Shown in pieces: positions 1 to 64,000 of a stretch of 64,000 nt of DNA. This DNA comes from an uncultured Lachnospiraceae bacterium (lineage in GTDB: Bacteria > Bacillota > Clostridia > Lachnospirales > Lachnospiraceae). The notes under the pieces are model-generated. The model was not told the origin of the DNA, searched no databases, and saw only the letters and a program-made list of their open reading frames with translations. The translations under genes and the position numbers were made by a program. Numbering within the stretch: the first letter of the stretch is position 1; each line of letters starts with the position of its first letter. The DNA is taken from the NCBI GenBank assembly GCA_946414885.1, contig CAMKQH010000001.1:62001-126000 (forward strand). The letters are read 5' to 3'.

Positions 1-159
1 CTTGTCTATATTAGCTGTAACGTGAAGGGCAAGATCACCGTGAAGGAATGCCATTTTAACGGGACGCGGGAGAAGATCAGAAGGGCATCCGTGACGACCG
101 CGCTGATGCTGGCAAGAAGCTGCGTGTTGGAATATTTGAGTAAGGAAATGCTGAAATAA
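1..159 (+). CDS. cinA: C-terminal fragment of CinA-like (competence/damage-inducible) protein, truncated by window edge
   Basis: Open frame from base 1 to taa at 157-159 (LVYISCNVKGKITVKECHFNGTREKIRRASVTTALMLARSCVLEYLSKEMLK); position directly upstream of recA matches the common cinA-recA order. Confidence 0.5.
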   Translation, partial: LVYISCNVKGKITVKECHFNGTREKIRRASVTTALMLARSCVLEYLSKEMLK

Positions 160-177
160 AGATTTCTTAAATGATTA

Positions 178-230
178 TAAAATGTATTGCGGACCTTGCG
201 CAACGGCGGGGAACGTGATACATTTTTTTT
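178..230 (+). terminator. Rho-independent-like terminator after cinA
   Basis: aaatgtat (180-187) pairs with atacattt (218-225), followed by a T-run. Confidence 0.5.
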
Positions 231-444
231 ATCTGATTAGCGAGAACCCGTGAAGGCAGATTCCCTGCCGGCGGGATTCTTTGCGGCAACCGCGTTTTCT
301 TGCGCGAGCCCGCGGTCTGGCATTTCGCCGAAGATTTCAGAAGATTATAAAATTGAAAAAGAAGGAGGGATGCCATTGAGGGACGTATAATGGACTAAAT
401 TTGTGTTAACATGTCTTTGTAACAAAGATATTGCATGAAAACCA

Positions 445-473
445 TTGACAAAATCGAACAAATGTTTTATGAT
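445..473 (+). promoter_or_regulatory. recA sigma-A promoter
   Basis: TTGACA 445-450, 17 bp spacer, TATGAT 468-473. Confidence 0.75.
455..468 (+). promoter_or_regulatory. LexA/SOS box 1 in the promoter spacer
   Basis: CGAACAAATGTTTT matches Gram-positive SOS consensus CGAACRNRYGTTYC at 13/14. Confidence 0.65.
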
Positions 474-481
474 AACAACAG

Positions 482-495
482 CGAACATTTGTTCC
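482..495 (+). promoter_or_regulatory. LexA/SOS box 2 downstream of the -10
   Basis: CGAACATTTGTTCC matches CGAACRNRYGTTYC at 13/14. Confidence 0.65.
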
Positions 496-594
496 CAAAA
501 AGTATTGCCCAAGGGGCAAAGAGAGGGGAAAAGCCCAGGAACGGAATGGTTCCGGGCGACAAAGAAAACGCATATGAAAGCGGATGACAAATTC

Positions 595-1638
595 ATGGAT
601 GAAAAGCGAATGGAAAAAGAAGACAAGATGAAGGCGCTGGATGCAGCGCTCAGTCAGATTGAAAAGCAGTATGGCAAGGGAACGGTGATGCGCCTTGGCG
701 ATCCTTCCGCGAAAATGAACGTGGAGACGATCCCCACCGGATCCTTAAGCCTTGACATTGCCCTTGGACTTGGCGGAATTCCCAAGGGAAGGATCATTGA
801 GATTTACGGACCTGAATCCAGTGGTAAGACGACGGTAACCCTGCACATGATCGCGGAAGTGCAAAAGCGCGGCGGCATTGCCGGATTCATCGACGCGGAG
901 CATGCGCTGGATCCCGTATATGCAAAGAACATCGGCGTAAACATTGACGACCTCTACATTTCCCAGCCGGATAACGGCGAGCAGGCAATGGAGATCACGG
1001 AGACCATGGTACGTTCCGGAGCAATGGACATCGTGGTAGTTGACTCCGTTGCGGCGCTGGTTCCCAAGGCGGAAATCGACGGAGACATGGGCGACAGCCA
1101 CGTGGGACTGCAGGCAAGACTGATGTCCCAGGCACTGCGTAAGCTGACGGCCGTGATCAGCAAGTCCAACTGTACCGTGGTGTTTATCAACCAGCTTCGT
1201 GAGAAGATTGGCGTGATGTTCGGAAATCCGGAGACGACGACGGGCGGCCGTGCATTAAAATTCTATGCTTCCGTGCGTTTGGACGTACGACGCATCGAAT
1301 CCCTGAAGCAGGGCGGCGAAGTAATCGGTAACCGTACCCGCGTGAAGGTTGTAAAGAATAAGGTGGCGCCTCCTTTCAAGGAAGCAGAGTTCGACATCAT
1401 GTTTGGAGAGGGAATCTCTACTGCGGGAGACATTCTGGATCTGGCAGCATCCATCAACGTAGTGAATAAGTCCGGTGCATGGTATGCTTACCAAGGAGAG
1501 AAGATCGGCCAGGGACGCGAGAATGCAAAGCAATACCTTAAGGATAATCCGGCGGTTTGCGACGAGATCGAGGAGAAGATCAGGGCGCATTTTAATCTGA
1601 ACGGAGAGCAGGCATCGGATGGTTTGCCTGAGGAGTAA
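595..1638 (+). CDS. recA: Recombinase RecA (exact start uncertain; the ORF-track start at 445 lies in the promoter)
   Basis: [32 protein letters not shown] Walker [36 protein letters not shown]. Confidence 0.97.
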
Positions 1639-1653
1639 GCGAGGAAAATAGGA

Positions 1654-2271
1654 ATGATCATTACGGGAATTGCGGACGTGACCAAATCCCGAAGCAGGAT
1701 CAGCATTGACGGGGAGTTCGCCTTTGTTTTGTACAAGGGCGAACTTCGTCGCTTTCACCTGCAAGTGGGGGAGGAACTGAGAGAAAAAGACTACGAGACG
1801 ATCACAAAGGAAATCTTGCCAAAGAGGGCGAAACTCCGGGCAATGAATTTGCTGTTAAAGAAGGATTATACGACTGCAAAGCTTCGGGAAAAACTGCGGG
1901 AGGGCGGTTATCCTGAGGAGATCGTTCAGGAAGCCCTGGATTACGTGGCATCTTATCATTATACGGATGACCTGCGCTTTGCCTTGGATTTTATACAGTG
2001 TCATCAGGAGAACAGGTCCCGCCTTAGAATGGAGCAGGATCTCAGGACAAAGGGAATTCCCGAGGACGTGGTGGAGCAGGCGTTTGCGGAATGGGAGGCG
2101 GCCGGCGGCGTACAGGATGAGGATCAAATGATCCGGGAATTGTTTAGAAAACGAGGGTTTGATCCGCAAAACGCAACGGTTTCCGAGCAAAATCGGGAGT
2201 ATGCATTTTTGATGCGAAAGGGATTTTCGGCAGATTGCATTAGAAAAGCAATTTTTCATTCTTATACTTGA
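1654..2271 (+). CDS. recX: Regulatory protein RecX
   Basis: Downstream of recA; RecX-like helical repeats (KLREKLREGGYPEEIVQEALDYV; RMEQDLRTKGIPEDVVEQAF). Confidence 0.85.
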   Translation: MIITGIADVTKSRSRISIDGEFAFVLYKGELRRFHLQVGEELREKDYETITKEILPKRAKLRAMNLLLKKDYTTAKLREKLREGGYPEEIVQEALDYVASYHYTDDLRFALDFIQCHQENRSRLRMEQDLRTKGIPEDVVEQAFAEWEAAGGVQDEDQMIRELFRKRGFDPQNATVSEQNREYAFLMRKGFSADCIRKAIFHSYT

Positions 2272-2353
2272 CATACCAATAATTTGCGTTTATCATTGAA
2301 GTGTTGTGAATTGCTTTTGAACTGTGAAAATTTCATAAGGAGGTGCTCCAGAA

Positions 2354-3907
2354 ATGCCTGATTTTGTATGGCTGATGATTCTTCTGGTAGCAGTAGCCGT
2401 AACCGCAGTGATTTCCAGCGTTCTTTCTGCTTCCGTACAGAAGAGGAAGACGGAAGAGACAATCGGAAAGGCCGAAGATAAAGCGAGAAGCATTATCGAC
2501 GAGGCTTTAAAGACTGCGGAAGCGAAGAAGCGTGAAGCGCTCCTCGAGGTCAAGGAAGAGTCCATTCGCACGAAGAATGAACTCGATAAGGAGATCAAGG
2601 AACGCAGGGCTGAGGCGCAGAGATCTGAGAGAAGGCTGCAGCAGAAGGAAGAAAACATCGATAAAAAGGCAGATGCCATTGAAAAGCGCGAGCAAAGTTT
2701 ATCCGCGAAGGAAGAAAACCTGAACAAGATGAAGGTTGAGATTTCCAAGTTAAACGAGCAACGCTTACAGGAACTGGAGCGAATTTCCGGCTTAACCTCT
2801 GAACAGGCAAAAGACTACTTATTGAAAATTGTTGAAGATGAAGTGAAGCATGAAACGGCCGTGATGATCAAGGAAATGGAGAGTCGGGCCAAGGAAGAAG
2901 CTGACAAGAAGGCGAAGGAATACGTAGTGAACGCAATCCAGAGATGTGCAGCAGATTACGTCTCTGAAACCACGATTTCCGTTGTACAGTTGCCCAGCGA
3001 TGAGATGAAGGGAAGGATCATCGGTCGTGAAGGCCGAAACATCCGTACGTTGGAAACCATGACTGGCGTTGACCTGATCATAGATGATACGCCTGAAGCA
3101 GTCGTGCTTTCCGGTTTTGATCCCATTCGTCGTGAAGTTGCAAGAATTGCGCTGGAGAAATTGATCGTGGACGGACGAATCCATCCTGCCAGAATCGAAG
3201 AGACTGTCGAGAAGGCACAGAAGGAAGTCGAAGTCATGATCAAGGAAGAGGGCGAATCCGCACTCCTCGAAGTAGGCGTGCATGGCATTCATCCTGAACT
3301 CGTGAGACTCCTCGGAAAGATGAAGTTCAGGACCAGTTATGGTCAGAACGTATTAAAGCATTCCATTGAGGTAGCGCATTTATCCGGACTGCTTGCCGCA
3401 GAAATGGGTCTCGACGTCAGACTTGCAAAGAGAGCTGGTCTGCTTCATGACATTGGAAAATCCATCGATCGTGAGATGGAAGGTTCCCACGTACAGTTGG
3501 GTGCCGAGCTTTGTAGGAAGTATAAGGAGAATGCCGTTGTGATCAACGCGGTAGAATCCCACCACGGCGACGTGGAGCCTACTTCCCTGATTGCATGCAT
3601 TGTACAAGCTGCTGATACAATATCCGCTGCAAGACCGGGAGCAAGAAGAGAAACGCTGGAGACCTATACCAGCAGATTAAAACAATTAGAAGACATCACA
3701 AACAATTTCAAGGGCGTAGAAAAATCTTTTGCAATTCAGGCAGGTCGTGAGGTTCGCGTAATGGTAGTACCTGAGCAGGTATCAGATGCCGACATGGTAC
3801 TGATGGCGCGTGACATTTCCAAGAAGATCGAGACCGAGATGGAATATCCTGGTCAGATCAAGGTGAACGTCATTCGTGAAAGCCGCGTAATTGATTACGC
3901 TAAGTAA
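2354..3907 (+). CDS. rny: Ribonuclease Y
   Basis: N-terminal TM plus coiled coil, KH domain ([15 protein letters not shown]), HD domain ([10 protein letters not shown]). Confidence 0.95.
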
Positions 3908-3957
3908 TGCCATTCCAGAAGATCCACAGTGTTTGACCTAAAATTTCATAAGAGCTT

Positions 3958-3996
3958 AAAACACCGTACCCCAAAAGGGTACGGTGTTTTTGTATT
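3958..3996 (+). terminator. Terminator after rny
   Basis: aaaacaccgtaccc / gggtacggtgtttt perfect 14 bp stem followed by T-rich tract. Confidence 0.9.
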
Positions 3997-4096
3997 TTTT
4001 TAAAAAATCCTCTTGTTAAATCCAGAATCATATAGTATGATATTCGAGATGTATGATTGTATACGATTATCCAAAGTGTTTTGCAAGGAGTAAAAA

Positions 4097-5386
4097 ATGA
4101 AAGCATATCAGGAATTGAGCAGAGAGGAATTGTTGAACTTAAATGATGAGCTGGAAAGAGCTTTTAACATCGTAAAGGAAAAGGGTCTGAAGCTTGACAT
4201 GTCTAGAGGAAAGCCTTCCGTTGCGCAGTTGGAGATGGGAATGGGATTGTTGGATGCATTGGATTCCAAGAGTTGCATGAAGACCGCTGCTGGCATGGAT
4301 ACCAGAAACTATGGACTCCTTGACGGTATTCCCGAGGCAAAAAAGCTCATGGCGGACATCATGCAGGTACAGCCTGAGAACGTGATCGTTTGCGGCAATG
4401 CGAGCCTGCCCATCATGTATGACACAATTTCCAGATCAATGACTCACGGCGTTATGGGATCTACTCCCTGGTGCAAATTGGATCAGGTGAAATTCCTTTG
4501 TCCTGCGCCGGGATATGACAGACATTTTGCAATCACGCAGCATTTTGGCATTGAAATGATCACCATTCCCATGACGCCCCAGGGACCGGACATGGATTTG
4601 GTTGAGAAGTACGTAAGCGAGGATCCCGCAATTAAGGGCATTTGGTGCGTTCCGAAGTATTCCAATCCGCAGGGATACACGTATTCGGACGAGACCGTAA
4701 AGCGCTTTGCGGCATTGAAGCCTGCAGCAAAGGATTTTAGGATTTTCTGGGATAACGCTTATGCAGTGCATGATCTCTATGAGGATCGTTCGGATTCCTT
4801 GTTGGAAATCTTGGGAGAGTGTGAGAAGGCCGGAAATCCTGACATGGTTTATGAGTTTGCGTCTACGTCCAAGATCAGTTTTGCCGGTGCCGGCATTGCG
4901 GCCGTAGCATCTTCCAAGGGAAATCTCGATTTCATGAGGAAATCCATGACGATCCAAACGATCGGTTATGACAAGATCAATCAGTTGCTGCATGCAAATT
5001 ACTTCAAGGACATCCAGGGGATCAAGGCACAGATGATCAAGCATGCGCAGATCTTGCGCCCGAAGTTCGAGGCAGTATTGAATATTTTGGACGAGGAACT
5101 CGGCGGACTTGGCATCGGCGAGTGGACGAAACCAAATGGCGGTTACTTCATTTCTTTTGACGCCATGGAGGGCTGTGCAAAGGAGATCGTTGCAAAATGC
5201 AAGGAAGCAGGCGTCGTTTTGACGGGTGCCGGAGCAACGTATCCCTATGGAAAGGATCCCAAGGACAGCAACATCCGCATTGCGCCTTCTTTCCCTACGC
5301 CGGAAGAGATGGCACAGGCAACGGATCTGTTTGTGCTCTGCGTAAAGCTGGTGAGCGTGAAAAAGCTGCTTGAGAAGACTGCTTAA
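4097..5386 (+). CDS. PLP-dependent aminotransferase (class I / MocR-aminotransferase-like)
   Basis: DMSRGKPS, NYGLLDGIPEAKKLMADIMQV, STSKISFAGAGIA (PLP Lys), RIAPSFPTPEEM. Confidence 0.85.
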   Translation: MKAYQELSREELLNLNDELERAFNIVKEKGLKLDMSRGKPSVAQLEMGMGLLDALDSKSCMKTAAGMDTRNYGLLDGIPEAKKLMADIMQVQPENVIVCGNASLPIMYDTISRSMTHGVMGSTPWCKLDQVKFLCPAPGYDRHFAITQHFGIEMITIPMTPQGPDMDLVEKYVSEDPAIKGIWCVPKYSNPQGYTYSDETVKRFAALKPAAKDFRIFWDNAYAVHDLYEDRSDSLLEILGECEKAGNPDMVYEFASTSKISFAGAGIAAVASSKGNLDFMRKSMTIQTIGYDKINQLLHANYFKDIQGIKAQMIKHAQILRPKFEAVLNILDEELGGLGIGEWTKPNGGYFISFDAMEGCAKEIVAKCKEAGVVLTGAGATYPYGKDPKDSNIRIAPSFPTPEEMAQATDLFVLCVKLVSVKKLLEKTA

Positions 5387-5425
5387 GTGTTAAGAGCATT
5401 AGGTAAATTGAAGATTTAGGCATAA

Positions 5426-6043
5426 ATGAAATGCCGGTCGCGTAAAATGGACAGACGAAAGCCCGATGGGGTTGGAAGGAGAAACCGTTTGAAGAAATGG
5501 ATTCAAAGACTTCCGCTGTTACCTTTGTGCGCGGCCGGTTTTTTGTGTGGAATTCTTTGCTGTTTGTTTATGGGACAGGCAGATGGCGCCCTTGCGCCGG
5601 AGAGGCTTCGACGGATGCGAGAGGAGATGCCGGATCCTAAAGCTCTGTTGCCCTGCGTTTGCTGGAGCCGCGGGAAATGGATCATGGGTCTGGGAATCCT
5701 GGCGACAACGTATTTGGCACCGGCTGCATGCTGCGGTGCGGCAGCGTGGATGGGTTGGAGCCTTGGCGCATTTTCGTGCGTGGCCCTTTCAAACTATGGC
5801 ATTAAGGGGCTCTTGCTGATCTTTGCCGGCATTTTTCCGCAATGGCTTTTTTATGCCCCGGGGTTTTATTTTTGGATGGAGTGGTGTATGGAATTGTACC
5901 GCGGGATCAGCCACCGGTGCGCATTGCACAAAAAAAATTGCCTGATCAGGATGCTTCTTTGTTTGCTCTTTTTGGGAATTGGCATTTTTACGGAATGCTT
6001 TTGGAATCCCGTCGTACTTCATGGGATTCTTTCCCGGTTTTGA
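5426..6043 (+). CDS. Membrane protein, SpoIIM-like
   Basis: About five TM segments; LLLIFAGIFPQWLFYAPGF resembles the stage II sporulation protein M family. Confidence 0.5.
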   Translation: MKCRSRKMDRRKPDGVGRRNRLKKWIQRLPLLPLCAAGFLCGILCCLFMGQADGALAPERLRRMREEMPDPKALLPCVCWSRGKWIMGLGILATTYLAPAACCGAAAWMGWSLGAFSCVALSNYGIKGLLLIFAGIFPQWLFYAPGFYFWMEWCMELYRGISHRCALHKKNCLIRMLLCLLFLGIGIFTECFWNPVVLHGILSRF

Positions 6044-6086
6044 AGAAAAGAAGCATGCCTGCAGGCAACGTTATAAAATGAAATTC

Positions 6087-7115
6087 TTATTCAAATTCAG
6101 CGATTTCATGAATCAGGCGATCCGTGTCAGCCCAGCCAAGGCAGGGATCGGTAATGGATTTGCCATAGATGCCGCCGCCGACCTTTTGGGAACCTTCCTC
6201 AATGTAGCTTTCGATCATCAGACCCTTTACGAGAGAGTGGATCTCAGGATTTACCTTACGGCTGTGCATGATCTCCTTGGCAATTCTGATCTGCTCGGCA
6301 AACTGCTTGTTGGAATTGGAATGGTTCGTGTCGATGACGCAGGCCGGGTTCTTCAGATCCATCTTATGATACATTTCCAAAAGATGAACGATGTCTTCAT
6401 AATGGTAATTCGGAATGTTCTGACCATGTTTGTTCGTTGCACCGCGAAGGATGGTGTGCGCCAGCTCATTTCCGCTGGTGTTCACTTCCCAGCCGCGATA
6501 GATGAAGGAATGTCCGTGCTGCGCCGCGTAAACGGAGTTCAGCATAACGGACAAGTCCCCGCTAGTGGGATTCTTCATGCCTGCGGGTACGTCAAAACCG
6601 CTGACGGTAAGTCTGTGCTGCTGATCCTCAACGGACCGGGCACCTACTGCAACGTAGGAGAGAATGTCAGATAGATAACGGTAATTCTCGGGATAAAGCA
6701 TTTCGTCTGCGGAGGTCAGTCCCGTCTCGCTCATGGCGCGGATGTGCATTTTGCGGATGGCGATGAGGCCTGCCAGCAGGTCGGGTTTTTTCTCGGGATC
6801 CGGCTGATGCACCATGCCCTTGTAGCCCTCACCGGTGGTGCGGGGCTTGTTGGTGTAGATGCGGGGGATTAGGAGAACCTTATCCTTTACGCTTTCCTGT
6901 ACCTTGGCAAGACGCGATACGTAATCACATACGGAATCCTCATTATCAGCGGAACAGGGGCCGATGATCAAAAGGAATTTATTCGTCTTGCCGGTGATCA
7001 CGTCGCGGATCTCGGCATCTCTTTTTTCCTTTAACTGTGCTAATCCCGCGGGTAGGGGATATTCCTCCTTGATCTCAGCGGGAGTTGGTAACTTTCGTAT
7101 AAATTCAAAACTCAT
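6087..7115 (-). CDS. aroF: 3-deoxy-7-phosphoheptulonate synthase (DAHP synthase, class I)
   Basis: LLIIGPCSADNEDSVCDYVSRLA, RIYTNKPRTTGEGYKGMVHQPD, VGARSVEDQQHR. Confidence 0.93.
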   Translation of the reverse strand: MSFEFIRKLPTPAEIKEEYPLPAGLAQLKEKRDAEIRDVITGKTNKFLLIIGPCSADNEDSVCDYVSRLAKVQESVKDKVLLIPRIYTNKPRTTGEGYKGMVHQPDPEKKPDLLAGLIAIRKMHIRAMSETGLTSADEMLYPENYRYLSDILSYVAVGARSVEDQQHRLTVSGFDVPAGMKNPTSGDLSVMLNSVYAAQHGHSFIYRGWEVNTSGNELAHTILRGATNKHGQNIPNYHYEDIVHLLEMYHKMDLKNPACVIDTNHSNSNKQFAEQIRIAKEIMHSRKVNPEIHSLVKGLMIESYIEEGSQKVGGGIYGKSITDPCLGWADTDRLIHEIAEFE

Positions 7116-7162
7116 TGGCAGTCATCCTTTCAAAAAATAGACGTTTACGTAAATCATCGACT

Positions 7163-7191
7163 ATTATAAGCCAATCGTCTCAAATTTGCAA
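7163..7191 (-). promoter_or_regulatory. Sigma-A promoter of the DAHP synthase gene
   Basis: Minus strand TTGCAA - 17 bp - TATAAT. Confidence 0.65.
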
Positions 7192-7463
7192 GAAAAAATT
7201 TTGCGGTTTAAAGTGCTAAAGCCAATTTGTCGTTCATCCTTAAATTTTGTCGTTCATCCAAATGTTGTTGTAATCCTGAAGGGTTGGGGAGATAATGGTT
7301 ATACTTGTATGGAAGATTATGACTATGGTATTTTGGCAAGAGATTCGTACAAGCGAGACGACGGTATGGTTGGCGTTATTATATTTGGAATGGTTAAGCT
7401 GAACTAATAAACCGGCGTAAGATTCTCTTAACTATTTTAAGTTACGTGAAGGGGAAGATAAGA

Positions 7464-9656
7464 ATGAAAAAAAACATACCCGTAACATTTCTGGTGATGC
7501 TTTTCTTATGGAGTGCTTGTGGCATAATTGACAAGAATCCCACGATAACGCAGGAAGAAAAGTCTTTCTACGTCGCTGAAAAGCTTTTTCGCGAAGATAA
7601 TTATGAGTGGTTATCTTCTTGCCATGCGGGAACTAGCATTTATGATATTGGGCGTGATGAGGAAAAACAGGAATATTGTGTATGGAGATACGATTGTGAA
7701 ACTCTTAGCGTGACAAAGACGGTTTTGGCAACGGATAATCTTCGCTTTGTGAGATACGTGCGAGGATACGTTGGTGCGGATGGCTTGTTACATACTTTAT
7801 GTGGAACCGTAAATGAAGCGGGGACGGCCGTGGAGGATTATTATCTTTGCGCGTTTGACGCAGAAGGAAGGATGTGTGGCAAACGAAAAGTGACAAAGGG
7901 AGTTACCCAAGTTATGGAAAAAAATAACGTGGGATTTCAATACTCTTTTGTATTGCCAGATGATAAACTTTTGATTTTCAGCACGTATTCGATTGGCACT
8001 AAAATGAGTCGCATTTCTGAAGATGGAAACATTGAGTGGGAAAAGAAGCTGGGTAAATTCGGACTCTTTGATTGTCAGATTCGCGAAGATGGGAAGATTT
8101 TGCTTTTAGAATATCGGGATTCCGGAAGAAAGATTTCCATGTCCGAGGTTAACGCAGATAACGGAAAGCGAAAAACGCTAATCGGCGATCTGCAATTACC
8201 GTATGGCACAATGCCTGTTTTTGCGTGGGGACGAGATCAACAAATGATATGTTTTCAAACAACGGAATGCGTTTGGGAATATGACGTAGCGGAGAATAAA
8301 TTAAAACAGATGTTTTCCTTTGAAGACAGTATGCTAGATGGAAGAAACGCAGGAGACTTATGGCAACGGGCAGACGGGGACTGGTGTCTGCGATACATAA
8401 CAATGAATGGGGACGAGCATGATTTTTCTGCATATACTACGGAGTTAATCAAACTAAGCAAAACAGAGAATGATGCAACGGATAAAGTTGAACTGACGTA
8501 TGCAGTAGTCGGTCCTGAAAATTTATTTATGGATGATGCGATTTCTTTTAATCTATCGCAAAATCAAATAAAGATTACCGTAAAAACATATGAGAATGTG
8601 GAAAGATTTTTGACGGACGTTATTGCGGGCAATCATCCGGATTTGGTGAATCTGGATGACGGAGAGATTTATGAGACGCTGAAAGAAAAGGAACTGCTGG
8701 AGGATTTAAGTAACTATTTTGAACAGGATGGTGACGTGTCCGGGGAGGACTTTCTCCCAAAATCGCTGGAGTTTTATGAGGAAAACGGAAAGATTTATTC
8801 CATACCCTATGGTTTGGTAATTTATGCCATGATGGGGGAGGACAGGTATCTTGGAAACTACGCGGCATGGGATTTGTCGCAGTTTAGGGAGTTTTTGAGG
8901 TCTCTTCCAAATGAAAAACTGGCAACAAGCGGATGCTCAAATCAGGAGTTTCTTTTTCAATTGTGTTACAATCACATGGATCATTTTGTTGACGGCACAA
9001 AGAGAACTTGTAATTTTCAAACAAATGAGTTTATGGATTTTTTGGAAATTGCTTCTTTTTTCCCAGAGGAGAACCTTGATGATGATGCCATATGGGAGAA
9101 GAGGAGGAATGCGATTTTATCCGGTGAGAGTATTTTGAAGATTGTGAGTATTGGGGAATTCTCAGAATATGAATACGAAAGAGCCATGTTTCCGGGGAAA
9201 GGCAGAATTGTCGGATTTCCTACGGATCATGGTAATGGGGTCAGTTTAGGGAGCGGTGGGATAGCTCCTGCCATAATGAGGACGAGTAGACGTAAAGAAG
9301 AGGCGTGGGAGTTTATAAAATATGTGTTAACCAAAGAAAAGAATCACTTGTATACCTCGTTATTTCCATCTTATAAGCCAGTACTGAACGAGATTTTTGA
9401 GGAGGCGCGTGAACAGGTGGGTACGGATTACCAATGTCAATATGGAGATCACGTGTCTTACGTACCGCATGCCTCTCTTTCAGAGATTGAGGAATTACAA
9501 AATCTTCTGAATGTTGGACAAGCTGCAAAAGGCGGAAGTGAGAAGATTCTGCAGATCATATGGGAAGAGGCTGAGGTATATTTCAAAGGTGGCATGAGTG
9601 CGAAAGAAGCGGCAGAAAAAATTCAGAATCGCGTGGCACTGTATTTGAGTGAATAG
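7464..9656 (+). CDS. Large lipoprotein: N-terminal beta-propeller-like region plus C-terminal family-1 extracellular solute-binding domain
   Basis: Signal peptide with lipobox (LFLWSACG); solute-binding-like C-half (YSIPYGLVIYAMMGEDRYLGNYAAWDLSQF, GGIAPAIMRTSRRKEEAWEFIKYVLT). Confidence 0.7.
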   Translation: MKKNIPVTFLVMLFLWSACGIIDKNPTITQEEKSFYVAEKLFREDNYEWLSSCHAGTSIYDIGRDEEKQEYCVWRYDCETLSVTKTVLATDNLRFVRYVRGYVGADGLLHTLCGTVNEAGTAVEDYYLCAFDAEGRMCGKRKVTKGVTQVMEKNNVGFQYSFVLPDDKLLIFSTYSIGTKMSRISEDGNIEWEKKLGKFGLFDCQIREDGKILLLEYRDSGRKISMSEVNADNGKRKTLIGDLQLPYGTMPVFAWGRDQQMICFQTTECVWEYDVAENKLKQMFSFEDSMLDGRNAGDLWQRADGDWCLRYITMNGDEHDFSAYTTELIKLSKTENDATDKVELTYAVVGPENLFMDDAISFNLSQNQIKITVKTYENVERFLTDVIAGNHPDLVNLDDGEIYETLKEKELLEDLSNYFEQDGDVSGEDFLPKSLEFYEENGKIYSIPYGLVIYAMMGEDRYLGNYAAWDLSQFREFLRSLPNEKLATSGCSNQEFLFQLCYNHMDHFVDGTKRTCNFQTNEFMDFLEIASFFPEENLDDDAIWEKRRNAILSGESILKIVSIGEFSEYEYERAMFPGKGRIVGFPTDHGNGVSLGSGGIAPAIMRTSRRKEEAWEFIKYVLTKEKNHLYTSLFPSYKPVLNEIFEEAREQVGTDYQCQYGDHVSYVPHASLSEIEELQNLLNVGQAAKGGSEKILQIIWEEAEVYFKGGMSAKEAAEKIQNRVALYLSE

Positions 9657-9746
9657 CTTTCGGGAGTATCTGCAATGAAGTGACGTAATTTAAGCGGATA
9701 AAGCACGGAATACGTCAAAGAAGTCATGTGCTGAAAAAATATGTCC

Positions 9747-9775
9747 TTTACAAGAAAAAACAAACGTGTTATACT
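9747..9775 (+). promoter_or_regulatory. rpsO promoter
   Basis: TTTACA - 17 bp - TATACT. Confidence 0.6.
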
Positions 9776-9780
9776 ACAAA

Positions 9781-9841
9781 AGCGTGAGCAAACCGGCGCC
9801 CAGATCAGGGACAGCTCTGACCCGGTCTTAGTGCCTGGTGT
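9781..9841 (+). promoter_or_regulatory. Possible S15 (rpsO) leader RNA structure
   Basis: GC-rich self-complementary segment between rpsO promoter and SD, where S15 autoregulatory leaders occur; not verified by folding. Confidence 0.4.
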
Positions 9842-9873
9842 TAACATTTTATATCATTAGGAGGAAAAGAGCA

Positions 9874-10140
9874 ATGATTTCTAAGGAAAAGAAAACCGCA
9901 ATCATGAACGAGTATGCCAGAACCCCTGGCGACACCGGATCACCTGAGGTACAGATCGCAGTTCTGTCCGCAAGAATCCAGGAGCTTACCGAGCATCTGA
10001 AGGAGAACCCCAAGGATCATCATTCCCGTCGCGGAATGCTGAAGATGGTAGGTCAGAGACGTGGCCTTCTTGCTTACCTGAAGAAGAAGGATCTTGAGAG
10101 ATATCGTGCACTGATCGAGAAGCTTGGCTTAAGAAAATAA
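9874..10140 (+). CDS. rpsO: 30S ribosomal protein S15
   Basis: [65 protein letters not shown] aggagg 9859-9864. Confidence 0.97.
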
Positions 10141-10153
10141 TTCAGGAAAAAAG

Positions 10154-10185
10154 AGCGGAGATGGCCCGCATGCGGGCGCTCCGCT
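10154..10185 (+). other. Intercistronic hairpin between rpsO and pnp
   Basis: agcggag (10154-10160)/ctccgct (10179-10185) enclosing gcccgca/tgcgggc; no strong T-tract. Confidence 0.65.
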
Positions 10186-10214
10186 TATGTTTCTTTAAAA
10201 GAATCGGTAAACCC

Positions 10215-10314
10215 AAAGCGGAAGGACAATCCCGAGACCACTGAAAAGTATGGGAATTGAAGGAAAACTCATGGCAGTCCCGTGTTTTTCAGTAGTTTCG
10301 GAGGCCTCCGCTTT
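10215..10314 (+). other. Long imperfect hairpin in pnp 5' leader
   Basis: aaagcgga (10215-10222)/tccgcttt (10307-10314) and ccgagaccactgaaaa (10232-10247)/ttttcagtagtttcgg (10286-10301). Confidence 0.55.
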
Positions 10315-10398
10315 GTGTGAAAAATAATACAAGACAAAGGCAGGCTTCGCATTCGCGCCAGACTCGCGACGGAGCATCTGCCCAAAGAAGGAGGTACT

Positions 10399-12489
10399 AT
10401 GTACAAGAGCTATGAAATGGAACTTGGCGGCCGTAAGCTCGTGGTTGACGTAAACCGCGTAGGTAAGCAGGCCAATGGATGTGCGTTCATGCACTACGGT
10501 GACACCACCGTTCTGTGTACCGCAACCGCATCCGAGAAGCCCAGGGAGGGCATTGATTTCTTCCCCCTGAGCGTTGAGTATGAGGAGAAGATGTATGCCG
10601 TAGGAAAGATCCCCGGCGGTTTCAACAAGCGTGAGGGCAAGGCAAGTGAGAACGCAATCCTTACCAGCCGCGTTATCGACAGACCCATGCGTCCCCTGTT
10701 CCCCAAGGATTACCGCAACGACGTTACCCTGAATAACATGGTAATGAGCGTTGATCCCGAGTGCAGACCTGAGCTGGTTGCCATGATCGGTGCAGCCATC
10801 GCTACCTGCATCTCTGACATTCCTTTTGACGGTCCCTGCGCAATGACCCAGATGGGCATGGTAGACGGCGAGCTGATCGTAAACCCTTCCCAGAAACAGT
10901 GGAAGGAAGGCGACCTGAACCTGACCGTTGCATCCACCCGTGAAAAGGTGATCATGATCGAGGCTGGCGCAAACGAAATTCCCGAAGCAAAGATGATCGA
11001 GGCCATTTACAAGGCGCATGAGATCAACCAGACCATCATCGCATTCATCGACAAGATCGTTGCAGAAGTTGGCAAGAAGAAGCATGAGTACACCAGCTGC
11101 GCAATTCCTGCTGAGATGTTCGAAGAGATGAAGAAGATCGTTACTCCCGAGGAGATGGAAGTTGCAGTCTTCACTGACGAGAAGCAGACCCGCGAGGAGA
11201 ATATCAGAAACATCACCGCTAAGCTTGAGGAGGCATTTGCAGAGAACGAAGAGTGGCTTGCAATCCTTGGCGAGGCAGTTTACCAGTATGAGAAGAAGAC
11301 CGTTCGTAAGATGATCCTGAAGGATCACAAGCGTCCTGACGGCCGTGAGATCACCCAGATCCGTCCTCTGGCTGCTGAGGTTGACATCATTCCCAGAGTA
11401 CACGGTTCCGCAATGTTCACCCGCGGACAGACCCAGATCTGTGACGTATGTACCCTTGCACCTCTTTCCGAGGCACAGAAGGTTGACGGACTTGACGAGA
11501 ACGAAGTAACCAAGCGTTACATGCATCACTATAACTTCCCTTCCTACTCCGTAGGCGAGACCAAGCCTTCCCGCGGACCCGGAAGACGTGAGATCGGCCA
11601 CGGCGCACTGGCAGAGAGAGCTCTGATCCCCGTGCTGCCCAGCGAGGAGGAATTCCCTTACAGCATCCGCTGCGTATCCGAGACCTTTGAATCTAACGGA
11701 TCCACCTCCATGGCATCCACCTGTGCATCCTGCATGTCCCTGATGGCAGCAGGCGTGCCCATCAAGAAAATGGTAGCTGGTATCTCCTGTGGTCTTGTAA
11801 CCGGCGATACCGATGACGATTTCGTACTGCTTACCGACATCCAGGGCCTTGAGGACTTCTTCGGCGACATGGACTTCAAGGTAACCGGTACCACTGAAGG
11901 CATTACCGCAATCCAGATGGACATCAAGATCCATGGTTTGACCAGACCCATCGTTGAGGGTGCCATCGCTCGTTGCCGTGAGGCTAGACTCTTCATCATG
12001 GACAACTGCATGAAGCCTGCGATCGCAGCTCCCAGACCTGAGGTTGGCAAGTATGCTCCCAAGATCATCTCCATGCAGATCGATCCCGAGAAGATCGGTG
12101 ACGTGGTTGGTCAGAGAGGTAAGACCATCAACGAGATCATTGCCCGTACCGGCGTGAAGATCGACATCACGGATGACGGCATGGTAAGCATCTGCGGTAC
12201 CGACAAGGAAATGATGGCAAAGGCTCAGGACATGGTTCAGATGATCGTGACCGACTTCGAAGAAGGTCAGATCTTCAAGGGCAAGGTTGTCAGCATCAAG
12301 GAGTTCGGCGCATTCATCGAGTTCGCACCTGGCAAGGAAGGCATGGTTCACATCTCCAAGATCGCGAAGGAGAGAGTGGAGCGCGTAGAGGATTACCTGA
12401 CCCTCGGCGACGTGGTTACCGTTGTTTGCCTTGGCAAGGACAAGATGGGCAGAATCAGCTTCTCCATGAAGGACGTTGCCCAGAAGTAA
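10399..12489 (+). CDS. pnp: Polyribonucleotide nucleotidyltransferase (PNPase)
   Basis: Duplicated RNase PH domains, KH (IGDVVGQRGKTINEIIARTGVKIDI) and S1 domain (GKVVSIKEFGAFIEF). Confidence 0.97.
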   Translation: MYKSYEMELGGRKLVVDVNRVGKQANGCAFMHYGDTTVLCTATASEKPREGIDFFPLSVEYEEKMYAVGKIPGGFNKREGKASENAILTSRVIDRPMRPLFPKDYRNDVTLNNMVMSVDPECRPELVAMIGAAIATCISDIPFDGPCAMTQMGMVDGELIVNPSQKQWKEGDLNLTVASTREKVIMIEAGANEIPEAKMIEAIYKAHEINQTIIAFIDKIVAEVGKKKHEYTSCAIPAEMFEEMKKIVTPEEMEVAVFTDEKQTREENIRNITAKLEEAFAENEEWLAILGEAVYQYEKKTVRKMILKDHKRPDGREITQIRPLAAEVDIIPRVHGSAMFTRGQTQICDVCTLAPLSEAQKVDGLDENEVTKRYMHHYNFPSYSVGETKPSRGPGRREIGHGALAERALIPVLPSEEEFPYSIRCVSETFESNGSTSMASTCASCMSLMAAGVPIKKMVAGISCGLVTGDTDDDFVLLTDIQGLEDFFGDMDFKVTGTTEGITAIQMDIKIHGLTRPIVEGAIARCREARLFIMDNCMKPAIAAPRPEVGKYAPKIISMQIDPEKIGDVVGQRGKTINEIIARTGVKIDITDDGMVSICGTDKEMMAKAQDMVQMIVTDFEEGQIFKGKVVSIKEFGAFIEFAPGKEGMVHISKIAKERVERVEDYLTLGDVVTVVCLGKDKMGRISFSMKDVAQK

Positions 12490-12506
12490 TTCATAAAGGA
12501 TATTCC

Positions 12507-12538
12507 AAGGGATGGTTCGAAAGAGCCATCCCTTTTTT
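12507..12538 (+). terminator. Terminator after pnp
   Basis: aagggatggtt/agccatccctt stem plus TTTTTT. Confidence 0.9.
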
Positions 12539-12581
12539 CGTGCAAATTATGGCCAATTCTAAATTAATAGAAAATTTAGAA

Positions 12582-12608
12582 AAGATACCTTGACAGGCGA
12601 GGTATCTT
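12582..12608 (+). promoter_or_regulatory. Perfect 9 bp inverted repeat enclosing a TTGACA-like -35 upstream of padR
   Basis: aagatacct-N9-aggtatctt with ttgaca at 12590-12595. Confidence 0.5.
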
Positions 12609-12687
12609 GTGATAACTTATAAACATCGAGGTAAGATAATTCGATTATATTATCCGTAAAAATATATTTGGAAAGGATGGTGGCATA

Positions 12688-13011
12688 ATGTCAATTGCAT
12701 CAGATCTGTTAAGAGGAAACACGGACACCATTATCCTGGCGAGTCTGGCAGAGCATGACAGCTATGGATATTTGATCAACAAGGAGATTATGGCGAAGAC
12801 GGAGGCTCAGATTGAGCTGAAGGACGCAACCTTGTACTCCGCGTTCCGTCGTTTGGAGAAGGAAGGCCTGGTAACGACTTACTGGGGTGATGAAGAGGTA
12901 GGTGCCCGCAGGCGCTATTACTCCATCACGGAAAAGGGTCGTGAGGCTTACGGACAGAATAAGGCGGAATGGCAGAAGGCAAAACAGATGATCGACAGCC
13001 TTTTGGTATAA
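12688..13011 (+). CDS. PadR family transcriptional regulator
   Basis: ILASLAEHDSYGYLINKEI...LKDATLYSAFRRLEKEGLVTTYWGDEEVGARRRYYSITEKGREAY. Confidence 0.92.
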   Translation: MSIASDLLRGNTDTIILASLAEHDSYGYLINKEIMAKTEAQIELKDATLYSAFRRLEKEGLVTTYWGDEEVGARRRYYSITEKGREAYGQNKAEWQKAKQMIDSLLV

Positions 13012-13065
13012 GGGAAAGATTTGAAGTGGATTGTCGCGAGGCGACGGAAAGAGAGGCATAAATAA

Positions 13066-14436
13066 ATGAAAGACAAGATCAAATCAGCGATCATGGATCT
13101 TTTTGAGAACGTACCGGAATCGCAGGAAGCAAAAGAGCTGCAGGAAGAAATGATCTCCAATGCAGAGGAGAAATATGAGGATCTGATCCAGAGAGGTTTC
13201 ACCGAGGAGCAGTCATACACCATGGTGATGGGTTCCATCGGTGACGTTGAGGAACTTCTGGCAGATCTTGGCGCTCAGTCCGATGATGGAAAGAAGGCGA
13301 AGAGCGAGTACTGGGAGAAGCAGAGCGAGTACTGGGAGAAACAGTGCGAATATTGGAAATGGCAGGGCGAGAACCTGGAGAAGCAGGCGAAGAATCTGGG
13401 CCAGCACGCAAAGAACTTTGGCCAGCAGATGGAACAGTCGGCAGGTGACCTTGGACAACAGGCTAAGGAAGCGCTGAACGCGTTCCTGTCCGCCGGCATC
13501 ATTGATAACATTAGTTCCAGCATTAAGCAGATCATCAGCGACGCAGGAATTAATCTGCAGAATGATGACGGAAAGTATAAGGACATGGAGATCTGCAACG
13601 AGAGAAAGTTCACTACGGACGGCATTACCAGCATCGTTATGGAAGTGCAGAGTTCTCCCATCGACGTTGACGTTCAGCTGACGACGGATCCGGAGATTTT
13701 CATTCAAGAGTTATATAATAAGGATCCCAAGGAGGATCAGCTTCTGCAGTATGCAGTGAATGGAAAGAATCTGAAAATCCAATATGGTTCCAACATGATC
13801 GGCTTCCCCAGAAGAGGTACCGTCAGAGTATTCCTTCCGGAAGGATTCGCCGGAAGCTTGGAAGAGTTAAAGATTTTGACGGCATCCGGTGACATAAAGC
13901 TGGAGGACATTGGTGCGGCAAAGCAGGTTTATAAGACCATGAGCGGTGACGTATGCGGAGCATGTGCCATTGGTGACGTAAGCATTGGAACCGTGAGCGG
14001 CGACATTGCATTTGAAGCCGTTGAGGGCGAGGTGCAGGTTAAGACGGTGAGCGGTGACGTGAAGATCCAGAAGGCGGTTGGCAAGACGAATGTTGGTACC
14101 GCCAGCGGTGACGTAAAGGTTAAGGATTGTCAGGGCGATGCAGTGATCCGCACGGCCAGCGGCGACGTGGAATGTAATTTGACGCAGGCAGGAGAAAAGC
14201 TTGAGGTTAGTACCGCCAGCGGCGACGTGGAACTGGCAATTCCGGACGGCATTGGCGTTCAGATGACCCTGAACACGGCCAGTGGTGACATCGACACCTT
14301 CTGCGACTGCATCTCAACAGATGAGAACGTGAAATACGTAAAGACCGGAAAACGTGCCGTAGGTACCATCGGTGAGGAACCGTACTTGAAGATCAAAGTG
14401 AGCACCGCAAGCGGTGACATTGAGATCAACAGATAA
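13066..14436 (+). CDS. DUF4097-type beta-strand repeat protein with N-terminal HAAS/DUF1700-like domain
   Basis: N-term helical domain, heptad repeats (SEYWEKQ...), C-term repeated (T)xSGDV motifs. Confidence 0.85.
   Translation: MKDKIKSAIMDLFENVPESQEAKELQEEMISNAEEKYEDLIQRGFTEEQSYTMVMGSIGDVEELLADLGAQSDDGKKAKSEYWEKQSEYWEKQCEYWKWQGENLEKQAKNLGQHAKNFGQQMEQSAGDLGQQAKEALNAFLSAGIIDNISSSIKQIISDAGINLQNDDGKYKDMEICNERKFTTDGITSIVMEVQSSPIDVDVQLTTDPEIFIQELYNKDPKEDQLLQYAVNGKNLKIQYGSNMIGFPRRGTVRVFLPEGFAGSLEELKILTASGDIKLEDIGAAKQVYKTMSGDVCGACAIGDVSIGTVSGDIAFEAVEGEVQVKTVSGDVKIQKAVGKTNVGTASGDVKVKDCQGDAVIRTASGDVECNLTQAGEKLEVSTASGDVELAIPDGIGVQMTLNTASGDIDTFCDCISTDENVKYVKTGKRAVGTIGEEPYLKIKVSTASGDIEINR
13303..13428 (+). 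repeat. Six degenerate 21 bp (7 aa) coding tandem repeats
   Basis: SEYWEKQ-SEYWEKQ-CEYWKWQ-GENLEKQ-AKNLGQH-AKNFGQQ; first two units near-identical in DNA. Confidence 0.8.
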
Positions 14437-14464
14437 GCACCAAAACGAGAGAGGATGGGGCGCA

Positions 14465-15331
14465 ATGGAGTTTTTCTCAGACGTAAAATCAGCAGTGGTA
14501 ACTTCAGACCGTATTTTGTATACCCCGTCTGGGTTCGCAAGAGACAGTCTCCTGCATCTGCAGGAGATTGGAAGCCTTACCGCGCGGAAACCGCACGTAA
14601 GCTCCAGACAGGCGCTCGCATCCTATCTTTTCTTTCGCGTAAGGGAAGGCGAAGGGATCCTTACCTACGAGGGTAAGACGTATTCTTTGACGACAGGCAC
14701 CTGCGTCTTCGTGGATTGCCACAAGGCATATTCTCATGCCACGAGCCCGCAGAAGCTTTGGACGTTGGAATGGTGCCACTTTAACGGCCCGACGCTTGCT
14801 TACGTTTACGATAAATACGTGGAACGCGGTGGAAGACCAGCCTTTGAACCAAAGGAAGAGAAGGCATTCCGGGACGTATGGCAAAAACTTTTTGAGATCG
14901 CCAAGGGATCTGATTACGTAAAGGACATGAAGATCAACGAATGCCTGGGCGAACTTCTCACGCTCCTTATGGTGGAATCCTGGCATCCGGAGGATGCCAC
15001 GGACATGCCCGCCAAGAAAAAATCCGTGGTTCCCGTGAAAGCCTGGCTCGATGCCCACTATGCTGAAAAGATCACCCTGGATGATCTCAGCGCCAGATTT
15101 TATATTAACAAATACTATTTGACGAGAGTATTTAAAGAGCAATACGGTCAATCCATCAACGCATATTTGCTTAACGTCCGCATTACTAAGGCAAAGCAGC
15201 TCTTGCGCTTTACAAACAAATCCATTGAGGAAATCGGTTTGGATTGCGGCCTTGGCGCATTGCACTATTTTTCACGAGTATTCAAAGAGATTGAGGGCAT
15301 GCCGCCAAGCAAATATCGAGAACAGTGGTAA
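14465..15331 (+). CDS. AraC family transcriptional regulator
   Basis: N-term cupin-like sensor, C-term HTH (ITLDDLSARFYINKYYLTRVFKEQYGQSINAYLLNVRITKAKQLL...YFSRVFKEIEGMPPSKYRE). Confidence 0.92.
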   Translation: MEFFSDVKSAVVTSDRILYTPSGFARDSLLHLQEIGSLTARKPHVSSRQALASYLFFRVREGEGILTYEGKTYSLTTGTCVFVDCHKAYSHATSPQKLWTLEWCHFNGPTLAYVYDKYVERGGRPAFEPKEEKAFRDVWQKLFEIAKGSDYVKDMKINECLGELLTLLMVESWHPEDATDMPAKKKSVVPVKAWLDAHYAEKITLDDLSARFYINKYYLTRVFKEQYGQSINAYLLNVRITKAKQLLRFTNKSIEEIGLDCGLGALHYFSRVFKEIEGMPPSKYREQW

Positions 15332-15351
15332 AAAGTCAATATAATGTAAAT

Positions 15352-15389
15352 GAAAGCCAACTTTCTGAATTCAGATGTTGGCTTTTTTT
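15352..15389 (+). terminator. Terminator after AraC regulator
   Basis: aaagccaac ... gttggcttt plus T-run. Confidence 0.8.
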
Positions 15390-15420
15390 TGTTATAATCC
15401 TTTTTGTGAGCGTCGAAGGA

Positions 15421-15513
15421 CTCGGGCCAGGGCGTCTGCCGCATCCCTCTCTTGGGAACAATTAGCCGCGTGACGTTCCCAAGAGAGGGATGCTGCAGAC
15501 GCCGGCCCGCGAG
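15421..15513. repeat. Long inverted repeat (about 36-39 bp arms, 15 nt loop) upstream of gmd
   Basis: ctcgggccagggcgtctgccgcatccctctcttgggaac (15421-15459) vs gttcccaagagagggatgctgcagacgccggcccgcgag (15475-15513). Confidence 0.9.
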
Positions 15514-15591
15514 ACCTTGGTATATGGCACAAGAAGGACTATATCAAAAACATTATGTCGTATGACGAATAATAAAAAGTGGAGGATTGAC

Positions 15592-16680
15592 ATGAAGAAA
15601 GCATTGATCACGGGAGTAACGGGACAGGATGGATCGTATTTGTCAGAGTTTTTGTTGGAGAAGGGCTATGACGTACATGGAATCATTAGACGTTCCAGCG
15701 TAGATTTTAGGGAGAGAATCGCACATCTGGAGGGAAATCCCAGATTCCACCTGCACTATGGGGATCTTGCAGATTCCATGAGCCTTGTGAAGGTGATCGG
15801 AAGCGTTAGACCGGATGAAATTTATAACCTTGCTGCGCAGAGCCACGTACAGGTAAGCTTTGACGTGCCGGAGTTCACGGCTGACGTGGATGCGACTGGC
15901 GTGCTTCGCGTGTTAGAGGCCGTGCGCGTTTGCGGTCTTGCAGAGACTTGCCGCATCTATCAGGCATCCACTTCGGAGCTTTACGGCAAGGTGGAAGAGG
16001 TTCCCCAGAACGAGAACACCCCGTTCCATCCCTACAGCCCCTATGCCGTGGCAAAACAATATGGATTCTGGATCACAAAAGAATACAGGGAAGCGTACAA
16101 CATGTTCTGCTGCTCAGGAATTCTTTTCAATCATGAATCTGAGCGCCGCGGAGAGACCTTTGTTACGAGAAAGATCACGCTTGCAGCGGCCCGCATTGCC
16201 CAGGGAAAACAGGACAAGCTCTATCTTGGTAACCTTTCCAGCCTTCGCGATTGGGGCTATGCCAAGGATTACGTGGAATGCATGTGGCTGATCCTGCAAA
16301 ACGACAAGCCGGAGGATTTCGTCATTGCGACGGGCGTACAGCACTCCGTGCGTGAATTTGCAACTTTGGCCTTCCATCATGCCGGAATTGAACTGGAATG
16401 GCAGGGAGAGGGCATGGACGAGAAGGGTATTGACAAGGCAACCGGAAAGGTGCTTGTGGAAGTGTCCCCCGACTTTTACCGCCCGACGGACGTGGTCAAC
16501 CTTTGGGGAGATCCTTCCAAGGCTAAGCGCGAGCTTGGCTGGAATCCGACGAAGACCAGTTTTGAGGAGCTTGTGCGGATCATGACGGAGCATGACATGC
16601 AGAAAGTAGCCGTGGAGCGCGCTGAGGAGCACATTAAGACGAACCTTGCCGAGTATTTGGAAAAAGGCGTTGTGAAATAA
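15592..16680 (+). CDS. gmd: GDP-mannose 4,6-dehydratase
   Basis: [36 protein letters not shown]...[35 protein letters not shown]; ggagg SD upstream of this ATG. Confidence 0.96.
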
Positions 16681-16729
16681 GGAAAAAGATAAATGATGCG
16701 CCGTGAAATGGCGGGAAAGAGTAAATAAA

Positions 16730-17674
16730 ATGATGGAGAAAAATGCAAAGATTTACGTTGCAGGGCATCGCGGAATGGTGGGCTCTGCAATCGTAAGGGA
16801 ATTGGAAAGACAAGGATATCACAATCTTGTTCTTAGAACCCATAAGGAACTGGACCTGACGAGGCAGGATCAGGTAGAGAAGTTTTTTGAGGAAGAGAAG
16901 CCAGAGTATGTTTTCCTTGCTGCCGCTAAGGTTGGCGGCATCATGGGTAATGCCACGGCCAAGGCTGACTTCATGTATGATAACATGATCCTTGAGATGA
17001 ACGTTATCCATTCCGCATGGAAGAACGGTTGTAAGAAGCTGGAGTTCCTTGGGAGTTCCTGCATTTATCCCCGCATGGCACCTCAGCCCATGCCGGAGAG
17101 CTGTCTTCTGACCTCTTCCCTTGAGCAGACCAATGAGGCCTATGCCCTGGCGAAGATCAGTGGCTTAAAATATTGTGAATACTTGAACGGACAATATGGC
17201 ACGGATTACATTTCCGTAATGCCAACGAACCTCTACGGACCTAACGACAATTATCATCCGGAACACAGTCACGTGCTTCCCGCACTGATCAGAAGATTCC
17301 ATGAGGCAAAATTGGCAGGCGCAAAGACCGTAACCTGTTGGGGTGACGGAAGTCCTTTAAGAGAATTCCTGTATGTGGATGACCTTGCAAACCTTTGCGT
17401 ATTCCTGATGAATAATTACAGCGGTGATGAGACCGTGAACGCAGGTACGGGAAAAGAACTGACGATCAAGGAACTGACGGAACTCGTGGCAAAGGTTGTG
17501 GGATACGAGGGAGAGATCCTCTGGGATCCGTCCAAGCCAAACGGCACGCCGAGAAAGCTTCTCGACGTCAGCAAGGCAACGAAGCTGGGTTGGACCTACA
17601 AGACGGAGCTGGAGGACGGCATCCGGCTTGCGTACGAAGACTTTTTGAACAATCCCATGAGGGCGGAGAGATAG
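16730..17674 (+). CDS. fcl: GDP-L-fucose synthase
   Basis: KIYVAGHRGMVGSAIVREL...LGSSCIYPRMAPQPMPESCLL...PTNLYGPNDNYHPEHSHVLPALIRRFHEA. Confidence 0.96.
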   Translation: MMEKNAKIYVAGHRGMVGSAIVRELERQGYHNLVLRTHKELDLTRQDQVEKFFEEEKPEYVFLAAAKVGGIMGNATAKADFMYDNMILEMNVIHSAWKNGCKKLEFLGSSCIYPRMAPQPMPESCLLTSSLEQTNEAYALAKISGLKYCEYLNGQYGTDYISVMPTNLYGPNDNYHPEHSHVLPALIRRFHEAKLAGAKTVTCWGDGSPLREFLYVDDLANLCVFLMNNYSGDETVNAGTGKELTIKELTELVAKVVGYEGEILWDPSKPNGTPRKLLDVSKATKLGWTYKTELEDGIRLAYEDFLNNPMRAER

Positions 17675-17677
17675 AGC

Positions 17678-19045
17678 ATGAACATCGTATTACTTTCAGG
17701 AGGATCGGGAAAGCGTCTTTGGCCCCTTTCCAATGACGTCCGGTCAAAGCAATTCATAAAAATATTCCATAAGCCCGCTGACGGGACGCAGGAGCTGGCA
17801 AACAATGCCATGGAGGAAGCCTATGAATCCATGGTGCAGCGCGTATACCGTCAGATCAAGGCCGTGGATCCAACGGCTACGGTGACGATCGCCACGTCGA
17901 AATCACAGGTTAGCGCAATTCATAACCAGCTTGGAGAGAACGTTGGCATTTCCGTTGAACCCTGCAGAAGAGACACGTTCCCCGCGATCGCGCTAGCGAC
18001 TGCATATTTGCACGACGTGATGGGAGTTCCTGAGGAGGAGGCCGTTGTCGTATGCCCCGTGGATCCTTACGTGGAGAAGGATTATTTTGAGTCCCTCAAA
18101 AAACTTTGGGAGCTTGCGCAGGCGGGAACGGCCAACTTAACGCTGATGGGCATCGATCCCACCTATCCGTCAGAAAAATATGGATATATCATTCCGACGG
18201 GCAAGGAGCAGGTCGCCAAGGTGGATACCTTTAAGGAAAAGCCTGACGCTGCCACGGCGCAAAAATACATTGATGCCGGCGGCCTTTGGAATGGCGGCGT
18301 GTTTGCCTATAAATTAAAGTACGTGCTGGAGAGGGCGCATGAACTGATCGATTTTACGGATTATCAGGATCTGTTCCATAAGTATGACACGCTCACAAAG
18401 ATCAGTTTCGACTATGCCGTGGTTGAGCATGAAAAGGACATTGCCGTGCTGCGGTTTCAAGGGCAGTGGAAGGATCTGGGAACCTGGAATACCTTAACGG
18501 AAGCCATGGAAGAAAGCTGCATCGGTGACGTGCGACTGAATGAAACCTGCAAGGACGTACACGCCATTAATGAACTGGGGATTCCAATTTTGGGCATGGG
18601 TCTTAAAAATTTGGTGATCGCAGCCAGTCCGGACGGCATCCTTGTCAGTGACAAGGAGCAGAGTTCCTATATCAAACCCTACGTCGATGCCATTGATCAG
18701 CAGATCATGTTTGCGGAAAAGAGCTGGGGAAGCTTCCGCGTGCTCGACGTAAAGCCGGAGAGCTTGACCATTCAGGTGACCTTGAATCCCGGACATGGCA
18801 TGAACTATCACAGCCACGAGAGGCGCGACGAAGTTTGGACGGTGATCGCCGGTAAGGGCAAAGCCATGTTGGACGGCGTGGAGCAGAAGGTGAACGTTGG
18901 TGACGTGATCCGCATGCCGGCAGGCTGCAAGCATACGGTTTATGCGGAGACGGAGCTTCAGATCATTGAAGTGCAGCTGGGAGTTGATATCAGTGTTTCT
19001 GACAAGAAGAAGCACGAGCTTTATGAATGGAGTCTGGAAGGATGA
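17678..19045 (+). CDS. manC: Mannose-1-phosphate guanylyltransferase (bifunctional type with C-terminal cupin isomerase domain)
   Basis: MNIVLLSGGSGKRLWPLSNDVRSKQF; C-term GHGMNYHSHERRDEVWTVIAGKGKAMLDG. Confidence 0.93.
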   Translation: MNIVLLSGGSGKRLWPLSNDVRSKQFIKIFHKPADGTQELANNAMEEAYESMVQRVYRQIKAVDPTATVTIATSKSQVSAIHNQLGENVGISVEPCRRDTFPAIALATAYLHDVMGVPEEEAVVVCPVDPYVEKDYFESLKKLWELAQAGTANLTLMGIDPTYPSEKYGYIIPTGKEQVAKVDTFKEKPDAATAQKYIDAGGLWNGGVFAYKLKYVLERAHELIDFTDYQDLFHKYDTLTKISFDYAVVEHEKDIAVLRFQGQWKDLGTWNTLTEAMEESCIGDVRLNETCKDVHAINELGIPILGMGLKNLVIAASPDGILVSDKEQSSYIKPYVDAIDQQIMFAEKSWGSFRVLDVKPESLTIQVTLNPGHGMNYHSHERRDEVWTVIAGKGKAMLDGVEQKVNVGDVIRMPAGCKHTVYAETELQIIEVQLGVDISVSDKKKHELYEWSLEG

Positions 19046-20802
19046 ACGTTGTTTTGTTCTACAATGAGCTGTTTACCATCCTTTTTATGCTAATGGCCGG
19101 AGCGGTGATCGCACTGGATCGCGTCAAAAAGCCGGCAAAAGAGGAAAATGCTGCGAAAACGGTGGATGAAATTACTTCCGGTCAGAAAAAGGATTCGCGG
19201 GAGATTTACGTATTTTTGGGGATGCTGTTTGTGGCATTTATTCTTCGTGCGTGGAAATTTGGCGCAATTCCCGAAGGAATGAACCAGGACGGCGCCATGG
19301 CGGCCGTGGACGCGAAAGCATTGGCAGATTACGCGACGGATCGTTTTGGAACGTTCCTTCCGACGCATTTTACGGCATGGGGATATGGGCAAATGAGCGT
19401 GCTCTTATCCTATTGCATGGTTCCATTTATCAAACTGTTCGGTTTGAACGTGATCACGGCAAGGATTCCCATACTGATCGCGAGCATGCTTGGCCTCGCG
19501 GCTCTTTACGGCATTGCAAAAAAGCTTTGCGGAACAAGGGCGGCGTACGTCACGCTTGCCTTTGCCGTATGCAATCCCTGGCATTTTATGCAGAGCAGAT
19601 GGGCGTTGGATTGCAATCTTTTTCCGCACGTTCTGCTGATCGGTATCTGGTTTCTGATCAAGGGACTTGACGGAAAAAAGAGATGGCTGTATTTCTCCAT
19701 GGTTGCGTTCGCACTTTGCATGTATTGCTATGGCATTGCATTTTACACCGTACCGGTATTTTTGCTTGGAATGGCTGGATATCTATTGATCAAGAGAATC
19801 CTAAAATGGCATGAGGTTCTGATCTGCGTTGCCGTTTATGCTTTCGTCGCATGGCCAATTTATCTTACCATGATGATCAATGCCTTCAAGTGGAATACCA
19901 TCAAGACTTTCTTTTGTACCATGCCATATTTTCCTGAAAGCGTGAGATCTCGGGACATTCTCTTTTTTAGTGACGATAAGCTTGCACAGCTTATAAAAAA
20001 CTTCCAGAGCCTGAAAAATGTCTACGTATCGGGCGACGCGTTGCCGTGGAACACGTTGCCGGGCTTTGGGGTTATCACAAAATGTTTTCTTCCGTTTGTT
20101 TTGGTGGGTACGTATGCCTGCCTCCGGCTGATGCGAAGCGAGGAGAATTCCATCAAAAAAGCAGGTTATGCAGCCGCATTGTTTTTCTTTGCGATCGGAA
20201 ATCTTTCGGGCCTTATCACGGCTAACGTTAACGTAAACCGGGTGAACGTACTGCATTATGCATTGCTGCTCATGGCTGGTCTTGGCATTAGCTTTACCGT
20301 TTCATACCTAAACAAACGGGCGCTGCTGATTCTTTTGGCCTATGGAATCATGAGCGTATTGTTTGTCAACGCGTATTTTACGGAACATTCCAAGACGTTG
20401 CGAAGCAATTTCTATGCAGAGTTTCTGGAAGCAGTACGGATTGCGGGAGATGAGAAGCAAACGGACTGCGAGCAACTTGTGATTACTCCGGACACGCAAT
20501 ATGCCGGTTCGGCGAGAGTCTCGGAAATCCTTACTTTGTTTGCGCTTTCCGTGGATGCAGAGTTTTTCCAGGGAAAGGCCGTGGATCAATATGGGCAGTC
20601 TTATCATGAAAAATTCCAATACGTGAATGTTTTGCCGGAAGGCATGGATTCAAGCCTGCCGGTCGCATACGTGATCAGAACGGCGTATTTGGGTGACCAG
20701 GGAACGGAATTGTTGGAGGAGAAAGGTTTCGTCGTAAAGAAAACAAAAGGAAACGGGGAGTACTGTGTTGTGATTCCCAGAGAGCGATATTTGGGGAATT
20801 AA
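19042..20802 (+). CDS. Polytopic membrane glycosyltransferase (PMT/ArnT-like, GT39-type fold)
   Basis: Many TM helices; RAWKFGAIPEGMNQDGAMAAVDAKAL N-term acidic motif; last gene of sugar cluster, overlapping manC stop. Confidence 0.65.
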   Translation: MNVVLFYNELFTILFMLMAGAVIALDRVKKPAKEENAAKTVDEITSGQKKDSREIYVFLGMLFVAFILRAWKFGAIPEGMNQDGAMAAVDAKALADYATDRFGTFLPTHFTAWGYGQMSVLLSYCMVPFIKLFGLNVITARIPILIASMLGLAALYGIAKKLCGTRAAYVTLAFAVCNPWHFMQSRWALDCNLFPHVLLIGIWFLIKGLDGKKRWLYFSMVAFALCMYCYGIAFYTVPVFLLGMAGYLLIKRILKWHEVLICVAVYAFVAWPIYLTMMINAFKWNTIKTFFCTMPYFPESVRSRDILFFSDDKLAQLIKNFQSLKNVYVSGDALPWNTLPGFGVITKCFLPFVLVGTYACLRLMRSEENSIKKAGYAAALFFFAIGNLSGLITANVNVNRVNVLHYALLLMAGLGISFTVSYLNKRALLILLAYGIMSVLFVNAYFTEHSKTLRSNFYAEFLEAVRIAGDEKQTDCEQLVITPDTQYAGSARVSEILTLFALSVDAEFFQGKAVDQYGQSYHEKFQYVNVLPEGMDSSLPVAYVIRTAYLGDQGTELLEEKGFVVKKTKGNGEYCVVIPRERYLGN

Positions 20803-20834
20803 TCTTTAGGACCTTTTTGTACTTAGAAAAAAAC

Positions 20835-20862
20835 TTGCTTTTCCCAATTTCTATGTTACAAT
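20835..20862 (+). promoter_or_regulatory. Promoter of peptide ABC operon
   Basis: TTGCTT - 16 bp - TACAAT. Confidence 0.5.
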
Positions 20863-20917
20863 GAGGGTGACAATTGAATAGTGAGAGATTTATTTTCTTG
20901 AAGAAAGGGAGAGCATT

Positions 20918-22519
20918 ATGAAGAAGAAATTTAGCATTACCCTCATGGCACTTCTCTTGGTCGCTGCACTGGGCGGATGCGCAGGTGGCAAGTCTTCGGG
21001 GAATGAGTCCTCTACCGCTCCGGACGCTACGCAGGGAAGCCAGGCTTCCGTTTCTGGCCAGGGAACCGAGGATCCCAATGGGAACAAGGATTCCAAATAT
21101 GGCGGAAAGGTAGTAGTCGGAGTACAACAGGATATTGACAGTCTTGACCCACACAAAGCAACTGCGGCAGGAACCAAGGAAATTCTGTTCAACATTTTTG
21201 AAGGTCTTTTAAAGGTTAATGAAAATGGTTCGTTAATCTGTGCAGTCGCTAGTGATTACTCCGTTTCGGAGGATGGGCTCACCTACACCTTTACCTTACG
21301 TGACAACGTAAAGTTCCACAACGGGAACAAGGTGACGGCTGAGGACGTGAAGTATTCCTTGGAGAGGGCTTCCGGATTACTTGATGGCACTGCACTGGTA
21401 TCGAGCTTAACAACGCTGAAAAGCGTAGACATTGTCGATGAGCATACGGTCCAGGTAACAACGGGCAGCGCCAATCTGGAGCTGATCTACAGCTTCACCA
21501 CGGCCATCATCCCCGCAGGCAGCGGAGAGGCGGAAGGCAGCAACCCCATTGGTACGGGACCTTTTTCTTTTGTTTCCTACAAGCCCCAGGAGGGCCTTGT
21601 GGTAAAGAAGAATCCTGACTACTGGCAGGAAGGTCTTCCCTACTTGGATGAGGTACAATTTAAGATCGTCAGCGGCGCTGACACGGCTCTTTTGGAGCTG
21701 AAGGGTCACAGCATTGATCTGTACTCCTACCTGACGGATTCTCAGGCAGAGGAGCTGAAGAATGACTATCAGATCCTTTCCGCACCCTCCGACGTATTAC
21801 AGGGCATGTTCCTGAACAATGCGGTAGCACCCTTTAACGACGTAAGGGTTCGTCAGGCAGTCTGCTACGCCATGGACAGGGATCTGGCAAATCAGTTTGT
21901 GGTTGGCGGAAACGGCACCATCATGAGTGCCCCCATGCTGCCTGCCATGAAGGATTACTACGTGGAACTGAATGACGTATATGGCACGGGCGCGAACGTT
22001 GAAAAGGCAAAGCAGCTTCTTGCTGAGGCAGGTTATGCAGATGGCGTGTCATTCACCGTGAGAGTACCTTCCAACTATGAAGCGCACGTTCAGACGGCAG
22101 AGGTCGTTGCAGAACAACTCAAGGATGCCAACATTGATTGCAAGATCGAACTGGTAGATTGGAATACTTGGCTGGAGGACATCTACAAGGGACGTAATTA
22201 TCAGGCAACCCTTTGCGGCATTACTTGTGACATGACCCCCAGTTACCTAACGGTACGCTTCCAGACGGATCACAAAAAGAACTTCATCAACTTTGCCAAC
22301 GCGGATTATGACGTGGCTTACCAGAAGGCTGCGGCTAGCTTGAATCTGGAGGAGAAGGCAAAGTACTACAAGCAAGCGCAGGAGATCTTCGTGAAGGAGG
22401 CAGGAACCGCATTTATCCAGGTTCCCCCCATCACCATCGCGATGAACAAGAACCTGAGCGGATACAAGTTCTATCCCATCTACGTGCAGGACATGAGCAC
22501 CGTATATTTTAACAAGTAA
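20918..22519 (+). CDS. ABC transporter substrate-binding protein, family 5 (peptide), lipoprotein
   Basis: Lipobox AALGGCAGG; GVQQDIDSLDPHKATAAGTKEILFNIFEGLLK; ...PDYWQEGLPYLDEVQFKIV. Confidence 0.93.
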   Translation: MKKKFSITLMALLLVAALGGCAGGKSSGNESSTAPDATQGSQASVSGQGTEDPNGNKDSKYGGKVVVGVQQDIDSLDPHKATAAGTKEILFNIFEGLLKVNENGSLICAVASDYSVSEDGLTYTFTLRDNVKFHNGNKVTAEDVKYSLERASGLLDGTALVSSLTTLKSVDIVDEHTVQVTTGSANLELIYSFTTAIIPAGSGEAEGSNPIGTGPFSFVSYKPQEGLVVKKNPDYWQEGLPYLDEVQFKIVSGADTALLELKGHSIDLYSYLTDSQAEELKNDYQILSAPSDVLQGMFLNNAVAPFNDVRVRQAVCYAMDRDLANQFVVGGNGTIMSAPMLPAMKDYYVELNDVYGTGANVEKAKQLLAEAGYADGVSFTVRVPSNYEAHVQTAEVVAEQLKDANIDCKIELVDWNTWLEDIYKGRNYQATLCGITCDMTPSYLTVRFQTDHKKNFINFANADYDVAYQKAAASLNLEEKAKYYKQAQEIFVKEAGTAFIQVPPITIAMNKNLSGYKFYPIYVQDMSTVYFNK

Positions 22520-22579
22520 ACATTGATTCATCGGTTCGCTTCCCGAAGGGGAACCTTGAAAGAGGAAAGGAGGGCTGGC

Positions 22580-23539
22580 ATGAAATACCTGGTAAAAAAG
22601 TTCGTAACTCTCATTATGACGTTGTTCCTGGTATCCGTGCTGGCCTTCCTTGCGTTCCAGATCATTCCCGGCGACGTCGTGACGAGTATTCTTGGCACGG
22701 AAGCGACGCCTGAGAGGGAAGAGCAATTAAGACAGGAATTAGGGTTGGACAAGCCACCCGTCGTCAGGTATTTTCGGTGGGCGGGAAGCGTCCTAAAGGG
22801 AGATTTCGGTGATAGCTATCGTTACTCCAAAAACATGAATCAAATGATGCCGGTGGCGGAGCTCATCGGTGATAAGCTTCCCGTGACGCTCCTCCTCGCG
22901 GCGCTATCCATGATCTTTATCGCGGTGATCGCCATTCCCTTGGGCGTTTTATGGGCCCGAAGCAAGAATAAGGTGTTTGACGTGATGATGAACATGGGGA
23001 CCCAGACGGCTATGGCCGTCCCGTCGTTCTTTTTGGGCGTCCTTGTGACATATCTTTTTGGCATTTTACTCAAATGGTTTGCCCCCGGTGGCTATATCTC
23101 CTACAAAGAGGATTTCTGGGGCTGCATTTCCTATTTGGTCTTCCCGGCCATCTCCGTGGCCATTCCGAAGATCGCCATGACGGCGCGCTTCCTTCGAAAT
23201 TCCATGCTGACCGAAAGCGGCAGCGACTATGTCCGCACGGCCTACAGTAAGGGCGCGTCGGAGCGCCGCGTAGCGTACTTCCACGTGCTTCGAAACGCCA
23301 TGATGCCCGTCGTGACCTTCCTCGGCATGATCATCGCAGAGATCGTCGCCGGCAGCATTGTGGTCGAGCAGGTGTTCAGCCTTCCTGGCATCGGCAAACT
23401 ACTTATCAGTTCGATATCAACAAGAGACTTCCCCGTAGTGGAGATCTTGATCCTATATATTACTTTTGTTGTGATCGTCGTATATTTCCTGGTGGACGTG
23501 CTCTACCGAGTGATCGATCCCAGGATCAGCAACAAATAA
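22580..23539 (+). CDS. ABC transporter permease (DppB/OppB-like)
   Basis: FLAFQIIPGDVVTSILG...RTAYSKGASERRVAYFHVLRNAMMPVVTFLG. Confidence 0.93.
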   Translation: MKYLVKKFVTLIMTLFLVSVLAFLAFQIIPGDVVTSILGTEATPEREEQLRQELGLDKPPVVRYFRWAGSVLKGDFGDSYRYSKNMNQMMPVAELIGDKLPVTLLLAALSMIFIAVIAIPLGVLWARSKNKVFDVMMNMGTQTAMAVPSFFLGVLVTYLFGILLKWFAPGGYISYKEDFWGCISYLVFPAISVAIPKIAMTARFLRNSMLTESGSDYVRTAYSKGASERRVAYFHVLRNAMMPVVTFLGMIIAEIVAGSIVVEQVFSLPGIGKLLISSISTRDFPVVEILILYITFVVIVVYFLVDVLYRVIDPRISNK

Positions 23540-23593
23540 TCATTGTTGGAAATCCGTCAGGCATTTCGCAAGCTTAAGGAAAAGGAGAATTCC

Positions 23594-24421
23594 GTGAAGA
23601 AAGTGGGAGCGTGGTTCAAAAAACAGAATGCGTACTTTCTGGTGGGACTGGTGATGACCGGTCTTGCCGTCATGCTCGGAATTCTGAGCTTCTTCTGGAC
23701 GCCCTTTAGTACCACTTCCATGTCTGCGGCGGAGCGTTTTCACGGGCCCAGCCTTCGTCATCTCTTTGGAACGGACAATTTCGGCAGGGACATTTTTTCC
23801 AGAGTGATGCAGGGTATCGGAACCACCGTGATCGTCAGCAGTCTGATCGTCGTGATCTCTGCAGGCGCAGGCATTCTGATCGGTGCGATTACCGGATATT
23901 TTGGCGGGATTTTGGATGAGATCATCATGCGCATCACGGATGCCATCAATGCATTTCCAAGCATTCTTTTGGCGCTTGTCGTGATCAGTATTTTGGGGAG
24001 CGGAAAGCAGAACGTGATTTTTTCTTTGGGCATCGTGTTTGCACCCTCCTACGTCAGGATCGTGCGAAGCGAATTCATACGCCTGCGGGATGCGGATTTC
24101 GTTTGCCGCGCGAGACTAATGGGCGTAAAGAAACTGCGCATTCTGTTTGTACACATTTTGCCTAACATATGGTCCGTGTTCTGGGTTAGCGTGACCATAG
24201 GCTTTAATAACGCGATCCTCGCGGAGTCTGGCATGAGTTATCTTGGCATTGGCGTTCAGCCGCCGGATGCAAGTCTTGGAAAGATGCTTTCGGATGCGCA
24301 GGGATACCTTGGCCGTGCGCCCTGGTATGCACTGGCGCCTGGACTTACCATCGTGTGGATCGTACTTGGATTCTCCCTTCTGAGCGAAGGAATTCGGCGA
24401 AAGGAGGCGGGAAAGAGATGA
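23594..24421 (+). CDS. ABC transporter permease (DppC/OppC-like), GTG start
   Basis: HLFGTDNFGRDIFSRVMQG...ESGMSYLGIGVQPPDASLGKMLSDAQ; ggag SD upstream of GTG at 23594. Confidence 0.92.
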   Translation: MKKVGAWFKKQNAYFLVGLVMTGLAVMLGILSFFWTPFSTTSMSAAERFHGPSLRHLFGTDNFGRDIFSRVMQGIGTTVIVSSLIVVISAGAGILIGAITGYFGGILDEIIMRITDAINAFPSILLALVVISILGSGKQNVIFSLGIVFAPSYVRIVRSEFIRLRDADFVCRARLMGVKKLRILFVHILPNIWSVFWVSVTIGFNNAILAESGMSYLGIGVQPPDASLGKMLSDAQGYLGRAPWYALAPGLTIVWIVLGFSLLSEGIRRKEAGKR

Positions 24422-26094
24422 TCAAGATCAAGCATTTGTCCGTGGCGTTCGACGGACCGGAAGTCGTAAAGGACGTTTCATTTGAGATCGGCGACGGCGA
24501 GATCCTTGGCGTGGTGGGTGAGTCCGGTTCCGGAAAGTCCGTGACGGCTCTGACGCTGATGGGGCTTGTCGCTGAGACGGCACGCGTCACCTCAGGTGAA
24601 ATCTATTATGACGATCAGCTTCTTTTGGAGGCGGGCGTGCCGCGGAATACTGCGCTGTATCGCGAGTATCAGGGGCAGAAAATGTCCATGGTATTCCAGG
24701 AACCCATGACGTCCCTGAACCCGACCATGAAGGTGGGGGCGCAGGTGGAGGAAGTCCTGATCCTTCATGACAGACAGGGCAGCAGTTATGAGACGAAAAA
24801 GGAAGCAAAGACTCCGGAAGCTAAAAACGGCCTTGCCGGTTGGCATCAGCGCCGCATGGAAGAGAAGGAGAGACGCAGGGCACGCGTTTTGGACGCGCTC
24901 CGCGGCGTTGGCCTCCGCGACGTGGAAAGAGTCTACGATTGCTATCCCCATCAGCTTTCCGGAGGCATGAGGCAGCGCGTGATGATCGCAATGGCGGTAA
25001 TACTGCATCCCGGCCTGATCATTGCAGATGAGCCTACGACGGCGCTGGACGTAACCGTTCAGAACCAGATCATTGACCTGTTAAAAAAGATCAATCAGGA
25101 GCAGAAGAACTCCTTGCTCTTTATCACGCATGACTTAAACCTTGCAAGGAGACTCTGCGACAGAATTCTCGTGATGCAGGACGGCTGCATTGTTGAGGAA
25201 GGGATCACGGAGGAAATCTTTAGTGATCCCAGAGGTGACTATACAAAGAAACTGATCAGTGCCGTTCCGGGGCGCACGGGCAAGAAGAAATCTGCTCATC
25301 AAAAGCTCAAGGAAGCCCAGGGGAAAAAGGGTGATGGGAAGAAACAAGAGCTTAAGCCCTTGGTGGAGGTACGGGACCTTAGCGTTTCTTACCGCGAGAA
25401 CGCCAATTCCCTGTTCGGAAAGACGATCAAGAAGACCGTGGTGCAAAATGCCACGTTTGACCTGTATGAAGGAGAGATCCTTGGACTTGTCGGGGAGAGC
25501 GGATGCGGCAAGACCACTCTTTCCAAGGCGATCCTCGGGCTGAATAAAATGGTGGAGGGAAGCATTGTCCATCACTCCAACAGCCCGCAGATGGTATTCC
25601 AGGATCCCTACAGCAGTCTTAATCCGAGCAAGACGATCGGGTGGCTCTTACAGGAGCCGCTTCGGGCGCAGGGCATTTTGGATCCCTCCAAGGCGATGAC
25701 GGAGAAAGACCGCGTGGCCGCTGCCTATGACATGCTTCACAAGGTGGGCCTTAAGGATAAATACTTTACGAGGAGGCCGTCCCAGCTTTCCGGCGGCCAG
25801 CGTCAGCGCATCAGCATCGGACAGGCGCTGATCACAAGACCAGGTCTTGTCATCGCGGATGAGCCCGTATCCGCCTTGGACGTGACCATTCAGGCGCAGA
25901 TCCTGGATCTGATCAGAAGCCTGCAGGAAGAACTGAAAACGGCGTTTTTGTTTATCTCCCATGACATCAACGTGATCTATCAGGTGAGCGACAGGATCAT
26001 GGTCATGAAGGACGGAAAGATCTTGGAGATCGGCGATACGGAGGAGATCTTCCGGAATCCCAAGGATCCCTACACAAAAGAATTACTGCGATAA
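24418..26094 (+). CDS. Fused dipeptide ABC ATPase (DppD-DppF type, two nucleotide-binding domains)
   Basis: Two Walker A (GESGSGKS, GESGCGKT) and two signature motifs (LSGGMRQR, LSGGQRQR). Confidence 0.94.
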   Translation: MIKIKHLSVAFDGPEVVKDVSFEIGDGEILGVVGESGSGKSVTALTLMGLVAETARVTSGEIYYDDQLLLEAGVPRNTALYREYQGQKMSMVFQEPMTSLNPTMKVGAQVEEVLILHDRQGSSYETKKEAKTPEAKNGLAGWHQRRMEEKERRRARVLDALRGVGLRDVERVYDCYPHQLSGGMRQRVMIAMAVILHPGLIIADEPTTALDVTVQNQIIDLLKKINQEQKNSLLFITHDLNLARRLCDRILVMQDGCIVEEGITEEIFSDPRGDYTKKLISAVPGRTGKKKSAHQKLKEAQGKKGDGKKQELKPLVEVRDLSVSYRENANSLFGKTIKKTVVQNATFDLYEGEILGLVGESGCGKTTLSKAILGLNKMVEGSIVHHSNSPQMVFQDPYSSLNPSKTIGWLLQEPLRAQGILDPSKAMTEKDRVAAAYDMLHKVGLKDKYFTRRPSQLSGGQRQRISIGQALITRPGLVIADEPVSALDVTIQAQILDLIRSLQEELKTAFLFISHDINVIYQVSDRIMVMKDGKILEIGDTEEIFRNPKDPYTKELLR

Positions 26095-26097
26095 GAG

Positions 26098-26132
26098 GAA
26101 GGGACTGACCTAAAGGTCAGTCCCTTTTTTTG
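26098..26132 (+). terminator. Terminator after peptide ABC operon
   Basis: aagggactgacc taaa ggtcagtccctt + T-run. Confidence 0.9.
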
Positions 26133-26177
26133 TGTATGTGGAACGAAAATAAATTATTGTAATACGATAAATTATTA

Positions 26178-26206
26178 TTGACAAATAAGAATTGCTATGA
26201 TAAATT
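26178..26206 (+). promoter_or_regulatory. Promoter of 26245 gene
   Basis: TTGACA - 17 bp - TAAATT. Confidence 0.5.
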
Positions 26207-26244
26207 ATGGATAAAGAGATTCTTTTTCGAATGGAGAAGGGAAT

Positions 26245-27306
26245 ATGGAAAAACGCAGGAAGGACAATAATTACATACGGTTTGACGTGGAAGACCTCGA
26301 CATGCTGAAAAAGCATGCGCGGATTCTGGGGATTCTTTTGGGAGCGCTTGTGGTATGCGTTTTTTTGATGGGGGAGTTGATTGACCTGGAGATTTCCGTA
26401 CTCTCGATCGCAATTTTTTTGTGTTGCCTTCATGCGATTCCGATCGTTGTTCTTGTTTTAGCGGAGCATTTGGTGAAATGGGGGAATTGTTATAACTATC
26501 TGGCAAAATTAAAAAAACGTAAAATGCGGGTACCAGAGAGAAAAGGGCTATTCCATTGTGATTTGGCTGAACTGGTAACGGAGGAGACAAGGGAGCTTGA
26601 ATGCGAAAACAGCGTTGCGTTTATAGAAGTTATGCTTTCAATTTTTCCAATGATTTGTTTTCTGGCAGGGGCTTTCTATCTGGCATCAGAGTATTCCGTA
26701 TCGAAAGACTTGCTTTTGTTAGCCGTTCCGGTCTTTCTTTTTTGGGCCTTTGTAATCCTTCAAACAGTTTTGCATTGCTCCGAAAGAAAGTATAAGGACG
26801 AAACCAATCCTGATCCAACAAGAAAACCAAGGGCATCTTTCTTTTCGTTTTTGGCGTTTGTCTTGTTTTTTGCAATAGCGTCAGCATGCTGGATGGGCAT
26901 GGTCCAATCCATGGCGAATTACGTGGATCGCAGCGTTAAGGACAGAGACGTTAGTTTTCTTTCCGGAATAAATACGGCTGCGTTATGTTCGCTTCACGAT
27001 TTGAACGATGATTCCATGGAAAAGTTTACCATTGTTATTGAGAAAGACAGATTGCGGATTGAGGGCTCAGACAAGGATTTAACGGAAGAGGAAGCACGCG
27101 ACTTCATCGAGACGTTTATGGCGTTGACGGATGACGCAGCCGGCAGTTTGGAAACAGTCAATGAAGAATTGGACAGCAGGGCATACGGAACGCTGGAGAA
27201 GCTTGAGATCACCGTAGACGTGCGGGCTAGGAGCACGAAATTGGTGGCAACGCCCCAAAAGAAGGGCGTGGAGCCTTTGGTAATCTCGAGTGGAGGGGAA
27301 TCATAA
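26245..27306 (+). CDS. Hypothetical membrane protein
   Basis: ORF with promoter and terminator; about five predicted TM segments; C-terminal soluble part; no family recognised. Confidence 0.7.
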   Translation: MEKRRKDNNYIRFDVEDLDMLKKHARILGILLGALVVCVFLMGELIDLEISVLSIAIFLCCLHAIPIVVLVLAEHLVKWGNCYNYLAKLKKRKMRVPERKGLFHCDLAELVTEETRELECENSVAFIEVMLSIFPMICFLAGAFYLASEYSVSKDLLLLAVPVFLFWAFVILQTVLHCSERKYKDETNPDPTRKPRASFFSFLAFVLFFAIASACWMGMVQSMANYVDRSVKDRDVSFLSGINTAALCSLHDLNDDSMEKFTIVIEKDRLRIEGSDKDLTEEEARDFIETFMALTDDAAGSLETVNEELDSRAYGTLEKLEITVDVRARSTKLVATPQKKGVEPLVISSGGES

Positions 27307-27311
27307 GAGGG

Positions 27312-27342
27312 AGACTGGCAAGTGCATTGCCAGTCTTTTTTT
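27312..27342 (+). terminator. Terminator after 26245 gene
   Basis: gactggcaa gtgca ttgccagtc + T-run. Confidence 0.85.
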
Positions 27343-27350
27343 GCATATAC

Positions 27351-30041
27351 ATGAAAGTGATTGGAATAGGACGGAGAACGCGTGTGGGAGTGCAAGGACT
27401 GTCGGAGGCAGAAGCGGCGAGAAGATTGGCAAGAGACGGAAGAAATGAACTTCGAAGGCTCAAAGGAAAGAGCCTTATTCATAGATTTTTGGAGCAACTT
27501 AAGGATCCGTTGATCTACGTGTTAATGGTGGCTGCGTTTGTATCAGTCGTGCTGGGGGAATTCAGTGACGCAGGGATCATTGCGGCGGTCGTCCTTCTAA
27601 ACGCATGCGTGGGTTTGGTGCAGGAAGGCAAGGCGAGAAAGGCGCTGGAGGCATTGGAAGATTTACAAAGTCCTGCGGCGACGGTGCTCCGGGACGGAAA
27701 AGAAAAACGGATCCCGGCGGCCTGTGTTGTTTTGGGAGACGTTGTCTGCCTGGAGGCGGGCGACCGGGTTCCGGCGGACGTCATGCTAACGGAATCCACA
27801 GAGCTCATGACGGAGGAATCGGCGCTCACGGGAGAATCCCTTCCGGTGGAAAAACGCGTCGCGAAGGGAGGGCTGATTCCCGGGGATTGCAGTCATGCAT
27901 CGGATCACGGGGAAATGGCTTTCGCCTCGACCATGGTGGTCAGCGGAAAAGGGCGGGGCGTGGTCACGGCAGTTGGCATGCAAACGGAGCTTGGCAAGAT
28001 TGCGGACATGATAGGACAGGAAAAAGAAGAGCCGACACCTCTGCAAAAGCGCTTGGGAGAATTGGGATTCGTGCTGAGCCTGTTATCGCTATTGCTGTGC
28101 GCGGTGCTGTTCGGGATTGCCGTATGGCAAAGAAGAGACGTTTTACAGATGCTCCTTACGGCAATTTCCCTGGCAGTCGCTGCCGTGCCCGAGGGCCTGC
28201 CGGCCGTGGTGACGATCTGTCTTGCTTTGTCTGTTACGCGTCTTGTCAAAGCGGGATCCATCGTTCGAAGACTTCCGAGCGTGGAGACACTGGGTGCGGT
28301 AAACGTCGTATGTTCCGATAAGACGGGAACGCTTACGCAAAATCAAATGCATGCCCAGATGGGATTTTGGGATCAAAGGTTATGGAGCCTTTCTGGCGCC
28401 GGCAAACATGCGAGGGACGGAAAGGAAGAAGCTTACGGCGCGCCGCCCAAGGAATTTCTGCAGGGCTTTACGTTGTGTAATAATGCCGCTTTGGATGCGC
28501 AGATTGGAGATCCCACGGAACTTGCGCTTTTGGAATTGGGTAGACGGTTTGGGATGGAACGGGAGGAATTAGAGCGCTTTGTACCCAGGATCAAAGAAAT
28601 TCCCTTTTCCTCAGAAACCCGGAAGATGACGACTTATCACTTGAGTGGCGGCAGACGGATTGGTTATCGCAAAGGGGCATTGGACGAGATTCTTCCGGAA
28701 TGCCGGGAGATCCTGCTTGGGGGCAGAAGGGAAAACATGACGCCGCGGATGAGAAAAGAGATTCAAAAGGGTGCCGAGGACCTGGCCCGCATGGCCTACC
28801 GCACGCTGGCCGTTGCCATGAATGAAGGAGTGACGGTGCCGGGAGGGCAGGGGCGCATGATGGAAGATGGGAAGAGAAGGTCAGAGAAGGAATCATGGAC
28901 GTTTCTGGGATTGATCGCCCTTGGGGATCCGCCGCGCCCCGAAGCCAAAGGGGCCGTAAGGGAATTGCGGGAGGCCGGCGTGGAAACCGTCATGATCACG
29001 GGGGACCATGCGGCGACGGCGCTTGCTATCGGAAAAGAGCTGGAGATCGCAAAAAATGCGGAGCAGTGTATGACGGGAGAGGAATTGGAATGTTTGTCGG
29101 AAGAAAGGCTTACCGGCGAGATGGAACGAAGGAAGATACGCATTTTTGCCAGGGTAACGCCGGCACAAAAGAGGAAGATCGTAAAGGCATTGCAAAGTCA
29201 GGGAAAGATTGTCGCCATGACGGGGGACGGCGTAAATGACGCTCCTTCGCTAAAGGCAGCGGACGTTGGGATTGCCATGGGGAAGAATGGCACGGACGTG
29301 GCAAGGGAGGCAGCGGACATAGTGCTGACGGATGACAACATTGCAACCATCGAGCGCGCGGTGGAAGAGGGCAGGGGCGTTTACGAAAACATACGGAAGA
29401 CGGTGATCTTTCTGCTTTCTTCCAACTTTGGGGAGCTTCTTACCATGTTTGTGGCAGTGGTTTTTGGATTCGCCTCGCCGCTTAAGAGCAGTCACGTCCT
29501 TTGGATCAATCTGATCACGGATTCCCTGCCGGCCCTGGCGCTGGGCGTTGATCAAAATGACGGGAAGGCACTGATGCGGTGTTCGCCGAGAAAGGCGGGA
29601 GAGAGTCTGTTTTCCAGAGGCGGATGGGGATGTACCTGCTTCTACGGAATTTTGATCGCAGGGATCAGTTTGGCTGCATTCGCCTTACCTGGGCTATGGC
29701 AGGCGGAGGAGTCCTTGCTTGCAAGAAGACAAACGTACGCATTTACCGTATTGGGAATGAGCCAGCTCTTTCATGCCATTGGCATGCGGGACGTTAACCG
29801 CTCCGTATTTTGCATGCGTCCGCTGGTGAACAAGCTCATGCTGTTCGCGGTTGCCATTGGTTTCGCCCTACAGCTTGTGGTTACGGAGTTGCCATTTTTG
29901 GTCAAGACCTTTGGAACGGTGCCGTTAAGCGTTGGTGAGTGGGGGATTTTGTGCGGTTTGGCAGCCATGCCGCTGATCGCACATGAGGTGATCGCCGTGC
30001 TCTGCCGGAAGGATTCGCGTCAAGAGATTGGCTCAGAATAG
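27351..30041 (+). CDS. P-type cation-transporting ATPase (P2 / Ca2+ type)
   Basis: [49 protein letters not shown]. Confidence 0.95.
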
Positions 30042-30071
30042 AAGATTATTGAGATAAATATCACGTCAACA

Positions 30072-30115
30072 TAAAAAAGGCCGAAACGTTTCCATGGACG
30101 TTTTTGGCCTTTTTT
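30072..30115. terminator. Bidirectional terminator between convergent genes
   Basis: aaaaaaggccgaaacgt...acgtttttggcctttttt. Confidence 0.8.
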
Positions 30116-30452
30116 ACTTATTTTCGGTCAGATAATTGATGAATGCGTTCAACGCGATCTTTACTTCGGGAGTGAGCTTGCGGATCTTTGTGATCAGCTC
30201 CTTCTCACCCGTGGTAAAGTCGAGTTGCAATTCTTCCACGGGTTTCTCGTTGCCGATCAGAAAGTCAACGGTAACGCCGAAGAAGTCGGCAAATTGTTTT
30301 AAGGTTTTGATGTCAGGTTCGGCATGACCACGCTCATACTTGTAAATCGTCTGTTGACTAAGATGAAATTCATCAGCCAAGGCCTGTTGCGTCAAACCTG
30401 CATTTTTGCGAAGCATCAGCAGATTTTTCAAGGTAACGTCCTCACTTTTCAT
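30114..30452 (-). CDS. XRE family helix-turn-helix regulator
   Basis: LMLRKNAGLTQQALADEFHLSQQTIYKYERGHAEPDIKTLKQFADFFGVTVDFLIG. Confidence 0.92.
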   Translation of the reverse strand: MKSEDVTLKNLLMLRKNAGLTQQALADEFHLSQQTIYKYERGHAEPDIKTLKQFADFFGVTVDFLIGNEKPVEELQLDFTTGEKELITKIRKLTPEVKIALNAFINYLTENK

Positions 30453-30543
30453 GAAAGGTTACCTATATTGTAATGCTACTGCCCAAAATTTGATAAAACT
30501 AAATCAGATTTTGCCAAAAAATCTTAAAAGTAGTAAAACTAAA

Positions 30544-32160
30544 TCATGCAAAATAGTTTTGTAATGTCTTTTCAACGGCACCAATTCCGGAGGAAAGCTC
30601 TGCAAAGTATTTCTTTACAAGGTCTGACATGCCAATCTTGATCAGGTCGACGCCGAAGATTTTTTCATTGCGAAGGAGCTCGTCAAGACAGGAGAGGTCT
30701 TTTTCCTTCCCGTTCAATTCAAAGCCAGCGACGTAGGGAGTGGCAACGTCAAGCAGGGGATCGGGGCTAAGCGCGAAAGCATTTCCCTGATCATCCACGG
30801 CCATCAGGTATCGAAGCCAGCCGGCAAATACCAAGGGGATGAACTTTAAGTCATTAACGCTAAGGTCAGAGCGTTTTTGATAAGCCTTTATGGTCTCGCC
30901 GAAGCGGATCGCAAGCTTTTGGGAGGTATCCGTTGCAATTCTTTGAGGCGTGTCAGGCATGAAAGGGTTAGGGATTCTGACATTTACGACCGCGTCAATG
31001 AAGTCCTTCGGAGCAATGATTCCCGGATCAACAACGACGGGAAGTCCCTCCACATAGCCGATGGTTTCCACGAATTTCTTTAACAGGGGATTCTTCATCT
31101 CATCAGCGATCAAAGTATATCCGAGCAGGCATCCATATACGGCTAGCGTGGTGTGCAAAGGATTTAAGCAGGTGCATACCTTCATTTTCTCAACTTTGTC
31201 AACGGTTTCGCGGTCCGTGAAGATAATGCCGCCTTTATCGATGGGAGGCTTTCCGTTCGGGAAGGCATCCTCGATCACAAGGTATTCGCATTCCTCTGCG
31301 TTGACGAAGGGAGCGATGTATGTGTTCTTGGAGGTGATGACGGGCTCCAGATTCTCCATGCCGTCATCCAAGAGCATTTTTTCCACCTTGGCATCCGGTC
31401 TGGGGGTGATCTTGTCGATCATGCTCCAGGGGAAGGAAACCTTGGTCTTGTCATTGACGTAAGCAAGGAATTCCTTGTCGGCAAGGCCTTTTTCCGCCCA
31501 TTTTTCCGCGAAGGCATTGACTGCAGCGTAGAGCTTATCGCCATTATGGGAGCAGTTGTCCATGCTGACCATGGCAATGGGAAGCTTGCCGGCCTGAAAT
31601 CTTGCGTAGAGGAGGGATACGACTTTTCCAAGGTAGCTGCATGGCTTTTCGGGGCCGTTTTCGTAATCCTGCGCAACGCTGGGAAGCAGTTCACCCTTGC
31701 CGTCTGCAAGGCTGTAGCCTTTTTCGGTGATCGTGAAGCTGGCCATTTGGAGGCTGGGATTCTGAAAGATTTCTTTCAGTCTGCCGTACTCGGTTTCATT
31801 CTCGGAATCAAGGATCAAGGACTCCATGATGGAGCCAACCACGGTCTTTTCAACGGTTCCTGCAGCCTTTAGCGTAGCCAGGAGGCTTAGGTTGTCGTGG
31901 GGGCGGTTGCTTTTTTCGATGATCTCGTAATCATATCCTTCCGCAGCAATCAGGCCAACGTCGGTGATTCCCTGATTCAGGAGGTTTTGCATTACGTTTG
32001 CCTGGAATGCCCTAAAGATGTTGCCCGCGCCGAAGTGGATCCACGTGGGTCTCTCATGTGTATTTTTCTTTACTTTCTCATAATCAAACTCGGGCAGCCG
32101 GTATCCCTTTGCAAGGTACTCGGCCTTCCCTTCCCTGATTCCTTCTAACGTTAGTTTCAT
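30544..32160 (-). CDS. uxuB: Fructuronate reductase / mannitol dehydrogenase family (D-mannonate oxidoreductase)
   Basis: PTWIHFGAGNIFRAFQANVMQ..., CTCLNPLHTTLAVYGCLLGY; near mannonate dehydratase. Confidence 0.88.
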   Translation of the reverse strand: MKLTLEGIREGKAEYLAKGYRLPEFDYEKVKKNTHERPTWIHFGAGNIFRAFQANVMQNLLNQGITDVGLIAAEGYDYEIIEKSNRPHDNLSLLATLKAAGTVEKTVVGSIMESLILDSENETEYGRLKEIFQNPSLQMASFTITEKGYSLADGKGELLPSVAQDYENGPEKPCSYLGKVVSLLYARFQAGKLPIAMVSMDNCSHNGDKLYAAVNAFAEKWAEKGLADKEFLAYVNDKTKVSFPWSMIDKITPRPDAKVEKMLLDDGMENLEPVITSKNTYIAPFVNAEECEYLVIEDAFPNGKPPIDKGGIIFTDRETVDKVEKMKVCTCLNPLHTTLAVYGCLLGYTLIADEMKNPLLKKFVETIGYVEGLPVVVDPGIIAPKDFIDAVVNVRIPNPFMPDTPQRIATDTSQKLAIRFGETIKAYQKRSDLSVNDLKFIPLVFAGWLRYLMAVDDQGNAFALSPDPLLDVATPYVAGFELNGKEKDLSCLDELLRNEKIFGVDLIKIGMSDLVKKYFAELSSGIGAVEKTLQNYFA

Positions 32161-32177
32161 CTCATCACTCTTTCTGC

Positions 32178-32508
32178 CAGGATCCTGGCCATGGTTATGG
32201 TATCATGGATTTCGGCTGGGCGGCATGGTCCGCCGCGCAAGACACGCTTCGTTTTCTACTCGGGCCGCGCGCCTTATTTGTCGCCATTCGCCCTATCCGC
32301 CCGCAAGCGGGCACGGGCTCGATGGCGACGGCTAAGCGCAGCCCTCCTGACGAAAGCCTCGCTATTGTCTTCGCGCGGCGGGCCATGACGCCCAGCCAAA
32401 GTCCGTGCTGGGGTTCGCGTGGGGCTGGATTTGATGTTTGGGGGAGGGGGGCGACTGCCGCCGCAACCCGACTACCAAACCATTAAGCACCAAATCCAAC
32501 CCCGCGCG
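32178..32508. repeat. Non-coding nested palindromic block (unit A and adjoining inverted repeat)
   Basis: Arms 32207-32244 vs 32366-32404 (imperfect), inner gtcgccat/atggcgac and cccgcaagcggg; separate IR 32416-32441 vs 32475-32508. Confidence 0.8.
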
Positions 32509-32627
32509 AAATTATATTTATATAATTTTTTTATATTACTAAGCAATCTGCAAGTCCCATTCCATAAAGAGATATTGTGACGTGGAGATTACGTAAACGG
32601 GTTGGAACATGCCGGTGAGTCAGCACA

Positions 32628-32753
32628 GACGATAGCGAGGCTTTCGTCAGGAGGGCTGCGCTAAGCGCTGCCACAAAGCCCGTGCCCGCTTGCGGGCGGA
32701 TAGGGCGACTGGCAGCTTAAAGCTGCGCGGCCCGAGTAGAAAACGTAGCGTGC
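32628..32753. repeat. Inverted second copy (unit B) of the unit-A core
   Basis: Reverse complement of 32628-32753 aligns with 32243-32369 (shared ttttctactcgggccgcgc, cgccctatccgcccgcaagcgggcacgggct, gcgcagccctcctgacgaaagcctcgctat). Confidence 0.85.
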
Positions 32754-32799
32754 CTTATGGACTGCCCTTCTCCTTCGCCGTGACTAGGGAAAGCCATGC

Positions 32800-33867
32800 T
32801 TACTTATGGGACTTGCAGATCGCCTCCCAGAGTCCGTTGAGGTAGGTGGCGCCGAGTGCTCTGTCGTAGAGGCCATAGCCAGGCATTGCCACCTCGTCCC
32901 AGATCATGCGTCCGTGATCAGGACGGATGGGTCCTTCGAAACCGATGTCGTAAAGGGCGAGCATGATCTCGTACATGTCGAACGTGCCGTCGCTGGAAAG
33001 ATGTGCGGACTCCTCGAAATCAGTGGGAGAGTTAAACTTCAGGTTACGAACGTGCGCAAAGTGGATACGGCCTTTCAGGGAACGGATCATGTCGGGAAGA
33101 TCGTTTTCCAGGTTGGTGCCGTAGGAGCCGGAACAGAAAGTCACGCCATTGTGCGGATTGTCCACCATCTTCATCATCCGGAGAATGTTCTGCTTGTTGA
33201 TGATGATGCGGGGAAGACCGAAGACGCTCCAGGCGGGATCGTCCGGATGGATCGCCATGTTGATGTCATACTTGTCACAGACGGGCATGATACGCTCAAG
33301 GAAATACTTCAAGTTTGCGAAGAGCTTCTCGTCATCCACGTCCTTATACATTTCGAAGAGCTCCTTGATGTGTGCCATGCGTTCTGGCTCCCAGCCGGGA
33401 AGGATGGCACCGTTGGAGTCGCCGCTGATGGAAGCGAACATGTCCTCGGGATTTAAGGCGTCTACGGCTTCCTGCGTGTAGGCGAGAACCGTGGAACCGT
33501 CGGGACGAACCCGGGCAAGCTCCGTTCTGGTCCAGTCGAAGACGGGCATGAAATTGTAGCATACCATGTGGATGCCTGCCTGTCCAAGACGCTCCAGCGT
33601 GGTGATATAATTGTCGATGTATTTGTCGCGGTCAGGCGTACCAACCTTGATGGCGTCATGAACGTTCACGCTCTCAATGCCGACGAGCTGAAGGCCTGCG
33701 TCCTCAATTTCCTTCTTGAGGGCGAGAATGTCCTCCATCTCCCAAACCTCACCAGGCGCCGTGCCATAAAGGGTGGAGATCACTCCGGTCACCCCGGGGA
33801 TCTGACGGATCTGTTTCAAAGTAACCGTGTCGTACTTGCTGCCATACCAGCGCAAAGTCATCTGCAT
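32800..33867 (-). CDS. uxuA: Mannonate dehydratase
   Basis: MQMTLRWYGSKYDTVTLKQIRQIPGVTGVISTLYG...; SD ggagga upstream of ATG at 33867. Confidence 0.95.
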   Translation of the reverse strand: MQMTLRWYGSKYDTVTLKQIRQIPGVTGVISTLYGTAPGEVWEMEDILALKKEIEDAGLQLVGIESVNVHDAIKVGTPDRDKYIDNYITTLERLGQAGIHMVCYNFMPVFDWTRTELARVRPDGSTVLAYTQEAVDALNPEDMFASISGDSNGAILPGWEPERMAHIKELFEMYKDVDDEKLFANLKYFLERIMPVCDKYDINMAIHPDDPAWSVFGLPRIIINKQNILRMMKMVDNPHNGVTFCSGSYGTNLENDLPDMIRSLKGRIHFAHVRNLKFNSPTDFEESAHLSSDGTFDMYEIMLALYDIGFEGPIRPDHGRMIWDEVAMPGYGLYDRALGATYLNGLWEAICKSHK

Positions 33868-34056
33868 GTTTTTATCCTCCTGATCAATGGTAATAAATCC
33901 ATGGTACGCAAGCGAAAACACTTGCGTCCAGCTTTTGTTCTTAGTATAATCAAACCATAAATGCAAGAAAAGAATATATATTGCTGGAAATCATGTAAAA
34001 ATTGCTACTCTGGAAGATGGCGTGGATGGAATGATTTCAGGAAGTGAGGATGCAGA

Positions 34057-34932
34057 ATGGAAAATGACAGACGGACAAAGGGGAAAATACGGCGATTACC
34101 GGCGACGGAAGAACGACAGTATCTGATCGATGGGGATTATGAAGCCTATGAGAAGGAAGGCGTGCCGACGGGAGCCATGGCCTTTCATTATCATAATTTT
34201 TACGAAATCCTTTACGTGCTGGAGGGCGAATATTCCTCCATGGTGGAAAATCAAAGCTACCATCTGCACAAGGGCGATTTTTTGCTGATCGATCAGAACG
34301 TCATGCACAAGTATCAGCCCACGGAGGGAAAAAATGAGAATTCCAGGCGCATCATATTGTGGGTGACGGGAGCCTTCCTGAAAAGTCTTTCAGACGGGGA
34401 ACTGGATCTGACGGAATGCTTCCGCCTGCAGGATTCCAGGGCATGGCACTTTCCCGTTTACTATGAGGAAATGCTTCGCGGGTATCTCCTAAAGCTTGCC
34501 ATGGACGGCGCATCCACGGGGATCCGTCGTGCCATGGACAGAGGATATCTGACGCTGTTTTTTGCACACTTGAATCTTCTTTGCGGCAGAAAGGAATCGC
34601 TGCTCTCAGGGGAGTATGTTGCGGAGCATCCGCTGGTTGAGCAGGTGAACGCCTACGTGGAAGCGCATCTGGAGGAGAGCATTACCCTGGAGCAGCTTGC
34701 GGAATGCGTGCACGTAAGCAAGTATCATTTCCTGCGTAAGTTTAAGGAACTGACGGGCGTGACGGCACATGCCTTCGTCATGAACAAAAGGCTGATCCGC
34801 GCCTGTGAATTGTTACAAAAGGGTGAGAGCGTGACAACGGCATACCAGAAAGCTGGTTTTGGAGACTATTCCGTATTTCTGAGAAATTTCCGGGATGCCT
34901 TTGGCATATCGCCAAGCCAGTATCGCAGCTAG
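34057..34932 (+). CDS. AraC family regulator with cupin domain (divergent from uxuA)
   Basis: HYHNFYEILYVLEGEYSSMVENQSYHLHKGDFLLID; ITLEQLAECVHVSKYHFLRKFKELTGVTAHAFV. Confidence 0.92.
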   Translation: MENDRRTKGKIRRLPATEERQYLIDGDYEAYEKEGVPTGAMAFHYHNFYEILYVLEGEYSSMVENQSYHLHKGDFLLIDQNVMHKYQPTEGKNENSRRIILWVTGAFLKSLSDGELDLTECFRLQDSRAWHFPVYYEEMLRGYLLKLAMDGASTGIRRAMDRGYLTLFFAHLNLLCGRKESLLSGEYVAEHPLVEQVNAYVEAHLEESITLEQLAECVHVSKYHFLRKFKELTGVTAHAFVMNKRLIRACELLQKGESVTTAYQKAGFGDYSVFLRNFRDAFGISPSQYRS

Positions 34933-34942
34933 CCATTGCCCA

Positions 34943-35000
34943 GAAACGAAACGGCAGACGCGCCGTGCGAAACGTGACGGCAGACACGTCCCCGTGACAC
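34943..35000. repeat. Short REP-like degenerate repeat
   Basis: cgaaacggcagacgcgccgtg followed by cgaaacgtgacggcagacacgtccccgtg. Confidence 0.5.
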
Positions 35001-35001
35001 T

Positions 35002-36294
35002 TTAGTAGGCGCCGGGTTCGGAGATGCGGGTGATGCCGGTATAGATTTCTGAGACCTTATACCAGGTGGCGTAATCCGTGACGCCAGTTGCAGGCAGACC
35101 GAAGATTCGCTGGAAAATCCGGACGCTGTTGGCAGTGAGGGGACCGTAAATCCCGTCCTCTGAAAGCGTCGGTACGGCAGGATAGTTTTGCGCGATGCGG
35201 TTTAGCTGGTTTTGAAGCTGGCGGACCTTATCACCGCGGGATCCGTTTTGAAGCGCATATCCGGGATAAGAGGAGGGCACGCCGGAGATTTGCTGTGCAG
35301 AATTTAAATATAGGTCATTGCCAAAATAATACCGCAGGATCTCGATGGCACTGTAGCCCTCATCGGCCAAGTACCGGGAGCCCCATTGACTTAGGCCTCG
35401 GCAGGTGGTGTTTTTGCCGTCGCAGTAAGCGGTAAAGATGGGCTGGCGCACGCCTGGGCGGGAGAGGTAGTTGGCAAAGACGTTGTCTACGATCTGGTCA
35501 ACGTTCTCGTAGGTATTTCTGCCCTTGACCCATTTCTGGTCATATGCCGTCGAAGAAGTAATTGTGAAATTATAGCCTTTGGACCGGTACCATTCCACGT
35601 AGACGCGGTTTAGCGTAAAGGATTGGATGGCAAGCACGTTTGCGAGAATTGCGGCTTCCGGCCAGGTGGAATAGATCTCGTTTGCAGCCACGTTTTTAAT
35701 ATAATCTTTGTAGCGCACGTAATAATTGGGGGCAGTTGAGTCTGCGGGGACGCCGTCGTGAACGATGACGTATTCCGGAATCACGACGCGGCTCAGGACA
35801 ATCTCACCGGTATCCGGCAAAGGTTTGATTTCTTCTTCGGGGAGCTTTGGGGGATACTCTCCATACAGTGTGTGGGCTGGAATGACGTAGATCTCTTCCC
35901 CGCCTGACGTTTCGGGCAGGAAAAGAGGGCGAAGGCGGATTGTTTGGAGGGCCAGTTCCCCCGGAAGAATCTGGATGCCGTCGACGAGCGCCGTTTCATA
36001 ATCCGGCACCGTGACGGAAACGCTTACCTGCGCATAGGGCTGTGGCTGGTCAGGAGCGAGCGAGAGGGAAACGTTTGGCGCCGGAATGGAAATGACTTTA
36101 GTCTGACCGGATTCATCCGTGGTCAGGGTATCAATGGTTTGCCCGGAATCTCCCGTAAAAGAAACGCGGACAAGCGCACCTTGAATGGGCAATAGCCCCA
36201 AGGAGGAAGTAATCATGATTTTTAGCGTCCCGACAGACGCCGCGGCGGGAAAACTCGGAGCCAGGGGGACGTCAGGAATTTCAAGGTTGGTCAT
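35002..36294 (-). CDS. SpoIID/LytB-like domain protein with C-terminal peptidoglycan-binding domain
   Basis: KDYIKNVAANEIYSTWPEAAILANVLAIQSFTLNRVYVEW; PG-binding LQNGSRGDKVRQLQNQLNRIA...YGPLTANSVRIFQ. Confidence 0.75.
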   Translation of the reverse strand: MTNLEIPDVPLAPSFPAAASVGTLKIMITSSLGLLPIQGALVRVSFTGDSGQTIDTLTTDESGQTKVISIPAPNVSLSLAPDQPQPYAQVSVSVTVPDYETALVDGIQILPGELALQTIRLRPLFLPETSGGEEIYVIPAHTLYGEYPPKLPEEEIKPLPDTGEIVLSRVVIPEYVIVHDGVPADSTAPNYYVRYKDYIKNVAANEIYSTWPEAAILANVLAIQSFTLNRVYVEWYRSKGYNFTITSSTAYDQKWVKGRNTYENVDQIVDNVFANYLSRPGVRQPIFTAYCDGKNTTCRGLSQWGSRYLADEGYSAIEILRYYFGNDLYLNSAQQISGVPSSYPGYALQNGSRGDKVRQLQNQLNRIAQNYPAVPTLSEDGIYGPLTANSVRIFQRIFGLPATGVTDYATWYKVSEIYTGITRISEPGAY

Positions 36295-36433
36295 AAGATT
36301 TTCTCACAGAGCCTTTTTCGTTACTTTATGCAGATTTTCCAGATGCGTGACGATGGGAAAAGGATTGAAAAAATGACAAGATTATATTAGTATAGTATTT
36401 AGGGATTTTGACGGACGGATAAGGAGGAAAACC

Positions 36434-37135
36434 ATGAACGATCTGTTAGTGCTTAGCAACGTATCGAAGAATTACGGATATGGGAAACTGGCTGTAAACA
36501 ACGTTTCCATTACCCTTCCGAGAGGCAAGATTATTGGACTTTTGGGACCAAATGGCAGCGGTAAGACAACGATGATCAAGATGATCAACGGATTGCTCCA
36601 GCCAACGGAGGGCGAAATCCGTTTTTTGGGAGAGAAAATCGGACCGGAAAGCAAGGCAAGGATTTCTTATCTTCCAGACCGCACGTATCTTTCTCCCAGT
36701 GACACCATCTCGAGCATTTTGGATTATTTTGAGGACTTCTATGAGGATTTCTCACGAGAGAGAGCCGTAAAGATGCTGGAAGACCTTCAGATTGATCCAC
36801 GTGCCAAGATGAAAACGCTTTCCAAGGGTACCAAGGAGAAGGTGCAGCTCATTTTGGTCATGAGCCGGGAGGCGGATCTTTACGTGCTGGACGAGCCCAT
36901 TGCAGGCGTGGATCCGGCAGCCAGAGATTACATTTTGCGAACTATATTAAATAATTACCATCAGAATGCTTCCATCTTGATCTCCACGCATCTGATCAGC
37001 GACATTGAACAGGTATTGGACGAGGTAATCTTTATGCGCGACGGACGGTTGATCCTGTATGGTTCCGCACCGCAGATCCGGGAGCAACAGGGTAAGTCCG
37101 TGGATGCATACTTTAGGGAGGTGTTCGCATGTTAG
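36434..37135 (+). CDS. ABC transporter ATP-binding protein
   Basis: LLGPNGSGKTTMIKMINGL, LSKGTKEKVQLILVMSREADLYVLDEPIAGVDPAARDYI. Confidence 0.93.
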   Translation: MNDLLVLSNVSKNYGYGKLAVNNVSITLPRGKIIGLLGPNGSGKTTMIKMINGLLQPTEGEIRFLGEKIGPESKARISYLPDRTYLSPSDTISSILDYFEDFYEDFSRERAVKMLEDLQIDPRAKMKTLSKGTKEKVQLILVMSREADLYVLDEPIAGVDPAARDYILRTILNNYHQNASILISTHLISDIEQVLDEVIFMRDGRLILYGSAPQIREQQGKSVDAYFREVFAC

Positions 37136-37995
37136 GAAAATTATTTAAACATGAATTCCGACGCATTGGCAAGATGGCCAGCCTGCTTTTGGCGGTATTC
37201 TTTGGAGTTACCGTTTTTGGTGCAATTTATCTTGTATCTCCGCTATTTCACAGCATTATTGATGCCGGCAACAATTCCAGCATGGCGTTAACCGCAGTGA
37301 GCGGAATTATAGCCCTGCTTGGCCTTCTTTCCTATATGCTCATGTTGGTTGGACTGAGTTTTGGATTTATCATTTATCTTGGATTCCGTTTCTATCGCAG
37401 CATGTATTCCGATGAGGGATATCTGACGAATACCCTTCCGGTGAAATCTTCCCATCTTATCATCGCAAAGATTGCTGCGGGCGGTATCTGGATGCTGATC
37501 ATGACGCTGGCATTATATGTTTTTGTGGGCTTCTTGGTCATTGTTGGCTATTCACAGATGAGGGGAATTGGTCTCTTCGACGTGATAACCTTCTTTAGGG
37601 AAGCGCTTAATACGTTTGTTGAACTTGTGAAAGAAGTCGCAGACTATGACTTTTCCACGTCATGGATTTTATTGATTTGCATGACGATCATCTCCCCTTT
37701 TGCTACCTTAAGCATTTTGTTTGGTTCACTTACTTTGGGACAGTATTCGTGGAAGAATAAAGGACTTATGGGAATTTTGGCATTCATTGGCGTGAGGATC
37801 GCAATGTCAATCTTTAGCGGCATACTGAGCCTTGGCATTACCATGTTTCGCACGAATGCGGGAAACGATCCTGAACTCATGTTTATGCTGGCAAATGACA
37901 AGTATTTAGTCAATCTTTTAGCCCAAATTATTTTTGCATGTCTTCTGTTTTTCTGGTCCATTCACGTGGTGAGCGACCGATTGAACATGGAGTAG
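37129..37995 (+). CDS. ABC transporter permease (ABC-2-like, multi-TM)
   Basis: Overlaps ATPase gene by 7 bp; six or so TM helices. Confidence 0.75.
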   Translation: MLGKLFKHEFRRIGKMASLLLAVFFGVTVFGAIYLVSPLFHSIIDAGNNSSMALTAVSGIIALLGLLSYMLMLVGLSFGFIIYLGFRFYRSMYSDEGYLTNTLPVKSSHLIIAKIAAGGIWMLIMTLALYVFVGFLVIVGYSQMRGIGLFDVITFFREALNTFVELVKEVADYDFSTSWILLICMTIISPFATLSILFGSLTLGQYSWKNKGLMGILAFIGVRIAMSIFSGILSLGITMFRTNAGNDPELMFMLANDKYLVNLLAQIIFACLLFFWSIHVVSDRLNME

Positions 37996-38032
37996 GATTT
38001 TGACGTAACGTTGATTTGGGAGGGCTTGAAAA

Positions 38033-41000
38033 ATGAGAGAAGTCATAGATGAGGTCCTTAGCGGGAACTTTGGCAGCGAAACGGGATCCCTTGATTTTTC
38101 GCAGGCAACCATGGAACTATCCGTCTATCCGGGAGAAGAATACGAGGGAAGCTTCCAGATCTATGGGGAAAACGATGCTTTGATCAAAGGGCGTGTTTTC
38201 TCCACGGATTACCGCGTGGAATGCCTCACCCCGGAATTTGTCGGCAGGGATGCCGAGATTTCATACGTCCTTCACGGCTCATGCCTGGAAACGGGAGAGG
38301 TGGTCAAGGGCGCTTTTCGCGTGGTCAGTAATCTGGGAGAATATTCCCTGCCTTACGAGGTGACGTGTGAGGACGGATGGCCGGAGACCTCTTTGGGTAC
38401 GATTCAAAACCTGTCGGATTTTATAAATCTTGCCAAGGGAAATTGGCAGGAGGCAGTGTCTCTTTTTTATTCAGATTCATTTCTTAAGATCCTTGAGAAT
38501 GGCAATTCACAAAGCATTCCCATATATTATGGCCTGGCAGCTTATCCGGGACGGGAGCAGAACATGGAAGAATTCCTGATCCACGCAGGAAAGAAGCAAT
38601 GCGTGGAGTTTTTGACCGAGACGCCGCAGATCACGCTGGAAATGCAACAGGCTGAAGGAGAGTGGCATCTCATGGAGCAGGAGCTTTCGGTGACGAGGAG
38701 CGGTTGGGGCTACGTGGCACTCAACGTGGAGGCGGACGGAGAGTTTCTTGTGCTGGAGAAGGCGCTTCTAGTGGAAGAAGATTTTCTGGGAAATTATGCA
38801 AGACTTCCCTTTTACGTGGATCCGATAAAGTTAAAGCAGGGGATTAATCACGGGAAACTTGTATTCTATAATTCCTTTACGAGTTTTGAGGTCAGCGTGA
38901 CCGTAAAAAATGGCATGGCGCACCTGGTGAATCAGGCGAGACTTCACTGGGATCAGGCGATCGTGAAGATCATGCGGACCTATGAGCGTTTCCGCACCCG
39001 CAAGATGGGACTGGCAAACTGGCTGGACCAGACGCGGGAGCAGGTGGACAAGCTGATCGCCATGAACGAGGAGGATCCCATGCCTTGTCTGTTCAAGGCA
39101 CAGATTCTGATCACGCAGGACAGCCAGAATGAGGCGCAGTGGCTTCTTTCGCACGCCGTGGACCTGATGGAGAGGCAGCCTGACATTGATGAGGAGCTTT
39201 GGGCATATTACCTTTATCTCACCACGTTGCTTAGCAGGGACGAGGAAGAAATTTTAAGGGTGACGGATGAGGTGGAACAACTCTACCGCAAGAATCCGGA
39301 ATCCTGGAGGATCGCATGGCTTTTGCTTTACCTTTCGGCAGAGTTTATGGATAAGCCTGCGGAAAAACTCCGTTTCATGGAAAAGCAGTTTGAGCGTGGA
39401 TGCCGCAGCTTTGTCATTTACGTCGAGGCATTGCAGGCATATCTTAGCAATCCGGCGCTTTTGAGAAAGCTTGGCGAGTTTGAAAGACAGGTGCTTTACT
39501 ATGGCATCCGCAAGGATTATTTCAGTCCGGACCTCTCAGAACGCTTTTTAGGCTTGCTGGCGAAGGACAAGGACTATTCGCCGCTCCTTTGCAGAATCTT
39601 GGAAAGACTCTATCGCAAACGGAAGGACGCGCGCATCGTCCAGCATCTGTGCGAGCTTTTCGTCCGGGGCGGCATACTTGGACCAAAGGCTTTGCCTTGG
39701 TACGAAAAGGGTGTGGAGGAACAGCTTCGCATTACGAACCTGTACGAATCCTTTATGTCATCCATTGATCCGGAGGAGAGAAAGAGCCTGCCCAAGGCAG
39801 CAGTATTGTATTTCTCTTACCAGAATAAACTGGATCAGGACCGCACGGCGTTTTTGTATGATTACGTGCTGGATAACAAGGTACTGTATGCAGACGTCTA
39901 TGACAAGTATGTGCTGCGATGCAGGGATTTTGTGAATGACCAGATCGCGAAGGGACGGATCAACCGTCATTTGGCAAGGATTTATTCCCGGATGCTGACG
40001 CCGGAGATGATCAGCGAACAGAATCCAGACGTACTGATCAGGCTCCTGTTTACCGCAAAGATCCGCGTGAAGGATGAACGGATGAAGAAACTGATCGTCT
40101 TTGCGAAGGGAAGCATGATCGGCATGGAGTACCCGCTGATCGGAGGAGAGACTCTCGCACCGATCTATGGAGAAGACAGTACGCTGATTTTCGAGGATGC
40201 CTTTGGAAACCGGTTTGCGGATGAAATCTCTTTTGAGACGGAGCGCTACCTGAAGCCGGATCTTTTCCTGCAGGGACTGGAAAACAAGAACATGCAGTCC
40301 CCTGAGTTTGACTTGTACCTGCTAAATAAAGCCGGGGAAGAACCTTTAGGGGATGAGTTGGCCGAGAAGGCGATCGGTCTTTGTTCCTGGGAAGGATTGG
40401 AGACGGGAAAGAAAACTCAGATCTGCCTGCGGCTGTTAAAGCAATTCTTTGAAGGGGCACAGCCTGAGAGAATGGATGAGCTTTTCGGAATCATGAAAGC
40501 TCTGCCGCTCACGCTCACGCAGCGCATGGAAGCGGCTAAGTACGCCGTTCTTCGAGGCGATTATGAAGTTCCCTACGCATGGATGCGGGAATTTGGTCCA
40601 TATTTTATGGATGGCAATACGCTGGCAAGGCTTTTGGGAAATCTTTTGGCGGGCGGATGCAGCGAGGAGCCTAGCATCACGTCGGCAGTGACGTATCTTT
40701 TCCGCAGGGGAAAGGCGAGCGCGTTGGCCTTGGATTACCTGAGCAAATACGGTGAGGGGCATCTGAAGGATCTCAGGGACCTTTGGAAGGAGATGCGGGA
40801 GAATTCCCTTGACGTTACGGCGCTGGAAGAGAGGATCCTGATACAGATGATCTTCTCGGGTGCCTACGTTGCCGAACGGTCTGAGATTTTTGAAGAATAC
40901 TACAAAAACGCGGGGGAATCCTCCGTGATCAAGGCTTACGTCATTCAGAGCAGTTATGATTATTTTGTCAAGGAGCGGACGGCGGATTCCATTTGTTTCC

Positions 41001-41602
41001 GCGTCATGCTGGACGGCGCGCGGTGGGAGTCGAACCTGCCAAAGGTATGTAAGCTGGCATTCTTAAAGCACTACGCGGAGAACCCTTCCGAGGTATCCAG
41101 GGAAGTGGACGGCGCGCTGGATGCGTTCCTTCGGGAAATGATGGCGGAGAAGATCCATTTCGAGTTTTATCACAAGCTTAGACATCAAAGGCATCTTTTG
41201 GGTGAACTGGCGGACAAGTGTCTTGTGGAATACCGCACGAAACCCGGCGGCCGCGCCCGGATCCATTACGTGATCACGAAGGATGGAGAAAAAGGTCAGG
41301 AATACCTGTCAGAAAACATGAGAGACGTATTCTGCGGGATCTGCTGCCGGGAATTTGTGTTATTCTTTGGCGAGACGCTGCAGTATTACGTGACGGAAGA
41401 AATCGGCGGGGAAGAGACCATGACGGTTTCGGGAACGCTTCAGTGCCGTGAGACGGATGCGGATGCCGCGGGAACCATGTACGGCATGATCAATGACATG
41501 GTCATGAGTCAGGGCATGCAGGACGGAGATGCGCTGGATGAAGCGTTGGAACACTATTATTTTAAGGAGTTTTGCGGCGAGAGCCTGTTCACTTTGCGAT
41601 AG
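38033..41602 (+). CDS. Large uncharacterised protein: N-terminal beta (Ig-like) region plus alpha-helical TPR/HEAT-like repeats (DUF5717-type by recall)
   Basis: 1189 aa; beta-rich N-term (YPGEEYEGSFQIYGENDALIKGRVFS...) then long helical repeat region; no signal peptide seen. Confidence 0.65.
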   Translation: MREVIDEVLSGNFGSETGSLDFSQATMELSVYPGEEYEGSFQIYGENDALIKGRVFSTDYRVECLTPEFVGRDAEISYVLHGSCLETGEVVKGAFRVVSNLGEYSLPYEVTCEDGWPETSLGTIQNLSDFINLAKGNWQEAVSLFYSDSFLKILENGNSQSIPIYYGLAAYPGREQNMEEFLIHAGKKQCVEFLTETPQITLEMQQAEGEWHLMEQELSVTRSGWGYVALNVEADGEFLVLEKALLVEEDFLGNYARLPFYVDPIKLKQGINHGKLVFYNSFTSFEVSVTVKNGMAHLVNQARLHWDQAIVKIMRTYERFRTRKMGLANWLDQTREQVDKLIAMNEEDPMPCLFKAQILITQDSQNEAQWLLSHAVDLMERQPDIDEELWAYYLYLTTLLSRDEEEILRVTDEVEQLYRKNPESWRIAWLLLYLSAEFMDKPAEKLRFMEKQFERGCRSFVIYVEALQAYLSNPALLRKLGEFERQVLYYGIRKDYFSPDLSERFLGLLAKDKDYSPLLCRILERLYRKRKDARIVQHLCELFVRGGILGPKALPWYEKGVEEQLRITNLYESFMSSIDPEERKSLPKAAVLYFSYQNKLDQDRTAFLYDYVLDNKVLYADVYDKYVLRCRDFVNDQIAKGRINRHLARIYSRMLTPEMISEQNPDVLIRLLFTAKIRVKDERMKKLIVFAKGSMIGMEYPLIGGETLAPIYGEDSTLIFEDAFGNRFADEISFETERYLKPDLFLQGLENKNMQSPEFDLYLLNKAGEEPLGDELAEKAIGLCSWEGLETGKKTQICLRLLKQFFEGAQPERMDELFGIMKALPLTLTQRMEAAKYAVLRGDYEVPYAWMREFGPYFMDGNTLARLLGNLLAGGCSEEPSITSAVTYLFRRGKASALALDYLSKYGEGHLKDLRDLWKEMRENSLDVTALEERILIQMIFSGAYVAERSEIFEEYYKNAGESSVIKAYVIQSSYDYFVKERTADSICFRVMLDGARWESNLPKVCKLAFLKHYAENPSEVSREVDGALDAFLREMMAEKIHFEFYHKLRHQRHLLGELADKCLVEYRTKPGGRARIHYVITKDGEKGQEYLSENMRDVFCGICCREFVLFFGETLQYYVTEEIGGEETMTVSGTLQCRETDADAAGTMYGMINDMVMSQGMQDGDALDEALEHYYFKEFCGESLFTLR

Positions 41603-41623
41603 GGCTCCCGGGGAGGACGGAAA

Positions 41624-42901
41624 ATGCTTAAAATTGGCGGTAATCAAAAATTGATCGTGGGTTATGACCTCGGTTGGGATTATGCCCAGATTAGCTACTG
41701 CAATGCGGCGGGAAGTGCCGTGGAGACGGTGTCTTCCGTTGCGGGTTCGGAATATTTCAGCATACCGACGGTGCTCTGCAAGCGTCCAGGCGTCAACCAA
41801 TGGTTTTATGGGAAAGAGGCTCTGCAGTACGCGCAGGAGAATCAGGGGATCCTGGTGGAGAACCTGCTTCAGCTTGCAGTGGACGGGGAGTCCGTCCAGA
41901 TCGACGGCGGAGAATATGATCCCGTCGCACTGCTGACGCTGTTTTTCAAGCGGAGTCTTGGCATGTTATCCAGCGCAGCCGGCACGGAAAAGATCGAAGC
42001 GCTGATGATCACCTGCGACCGGTTGGACGCCACCGTGATCGCGGTTCTGGAAAAACTATCCGCAAATCTCCGGCTTAAGACGGAGAGGATCGCATGGCAA
42101 TCCCATCAGGAGAGCTATTATGATTATCTGATCCATCAGCAGGGCGAGCTGTGGAAGGAGCCTTCCATTCTCTTTCACTATCAGGGAAACCGCATGATCT
42201 GTTATCGGATGGAATGCAACCGGAAGACAAAGCCCGTCGTTACGTTTATTCACAGGGAAGAGGAAGAATTTCCATCTAAGGCATCCCTGTCGGGCAAGGA
42301 ACAGGAAGGCAACCAGATCCTGGACCGCACCTTCTTGGAATTGGTTCAGGAGAAGATCGGAAACGGAAGGATCGCTTCCGTCTATCTGATCGGAGATGAT
42401 TTTTCGGAGGATTGGCTCAAGGAATCCTTGAAGTTCCTGTGTGACAGGAGACGGATATTCCTTGGGAATAACCTCTTTTGCAAGGGTGCCTGTCACGGCA
42501 TGCTCGAACATTTTCATCCCAGCGACGTGGCAAGCGAGTACGTATTCCTTGGAGAAGACAAGCTAAAGAGCAACATAGGCATGAACGTCTTCCGGCAGGG
42601 GAGCAGCACCTATCTTCCCCTCTTGGATGCGGGAACGAACTGGAAGAAGGCGACGACAAGCCTGGAATTTTATCTAAAGGGCGAGAACGTGGTGGAATTG
42701 ACGGCAACAAGCCTTGTAGGCGGCGGGAAAATGGTCTTGCCCATAGAACTGGAGGGATTCTCTGGAGACATGGCGCGCATCCGCATGATGCTGTACATGA
42801 AGGGAGAGAAATTGCTTCACGCGCGGTTCTCGGATCTGGGCTTTGGAGAATTCCGTTCCGCGGAGACAAGGGTTTGGGAAAAAGACGTCACGTTAGACTA
42901 G
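41624..42901 (+). CDS. Divergent Hsp70/actin-fold ATPase-like protein (DUF5716-type by recall)
   Basis: N-term LIVGYDLGWDYAQISYC (phosphate-1-like), FSIPTVLCKRPGVNQWFYGKEAL, VYLIGDDFSEDWLKESLKFLC..., beta-rich C-term. Confidence 0.65.
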   Translation: MLKIGGNQKLIVGYDLGWDYAQISYCNAAGSAVETVSSVAGSEYFSIPTVLCKRPGVNQWFYGKEALQYAQENQGILVENLLQLAVDGESVQIDGGEYDPVALLTLFFKRSLGMLSSAAGTEKIEALMITCDRLDATVIAVLEKLSANLRLKTERIAWQSHQESYYDYLIHQQGELWKEPSILFHYQGNRMICYRMECNRKTKPVVTFIHREEEEFPSKASLSGKEQEGNQILDRTFLELVQEKIGNGRIASVYLIGDDFSEDWLKESLKFLCDRRRIFLGNNLFCKGACHGMLEHFHPSDVASEYVFLGEDKLKSNIGMNVFRQGSSTYLPLLDAGTNWKKATTSLEFYLKGENVVELTATSLVGGGKMVLPIELEGFSGDMARIRMMLYMKGEKLLHARFSDLGFGEFRSAETRVWEKDVTLD

Positions 42902-42910
42902 GAGGCATTT

Positions 42911-43765
42911 ATGCAGGCATATCTTTGCGTGGGAGAGTATTCTTCCGTACCATATTTGATCCAGGGCCTGGAAATGCGGGTATATTGCATGGAGGAGCTC
43001 TGTTACGGACTTAAGGAAAATGCATTTCTTCTCGACAGCTCCATCATGAGCGATACGCTGCTCCGTTGGATCCGCGAGCGCTGCGGGCTGGATGAACTGG
43101 CAGATTTCCTGTATCCCATGGTGCACCGGCAGGGATCCTTGAGCACCTTCGTCTCAGCCATTTTGCAGTATGTGGGACTGTATGACGCGGAAACCATCCG
43201 CCAGGTTGAGCAGATCCTCAAGAAGGGCGCCGGTCTTTCGAGTCTGGAAAAGCGGAAGGAGCAGGTGGATTATCTGGCAAAAAAGAAGAAATACGTGGCA
43301 GCCATCCGCGGCTATGACGGACTGCTCCTGAAATGGGAGGAGTTTGGAGAGATGGGACTTTCCGTTCCCGGAGACGAGCTTAAGGCCAACATCTGCCACA
43401 ACAAGGGCGTGGCCTACGCGAGGCTGATGCTGTACGGACAGGCTGGTGACAGCTTCCTTTCCGCGTACCGAATCACGGGTAACGAGGACGAGTACCTGTG
43501 TTTCCTGGCCACAAAGCGCATGGAACTGTCGGAAAGCCAGTACGTCGGGTTTGCGGCAGGGGAGATGGAGCATTATGAGCTTACTTTGGAACTCGAGAAG
43601 AAGATGGAGGAGCTCCGGCTCGATTTCCAGCTTCAGCCGGCGGAACTGATGCTCAGGGAACGCAGGGAAGCTAAGGAATCTGGCGACGAGCGATACTATC
43701 AGGAAGAAGGGGCGAAACTCTGCGAATCGCTCAAAAACCAGTACCGGTTTAGCGTCGGGGAGTGA
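42911..43765 (+). CDS. Uncharacterised TPR-like protein
   Basis: NICHNKGVAYARLMLYGQAGDSFLSAYRITGNEDEYLCFLATKRM resembles TPR; nine-base gap from upstream gene. Confidence 0.6.
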   Translation: MQAYLCVGEYSSVPYLIQGLEMRVYCMEELCYGLKENAFLLDSSIMSDTLLRWIRERCGLDELADFLYPMVHRQGSLSTFVSAILQYVGLYDAETIRQVEQILKKGAGLSSLEKRKEQVDYLAKKKKYVAAIRGYDGLLLKWEEFGEMGLSVPGDELKANICHNKGVAYARLMLYGQAGDSFLSAYRITGNEDEYLCFLATKRMELSESQYVGFAAGEMEHYELTLELEKKMEELRLDFQLQPAELMLRERREAKESGDERYYQEEGAKLCESLKNQYRFSVGE

Positions 43766-43912
43766 TTCTCGATTTATACAAAAAAACCATCGAATTTTTT
43801 CATATTTTCTTGATTTTTTCTATTGAAAATTTTCGATAAACGTGTTTATCTATTAAAGTGATTTCTTTTGAAATAATTATTCAGTATGACAAGAGAGCGA
43901 GGTAAATTGAGT

Positions 43913-44782
43913 ATGCAGGAGCTGAAACCCATCAAAGAGGGTAAAGTGCGCGAGATCTATGACAACGGCGACAGCCTGATCATGGTTGCCACGGACCGCA
44001 TCAGTTGCTTTGACGTGATCCTTCACAACGTGGTTACGAAGAAGGGTACCGTACTTACGCAGATGTCTAAGTTTTGGTTTGACATGACGAAGGACATCAT
44101 TCCCAACCACATGATTTCCGTTGACGTAAAGGACATGCCTGAGTTCTTTCAGCAGCCGAAGTTCGACGGCAACAGCATGATGTGTAAGAAACTGGAGATG
44201 CTTCCCGTGGAGTGCATCGTTCGCGGCTATATCACCGGAAGCGGCTGGGCTAGTTACGTTAAGAACGGCACGGTTTGCGGCATCAAGCTTCCTGAGGGAC
44301 TGAAGGAGTCTGACAAGTTACCTGAGCCTATCTATACCCCTTCCACGAAGGCTGAGATCGGAGATCACGACGAGAACATCTCCTACGAGCAGAGCGTGGA
44401 ATATCTTGAGAAGCGTTTCCCCGGTAAAGGCGAAGAATATGCTTCCAAGCTCCGTGACTATACCATCGCTTTATATAAAAAGTGCGCAGACTATGCGCTG
44501 ACCAGAGGCATCATCATCGCTGACACGAAATTTGAATTCGGTCTCGACGAGAACGGAAACATTGTTTTGGGCGACGAGATGCTTACCCCTGACAGCTCCC
44601 GTTTCTGGCCTGCCGAAGGGTACGAGCCCGGACATGCACAGCCTTCCTTCGACAAGCAGTTTGCAAGAGACTGGCTGAAGGCAAACGAGCATGACTGGAC
44701 CTTGCCGGACGAGATCGTGCAGAAGACGATCGACAAGTACCTTCAAGGATATGAACTGCTGACAGGTAAAAAATTAGTATAA
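43913..44782 (+). CDS. purC: Phosphoribosylaminoimidazolesuccinocarboxamide synthase
   Basis: MQELKPIKEGKVREIYDNGDSLIMVATDRISCFDVIL...PVECIVRGYITGSGWASY. Confidence 0.96.
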   Translation: MQELKPIKEGKVREIYDNGDSLIMVATDRISCFDVILHNVVTKKGTVLTQMSKFWFDMTKDIIPNHMISVDVKDMPEFFQQPKFDGNSMMCKKLEMLPVECIVRGYITGSGWASYVKNGTVCGIKLPEGLKESDKLPEPIYTPSTKAEIGDHDENISYEQSVEYLEKRFPGKGEEYASKLRDYTIALYKKCADYALTRGIIIADTKFEFGLDENGNIVLGDEMLTPDSSRFWPAEGYEPGHAQPSFDKQFARDWLKANEHDWTLPDEIVQKTIDKYLQGYELLTGKKLV

Positions 44783-44792
44783 CCATATCATG

Positions 44793-44831
44793 GCCCAAGG
44801 CTATGCTTTCGACGGCGTAAGCACCTTGGGC
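44793..44831 (+). other. Intercistronic hairpin between purC and purB
   Basis: gcccaagg(cta)tgctt-tcgacggcgt-aagcaccttgggc; no T-tract. Confidence 0.7.
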
Positions 44832-44862
44832 TATCGAAGTTTAAAACATAAGGAGAACGTAA

Positions 44863-46314
44863 ATGAGTACTGACAGATATCAGAGTCCATTATCAGAGAG
44901 ATATGCCAGCAAGGAAATGCAGTTTATCTTTTCCCCCGACATGAAGTTCCGCACCTGGAGAAAGCTTTGGATCGCCCTTGCCGAGACGGAGAAGGAGCTT
45001 GGTCTTTCCCAGAACGGAAAGCCCGTCATCACGCAGGAGCAGATCGATGAGTTAAAGGCACATGCCGAGGATATCAACTATGACGTGGCACAGGCCAGGG
45101 AAAAGGTGGTACGCCACGACGTGATGAGCCATGTATATGCGTATGGTCAGCAGTGCCCCAAGGCGGCAGGCATCATCCATCTTGGCGCTACGTCCTGCTA
45201 CGTTGGCGACAATACGGACATTATCGTAATGACCGAGGCTTTAAAGCTCGTCCGCAAGAAGCTGATCAACGTGATGAAGGAGCTGGCTGATTTCGCTGAC
45301 AAGTATAAGGCACAGCCCACGCTTGCCTTCACCCACTTCCAGCCTGCACAGCCCACGACCGTTGGCAAGCGCGCAACCCTGTGGCTTCAGGAGTTTTCAC
45401 TGGATCTGGAGGACCTGGATCACGTACTTTCTACCATGAAGCTTTTGGGCTCCAAGGGAACCACGGGTACCCAGGCATCCTTCCTCGAGCTCTTTAACGG
45501 GGATCAGGAGACCATCGACAAGATCGATCCCATGATCGCTGCAAAAATGGGCTTTAAGGAGTGCTATCCCGTATCCGGCCAGACCTATTCCAGAAAGGTT
45601 GACACCAGAGTGGCCAACGTGCTTGCAGGCATTGCAGCCAGCGCGCACAAGATGAGCAATGACATCCGTCTGCTCCAGCATCTGAAGGAAGTGGAAGAGC
45701 CCTTCGAGAAGACGCAGATCGGTTCCTCCGCAATGGCATACAAGAGAAATCCCATGAGAAGCGAGAGAATTGCTTCCCTGTCCAGATACGTTATGATCGA
45801 CGCGCTGAACCCTGCCATCACCTCGGCAACCCAGTGGTTTGAGAGAACGCTCGATGATTCTGCTAACAAGAGACTTTCCATTCCCGAAGGCTTCCTTGCC
45901 ATTGACGGCATCCTGGATCTTTGCCTGAACGTGGTGGACGGCTTGGTAGTATATCCCAAGGTGATTGAAAAGAGACTCCGCAGTGAGCTTCCTTTCATGG
46001 CAACGGAGAACATCATGATGGATGCCGTAAAGAATGGCGGCAACCGTCAGGAGCTTCATGAGCGCATCCGTGAGCTTTCCATGGAAGCGGGACGCAACGT
46101 TAAGGTTGAGGGTAAGGACAATAACCTCCTGGAGCTCATTGCCGCAGATCCCGCCTTTGGCCTCTCTCTCGAAGACCTTCAGAAATGCATGGATCCTTCG
46201 AAATACGTTGGCCGCAGCGTTGTTCAGGTTGACGCCTTCCTCACTGGCGTCATCCGCCCCATCCTCGCTGCCAACGCCGACCTCCTTGGCGTCAAGGCAG
46301 AGATCAACGTGTAG
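44863..46314 (+). CDS. purB: Adenylosuccinate lyase
   Basis: SPLSERYASKEMQFIFSPDMKFRTWRKLWIALAE; signature SSAMAYKRNPMRSERI. Confidence 0.96.
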   Translation: MSTDRYQSPLSERYASKEMQFIFSPDMKFRTWRKLWIALAETEKELGLSQNGKPVITQEQIDELKAHAEDINYDVAQAREKVVRHDVMSHVYAYGQQCPKAAGIIHLGATSCYVGDNTDIIVMTEALKLVRKKLINVMKELADFADKYKAQPTLAFTHFQPAQPTTVGKRATLWLQEFSLDLEDLDHVLSTMKLLGSKGTTGTQASFLELFNGDQETIDKIDPMIAAKMGFKECYPVSGQTYSRKVDTRVANVLAGIAASAHKMSNDIRLLQHLKEVEEPFEKTQIGSSAMAYKRNPMRSERIASLSRYVMIDALNPAITSATQWFERTLDDSANKRLSIPEGFLAIDGILDLCLNVVDGLVVYPKVIEKRLRSELPFMATENIMMDAVKNGGNRQELHERIRELSMEAGRNVKVEGKDNNLLELIAADPAFGLSLEDLQKCMDPSKYVGRSVVQVDAFLTGVIRPILAANADLLGVKAEINV

Positions 46315-46393
46315 GAAATTCATGATTCATAATTTATAATGTCATTTAACTGATTAATGAAAGTTAATGGCTTGAAACAATCTCGAGGGGATG

Positions 46394-46547
46394 TTTGAAA
46401 TAGGCTCTCTCAGGCATGTGTGCCAAGCGTCGGTACTTATTCCGCGTATCGCGTGACGATTGTGCTTGTCGCAAGCGGCACGCGAGGGGAATTAGTACCG
46501 ATACGCTGCACTCATAGCGCGAGCGTGCCTGAGAGAGCCTATTCAAA
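46394..46547. repeat. About 154 bp imperfect palindrome upstream of purF-like gene
   Basis: aataggctctctcaggca vs tgcctgagagagcctatt; agcgtcggtacttattcc vs ggaattagtaccgatacgct; centre gcttg-tcg-caagc. Confidence 0.85.
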
Positions 46548-46590
46548 CAAAGCCCCGAGTTCTTCAAAATATACAGTAAGGAGAAATGAC

Positions 46591-48006
46591 ATGGGCGGAT
46601 TTTTTGGAGTTGCATCAAAAGAGGATTGTACGTTTGACCTGTTCTTTGGTACGGACTATCATTCTCACTTGGGAACGCGCCGCGCGGGAATGGTGGTATA
46701 CGGCAAGAAAGGCTTTGACCGTGCGATCCACAACATCGAAAACGCACCCTTTCGTACGAAATTTGACGGTGACGTGAATTCCATGGAGGGAAATCTGGGA
46801 ATCGGATGTATTTCCGATTATGAACCACAGCCCCTGCTTATGAGATCGCATCACGGCACCTACGCCATCACCACCGTGGGCAAGATCAACAATGCAGAAG
46901 CCTTGACAAAACAGATCTTTGACAACGGCCTGTCTCACTTTATGGAGATGAGCAGCGGCGAGATCAACGCAACGGAACTGGTTGCGGCGCTAATCAATCA
47001 GAAGGACAACATGGTGGACGGCATCCGCTATGCGCAGGAGGTCATCGACGGATCCATGAGCATTCTGATCCTGACGCCCCTTGGTCTGTATGCCGCAAGA
47101 GACCGGCTTGGAAGAACGCCGGTGGTGATCGGAAAGAAGAAAGACGCCTACTGCGTTTCCTTTGAGAGTTTTGCTTATTTGAACCTTGGATATGAAGATT
47201 GCAAGGAATTAGGACCTGGAGAAATCGCGGTGGTTACGCCTGATGGCGTGAAGACGCTTGTGAATCCCGGTAAGGACATGAAAATCTGTACGTTCCTTTG
47301 GATCTATTACGGCTATCCTTCCTCGTCCTACGAGGGGATCAGCGTAGAGCAGATGCGTTATAACTGCGGCGCTGCCCTGGCAAAGAGAGATGCAGGCAGG
47401 GATCACGTAAAACCGGACATCGTTGCCGGCGTACCGGATTCCGGAACGGCACATGCCATCGGATACGCAAATGAGTCCGGCATTCCGTTCTCCAGACCGT
47501 TTATCAAGTACACGCCGACCTGGCCGAGATCCTTCATGCCGACGATGCAGACACAGAGAAACCTGATCGCGAAGATGAAGCTGATTCCCGTGCATGACCT
47601 GATCCAGGACAAGAAGCTTCTTCTGATCGACGATTCCATCGTGCGTGGAACGCAGCTTCGCGAGACGACGGAATTCCTGTACCAGAGCGGTGCGAAAGAG
47701 GTTCACATCCGTCCTGCGTGCCCGCCGCTTTTGTTTGGCTGTAAGTACTTGAATTTCTCCAGATCCACGTCCGAGATGGACTTGATCGCGAGAAGAGTAC
47801 TGAAAGACATGGAGCAGGAAGGCCTGCAGATTGACTTAAAGAAGTACGTGGATCCCAACACGAACGAATACAATGACATGGTGTCGCGCATTGGAAAGCA
47901 GCTTAATTTCACCACTTTGCATTTCCACAGACTGGACGACATGATCAACTCCGTTGGCATTGACAAGGAAAAGCTTTGTACTTACTGCTGGGACGGCAGG
48001 GAGTAA
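46591..48006 (+). CDS. purF: Amidophosphoribosyltransferase family protein (PurF-like)
   Basis: GTDYHSHLGTRRAGMVVYGKKGF; PRPP motif LLLIDDSIVRGTQLRET; ggag SD before ATG at 46591. Confidence 0.88.
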   Translation: MGGFFGVASKEDCTFDLFFGTDYHSHLGTRRAGMVVYGKKGFDRAIHNIENAPFRTKFDGDVNSMEGNLGIGCISDYEPQPLLMRSHHGTYAITTVGKINNAEALTKQIFDNGLSHFMEMSSGEINATELVAALINQKDNMVDGIRYAQEVIDGSMSILILTPLGLYAARDRLGRTPVVIGKKKDAYCVSFESFAYLNLGYEDCKELGPGEIAVVTPDGVKTLVNPGKDMKICTFLWIYYGYPSSSYEGISVEQMRYNCGAALAKRDAGRDHVKPDIVAGVPDSGTAHAIGYANESGIPFSRPFIKYTPTWPRSFMPTMQTQRNLIAKMKLIPVHDLIQDKKLLLIDDSIVRGTQLRETTEFLYQSGAKEVHIRPACPPLLFGCKYLNFSRSTSEMDLIARRVLKDMEQEGLQIDLKKYVDPNTNEYNDMVSRIGKQLNFTTLHFHRLDDMINSVGIDKEKLCTYCWDGRE

Positions 48007-48069
48007 TCAGAACGCAAAACTAGATGAATTCGAAACTTGAGGAATTCACGGAAAGAAAGGAAGAAACAT

Positions 48070-49365
48070 ATGGTTAAAGCAGTTGTAGGAGCAAACTGGG
48101 GCGACGAAGGAAAAGGCAAGATCACGGACATGCTGGCTGAGAAGGCGGACGTTATCGTACGTTTTCAGGGCGGTGCAAATGCAGGACACACGATCGTGAA
48201 CTGCTATGGCAAATTTGCATTGCACACTCTGCCTTCCGGCGTGTTTTACGGTCATACCACCAGCGTGATCGGCAATGGCGTGGCACTGAATATTCCCCTG
48301 TTGTTCAAGGAAATTCAGTCCATCGTAGAGAGAAACGTGCCCATGCCCAAAATCTTGGTTTCCGATCGCGCACAGATCGTGATGCCTTATCACATTCTCT
48401 TTGATCAGTATGAGGAGGAGCGCCTTGGCGGTAAATCCTTTGGATCTACCAAGTCCGGCATCGCACCTTTTTATTCTGACAAGTATGCTAAGATCGGTTT
48501 CCAGGTCAACGAGCTGTTTGACGAGGAAGGCTTGGCTGAAAAGGTGAAAAGCGTATGCGCCGTAAAGAACGTTCTCTTAAAGCACCTCTACAATAAGCCT
48601 GAGATCGATCCGGAAGAGCTGTTAAAGACGCTGCATGAGTATAAAGAGATGGTTGCACCTTACGTTTGCGACGTTTCCGCATTCCTGGACCGCGCGCTGA
48701 AGGATGGCAAGACTGTTCTGTTAGAGGGTCAGCTTGGAACCTTAAAGGATCCTGATCACGGCATCTATCCCATGGTTACGAGTTCCTCCACGCTCGCTGC
48801 ATACGGTGCGGTAGGCGCAGGCATTCCGCCCTATGAGATCAAGCAGGTTGTGACGGTATGTAAGGCATATTCTTCCGCAGTAGGTGCAGGTGCGTTTGTT
48901 TCCGAGATCTTTGGGGATGAGGCGGATGAGCTTCGTCGTCGCGGCGGAGACGGCGGTGAGTACGGCGCTACCACCGGAAGACCCAGAAGAATGGGTTGGT
49001 TTGACTGCGTTGCTTCCAAGTATGGCTGCCGTCTGCAGGGAACCACGGACGTTGCCTTCACGGTGCTGGACGTGCTTGGCTACCTGGACGAGATCCCCGT
49101 TTGCGTTGGATATGAGATTGACGGAAAGGTGACGACGGATTTCCCCGTAACGCACCTTCTTGAGAAGGCAAAGCCCGTGCTTAGAACGCTTCCCGGATGG
49201 AAGTGCGACATCCGCGGCATTGACAAGTATGAGGATCTTCCTGAGAACTGCAGAAACTATATTGAGTTTATTGAAAAGCAGATCGGTTATCCCATCACCA
49301 TGATCAGCAATGGCCCTAGAAGACAGGACATTATTTACAGGGAGAGCCCTTTGAAAAAGGCGTAA
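48070..49365 (+). CDS. purA: Adenylosuccinate synthetase
   Basis: MVKAVVGANWGDEGKGKITDMLAEKADVIVRFQGGANAGHTI. Confidence 0.97.
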   Translation: MVKAVVGANWGDEGKGKITDMLAEKADVIVRFQGGANAGHTIVNCYGKFALHTLPSGVFYGHTTSVIGNGVALNIPLLFKEIQSIVERNVPMPKILVSDRAQIVMPYHILFDQYEEERLGGKSFGSTKSGIAPFYSDKYAKIGFQVNELFDEEGLAEKVKSVCAVKNVLLKHLYNKPEIDPEELLKTLHEYKEMVAPYVCDVSAFLDRALKDGKTVLLEGQLGTLKDPDHGIYPMVTSSSTLAAYGAVGAGIPPYEIKQVVTVCKAYSSAVGAGAFVSEIFGDEADELRRRGGDGGEYGATTGRPRRMGWFDCVASKYGCRLQGTTDVAFTVLDVLGYLDEIPVCVGYEIDGKVTTDFPVTHLLEKAKPVLRTLPGWKCDIRGIDKYEDLPENCRNYIEFIEKQIGYPITMISNGPRRQDIIYRESPLKKA

Positions 49366-49398
49366 AAGGGATTGACAGGGAAAGGACGACGGGAGAGC

Positions 49399-49998
49399 GT
49401 GATCAAAAACGTAATTTTTGACATTGGAAACGTGCTGACAGACTTCCGGTGGGCGGAGTTCCTTGCGGACAAGGGCTTCTCGGAGGAAGAGGTTGCACGC
49501 ATCGCGAAAGCCAGCGTGCTCACGCCGGTCTGGGCAGAACTTGACCGCGGCGTCTGGAGCTTTGATGAAGTGATGGCTGGATTTATCAAGAATGATCCGG
49601 AGATCGAAGAGAAGCTTCACAAGGCGTTTGACGATATGACTGACATAGTCACGATCCGGGACTATGCGGTGGATTGGATAAAAAAGCTCAAAGAAAAAGG
49701 CTTTTCCGTCTATTGCCTCTCAAATTTTTCGGAAAAGATCGAGAGGGAATGCAAGAAAGGCCTAGTCTTTCGGGAATTCATGGATGGAGGACTTCTGTCC
49801 TGGAACGTAAAGTTGATCAAACCGGATCCGGCTTTCTATCAGCTTTTGCTCGACAAATATTCCCTAATCCCGGAGGAGAGTGTCTTTGTGGATGACATGC
49901 CCGCAAACGTTGAGGCTGGCAAAAAACTCGGGATCCATGGGATCGTTTTTGAAACGCCGGAGCAGGTTTGGAAAGAGCTTGAAGCATTAAATTCATAA
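49399..49998 (+). CDS. HAD superfamily hydrolase (IA-type), GTG start
   Basis: VIKNVIFDIGNVLTDFRW...YCLSNFSEKIE...IKPDPAFYQLLLDKYSLIPEESVFVDDMPANVEAGKKLGI. Confidence 0.9.
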   Translation: MIKNVIFDIGNVLTDFRWAEFLADKGFSEEEVARIAKASVLTPVWAELDRGVWSFDEVMAGFIKNDPEIEEKLHKAFDDMTDIVTIRDYAVDWIKKLKEKGFSVYCLSNFSEKIERECKKGLVFREFMDGGLLSWNVKLIKPDPAFYQLLLDKYSLIPEESVFVDDMPANVEAGKKLGIHGIVFETPEQVWKELEALNS

Positions 49999-50007
49999 GA
50001 ATCACCG

Positions 50008-50041
50008 GGAGAGGTCATTCCTGATCGGAGGCTTCTCCCGT
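50008..50041. terminator. Hairpin between convergent genes
   Basis: cgggaga ... tctcccg stem followed by ttt. Confidence 0.55.
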
Positions 50042-50347
50042 TTCATTTTCTGAGGTATTCTTTTCCAAATCAAAGGATGCTATGGTGTGCTTTTGCGCGA
50101 GCACTCCGTACATCCAGGTATAAACCCAAATGAGGAGGGGAATGGTCACGGTGCCGATCAGACAGAGCATAAACCATTGCCCGGAGGAGCTTCTGTCGAA
50201 GATCGCGACAAAGAGAGTCGTTACGTATAAGGCAAGTAACAGAATAATGCCAATGATGGCGGCGATGCGTTTCGCCGTCATTTTGTTTGACTTGTTATTC
50301 TTGCCGGAAGCATTTGCGTTAGTCTTGTCATTTGTGTTTGCGGACAT
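50015..50347 (-). CDS. Small hypothetical membrane protein
   Basis: Two TM helices (IAAIIGIILLLALYVTTLFVAIF; FMLCLIGTVTIPLLIWVYTWMYGVL). Confidence 0.7.
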   Translation of the reverse strand: MSANTNDKTNANASGKNNKSNKMTAKRIAAIIGIILLLALYVTTLFVAIFDRSSSGQWFMLCLIGTVTIPLLIWVYTWMYGVLAQKHTIASFDLEKNTSENETGEASDQE

Positions 50348-50372
50348 GGGATACCTCTCATTCTATTTTTCA

Positions 50373-51290
50373 TTATTCATTGTAAAGCAGTTTTAACAGT
50401 GCTTCGGGCGTCATGGACTGGATCTGCGCCGCGTCCGGGAAGGTCTCCTCGTTCCAACGGAATTGCGCGGTCTTTTTCAGATAGGACTTAGGTGATTCGC
50501 AATCGGGAAAACGGGAATACCATTCGGGATAATAGGTTTGCATGTAATTCTCTGCCAGCTTAACGGCAGCCTTGGCCTTGGATGACTTGGCGATCCCGCA
50601 GAGACGTACTCCGGGAGGACTGGAATGCACTAGCAGGACGCTGCCGTCTTCGCAGGTGCCAAGACTGATCCAGACGTGACCGTTCATGCTTGCAACGTCG
50701 CCAGGTTTCCATTCCGTCACGGATTTCGCGGCCGTGAATTCTCCCAACCCCAGGGAGGCTAGGTTTTGGGCTACGTCGGTAGAAGTATACACGTAACCTT
50801 CGTTACCATCTTCCGTTTCCAAGGTGTTGTACACAGCCCAACCGACGAAGCCGGAGCAGTCCAATCCGTCGTGGATCTGATAGCGGGTCTTTTTGTAGTT
50901 ATAGTTTGATGGAAGATCTTTTGCAAATTCCTTCCATCTGGGGCTTAACCCAAGGGTTCGGGCTTCGGTGCCGGCCCCCGTGTCTTCTTCATTCCAGCCG
51001 CCGCCCCATACGTAGGCGGTTTCTCCGACGGGTAACAGGGCTGTTTTCAGAAAATATTCCAAACCGTGCAATTCCGGTTCCTCTTGGTCACCTTGCGATA
51101 CTTCCGCGTCACCCGGATCCGTTTGGGAACTTGCGTCAAGGGAGACGGCGTCGCCGGGAACGGTTGTCATTGCTTCAATTGAACTTTCCGCGATGGTGAC
51201 CGTCGCCGCTTCAGCGGAACCGTCATCGCATCCGGAAAGGAAAAGACAGGCGAGGAGGGGCAAGGCCCATCGAAATCTTTTTCTCATCAT
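50373..51290 (-). CDS. Lipoprotein with NlpC/P60-like peptidase domain
   Basis: Lipobox LFLSGC; DGLDCSGFVGWAVYNT catalytic Cys motif; NGHVWISLG His motif. Confidence 0.8.
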   Translation of the reverse strand: MMRKRFRWALPLLACLFLSGCDDGSAEAATVTIAESSIEAMTTVPGDAVSLDASSQTDPGDAEVSQGDQEEPELHGLEYFLKTALLPVGETAYVWGGGWNEEDTGAGTEARTLGLSPRWKEFAKDLPSNYNYKKTRYQIHDGLDCSGFVGWAVYNTLETEDGNEGYVYTSTDVAQNLASLGLGEFTAAKSVTEWKPGDVASMNGHVWISLGTCEDGSVLLVHSSPPGVRLCGIAKSSKAKAAVKLAENYMQTYYPEWYSRFPDCESPKSYLKKTAQFRWNEETFPDAAQIQSMTPEALLKLLYNE

Positions 51291-51473
51291 TAATATTCTC
51301 CACGTGCGAAATCTATTCTGAGAACATTCTCATTGTATACCCAAAATACGGGGAACCGCAAGGGAATACGTAAGTTTTTATTGATTTAAGGGCTCTTTTG
51401 TTATATACTAGTATAAGTTATAAGGAAAATGGCAGGCAATAGGCCTGTAAATAAGTAAGGATGGTAGAAAATT

Positions 51474-51977
51474 ATGGCACTTTTAGAGAAATGGCGCAGC
51501 GTAGCATATAACGAGAGACTGGGCAAGGACGAGCTTCAGAGAATTTGGGGCGCATATTTTAAGAGAGAGCAGGATATCTATGCAGAGCTCTTAAAGAATC
51601 CCGATGAAGTTGTGAAGGGTACCGTTAAGGAGCTTGCAGAGCGCTATAACGTGGACGTAATGACTATGACTGGTTTCCTGGATGGCATCAACGACAGCCT
51701 GGTCGAGAAGAACCCCATCGAGGAGATGGAAGAGGACACCGAGGTAAATCTTGGATTTGACAAGGCGCTCCTTTACAAGAACATGGTGGCAGCAGACGCA
51801 GAGTGGCTTTACAAGCTTGATGCATGGAAGGATATCTTTGACGACGATACCAGAAAGCGTCTCTACAAGGAGCAGAAATCCTCTACGACCGTGATCAAGG
51901 GAGACAAGATCTATCCCAATGATCCCTGCCCCTGCGGATCCGGCAAGAAATACAAGAAGTGTTGCGGTAAGAAATAA
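51474..51977 (+). CDS. SEC-C metal-binding motif protein
   Basis: C-term [20 protein letters not shown]. Confidence 0.88.
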
Positions 51978-52057
51978 GGAACGATGGAATAGAGCTTTTC
52001 CCTTAGGGGGGAGGCTCGTTCTTATTAAAAGTCAAAAGCAAGAAGGGGAGAACGAAC

Positions 52058-52582
52058 ATGAAAAAACTGGAAGAATACGTAAGGTCAATACCTGATTTCC
52101 CTGAGAAAGGGATCATTTTTCGCGACGTAACCAGCGTGTTGCAGGATGCGGAGGGCCTTCATCTGGCCATCAGTACCATGCAGAATCTGGTGAAGGATTT
52201 GGACTTCGACGTGGTTGTGGGACCGGAATCCAGAGGTTTTATTTTTGGCACTCCCATTGCATATAATCTGCATAAGCCCTTTGTTTTGATCAGAAAGAAG
52301 GGCAAGCTTCCCTGCGAAACGGTGAGCATTGATTATGACCTGGAATATGGCAAGGCTACCATCGAGATGCACAAGGACAGCATCAAGCCCGGCCAGAAGG
52401 TTCTGATCGTGGATGACCTGATCGCAACCGGCGGCACGACGGAAGCCATGATCAAGCTGATCGAAAGTCTTGGCGGCGAAGTGGTTGGCGTTGTGGTGCT
52501 CATGGAACTGGCAGGGTTAAAGGGACGCGAGAAGATCGCTGATTACCGTTTGGATTCCGCGATTGTTTATCCCGGAAAATAA
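52058..52582 (+). CDS. apt: Adenine phosphoribosyltransferase
   Basis: SIPDFPEKGIIFRDVTSVLQD...VLIVDDLIATGGTTEAMIKLI. Confidence 0.96.
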   Translation: MKKLEEYVRSIPDFPEKGIIFRDVTSVLQDAEGLHLAISTMQNLVKDLDFDVVVGPESRGFIFGTPIAYNLHKPFVLIRKKGKLPCETVSIDYDLEYGKATIEMHKDSIKPGQKVLIVDDLIATGGTTEAMIKLIESLGGEVVGVVVLMELAGLKGREKIADYRLDSAIVYPGK

Positions 52583-52614
52583 AAAGTATTTTGATGACGT
52601 AGGAGTGGTGACGG

Positions 52615-54918
52615 ATGACGGAAGAGATGAATGACGTCAAATATAGCGATGGTCCGTTGGCAAGACCACAGGAATTTGAAACTCCCGAGCAGTTGTATCA
52701 GGAGCTTATTTCGCGTGTCAAAACGTACCATCCCAGTGACGACATTACCGCCATCGCAAAAGCCTATGAAACTGCCAGCAAGGCGCATGAAGGCCAGACC
52801 AGAAAATCCGGAGAACCTTACATCATCCATCCGTTGAACGTAGCCATTATTCTCGCAGAGTTGGAGATGGACAAGGAAACCATCATCGCAGGCATTTTAC
52901 ATGACGTGGTGGAAGACACGGCGATGACGCAGGAGGATCTGGTGCGGGAATTCGGTGAGGACGTTGCGCTTCTGGTGGACGGCGTTACCAAACTGGAAAA
53001 GATCCCTCTTAGCTCTGACGTGGATCAGTCGGAAGCCAAATTAGAGATGCAGGCGGAGAATCTCCGTAAAATGTTCCTTGCCATGGCGAAGGACATTAGA
53101 GTTATCCTGATCAAGCTGGCGGACAGACTCCATAACATGCGCACGCTTCAGCACCAAAAGCCTGAAAGCCAGCAGCGCATTGCGAGGGAAACGCTGGAGA
53201 TTTACAGTCCCATCGCCCAGAGACTGGGCATCAGCAAAATTAAGATCGAACTGGACGACCTGTCCTTAAAATATTTGGAGCCGGAAGCTTACCGGGATCT
53301 GGTAAACCAGATCGCCATGAAGCGAAGCGCCCGCGAGCAATACATCCAGGGCATTGTGGATGAAGTGCGCAACATTATTGACGCGGCGGGCATCAAGGCT
53401 AAGGTGGAAGGGCGCGTGAAGCACTTCTTCAGCATTTATAAGAAAATGAAGAACCAGAATAAAACTCTGGATCAGATTTATGACCTGTTTGCCGTCAGGA
53501 TCATTGTGGATTCCGTCAAGGACTGCTATGCGGCGCTGGGAGAGATCCATGCGCATTACAAGCCTGTTCCCGGACGCTTTAAGGATTACATCGCGATCCC
53601 GAAGGCAAACATGTATCAGTCTCTCCACACGACACTGATCGGAACCAGCGGCCAGCCCTTTGAGATCCAGATCCGTACCTTTGAAATGCATAAGGCTGCG
53701 GAATATGGTATCGCGGCACACTGGAAATACAAGGAAGCTTCCGACGGCAAGAAGGTGGAAACGCAGGAAGAGGAGAAACTGGTTTGGTTGCGTCAGATCC
53801 TTGAATGGCAGCAGGACATGTCGGACAACCGCGAGTTTATGAACCTGCTGAAGAATGACCTGGATCTGTTCTCGGATCAGGTTTATTGCTTTACGCCGAC
53901 CGGTGAAGTCAAGAACCTTCCCGCCGGTTCCACGCCCATTGACTTTGCGTACAGCATTCATTCGGCCGTGGGCAACAAGATGGTGGGCGCCCGGGTCAAC
54001 GGCAAGCTGGTGACCATCGACTACCAGATCAAGAACGGCGACCGCATTGAGATCATCACTTCCGGGAACTCGAAGGGACCCAGCCGTGACTGGCTTAGCG
54101 TCGTAAAGAGTACCCAGGCGAAGAACAAGATCAATCAGTGGTTTAAGAGCCAGGGAAAAGAAGAGAACGTTTCCAGGGGAAAGGATCTCTTAAACACGTA
54201 TTGCAAAACAAAAGGCATTAACATGGCGAGCCTTCTTTCCACGGAATACATGGACGCCATCATGCATAAATATGGTTTCCGTGATTGGGACAGCGTGCTT
54301 GCGGCCATTGGTCACGGAGCCCTCAAGGAAGGCCAGATCATTGGACGCCTTCAGGAGTATTACGACAGAGACCACAAGAAAGAACTGACCAACGAGGAAG
54401 TACTGGCGACCATAGCCGAGAATGGCCAGGCGGCGGGGCATCCCGTTCGCATGCGTTCAAAGGGCGGCATCCTCGTCAAGGGAATCGCGGATCTTTCCGT
54501 CCGGTTTTCGAAGTGTTGTTCTCCCGTGCCCGGAGATGAGATCGTTGGTTTTGTCACGAGGGGCAGGGGCATCAGCATTCACCGCACGGACTGCGTCAAC
54601 ATCCTGAATCTTCCGGAGGATGAGCGGATCCGGATCATGGAAGCGGACTGGGAGTCCACCGATGACCAGCCCACGGGTTCCTACGTGTGCGAGATCAATC
54701 TGTTTGCGCGTGACAGAAATGGACTTTTGGCAGACATTTCCAAGGTGTTTACCGAGAAGAACATCAGCATCATGTCCTTAAACACCAGAACGAACAAGCA
54801 GGGCATGGTAACCATGCAGCTTGGTTTTGAAGTGAGCGGCAGGGATGCGCTAAACAACATCATGGAAAGACTGCACGGAATCGAGAGCGTGATCGACATC
54901 GAGAGAAGCATTGGATAA
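52615..54918 (+). CDS. relA: RelA/SpoT bifunctional (p)ppGpp synthetase/hydrolase
   Basis: HD motif ILHDVVEDT, synthetase PGRFKDYIAIPKANMYQSLHTT, TGS and ACT domains. Confidence 0.95.
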   Translation: MTEEMNDVKYSDGPLARPQEFETPEQLYQELISRVKTYHPSDDITAIAKAYETASKAHEGQTRKSGEPYIIHPLNVAIILAELEMDKETIIAGILHDVVEDTAMTQEDLVREFGEDVALLVDGVTKLEKIPLSSDVDQSEAKLEMQAENLRKMFLAMAKDIRVILIKLADRLHNMRTLQHQKPESQQRIARETLEIYSPIAQRLGISKIKIELDDLSLKYLEPEAYRDLVNQIAMKRSAREQYIQGIVDEVRNIIDAAGIKAKVEGRVKHFFSIYKKMKNQNKTLDQIYDLFAVRIIVDSVKDCYAALGEIHAHYKPVPGRFKDYIAIPKANMYQSLHTTLIGTSGQPFEIQIRTFEMHKAAEYGIAAHWKYKEASDGKKVETQEEEKLVWLRQILEWQQDMSDNREFMNLLKNDLDLFSDQVYCFTPTGEVKNLPAGSTPIDFAYSIHSAVGNKMVGARVNGKLVTIDYQIKNGDRIEIITSGNSKGPSRDWLSVVKSTQAKNKINQWFKSQGKEENVSRGKDLLNTYCKTKGINMASLLSTEYMDAIMHKYGFRDWDSVLAAIGHGALKEGQIIGRLQEYYDRDHKKELTNEEVLATIAENGQAAGHPVRMRSKGGILVKGIADLSVRFSKCCSPVPGDEIVGFVTRGRGISIHRTDCVNILNLPEDERIRIMEADWESTDDQPTGSYVCEINLFARDRNGLLADISKVFTEKNISIMSLNTRTNKQGMVTMQLGFEVSGRDALNNIMERLHGIESVIDIERSIG

Positions 54919-54931
54919 AGGGTATAATTTT

Positions 54932-55594
54932 ATGGGTGAGATCAAGATTGGCAAGATGGTGCTGGGAAGTTGCGCCACCAATACCTATTTTATTTATCGG
55001 GAAGGCGAGAATAAGGCCATTGCAGTGGATCCGGCAGATCAGGGGACTTCCATATACGCCAGCCTGTTCAAGAATGATCTGAAGGTCGAAGGGATTTTGT
55101 TGACCCATGGCCATTTTGATCATATTTGGGGACTCTCGGCGCTCAAGGGTGCCGTAAACCGCGAGCGGGCAGAGAAGGGGTTGGATCCCATTCTTGTCTA
55201 TGCGCTTAACGAGGAAAAAGAGCTCCTGGGGAATGCGGAGATGAACGTGTCTGAAATGGCAGGAAGGGCTTGTGTTGCGGAAGCGGACAAGTACGTAAGG
55301 GATGGCGAGGAAATCAACATCGCCGGGATCACGTTCCAAGTGATCGCAACGCCCGGACACACTGGAGGAAGCTGCTGTTATTACGTTCCGGAGGCAGGTT
55401 TTCTGATCAGCGGAGACACGCTGTTCCAGGAGAGCGTGGGAAGAACGGATTTCCCGACGGGAAGCATGAGCAGTTTGGTGCGTTCCATCAAAGACAAGCT
55501 GTTTTGTCTGCCGGAGGAGACCAAGGTCTATCCGGGACACGGCGGTGCCACCACCATCGGCTACGAAAAGGAGAACAATCCATTCTGTGTATAA
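54932..55594 (+). CDS. MBL fold metallo-hydrolase
   Basis: LLTHGHFDHIWG, TPGHTGGSCCYYVPEAGFLISGDTLF. Confidence 0.93.
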   Translation: MGEIKIGKMVLGSCATNTYFIYREGENKAIAVDPADQGTSIYASLFKNDLKVEGILLTHGHFDHIWGLSALKGAVNRERAEKGLDPILVYALNEEKELLGNAEMNVSEMAGRACVAEADKYVRDGEEINIAGITFQVIATPGHTGGSCCYYVPEAGFLISGDTLFQESVGRTDFPTGSMSSLVRSIKDKLFCLPEETKVYPGHGGATTIGYEKENNPFCV

Positions 55595-57128
55595 GAAATT
55601 TTTGTTTGTTAACGTAAACCATCCAAGCTTTGAATATGACGTAAATTCCATTGCAAAAGCATTTTATCCAGACCGGCAGGTCAAGGTGATCACGCCGGAG
55701 AGCACAAGCCTTTTGCAGGAATGGCAGGAAGTAAAGGCGGACGGGGAGGCTTCCCTGGAAGAGATCTTGATCGACCTGCAGGAAACCGGTGCGGTTATGA
55801 CCGTGAAGGCTGAGGGAAAGACAGCACCTAAGGATGCCTCGTCAGAACCTGAAGAGGTGACGTACGAATGGCAGAGCACCGACGGAACCCTTTCGGAAGG
55901 TTATGAGGGCTATAAGACCGGATTCAAGGCATTTTTTTATCAGACTCTGGAACGACATGCGGGAAGAAGCTTGCCTTGGGGGAGTCTTACGGGCATTCGT
56001 CCAACCAAGATAGCCTATGGCCTTTTTGAGGAAGGAAAAACCCAAGAGGAGATCTTGGCCTATCTGAAACAGAAGTATTTTGTCAGTGACGAAAAAGCAC
56101 TCCTTAGCATGGACGTGGCGCAAAGGGAGAGGGAGATCCTTTCCAAGATCCATTATCAAGGCGGTTACAGCCTCTACGTGGGCATTCCTTTTTGCCCGAC
56201 CACCTGTCTCTATTGTTCTTTTACGTCGTTTCCCATTGCGGCATACCGCAAAAAGGTAGATGCTTATCTGGACTGTCTTGTCAGGGAGATGCAGTTTGTC
56301 TCTGAAAAATATCGGGACAAGATCCTCGACACAGTTTACGTAGGAGGCGGAACGCCGACGACGCTTGAACCGGAGCAACTCGAAAAACTTTTGTCCAATC
56401 TGAAAAAGTATTTCGACTTTTCACAGGTGAAGGAATTTACCGTGGAGGCAGGACGCGCGGACAGCATCACGCGGGAAAAGCTTAAGGTGCTTAAGAAACA
56501 TGGCGTGAGCCGCATTTCCGTGAATCCTCAGACCATGAAGCAGGAGACGCTGGACGTCATCGGAAGAAAAGCTTCCGTTGCACAGGTTTTGGAGGCGTAT
56601 CGCCTGGCTCGCGAGGAGGGCTTTGACAATATTAACATGGACCTGATCCTGGGGCTTCCGGGGGAAACGGCAAGTGACGTACAAAACACCATTGACGAAG
56701 TGGTGAGACTTGCGCCAGACAGCCTGACGGTGCATTCCCTGGCGATCAAGCGGGCGTCCAAGCTGAGTGATTGGATATTGGAACATGGGATACAGACGCT
56801 CAGCAACACGGACGAGACGATGAAGATCGCGGCGGAAGGTGCCAGACGCCTCGGGATGAATCCTTATTATTTGTATCGGCAAAAAAACATGTCCGGGAAT
56901 TTTGAGAACGTGGGTTATGCCCTTCCCGGGAAGTATGGGATTTATAACATTTTGATCATGGAGGAGGTTCAGACCATCATCGCCTTGGGGGCGGGATGTA
57001 TTAGCAAGAGGGTGTATCCGGACGGGAGGATCGAACGGAGCGACAGCGTGAAGGACGTTTCCCTGTATCTCGAGAAGATCGATGAGATGATAGAACGGAA
57101 AGAGAAACTGATGAGTGAGGAAGCATGA
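55587..57128 (+). CDS. hemZ: Coproporphyrinogen dehydrogenase HemZ-like radical SAM protein
   Basis: YVGIPFCPTTCLYCSFTSFP (CxxxCxxC), YVGGGTPTTLEPEQLEKLL; GTG start overlaps the upstream gene. Confidence 0.9.
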   Translation: MYKKFLFVNVNHPSFEYDVNSIAKAFYPDRQVKVITPESTSLLQEWQEVKADGEASLEEILIDLQETGAVMTVKAEGKTAPKDASSEPEEVTYEWQSTDGTLSEGYEGYKTGFKAFFYQTLERHAGRSLPWGSLTGIRPTKIAYGLFEEGKTQEEILAYLKQKYFVSDEKALLSMDVAQREREILSKIHYQGGYSLYVGIPFCPTTCLYCSFTSFPIAAYRKKVDAYLDCLVREMQFVSEKYRDKILDTVYVGGGTPTTLEPEQLEKLLSNLKKYFDFSQVKEFTVEAGRADSITREKLKVLKKHGVSRISVNPQTMKQETLDVIGRKASVAQVLEAYRLAREEGFDNINMDLILGLPGETASDVQNTIDEVVRLAPDSLTVHSLAIKRASKLSDWILEHGIQTLSNTDETMKIAAEGARRLGMNPYYLYRQKNMSGNFENVGYALPGKYGIYNILIMEEVQTIIALGAGCISKRVYPDGRIERSDSVKDVSLYLEKIDEMIERKEKLMSEEA

Positions 57129-57161
57129 ATTTCATGCTAAAATGACGGGAGGGTTAGCGAC

Positions 57162-58139
57162 GTGAAAAAGGGAGTTATCACGGATTACAGTTGGAGAAAA
57201 AAGAGAATCATTTTATGGATTTTGATCATTGTTTTTATCCTTTTGATTCCGACGATCATAACCATGTTCTACGTATTCCGCCACGTGAAATATTTGAACG
57301 TAGAGGATGACCTGCATCCCCTTCAGGCGGTATATAAATCCTCGAGGGTGAAACTAGACAGTGTTACGCACACATTAAAAACTTCTGACGGTGAAGTGCT
57401 TTGGTGTTCAGAGGTGGAAGCGGACAAACCCCAGTGCGTGATCATTTACCTCGGGGCCCAGAAGGAGCCTTCGGTTACGTATTTTTACGCTCATGCCGCA
57501 TGGATGAAAAAGGTTGGATATGCGTCCTTCCTTTTGGAAGTCCGGGCGCACGGCGAAAGCTCCGGAAAGAAGCTGGGTCTTGGATTTACGGAAGTTGAAG
57601 ACGTCAGGGCGGTCGTTGATTATATTAAGAGCGTTGATAAGTATAAGGATCTTCCCATTGTCGTACAAGGCGTTTCCTTGGGTGGTTCCATTGCCATCAA
57701 TGCAACGGCAGCGATTCCAGAGATCAGCGGATGCATTGCAATGTCGCCGTTTGCCTCCCCTGACGACCAGTGGTATTTTTATTTGAAGGAGCATGGCATT
57801 CCGGGATTCCTTCGGGATGCTCAGCGCCCATTTACGCATCAGGCATTTCGCTGGATCTACGGTTCTGACGCGGCTGATAACATGGTTCCGAAGGAAACGA
57901 TCAAGAAAACGGGGAAGAGGCCCGTGCTGGTGATCTCCTCCCTGCGCGACCCTGTCATATCCATTGAAAATACTTACCTCTTACAGCAGTCAAGCAGTAA
58001 TGCGGAGTTTTGGATCAGGGATTCGGATGACCATTACGTAATCAAGGGAAACGACCTGATGAGCGTAACGAATGACAAAGAGTATTGCACTTACGTGGAA
58101 GGTTTCCTTAAGAAGATCGTTTTGGAAACTCAGAAATAA
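57162..58139 (+). CDS. Alpha/beta hydrolase, membrane-anchored
   Basis: N-term TM; VVQGVSLGGSIAINATAAIPE nucleophile elbow; SLRDPVISIENTYLLQ. Confidence 0.82.
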   Translation: MKKGVITDYSWRKKRIILWILIIVFILLIPTIITMFYVFRHVKYLNVEDDLHPLQAVYKSSRVKLDSVTHTLKTSDGEVLWCSEVEADKPQCVIIYLGAQKEPSVTYFYAHAAWMKKVGYASFLLEVRAHGESSGKKLGLGFTEVEDVRAVVDYIKSVDKYKDLPIVVQGVSLGGSIAINATAAIPEISGCIAMSPFASPDDQWYFYLKEHGIPGFLRDAQRPFTHQAFRWIYGSDAADNMVPKETIKKTGKRPVLVISSLRDPVISIENTYLLQQSSSNAEFWIRDSDDHYVIKGNDLMSVTNDKEYCTYVEGFLKKIVLETQK

Positions 58140-58149
58140 ATTGACTTAG

Positions 58150-58180
58150 AGTGGGTCATGGGAATGGCCCACTTTTTTTG
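58150..58180 (+). terminator. Terminator after alpha/beta hydrolase
   Basis: agtgggtcat ggga atggcccact + T-run. Confidence 0.85.
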
Positions 58181-58283
58181 TGCGAAAAATTTAATAGAAA
58201 ATTCATTGACGTAAAGGCGGCAGACAAGGTACTCTAAAAAGGTAGGGTTAAAGAAGGCATAATAAGTAAAGGGGGAAATGCCC

Positions 58284-59663
58284 ATGATGAAGAAAAATGA
58301 AGAATACTTATCGGAGTATTCGAAGATCTGCCACCAGGAGGACGACATCGACGTTGCGCTTTTTGATGAGTATGGCGTAAAGCGCGGTCTCCGAGATAAA
58401 AATGGAAACGGCGTCCTTTCGGGATTGACGAATATTTCCAGGATTGAGGCGTTCCAGATTGTGGATGGAGTGAAAAAACCATGTGACGGAAAGCTTTGGT
58501 ACCGCGGTTATGATTGTATCGAATTGGTCAATGGATTTAAGGGGAAGCGATACGGTTTTGAAGAGATCGCATACCTGCTTCTTCTGGGAAGACTGCCGAA
58601 TGAGACGGAACTCGCGGAGTTTTGCGACGTTCTTGCGTCCGGGCGTACCCTGCCAAGGAACTTTACCAGGGACGTCATCATGAAAGCGCCCTCCGGGGAC
58701 ATTATGAATTCCCTGACCAGAAGCGTACTTACCCTGGCTTCTTATGATAAAAACTGCATAGACAACAGTGTGGAGAACGTGCTTCGTCAAAGCCTCCAGC
58801 TGATCAGTATTTTTCCTATGCTGGCGGTATACGGTTATCATGCCTATAATCATTATTCCAATGACGACAGCATGTACATTCATCGCCCGCAGAAGAAGCT
58901 GTCCACGGCGGAAAACCTTCTGATGATGCTTCGTCCTGACAAGAAATATACGAAGCTGGAAGCAGCAGTACTGGACATTGCGCTGGTGCTTCACATGGAG
59001 CACGGCGGCGGCAACAATTCTACGTTTACGACCCGCGTTGTCACCTCTTCCGGATCGGATACCTATTCCGTGGTGGCAGCAGCCCTGTCTTCCTTAAAGG
59101 GTCCCAAGCACGGCGGTGCCAACATTAAGGTCGTGGAGATGATGCGCGACATTGAAAAGCACGTATCCGACTGGACCAACGAGGACGAGGTGAGGGATTA
59201 TCTTCGAAAGATTCTAAATAAGGAAGCCTTCGATAAGAAGGGCCTGATCTATGGCATGGGACATGCGGTTTATTCCCTTTCCGATCCAAGAGCCAAGGTA
59301 TTTAAGGCATTTGTGGAACAGCTCGCGGAGGAGAAGGGCAGGGAAAAGGATTTCGCCCTGTATTCCATGATCGAGAGACTGGCTCCCGAGGTGATCAGCC
59401 AGAAAGCCAGAATTTACAAGGGCGTTAGCGCAAACGTTGACTTTTACAGCGGATTTGTTTACAGTATGTTAGAGATCCCTCTGGAGATGTATACGCCGAT
59501 CTTTGCGATCGCCAGGATCGTAGGCTGGAGCGCACACAGGATCGAGGAACTGATCAACATGGACAAGATCATTCGCCCTGCATACCTAAGCGTCATGAAA
59601 GAACGCGACTACGTTCCAATGGAAGAGCGCGTGGGAGCGGACAAGGCGCAGAAAGAGGTATAA
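58284..59663 (+). CDS. gltA: Citrate synthase
   Basis: LWYRGYDCIELV, LHMEHGGGNNSTFTTRVVTSSGSDTYS, LKGPKHGGANIKVVEMM, GLIYGMGHAVYSLSDPRA. Confidence 0.92.
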   Translation: MMKKNEEYLSEYSKICHQEDDIDVALFDEYGVKRGLRDKNGNGVLSGLTNISRIEAFQIVDGVKKPCDGKLWYRGYDCIELVNGFKGKRYGFEEIAYLLLLGRLPNETELAEFCDVLASGRTLPRNFTRDVIMKAPSGDIMNSLTRSVLTLASYDKNCIDNSVENVLRQSLQLISIFPMLAVYGYHAYNHYSNDDSMYIHRPQKKLSTAENLLMMLRPDKKYTKLEAAVLDIALVLHMEHGGGNNSTFTTRVVTSSGSDTYSVVAAALSSLKGPKHGGANIKVVEMMRDIEKHVSDWTNEDEVRDYLRKILNKEAFDKKGLIYGMGHAVYSLSDPRAKVFKAFVEQLAEEKGREKDFALYSMIERLAPEVISQKARIYKGVSANVDFYSGFVYSMLEIPLEMYTPIFAIARIVGWSAHRIEELINMDKIIRPAYLSVMKERDYVPMEERVGADKAQKEV

Positions 59664-59666
59664 AAC

Positions 59667-60803
59667 GTGAATGACTCTATCCTTTCGTACCTCAGGGAAA
59701 AGGGCGACGTTCCCTTTTCTGAAAAGCCTTTGGGAGAGGTTGACGCCCTGGTTCTCTGCCAGTTCAGTTACCTAAAATTTGATGGTCTTGTGCCAAGCGT
59801 GGACCAGATGGGTGACGTCACTTCGCTGAAGGAATTAATCATGCATCCCAATCGGGAAGGGCTGTTTTTGGACGAAAGATATGAGGAAGCAAATCGCGAG
59901 TTATTTCAAAGGATGGCGGAAAGCCGGCGCTTTGGAGGACTAAGGCTTTGCGCCTACGTTAATTTGGTGGAAAAGGATTGGGAGACGCAGTTTTCTGCCA
60001 TTACGATCCTTTTGGAAGGGGAAAGCCCATTCGTTGCTTTTCGAGGAACGGATGAAACTTTGATCGCATGGAAGGAAGATTTCAACATGACCTTCCAAAG
60101 TCCGATTCCAGCGCAACTATGTGCGTTAAAATATCTTGGAGAAATCGCCGCAGAGTTGGAAGATTCCTTTTTTCTGGGGGGCCATTCCAAGGGCGGGAAT
60201 TTGGCCGTTTATGCGGCCATGAACTGTGATGCGGCGATTCGAGGCAGGATACGGAGAATTTACAATATGGATGGCCCGGGCTTTTGGCCAGAGGTCCGGG
60301 AAGAGAGTGCCTATGACGAGATCGCGGAAAGGATCGTTAAGATCCTTCCCCGTTCCTCTTTCATAGGCATGATGTTTGAACAAGAGAATTCCTATAAGGT
60401 GACGGAGAGCAATAATATCGGCCTGCTGCAGCATGATCCTTTTTCCTGGGTGGTTAAGGATGGGAAGTTTGTGGAAGCCGAAGACGTGAGCAGTGGCAGG
60501 AAATTTATTGATGAAACCGTGAATCAATGGATTTTGACGTTTAACGGGGATCAGATCAGGGAGTTTATCCGCGTGGCATTTTCCGTTTTGGAAGCTCCGC
60601 AGAAGGAAGATTTGATCCAGATCAGTGAGGATAAAAAAGAGAGCATTCTGGAGATGGCTCTGGCGATAAAAAAGCTGGACGCGGAAGAAAGAAGACGATT
60701 GCTTAACGGGATAAAGCGCCTGTTTGAAATGGCTGGCCTAAATGCCCTGGATAAGATCGATCACCTGATCAGAAGGTTGGAAAGTGAACTAAAAAAGGAG
60801 TGA
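59667..60803 (+). CDS. Mbeg1-like (DUF2974) lipase/hydrolase-fold protein
   Basis: VALVLCQFSYLKFDGLVP-like N-term; FVAFRGTDETLIAWKEDFNM; FLGGHSKGGNLAVYAAM. Confidence 0.85.
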   Translation: MNDSILSYLREKGDVPFSEKPLGEVDALVLCQFSYLKFDGLVPSVDQMGDVTSLKELIMHPNREGLFLDERYEEANRELFQRMAESRRFGGLRLCAYVNLVEKDWETQFSAITILLEGESPFVAFRGTDETLIAWKEDFNMTFQSPIPAQLCALKYLGEIAAELEDSFFLGGHSKGGNLAVYAAMNCDAAIRGRIRRIYNMDGPGFWPEVREESAYDEIAERIVKILPRSSFIGMMFEQENSYKVTESNNIGLLQHDPFSWVVKDGKFVEAEDVSSGRKFIDETVNQWILTFNGDQIREFIRVAFSVLEAPQKEDLIQISEDKKESILEMALAIKKLDAEERRRLLNGIKRLFEMAGLNALDKIDHLIRRLESELKKE

Positions 60804-60809
60804 CAAGAC

Positions 60810-63494
60810 ATGGAAGAGACGAAAGTGCAACAAAAAAATGGAGGTCTGTCCCGGCTTACGTGGCTGGTAGCGTTTTTGTTGCCGTTTTTCCTGATGTTGG
60901 CGATCTTTATTGGCAATGGGATTTTCCCTTTTGGAAAGAAAAGCTTTTTGGTTTCCGACATGTATCATCAGTACATGCCCTTTTTCCAGGAAATGATGAG
61001 AAAAATAAAGGCGGGAGAAGATCTCAGCTACTCTTGGAACGTGGGGATGGGATCAAATTTCCTGGCGCTTTACGGCTATTATCTGGCCAGTCCGTTTAAC
61101 TGGCTTGCTTTTTTATTTCCCCAAAAATATCTAATGGAATTCATGAGTTATGCCGTTGTGTGCAAGATCGGACTTGCGGGACTCACTTCCTGGATTTATT
61201 TGAGATCACGCACGGGGGACAAGAAGAATGGGTGGCTTACGGCCCTTTTCTTCTCGACGTTTTATGCCATGAGTGGTTTTGTGGCGGCATATAACTGGAA
61301 CGTCATGTGGATGGACTGCGTGGTACTTCTGCCATTGATCCTGATGGGGCTTGAGAGATTAGTCCATAAAGGAAAAATGGGACTCTACGTTGTCGCGCTG
61401 GGACTATGCATTTATACGAATTTCTATATTTCCATCATGATATGTCTGTTCTTGGTCTTTTATTTTATTTATCTGTTTTTGGCCGAAAAGAGAAGTTTTT
61501 CGATGGTATGGAAATTTGCCGCAGGGTCCCTTCTTGCTGGTGGCCTCGCAGCCATTATCCTGGTTCCGGAGGTACGGGCACTAATGGAAACGGATTTCGG
61601 AGACATGGATTTCCCGAAGGAGTGGAATTCCTATTTTCCGATCCTCGACGTGTTGGCAAGACATTGCATGGGTATCTATACGGAGCGTGCGTTGGCGCAT
61701 TGGCCTAATATTTATTGTGGAGCCATGGTGTTTTTTATGATTCCGCTCTACGTAATCAATGAAAAGATTCCTGCCCGCAAAAGATTGGGCTTTATGACGC
61801 TTGCCGGCATTTTTTTGATCAGTTTTTCCACAAACGGGTTGGATTTTATCTGGCACGGCTTAAATTACCCGGATTCTCTACCGGCCAGACAATCATTTAT
61901 TTACGTATTGCTCATTTTGACGGCATGCCATGACTGCCTGACACACTTGGACGGCATTAAGCCGGCATCGATCATTAAGGCAACCTTGGGCGCCGCCGTC
62001 TTTATGCTATATATCGAGAAATTCATAGACCTCTCATATTTTAAGACCTGGATCTGGCTTTTGAATCTTGCTTTGGTCGTTTCTTACGCAGCATGTCTCT
62101 ATCTTTATTTGACTCAGAAGAAACGGTGGGTAAAAATCTTCATGGTAGTGGCTGCAATGGTGGCAGTCCTGGCTGAAACGGCCGTCAACATGGCATTCTC
62201 GAGCGTGGGAACGACCGACAGAAAGGCTTATTTAAGCCATCTGGAGGATTATCAGGCACTGTATGAGAGAAACAAGGACGACGGAAATGGATTTTCCCGC
62301 TTTGAGAAATTTGAAAGAAAGACAAAGAATGATGCCACGCTGGCAGGCTTCCCGTCCGCGTCGGTCTTTTCCTCGACCATGAATTCCTACGTGATGGATT
62401 TTTATACCAAGATGGGAATGCAGCACAGCAAGGTATACTATGGCTTTGAAGGTGCAACGCCATTTTCGGCGGCCTTGATAAACGTAAATTATTATTTTTC
62501 TGATTCCGATAAATGGGAGAATGAACTCTTCAAGATCAAGGATGAACAGAATGGCATTTACCTGTATGAGGCAGTGGAATCCCTGCCCTTTGGCTACGTA
62601 GCACCCAAAGGCTTTGATCTCCCTGAGGATGCAAGACAGAAGGGTATACTCACGCAAAACGGATTGCTGAATGACCTGGGGATCGAGGAAAGCATCCTGA
62701 CGAAGGTAACAAGCGAAAAGGACGGGGACGACGTTATTTTTACGCCTTCAGAAGATGGAATCTATTACGGATGCGTTACGGATTACGGTACGACGAAGAT
62801 CAAAATGACGGGCGGAAATCCGTCGGAGGTAAACCTTAAGGATCTGAAGAAAAACGGGCTTTTCTACGTGGGATTTCTGGAAGAAGGACAAAGGGTTACG
62901 ATGACTAACGGGGATTCCTCCGATGATACGAAAAAGATTCCAGTGACCATGTATCAGTTGAACGTTTCCGCCGTGAAAGAGGCGTTAGAGATCCTTCGTG
63001 AACGCCATATGACGGACGTAAAGGTCGGCAGCAACGAAGTTTCGGGAAATCTGCATCTCGAAGAAGAAGGAAGACTGATTTTGTCCATTCCCTATGAGAA
63101 GGGATGGACGGTGTTGGTCAACGGGCAGGAGAAGGAACCTGCAACGTTTGGGGACGCCTTTATTGCACTGGATCTTGACGCGGGTGACTATGAGATTGAG
63201 CTTAGTTATGAACCCGTGGGGAAAAAGCTTGGAATCTTGATCACTGTGATTAGCCTTTGTATTTTTGCGCTGTTTTTTATTGTTCTGCCCAAGGGACTGG
63301 CGCGCAGAAAAAAAGCGTTTGAAGCAGAATTGATGAAGGAAGAGGACGTGACGGCCAAAGAGGATATGACGGATGAAGGGAACGTGATGGCCGAAGCAGA
63401 ATTGACGAACGACGAAGAAATGACGGCTGAAGAGGAAGAGATGACTGAACCGGAAATGGAAGGGCAATCGGAATCAGACGCCAAAAATAATTAA
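60810..63494 (+). CDS. YfhO family polytopic membrane protein
   Basis: FLVSDMYHQYMPFFQEMMRKIKAGEDLSYSWNVGMGSNFLALYGYYLASPFN; C-terminal Trp-Val-Leu beta domain. Confidence 0.9.
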   Translation: MEETKVQQKNGGLSRLTWLVAFLLPFFLMLAIFIGNGIFPFGKKSFLVSDMYHQYMPFFQEMMRKIKAGEDLSYSWNVGMGSNFLALYGYYLASPFNWLAFLFPQKYLMEFMSYAVVCKIGLAGLTSWIYLRSRTGDKKNGWLTALFFSTFYAMSGFVAAYNWNVMWMDCVVLLPLILMGLERLVHKGKMGLYVVALGLCIYTNFYISIMICLFLVFYFIYLFLAEKRSFSMVWKFAAGSLLAGGLAAIILVPEVRALMETDFGDMDFPKEWNSYFPILDVLARHCMGIYTERALAHWPNIYCGAMVFFMIPLYVINEKIPARKRLGFMTLAGIFLISFSTNGLDFIWHGLNYPDSLPARQSFIYVLLILTACHDCLTHLDGIKPASIIKATLGAAVFMLYIEKFIDLSYFKTWIWLLNLALVVSYAACLYLYLTQKKRWVKIFMVVAAMVAVLAETAVNMAFSSVGTTDRKAYLSHLEDYQALYERNKDDGNGFSRFEKFERKTKNDATLAGFPSASVFSSTMNSYVMDFYTKMGMQHSKVYYGFEGATPFSAALINVNYYFSDSDKWENELFKIKDEQNGIYLYEAVESLPFGYVAPKGFDLPEDARQKGILTQNGLLNDLGIEESILTKVTSEKDGDDVIFTPSEDGIYYGCVTDYGTTKIKMTGGNPSEVNLKDLKKNGLFYVGFLEEGQRVTMTNGDSSDDTKKIPVTMYQLNVSAVKEALEILRERHMTDVKVGSNEVSGNLHLEEEGRLILSIPYEKGWTVLVNGQEKEPATFGDAFIALDLDAGDYEIELSYEPVGKKLGILITVISLCIFALFFIVLPKGLARRKKAFEAELMKEEDVTAKEDMTDEGNVMAEAELTNDEEMTAEEEEMTEPEMEGQSESDAKNN

Positions 63495-63503
63495 AGTAAC
63501 CTC

Positions 63504-63531
63504 TTGTAATTCCCAAAAAGTATGCTATAAT
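63504..63531 (+). promoter_or_regulatory. Promoter upstream of eda
   Basis: TTGTAA - 16 bp - TATAAT. Confidence 0.65.
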
Positions 63532-63533
63532 GA

Positions 63534-63555
63534 AAAATGTAAGCCCTTACATTTT
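63534..63555 (+). promoter_or_regulatory. 22 bp palindromic operator candidate
   Basis: AAAATGTAAG-CC-CTTACATTTT, perfect 10 bp arms just downstream of -10. Confidence 0.7.
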
Positions 63556-63664
63556 GTAAAAATCACTCACTTTTGCAAAAGGCATGGACAAACCATTAGA
63601 TTTATACTACGATCTCCCCAAATAGGGAATGGAACCATATGGGTTTCAAGAAAGGAAAAAGATC

Positions 63665-64000
63665 ATGGAAGCGGTTTTGGAACAGATCAGTAAAATTGGG
63701 ATTGTGCCCGTTGTTAAGATCGATCGGGCAGAGGATGCATTGCCATTGGCAAAGGCATTGTGTGCGGGAGGCCTTCCCTGTGCGGAGGTGACCTTCAGAA
63801 CGGATGCGGCGGCAGAGGCAATCAAGATTATGACGGAGAATTTCCCGAACATGTGCGTTGGAGCGGGAACGGTATTAAATGCGGCGCAGGTGGATGCGGC
63901 AGTGGCTGCAGGCGCGAAGTTTATCGTAAGTCCCGGACTCAATCCCAGAACCGTGAAATATTGTCAGGAGAAGGGCGTGCCCATTACGCCCGGTACTTCA
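63665..64000 (+). CDS. eda: KDPG/KHG aldolase, 5' part (truncated by window end)
   Basis: MEAVLEQISKIGIVPVVKIDRAEDALPLAKALCAGGLPCAEVTFRTDAA...VGAGTVLNAAQ...FIVSPGLNPRTV. Confidence 0.93.
   Translation, partial: MEAVLEQISKIGIVPVVKIDRAEDALPLAKALCAGGLPCAEVTFRTDAAAEAIKIMTENFPNMCVGAGTVLNAAQVDAAVAAGAKFIVSPGLNPRTVKYCQEKGVPITPGTS

Follow-up and report, generated by a model that had tools for sequence, protein, structure and literature searches.

A probably mobile hairpin element with locus-specific complementary arms in gene 3' spacers of a Lachnospiraceae bacterium and its relatives

The uxuA-uxuB spacer

The window analysed here, a 64,000-nucleotide stretch from an uncultured Lachnospiraceae bacterium (genome G000), carries two neighbouring genes on its minus strand. 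The upstream gene, uxuA (32800..33966; Pfam PF03786, matched at 495 bits), encodes a D-mannonate dehydratase and probably has its real start at an ATG near 33868. Downstream of it lies uxuB (30544..32160; PF01232/PF08125), the product of which, a fructuronate-reductase-like protein of the mannitol-dehydrogenase family, is consistent with UxuB. The genes are 642 nt apart, as against 16-211 nt in those relatives within the genus that have a readable spacer and no hairpin element, and 254-537 nt in those that carry hairpin elements.

A preliminary description had placed a non-coding block of nested and inverted palindromic repeats in this spacer. The block is indeed a repeat array: it consists of two copies, A and B, of one element in mutually inverted orientation, and a protein-coding origin can be rejected since its open reading frames have no Pfam match. 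Simple scans of the block found neither promoter-like nor terminator-like sites.

Copy A, described earlier as an imperfect palindrome of about 200 bp, extends from 32204 to 32407 (plus strand, with its core 'forward' on that strand) and is a complete hairpin of about 204 nt, recognised from its palindrome, from BLAST, from RNA folding and from an orthologue in the related genome G011 that is 98% identical. Its predicted RNA fold reaches -129.9 kcal/mol (z = -9.9), a value equalled by none of 200 shuffled sequences. The conserved core (32239..32370, plus strand) is delimited by BLAST matches to copy B, to the copies on contig C8 and to relatives, as well as by two covariance models (R1 and R2), and is enclosed by locus-specific outer arms (32204..32238 and 32373..32407) that are 86% complementary and pair with a stem score of 20.5, where the maximum among mismatched arm pairs is 10.5. 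The inverted recurrence of this core as a second unit also holds up, at 86% identity over 132 nt (E 1.7e-38, BLAST within the window): the core of copy B (32627..32756, minus strand, identified by BLAST and covariance model) runs opposite to that of A and is 'forward' along uxuA.

The inner stem of copy B is degenerate in this genome (score 5.0), and its far arm (32543..32560) is an inverted copy of the 3' coding end of uxuA. The partner of this arm lies within the uxuA coding sequence (32806..32823, minus strand), to which it is complementary at 17 of 18 positions here and at 18 of 18 when compared with uxuA of G011. The stretch copied is made up of the final codons of uxuA, and G046, from which the element is absent, keeps a sequence close to it. 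This inverted repeat had not been remarked upon before. Between A and B, a previously proposed third inverted repeat (about 32414-32441 / 32475-32510, within a hairpin at 32414..32510) is real but weak (BLAST E 0.04) and at most a candidate member of the family, and its match to mir-2807 in Rfam is due to chance (23 bits against a cut-off of 54). The 12-bp palindrome CCAGGATCCTGG (32178-32189) that was thought to start the block does exist, but lies outside the element and adjoins the ribosome-binding site of uxuB; it is retained in G011 and G155 and missing in G018.

Copies and distribution

Four copies are present in this genome: A, B, one right behind proA (at about C8:70798) and one behind an aminotransferase gene (at about C8:93197). 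Of the 138 genomes of the genus, 9 gave matches to covariance model R1, which was built from seven copies. A gapped anchor pattern gave matches in 5 of 396 genomes of the family, four of these belonging to other genera, with zero matches in the same 396 genomes for the reversed pattern used as control. The wider model R2 detected between 1 and 15 copies in each of 14 carriers, including 8 in G218, a genome outside its training set, and no copy in G046. When R2 was run over a class-wide sample of 388 genomes, only this genome and two additional genera of the same family were recovered, with no copies outside the host family. Besides its own genus, six more genera of the family carry related copies. 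Searches of phage and plasmid records and of viral contigs gave no match, and Rfam 15 has no family for the core, either in the window at gathering cut-offs or in the block and the loci of the other copies at permissive E values. The assemblies are drafts, and copies at contig ends in G158 are possibly collapsed or truncated.

Copies lie mostly just 3' of genes, often directly after the gene's intrinsic terminator, and since many relatives are without the element, it is dispensable. The preliminary description spoke of a MITE-like or structured-RNA repeat family splitting an operon, and held that a single copy without covariation would speak against it; the copies in this genome and its relatives, the short uxuA-uxuB spacers of relatives and the strong covariation described below agree with that suggestion. 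Multiple dispersed non-coding copies, as are characteristic of MITEs, are what we find, and the term 'MITE-like' is thus supported by the copy pattern, though a strict use would need a parental transposase and target duplications. A search for unpaired halves of the anchor pattern yielded no autonomous partner; the candidate carriers of cargo genes or apical loops that it returned proved to be ordinary copies, a branched subfamily in G230 or chance matches. Mobilisation by a Y1 transposase of the RAYT type was also considered and rejected, because the presence of Y1 (PF01797) is inconsistent among carriers: it occurs in 6 of 13 and was not found in G000, G018, G155 or G230.

A structured core with covarying stems

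The core is a structured hairpin of about 110-150 nt. Across 33 divergent copies, the facing strands of an internal loop, GCGAGGCTTYCGT and GAGTAGRAAACG as read on the more stable strand, are nearly invariant, and the stems between and around them covary freely. Double changes occur at 11 of 47 pairs in alignment A1 and at 14 of 19 consensus pairs in alignment A4 (33 sequences). In A4, 124 cells are changed on both sides, as against 38.5 under shuffling (none of 500 shuffles reaches the observed value) and 10-24 in controls with partners slid, and 90.9% of cells are paired against 71.6% when shuffled and 31-45% when slid, although the copies are related, so that pair statistics are non-independent and the comparison with shuffles is inflated. 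That the structure is real is nevertheless very safe, in view of the controls with slid partners and of how many kinds of pair occur.

In 38 of 46 copies the more stable fold is that of the strand bearing GCGAGGC, complementary to 'forward', by a mean of 7.2 kcal/mol, a difference drawn from related and hence non-independent copies; copy A of this genome is an exception. These predicted folds are a weak hint that the GCGAGGC-bearing strand may be the RNA strand. Two elaborations of the core were also seen. In the G230 subfamily (L126-L129), one strand of the conserved internal loop carries two extra hairpins as an insertion, and the uxuA-uxuB element of G018 (L019) has about 60 nt of additional hairpin sequence within the apical portion of its core.

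Outer arms

Within a site, the 45 nt on each side of the core are complementary to one another; arms taken from different sites are not. Matched arms score 17.8 on average and mismatched ones 5.45, and 34 of 36 copies score above the maximum of 1106 mismatched arm pairs, the two exceptions being one copy in G177 and this genome's copy B, which has an inner left arm wholly unlike that of G011. In part of the copies complementarity reaches further: at 46-165 nt out, 19 of 43 copies still lie above the 95th percentile of mismatched pairs. Among the 34 copies that have an upstream open reading frame end, the arm starts between -25 and +10 nt from the stop codon in 18, a count that includes several orthologous copies or short open reading frames.

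Ends shared between copies occur in G218, the one genome in which they are constant, and partly in G414, and not in this genome or G158. In the G218 set the arms are common to the copies, with AATGTGCAAA / TTTGCACATT as the outermost inverted repeat, and the copy G218_4 already shows several compensated differences; G414 is intermediate, with a common inner stem and a local outer stem. The G218 set probably spread recently, and the G414 set partly so.

Several copies have further peculiarities in or beside their arms. Copies at L054 (G158) and L008:1440-1860 (G000) are flanked by tandem repeats of their arms, each arm on its own side and in up to about four units, as if arm copying had stuttered. 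Copies in G002 and G177 (L056, L057 and L064) have in common an extra one-sided tail of about 70 nt, CAGATTTATT...GCCAAC, in which TTGACA is a possible outward-facing -35 box. An excess of changes in left arms (L081 in G414/G586; A and B in G000/G011) was dropped as a candidate pattern, the aminotransferase site being in disagreement with it.

Site comparisons between genomes

The outermost arm at the proA site, AATTCCCC...TCGGGCGG, is common to G000 and G155, and their inner arms differ as a block, GGCGGGCCGCTTCTTACGG in G000 against ACCCTGCCTTAGG in G155. In both genomes the arms are nonetheless perfectly paired, over 40 bp in G000 and over 37 bp in G155, where there is a single gap of 2 nt, and their cores point in opposite directions. 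Inversion of the core is also evident at the aminotransferase/patatin site, where G018 is inverted relative to G000.

Losses are seen as well. In G011 the core of copy B has been cut out, leaving its stem behind, and in G155 a deletion has fused A and B. The proA site of G011 is without core and right arm, and a small palindrome remains. Since G000 is at this locus more closely related to G011 than to G155, loss is the simpler reading: the site may have arisen by deletion and not represent an ancestral, empty state. The sister genomes G414 and G586 have two sites in common and differ at one by absence; at two further sites they hold different elements, this element in G414 and TwoAYGGAY RNA in G586. 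Neither the proA site of G046 nor the G586 site matching L122 has a comparable palindrome. In G414, an array of ACGGAGC / GCTCCGT units stands beside the element in the right flank of L122, and this array too is missing at the G586 site.

Origin and maintenance of the hairpins

The element is dispersed, multi-copy, patchy, structured and non-coding, and its freshest set shares ends, all of which argues for non-autonomous mobile behaviour. The arms call for a further process, and block-wise complementary change, inversion of the core and the inverted copy of a gene end favour a mobile hairpin whose arms are maintained by template switching. We thus consider it fairly probable, from comparison of the sequences, that this is a mobile, non-autonomous, MITE-like hairpin of gene 3' spacers, the arms of which are homogenised and extended by template switching. 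Template switching between the arms of inverted repeats homogenises arms, inverts spacers and makes perfect stems in a single event (PMC8604942, PMC8794818). Under this model, the hairpin would cause replication to pause and the template to switch between arms; one arm would be rewritten from the other, so that changes spread as complementary blocks; the core would invert between the arms; and the palindrome would grow outward by copying the 3' end of the neighbouring gene, halting about where coding constraint begins. The outer arms would then probably stay complementary through repeated copying of one from the other. The dispersed copies suggest multi-copy spread. Active transposition by some enzyme and template switching as the driving process are inferred, and the same is true of any influence on the expression of uxuAB. 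A point against the model is that selection for pairing of the arms could produce some of these features.

Such selection is the essence of a different explanation, under which the copies are functional structured RNAs or 3'-UTR hairpins, acting in mRNA stability, termination or RNase III processing, and the arms are kept paired by selection alone. The position of most copies at gene 3' ends, with arms that often start at a stop codon, speaks for this, as do near-invariant internal-loop strands within covarying stems and the greater stability of one strand in most copies, which is what an RNA would show. However, orientation relative to the gene flips among close relatives, most relatives do without the element, and the simultaneous replacement of blocks in both arms is not readily given by stepwise compensation; we therefore regard this explanation as unlikely. 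Alternatively, the element might insert into the centre of pre-existing palindromes, such as terminators or REP-like hairpins, in which case the arms would simply be the target. Known IS elements are reported to target REPs (PMC1525189), copies are located behind intrinsic terminators, those in G230 are flanked by a TGAGTCA...TGACTCA hairpin repeat, and the small palindrome at the core-free proA site of G011 could be read in the same way. This is difficult to reconcile with the far arm of copy B, which copies uxuA coding sequence that is non-palindromic in relatives, and with the sites in G046 and G586 where no comparable palindrome exists; moreover, ordinary terminators do not reach the length of the perfect arms, 36-40 bp, and replacement of arm blocks after insertion requires another process anyway. 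Targeting of palindromes thus appears rather improbable as the source of the arms.

Such elements could also be exchanged by a site-specific recombinase that recognises the hairpin fold and not the letters, and would then be folded single-stranded DNA sites akin to attC. Conserved unpaired strands among freely varying stems, location at gene 3' ends, inversion of the core and the occupation of matching sites in sister genomes by unlike hairpin cores are all in keeping with this. In integron attC sites, however, the conserved boxes lie at the base of the hairpin and the apex is variable, while the present hairpin has its conserved part inside and a base that varies; there are also no gene cassettes, and we consider the explanation very improbable.

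Returning to the mobile hairpin with template switching, a more far-reaching version can be put forward tentatively, as a possibility that we would not yet bet on: a selfish core that has landed behind a gene may palindromise the 3' spacer around it by repeated one-sided templating, copying host terminators and coding ends, with TwoAYGGAY and GTACT-type elements doing likewise at the same sites. If the mobile hairpin model is correct, the element represents an undescribed family in this Lachnospiraceae-like family, and provides dozens of natural sites showing large hairpins that are replaced in blocks and inverted. Whether the pairing of long RNA/DNA stems is upheld by selection for single compensations or by template switching would become directly testable in bacteria. 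Paired changes in stems may then reflect mutational copying and not solely selection for RNA structure, which bears on how covariation is to be read.

Comparison with other hairpins and known systems

Arm locus-specificity, flipping of the core and the occupation of the same sites by other hairpin families were beyond the view of the preliminary description. Two further hairpins lie within the window. One (15380-15560) is a giant near-perfect palindrome with arms GCGTCTGCCGCATCCCTCTCTTGGGAAC and a short loop AATTAGCCGCGTGAC, directly after an intrinsic terminator and without the element core. The other (46370-46590) has outer arms TGTTTGAATAGGCTCTCTCAGGC and a core AGCGTCGGTACTTA / TAGTACCGATACGCT; similar cores fill the uxuA-uxuB spacer of G046, where an Rfam search gave no match, and flank copies in G158, so that this type of core is apparently a third hairpin family. 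The element itself may be among the thousands of unnamed candidates of a human-microbiome survey (PMC8040213).

Most similar in lifestyle is TwoAYGGAY RNA (RF01731), a candidate reported from Clostridiales and the human gut (PMC2864571). Like this element it is a structured intergenic hairpin whose long outer stem covaries, and in G586 it stands where G414 has this element; its core, however, is of other sequence and branched. No copy of the element reaches the RF01731 gathering cut-off, nor does any part of the window, and identity with TwoAYGGAY was rejected, the RF01731 matches being neighbouring or replacing elements rather than this core. Such RNAs lie at or beside the same 3'-spacer sites (L164:430-545 and L166:325-394 in G586; L121 and L078 in G414), likewise with long local outer stems.

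ERIC, YPAL and NEMIS are non-coding palindromic intergenic repeats of 100-200 nt, the transcripts of which form long stem-loops and can alter neighbouring mRNA (PMC2229807). The present element resembles them as a non-coding palindromic intergenic repeat, but while they have fixed termini and mostly target duplications, its copies have the core alone in common, and their termini vary from one site to the next in most cases. REP, REPIN and BIME sequences with their TnpA-REP (RAYT) proteins are likewise dispersed extragenic palindromes, and the G230 copies are bracketed by inverted REP-like hairpins; the core described here is far longer and covarying, and Y1 transposase was not found in several carriers, this genome included. 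Quasipalindrome correction by template-switch mutation brings about the same homogenisation of arms, inversion of the spacer and formation of perfect hairpins de novo (PMC8604942, PMC8794818), but the stems and spacers in those studies are short, whereas the hairpins considered here have arms of 35-150 nt around a spacer of about 130 nt, and at many sites.

Follow-up and report, generated by a model that had tools for sequence, protein, structure and literature searches.

What unit do the five closely packed genes at positions 36434 to 43765 of this Lachnospiraceae DNA form, and what could their products do? In the window, that is, the whole stretch of 64,000 nucleotides that was analysed, the five ORFs lie on the + strand, as do all the features given below, with a 7 bp overlap between the ABC ATPase and permease genes followed by gaps of 37, 21 and 9 bp; the coordinates and spacing of the preliminary description were exact. 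The first two genes encode an ABC transporter ATP-binding protein of 233 aa (36434..37135; PF00005, E 1.4e-26) and an ABC permease of 288 aa with six predicted TM segments (37129..37995). They are followed by a protein of 1189 aa (38033..41602) that matches DUF5717_N (PF18984, E 2.6e-253) and DUF5717 (PF18983, 3e-90), and by a protein of 425 aa (41624..42901) that matches DUF5716_C (PF18980, 1.9e-85), in every case far above the Pfam cut-offs. These two products are direct members of the families that the preliminary description had named as lacking a described function, and Pfam indeed states none. The last product, of 284 aa (42911..43765), had zero matches in Pfam or NCBIfam. No TM segment was predicted in any of the three last proteins, which we call the trio. 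The gene directly downstream of them in the window is purC, no Rfam family was detected in 30000-50000, and a promoter scan gave a result close to chance expectation. The host is a Lachnospiraceae bacterium of the Acetatifactor type: DUF5716 proteins with 97% identity are encoded by Acetatifactor sp. RUI221 and by a buffalo-rumen MAG, the nearest of the named records.

The limits of the unit were examined by a survey of gene order in the window, in near relatives that have a name and in 11 distant Lachnospiraceae loci. DUF5716 directly follows DUF5717 in 90 of the 91 tested loci, with a median gap of 20 bp, and the TPR gene comes next in 91/91, with a median gap of 12 bp. The ABC pair lies upstream of DUF5717 in 51/70 near relatives, whereas the distant Lachnospiraceae loci gave 0/11. 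A median of 107 bp separates this pair from the trio, within which the medians are 20 and 12 bp. The real unit is formed by the three genes at 38033-43765, which are contiguous in essentially all the Lachnospiraceae loci surveyed. The grouping of five genes was too wide, because the ABC pair adjoins the trio in near relatives only; it is a clade-restricted neighbour, was ruled out as a core member by gene order, and the proposed tie of the assembly to a membrane transporter is not supported. Conservation of the neighbourhood was therefore confirmed for the trio and not for the transporter genes. In the surroundings, purine genes are found within 6 kb downstream in 76/84 loci.

A different fourth gene appeared in the same survey. 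In 69/89 loci the trio is followed by a gene for a protein of ~390 aa with two TM segments flanked by coiled-coil-like arms, which is missing downstream of the trio of the window. Two single-sequence queries and a profile search did not detect it elsewhere in the genome of the window, nor was it found in four close relatives, while the same search was positive in five other relatives. This coiled-coil/two-TM protein is lost in the clade of the window and present in most relatives, which the preliminary description could not have seen. Its putative partnership with the trio rests on gene order, taking into account that the gene adjoins valS in other families.

The 41624 product had been described as an ATPase with actin/Hsp70 hallmarks and a C-terminal domain resembling a substrate-binding domain. 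A profile built from DUF5716 and its homologues H2 (see below) aligned to DnaK across the NBD and SBD-beta with E 4.9e-12, and the AlphaFold model (pLDDT 88.4, pTM 0.82) retrieved with Foldseek Hsp70-family entries in all of the best 50 matches, with E from 5e-18, as had been expected. The TM-scores were moderate (0.45-0.59), as can be anticipated when a chain of two domains carries a deletion. A PF00012 search of the genome of the window did not report DUF5716. As in the Hsp70/DnaK family (PF00012), an NBD is followed by SBD-beta, and the similarity in profile and in fold covers both. According to the model, the fold is that of an Hsp70, with an actin-like NBD and an SBD-beta-like C-terminal domain that has a DxGFGE motif (42569..42895); the chain ends after it, and the alpha-helical lid is absent. 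Considering that actin and Hsp70 belong to a common fold superfamily, and that the paralogs H1, H3 and H4 have weak MreB matches, DUF5716 could be thought of as an actin/MreB/FtsA-like filament protein. This is hardly credible: the profile and Foldseek matches extend through SBD-beta with Hsp70s as the best ones, the tree described below puts DUF5716 among Hsp70 paralogs, and the actin/MreB identity was ruled out by the DnaK profile match and the Foldseek Hsp70 matches.

The analysis supported the fold and the origin of the protein, and did not support its activity as an ATPase. The residues of the ATP site were counted in 76 rows, which correspond to 75 distinct sequences. T11, K70, E171, T199, D201 and the second adenosine Gly were each found in 0/76, whereas the first Asp is still kept in 72/76 and one adenosine Gly in 76/76. 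The phosphate-1 motif, DLGTTN in DnaK, is degenerate and reads DLGWDY in the window (41666..41683), with T12 in 4/76. An intact site (DLGTTN, K70, E171, DLGGGTFD and the adenosine GG) was absent from all the rows. NBD subdomain IIB is missing as well: at 42236..42301 a short linker replaces ~70 further residues, and the stretch has a median of 67 residues in DUF5716 (range 50-72) against 134 in H2 (range 126-144) and 135 in DnaK. We predict from these residues that DUF5716 does not hydrolyse ATP, and an active ATPase was rejected on the same basis (0/76). For ATP binding, the losses predict that it has disappeared and do not prove it; Ssz1, a member of the fungal ribosome-associated complex that is lidless, has SBD-beta, does not hydrolyse ATP and sits in a fixed complex with its SBD occupied by a partner (PMC7083937), still binds ATP. 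Being a lidless Hsp70 with SBD-beta, Ssz1 may be taken as a functional analogue of DUF5716, with no kinship implied. It differs in its binding of ATP and in its pairing with the J-protein Zuo1; no J-domain was recognised here, and DUF5716 additionally lacks subdomain IIB. The preliminary reading, a single module of five genes that couples an active Hsp70-like ATPase and its co-chaperones to the ABC transporter, had in its favour the tight packing of the genes in this genome and the 51/70 near relatives; with the ABC pair in 0/11 distant loci and the residues of the ATP site gone, it is very improbable.

The neighbours of DUF5716 had been seen as a beta plus helical-repeat protein and a TPR-like protein, which the models and profiles bear out. 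The AlphaFold model of the giant DUF5717 protein (pLDDT 86.5, pTM 0.59) is good domain by domain. It is composed of two N-terminal Ig-like beta domains with helices between them (residues ~27-112 and 192-293; 38111..38911), an alpha solenoid (residues 301-672 and 746-1061; 38933..41215) with a beta domain at 674-738 in between, and a C-terminal beta domain (residues 1062-1137; 41216..41443). In Foldseek, chains of the ciliary central apparatus and Ig-like/BACON chains matched ~300 residues of the N-terminal part, while TPR/HAT scaffolds and UNC-45 matched the solenoid; all these TM-scores were low and so support the general class alone. A viral fold search gave further Ig-like and repeat-protein matches only, and a sequence search against the PDB gave no match. 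The 42911 product matched profiles of the consensus TPR and of the TPR domains of the co-chaperones CHIP, STI1, FKBP4 and Tah1, and hhalign gave 99.7% for its match to the TPR protein that is encoded in the larger operon described below; by sequence it is a TPR protein, with a putative co-chaperone role.

These TPR matches also bear on the main rival explanation, in which the trio helps the housekeeping DnaK/DnaJ/GrpE or HtpG and the pseudo-Hsp70 binds nucleotide or DnaK, acting in an Hsp110-like manner or as a recruiter. The genome of the window retains a normal DnaK gene, downstream of which lies a DnaJ-like ORF, and htpG is located 0.1-8 kb upstream of the trio in 10/91 loci. That linkage is confined to a minority of loci, however, subdomain IIB is deleted in DUF5716 and no DnaK-binding motif was identified, so we regard a helper role as unlikely.

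The origin of the trio could be traced in other families of the order, where a larger operon was found. Its parts are DUF5717 homologues, the Hsp70s H1, H3 and H4, the degenerate Hsp70 H2, a GrpE-domain fusion and a TPR protein with strong TPR Pfam matches. H1, H3 and H4 are intact lidless Hsp70s, the last one fused to a VWA domain, and every tested ATP-site residue is kept in 25/25 of their sequences; in H2, K70, T12, T199 and D201 are already gone (0/9 each). In the tree, H2 is sister to the canonical H3, and DUF5716 is nested within H2 (100), with the H2 of family f4 as its sister (99); the tree is a single one built from a sample, some of its branches are long, and the placement of DUF5716 inside Lachnospiraceae is unsure. 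On this sequence evidence DUF5716 is an ortholog of the degenerate H2 and descends from Hsp70 paralogs. Upstream of DUF5717 there is a divergent cobD-like gene in L035, L036, L038 and L039, which are family loci, and also in the large operons L046 and L048; this shared gene supports the view that the small and large operons are the same locus.

The GrpE fusion, searched by its N-terminal part, is present in 77 of the 246 genomes of the order sample and in 0/33 of the Lachnospiraceae genomes within it. A separate draw of Lachnospiraceae genomes gave 0/200, with the order sample as positive control. Outside this family 74 genomes have both the fusion and PF18980, and the discordant ones number 10 and 3 (Fisher p 5e-42, ignoring the kinship between genomes). 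It is known that GrpE opens DnaK by rotation of NBD subdomain IIB (PMC4753570); since GrpE acts through IIB, the loss of this subdomain in DUF5716 fits the loss of the GrpE fusion. From the tree and the synteny, the direction was probably from the large to the small form, with Lachnospiraceae retaining only H2, as DUF5716, and the two repeat proteins.

As for the distribution, DUF5717 was present in 198/200 sampled Lachnospiraceae genera, nearly always in single copy, and no above-cut-off match was obtained outside the family in 399 phylum genomes and 245 class genomes, where a single sub-threshold match appeared (E 6.5e-4). In the order sample, DUF5716 was detected in 33/33 Lachnospiraceae genomes, and 84 genomes of other families gave matches too, most of them weaker and in many cases two in the same genome. 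About half of the other-family genomes of the order have neither the large nor the small form.

The nearest described neighbourhoods are those of the GAP1-N2 conflict systems, which contain HSP70, GrpE, a second HSP70 without the peptide-binding domain, and FNIII proteins fused to TPR/DnaJ (Kaur et al. 2020, PMC7159879). The likeness lies in a neighbourhood that combines an Hsp70, a GrpE, an incomplete Hsp70 and a protein with both Ig-like and TPR parts, and DUF5717 does combine Ig-like domains with a TPR-like solenoid. It could be proposed from this that the trio and the larger operon are a related conflict or defence system, in which the Hsp70, the GrpE and the FNIII-TPR protein regulate an effector. 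The GAP1-N2 systems, however, are built around a GTPase, and neither a GTPase, nor GAP1, nor an effector was recognised among the annotated neighbours here. Furthermore, the trio is near-universal in Lachnospiraceae and nearly always single copy, whereas conflict systems are patchy; the larger operon has several Hsp70 paralogs and a VWA fusion, and PADLOC yielded generic ATPase/Hsp70 matches only. A defence role is accordingly quite improbable.

We propose instead that 38033-43765 is a dedicated Hsp70 system in reduced form, encoding a cytosolic, ATP-independent complex of a pseudo-Hsp70 and TPR scaffolds that would be functionally like Ssz1, and we give this reading a probability of roughly 0.6. 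The ancestral large form would have comprised the Ig-beta/TPR scaffold, three intact lidless Hsp70s, the GrpE fusion, the degenerate H2 and the TPR co-chaperone. Lachnospiraceae would then have shed the live Hsp70s and the GrpE fusion, retaining the pseudo-Hsp70 and the two scaffolds. Judging from gene order and from the anatomy of the proteins, the three products may assemble in the cytosol into one complex, with the pseudo-Hsp70 held by the TPR/solenoid proteins. This protein, without hydrolysing ATP, might be a constitutive, nucleotide-independent, low-affinity peptide binder or a docking platform for clients. On the same grounds, the coiled-coil/two-TM protein could tether the complex to the membrane in most of Lachnospiraceae. 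A chaperone origin of the assembly is strongly supported by the operon with multiple Hsp70s and GrpE; an active Hsp70 ATPase is not, in view of the residue losses and the deletion of subdomain IIB.

In the open-licence literature we found no paper on DUF5717, none relevant on DUF5716 and none on such an Hsp70 array. We rate the larger operon as the most novel element and the trio as a variant of the Hsp70 kind; the two Pfam families are read here as an Hsp70 remnant and a beta/TPR scaffold of a larger chaperone operon. The odds are about even that the larger operon encodes a chaperone machine not described before, in which a giant Ig-TPR scaffold is combined with four Hsp70-type subunits, a VWA-fused Hsp70 and a GrpE-fusion exchange factor of its own, and that all Lachnospiraceae depend on a derivative that has discarded every active ATPase and retained the dead Hsp70 as its core scaffold, free of nucleotide.

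Lachnospiraceae are among the most abundant gut bacteria of humans and ruminants. Reading the locus as a stripped-down Hsp70 machine would recast two DUF families and an orphan TPR gene as a chaperone question that can be tested. It would also be a clear natural case in which a catalytically dead paralog was apparently kept while the live ones and the exchange factor were dropped, and it bears on the role that pseudo-Hsp70s may have without an ATP cycle.

Among the 200 sampled Lachnospiraceae genera, G706 and G710 were the only ones with no match to DUF5717, and these two cases may be true losses or assembly gaps. In the window, the trio of DUF5717, DUF5716 and TPR genes is followed directly by purC, purB and purF (43886-48006), and 76 of 84 loci have purine genes no more than 6 kb 3' of this trio. 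On the other side, a gene on the minus strand (35002-36294) is divergent from the ABC transporter pair and encodes a SpoIID/LytB-like protein that carries a peptidoglycan-binding domain at its C-terminus. In the locus L032, htpG (Hsp90; 3431-5479, plus strand) lies immediately 5' of the trio, and it was also found 5' of the trio in 9 more loci, considering the fetched stretch only.

The coiled-coil/two-TM protein family, encoded at L032 (11312-12490, plus strand), L059 (8065-9255, plus strand) and L048 (5192-6352, minus strand), was present in 145 of the 246 genomes of the order. It contains a KIRYVNNT-like motif and gave no Pfam match over the cut-off. A valS-like gene is located immediately 3' in L140 and L142-L145.

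A literature search of open-licence papers found no published account of the larger multi-Hsp70 operon, which was observed on the minus strand in L044 (5612-19596) and L046 (4318-18534); L047, L048 and L050 likewise carry it. In L043, from the intermediate family f4, the VWA-fused Hsp70 (H4) and TPR genes (5205-8384, minus strand) apparently form two ORFs each, through a frameshift, a sequencing error or a real fission. The larger operon encodes a degenerate Hsp70 alongside three that are intact and lidless, one of these being the VWA-Hsp70 fusion, as well as a GrpE-domain fusion, and its hosts are non-Lachnospiraceae families within the order.
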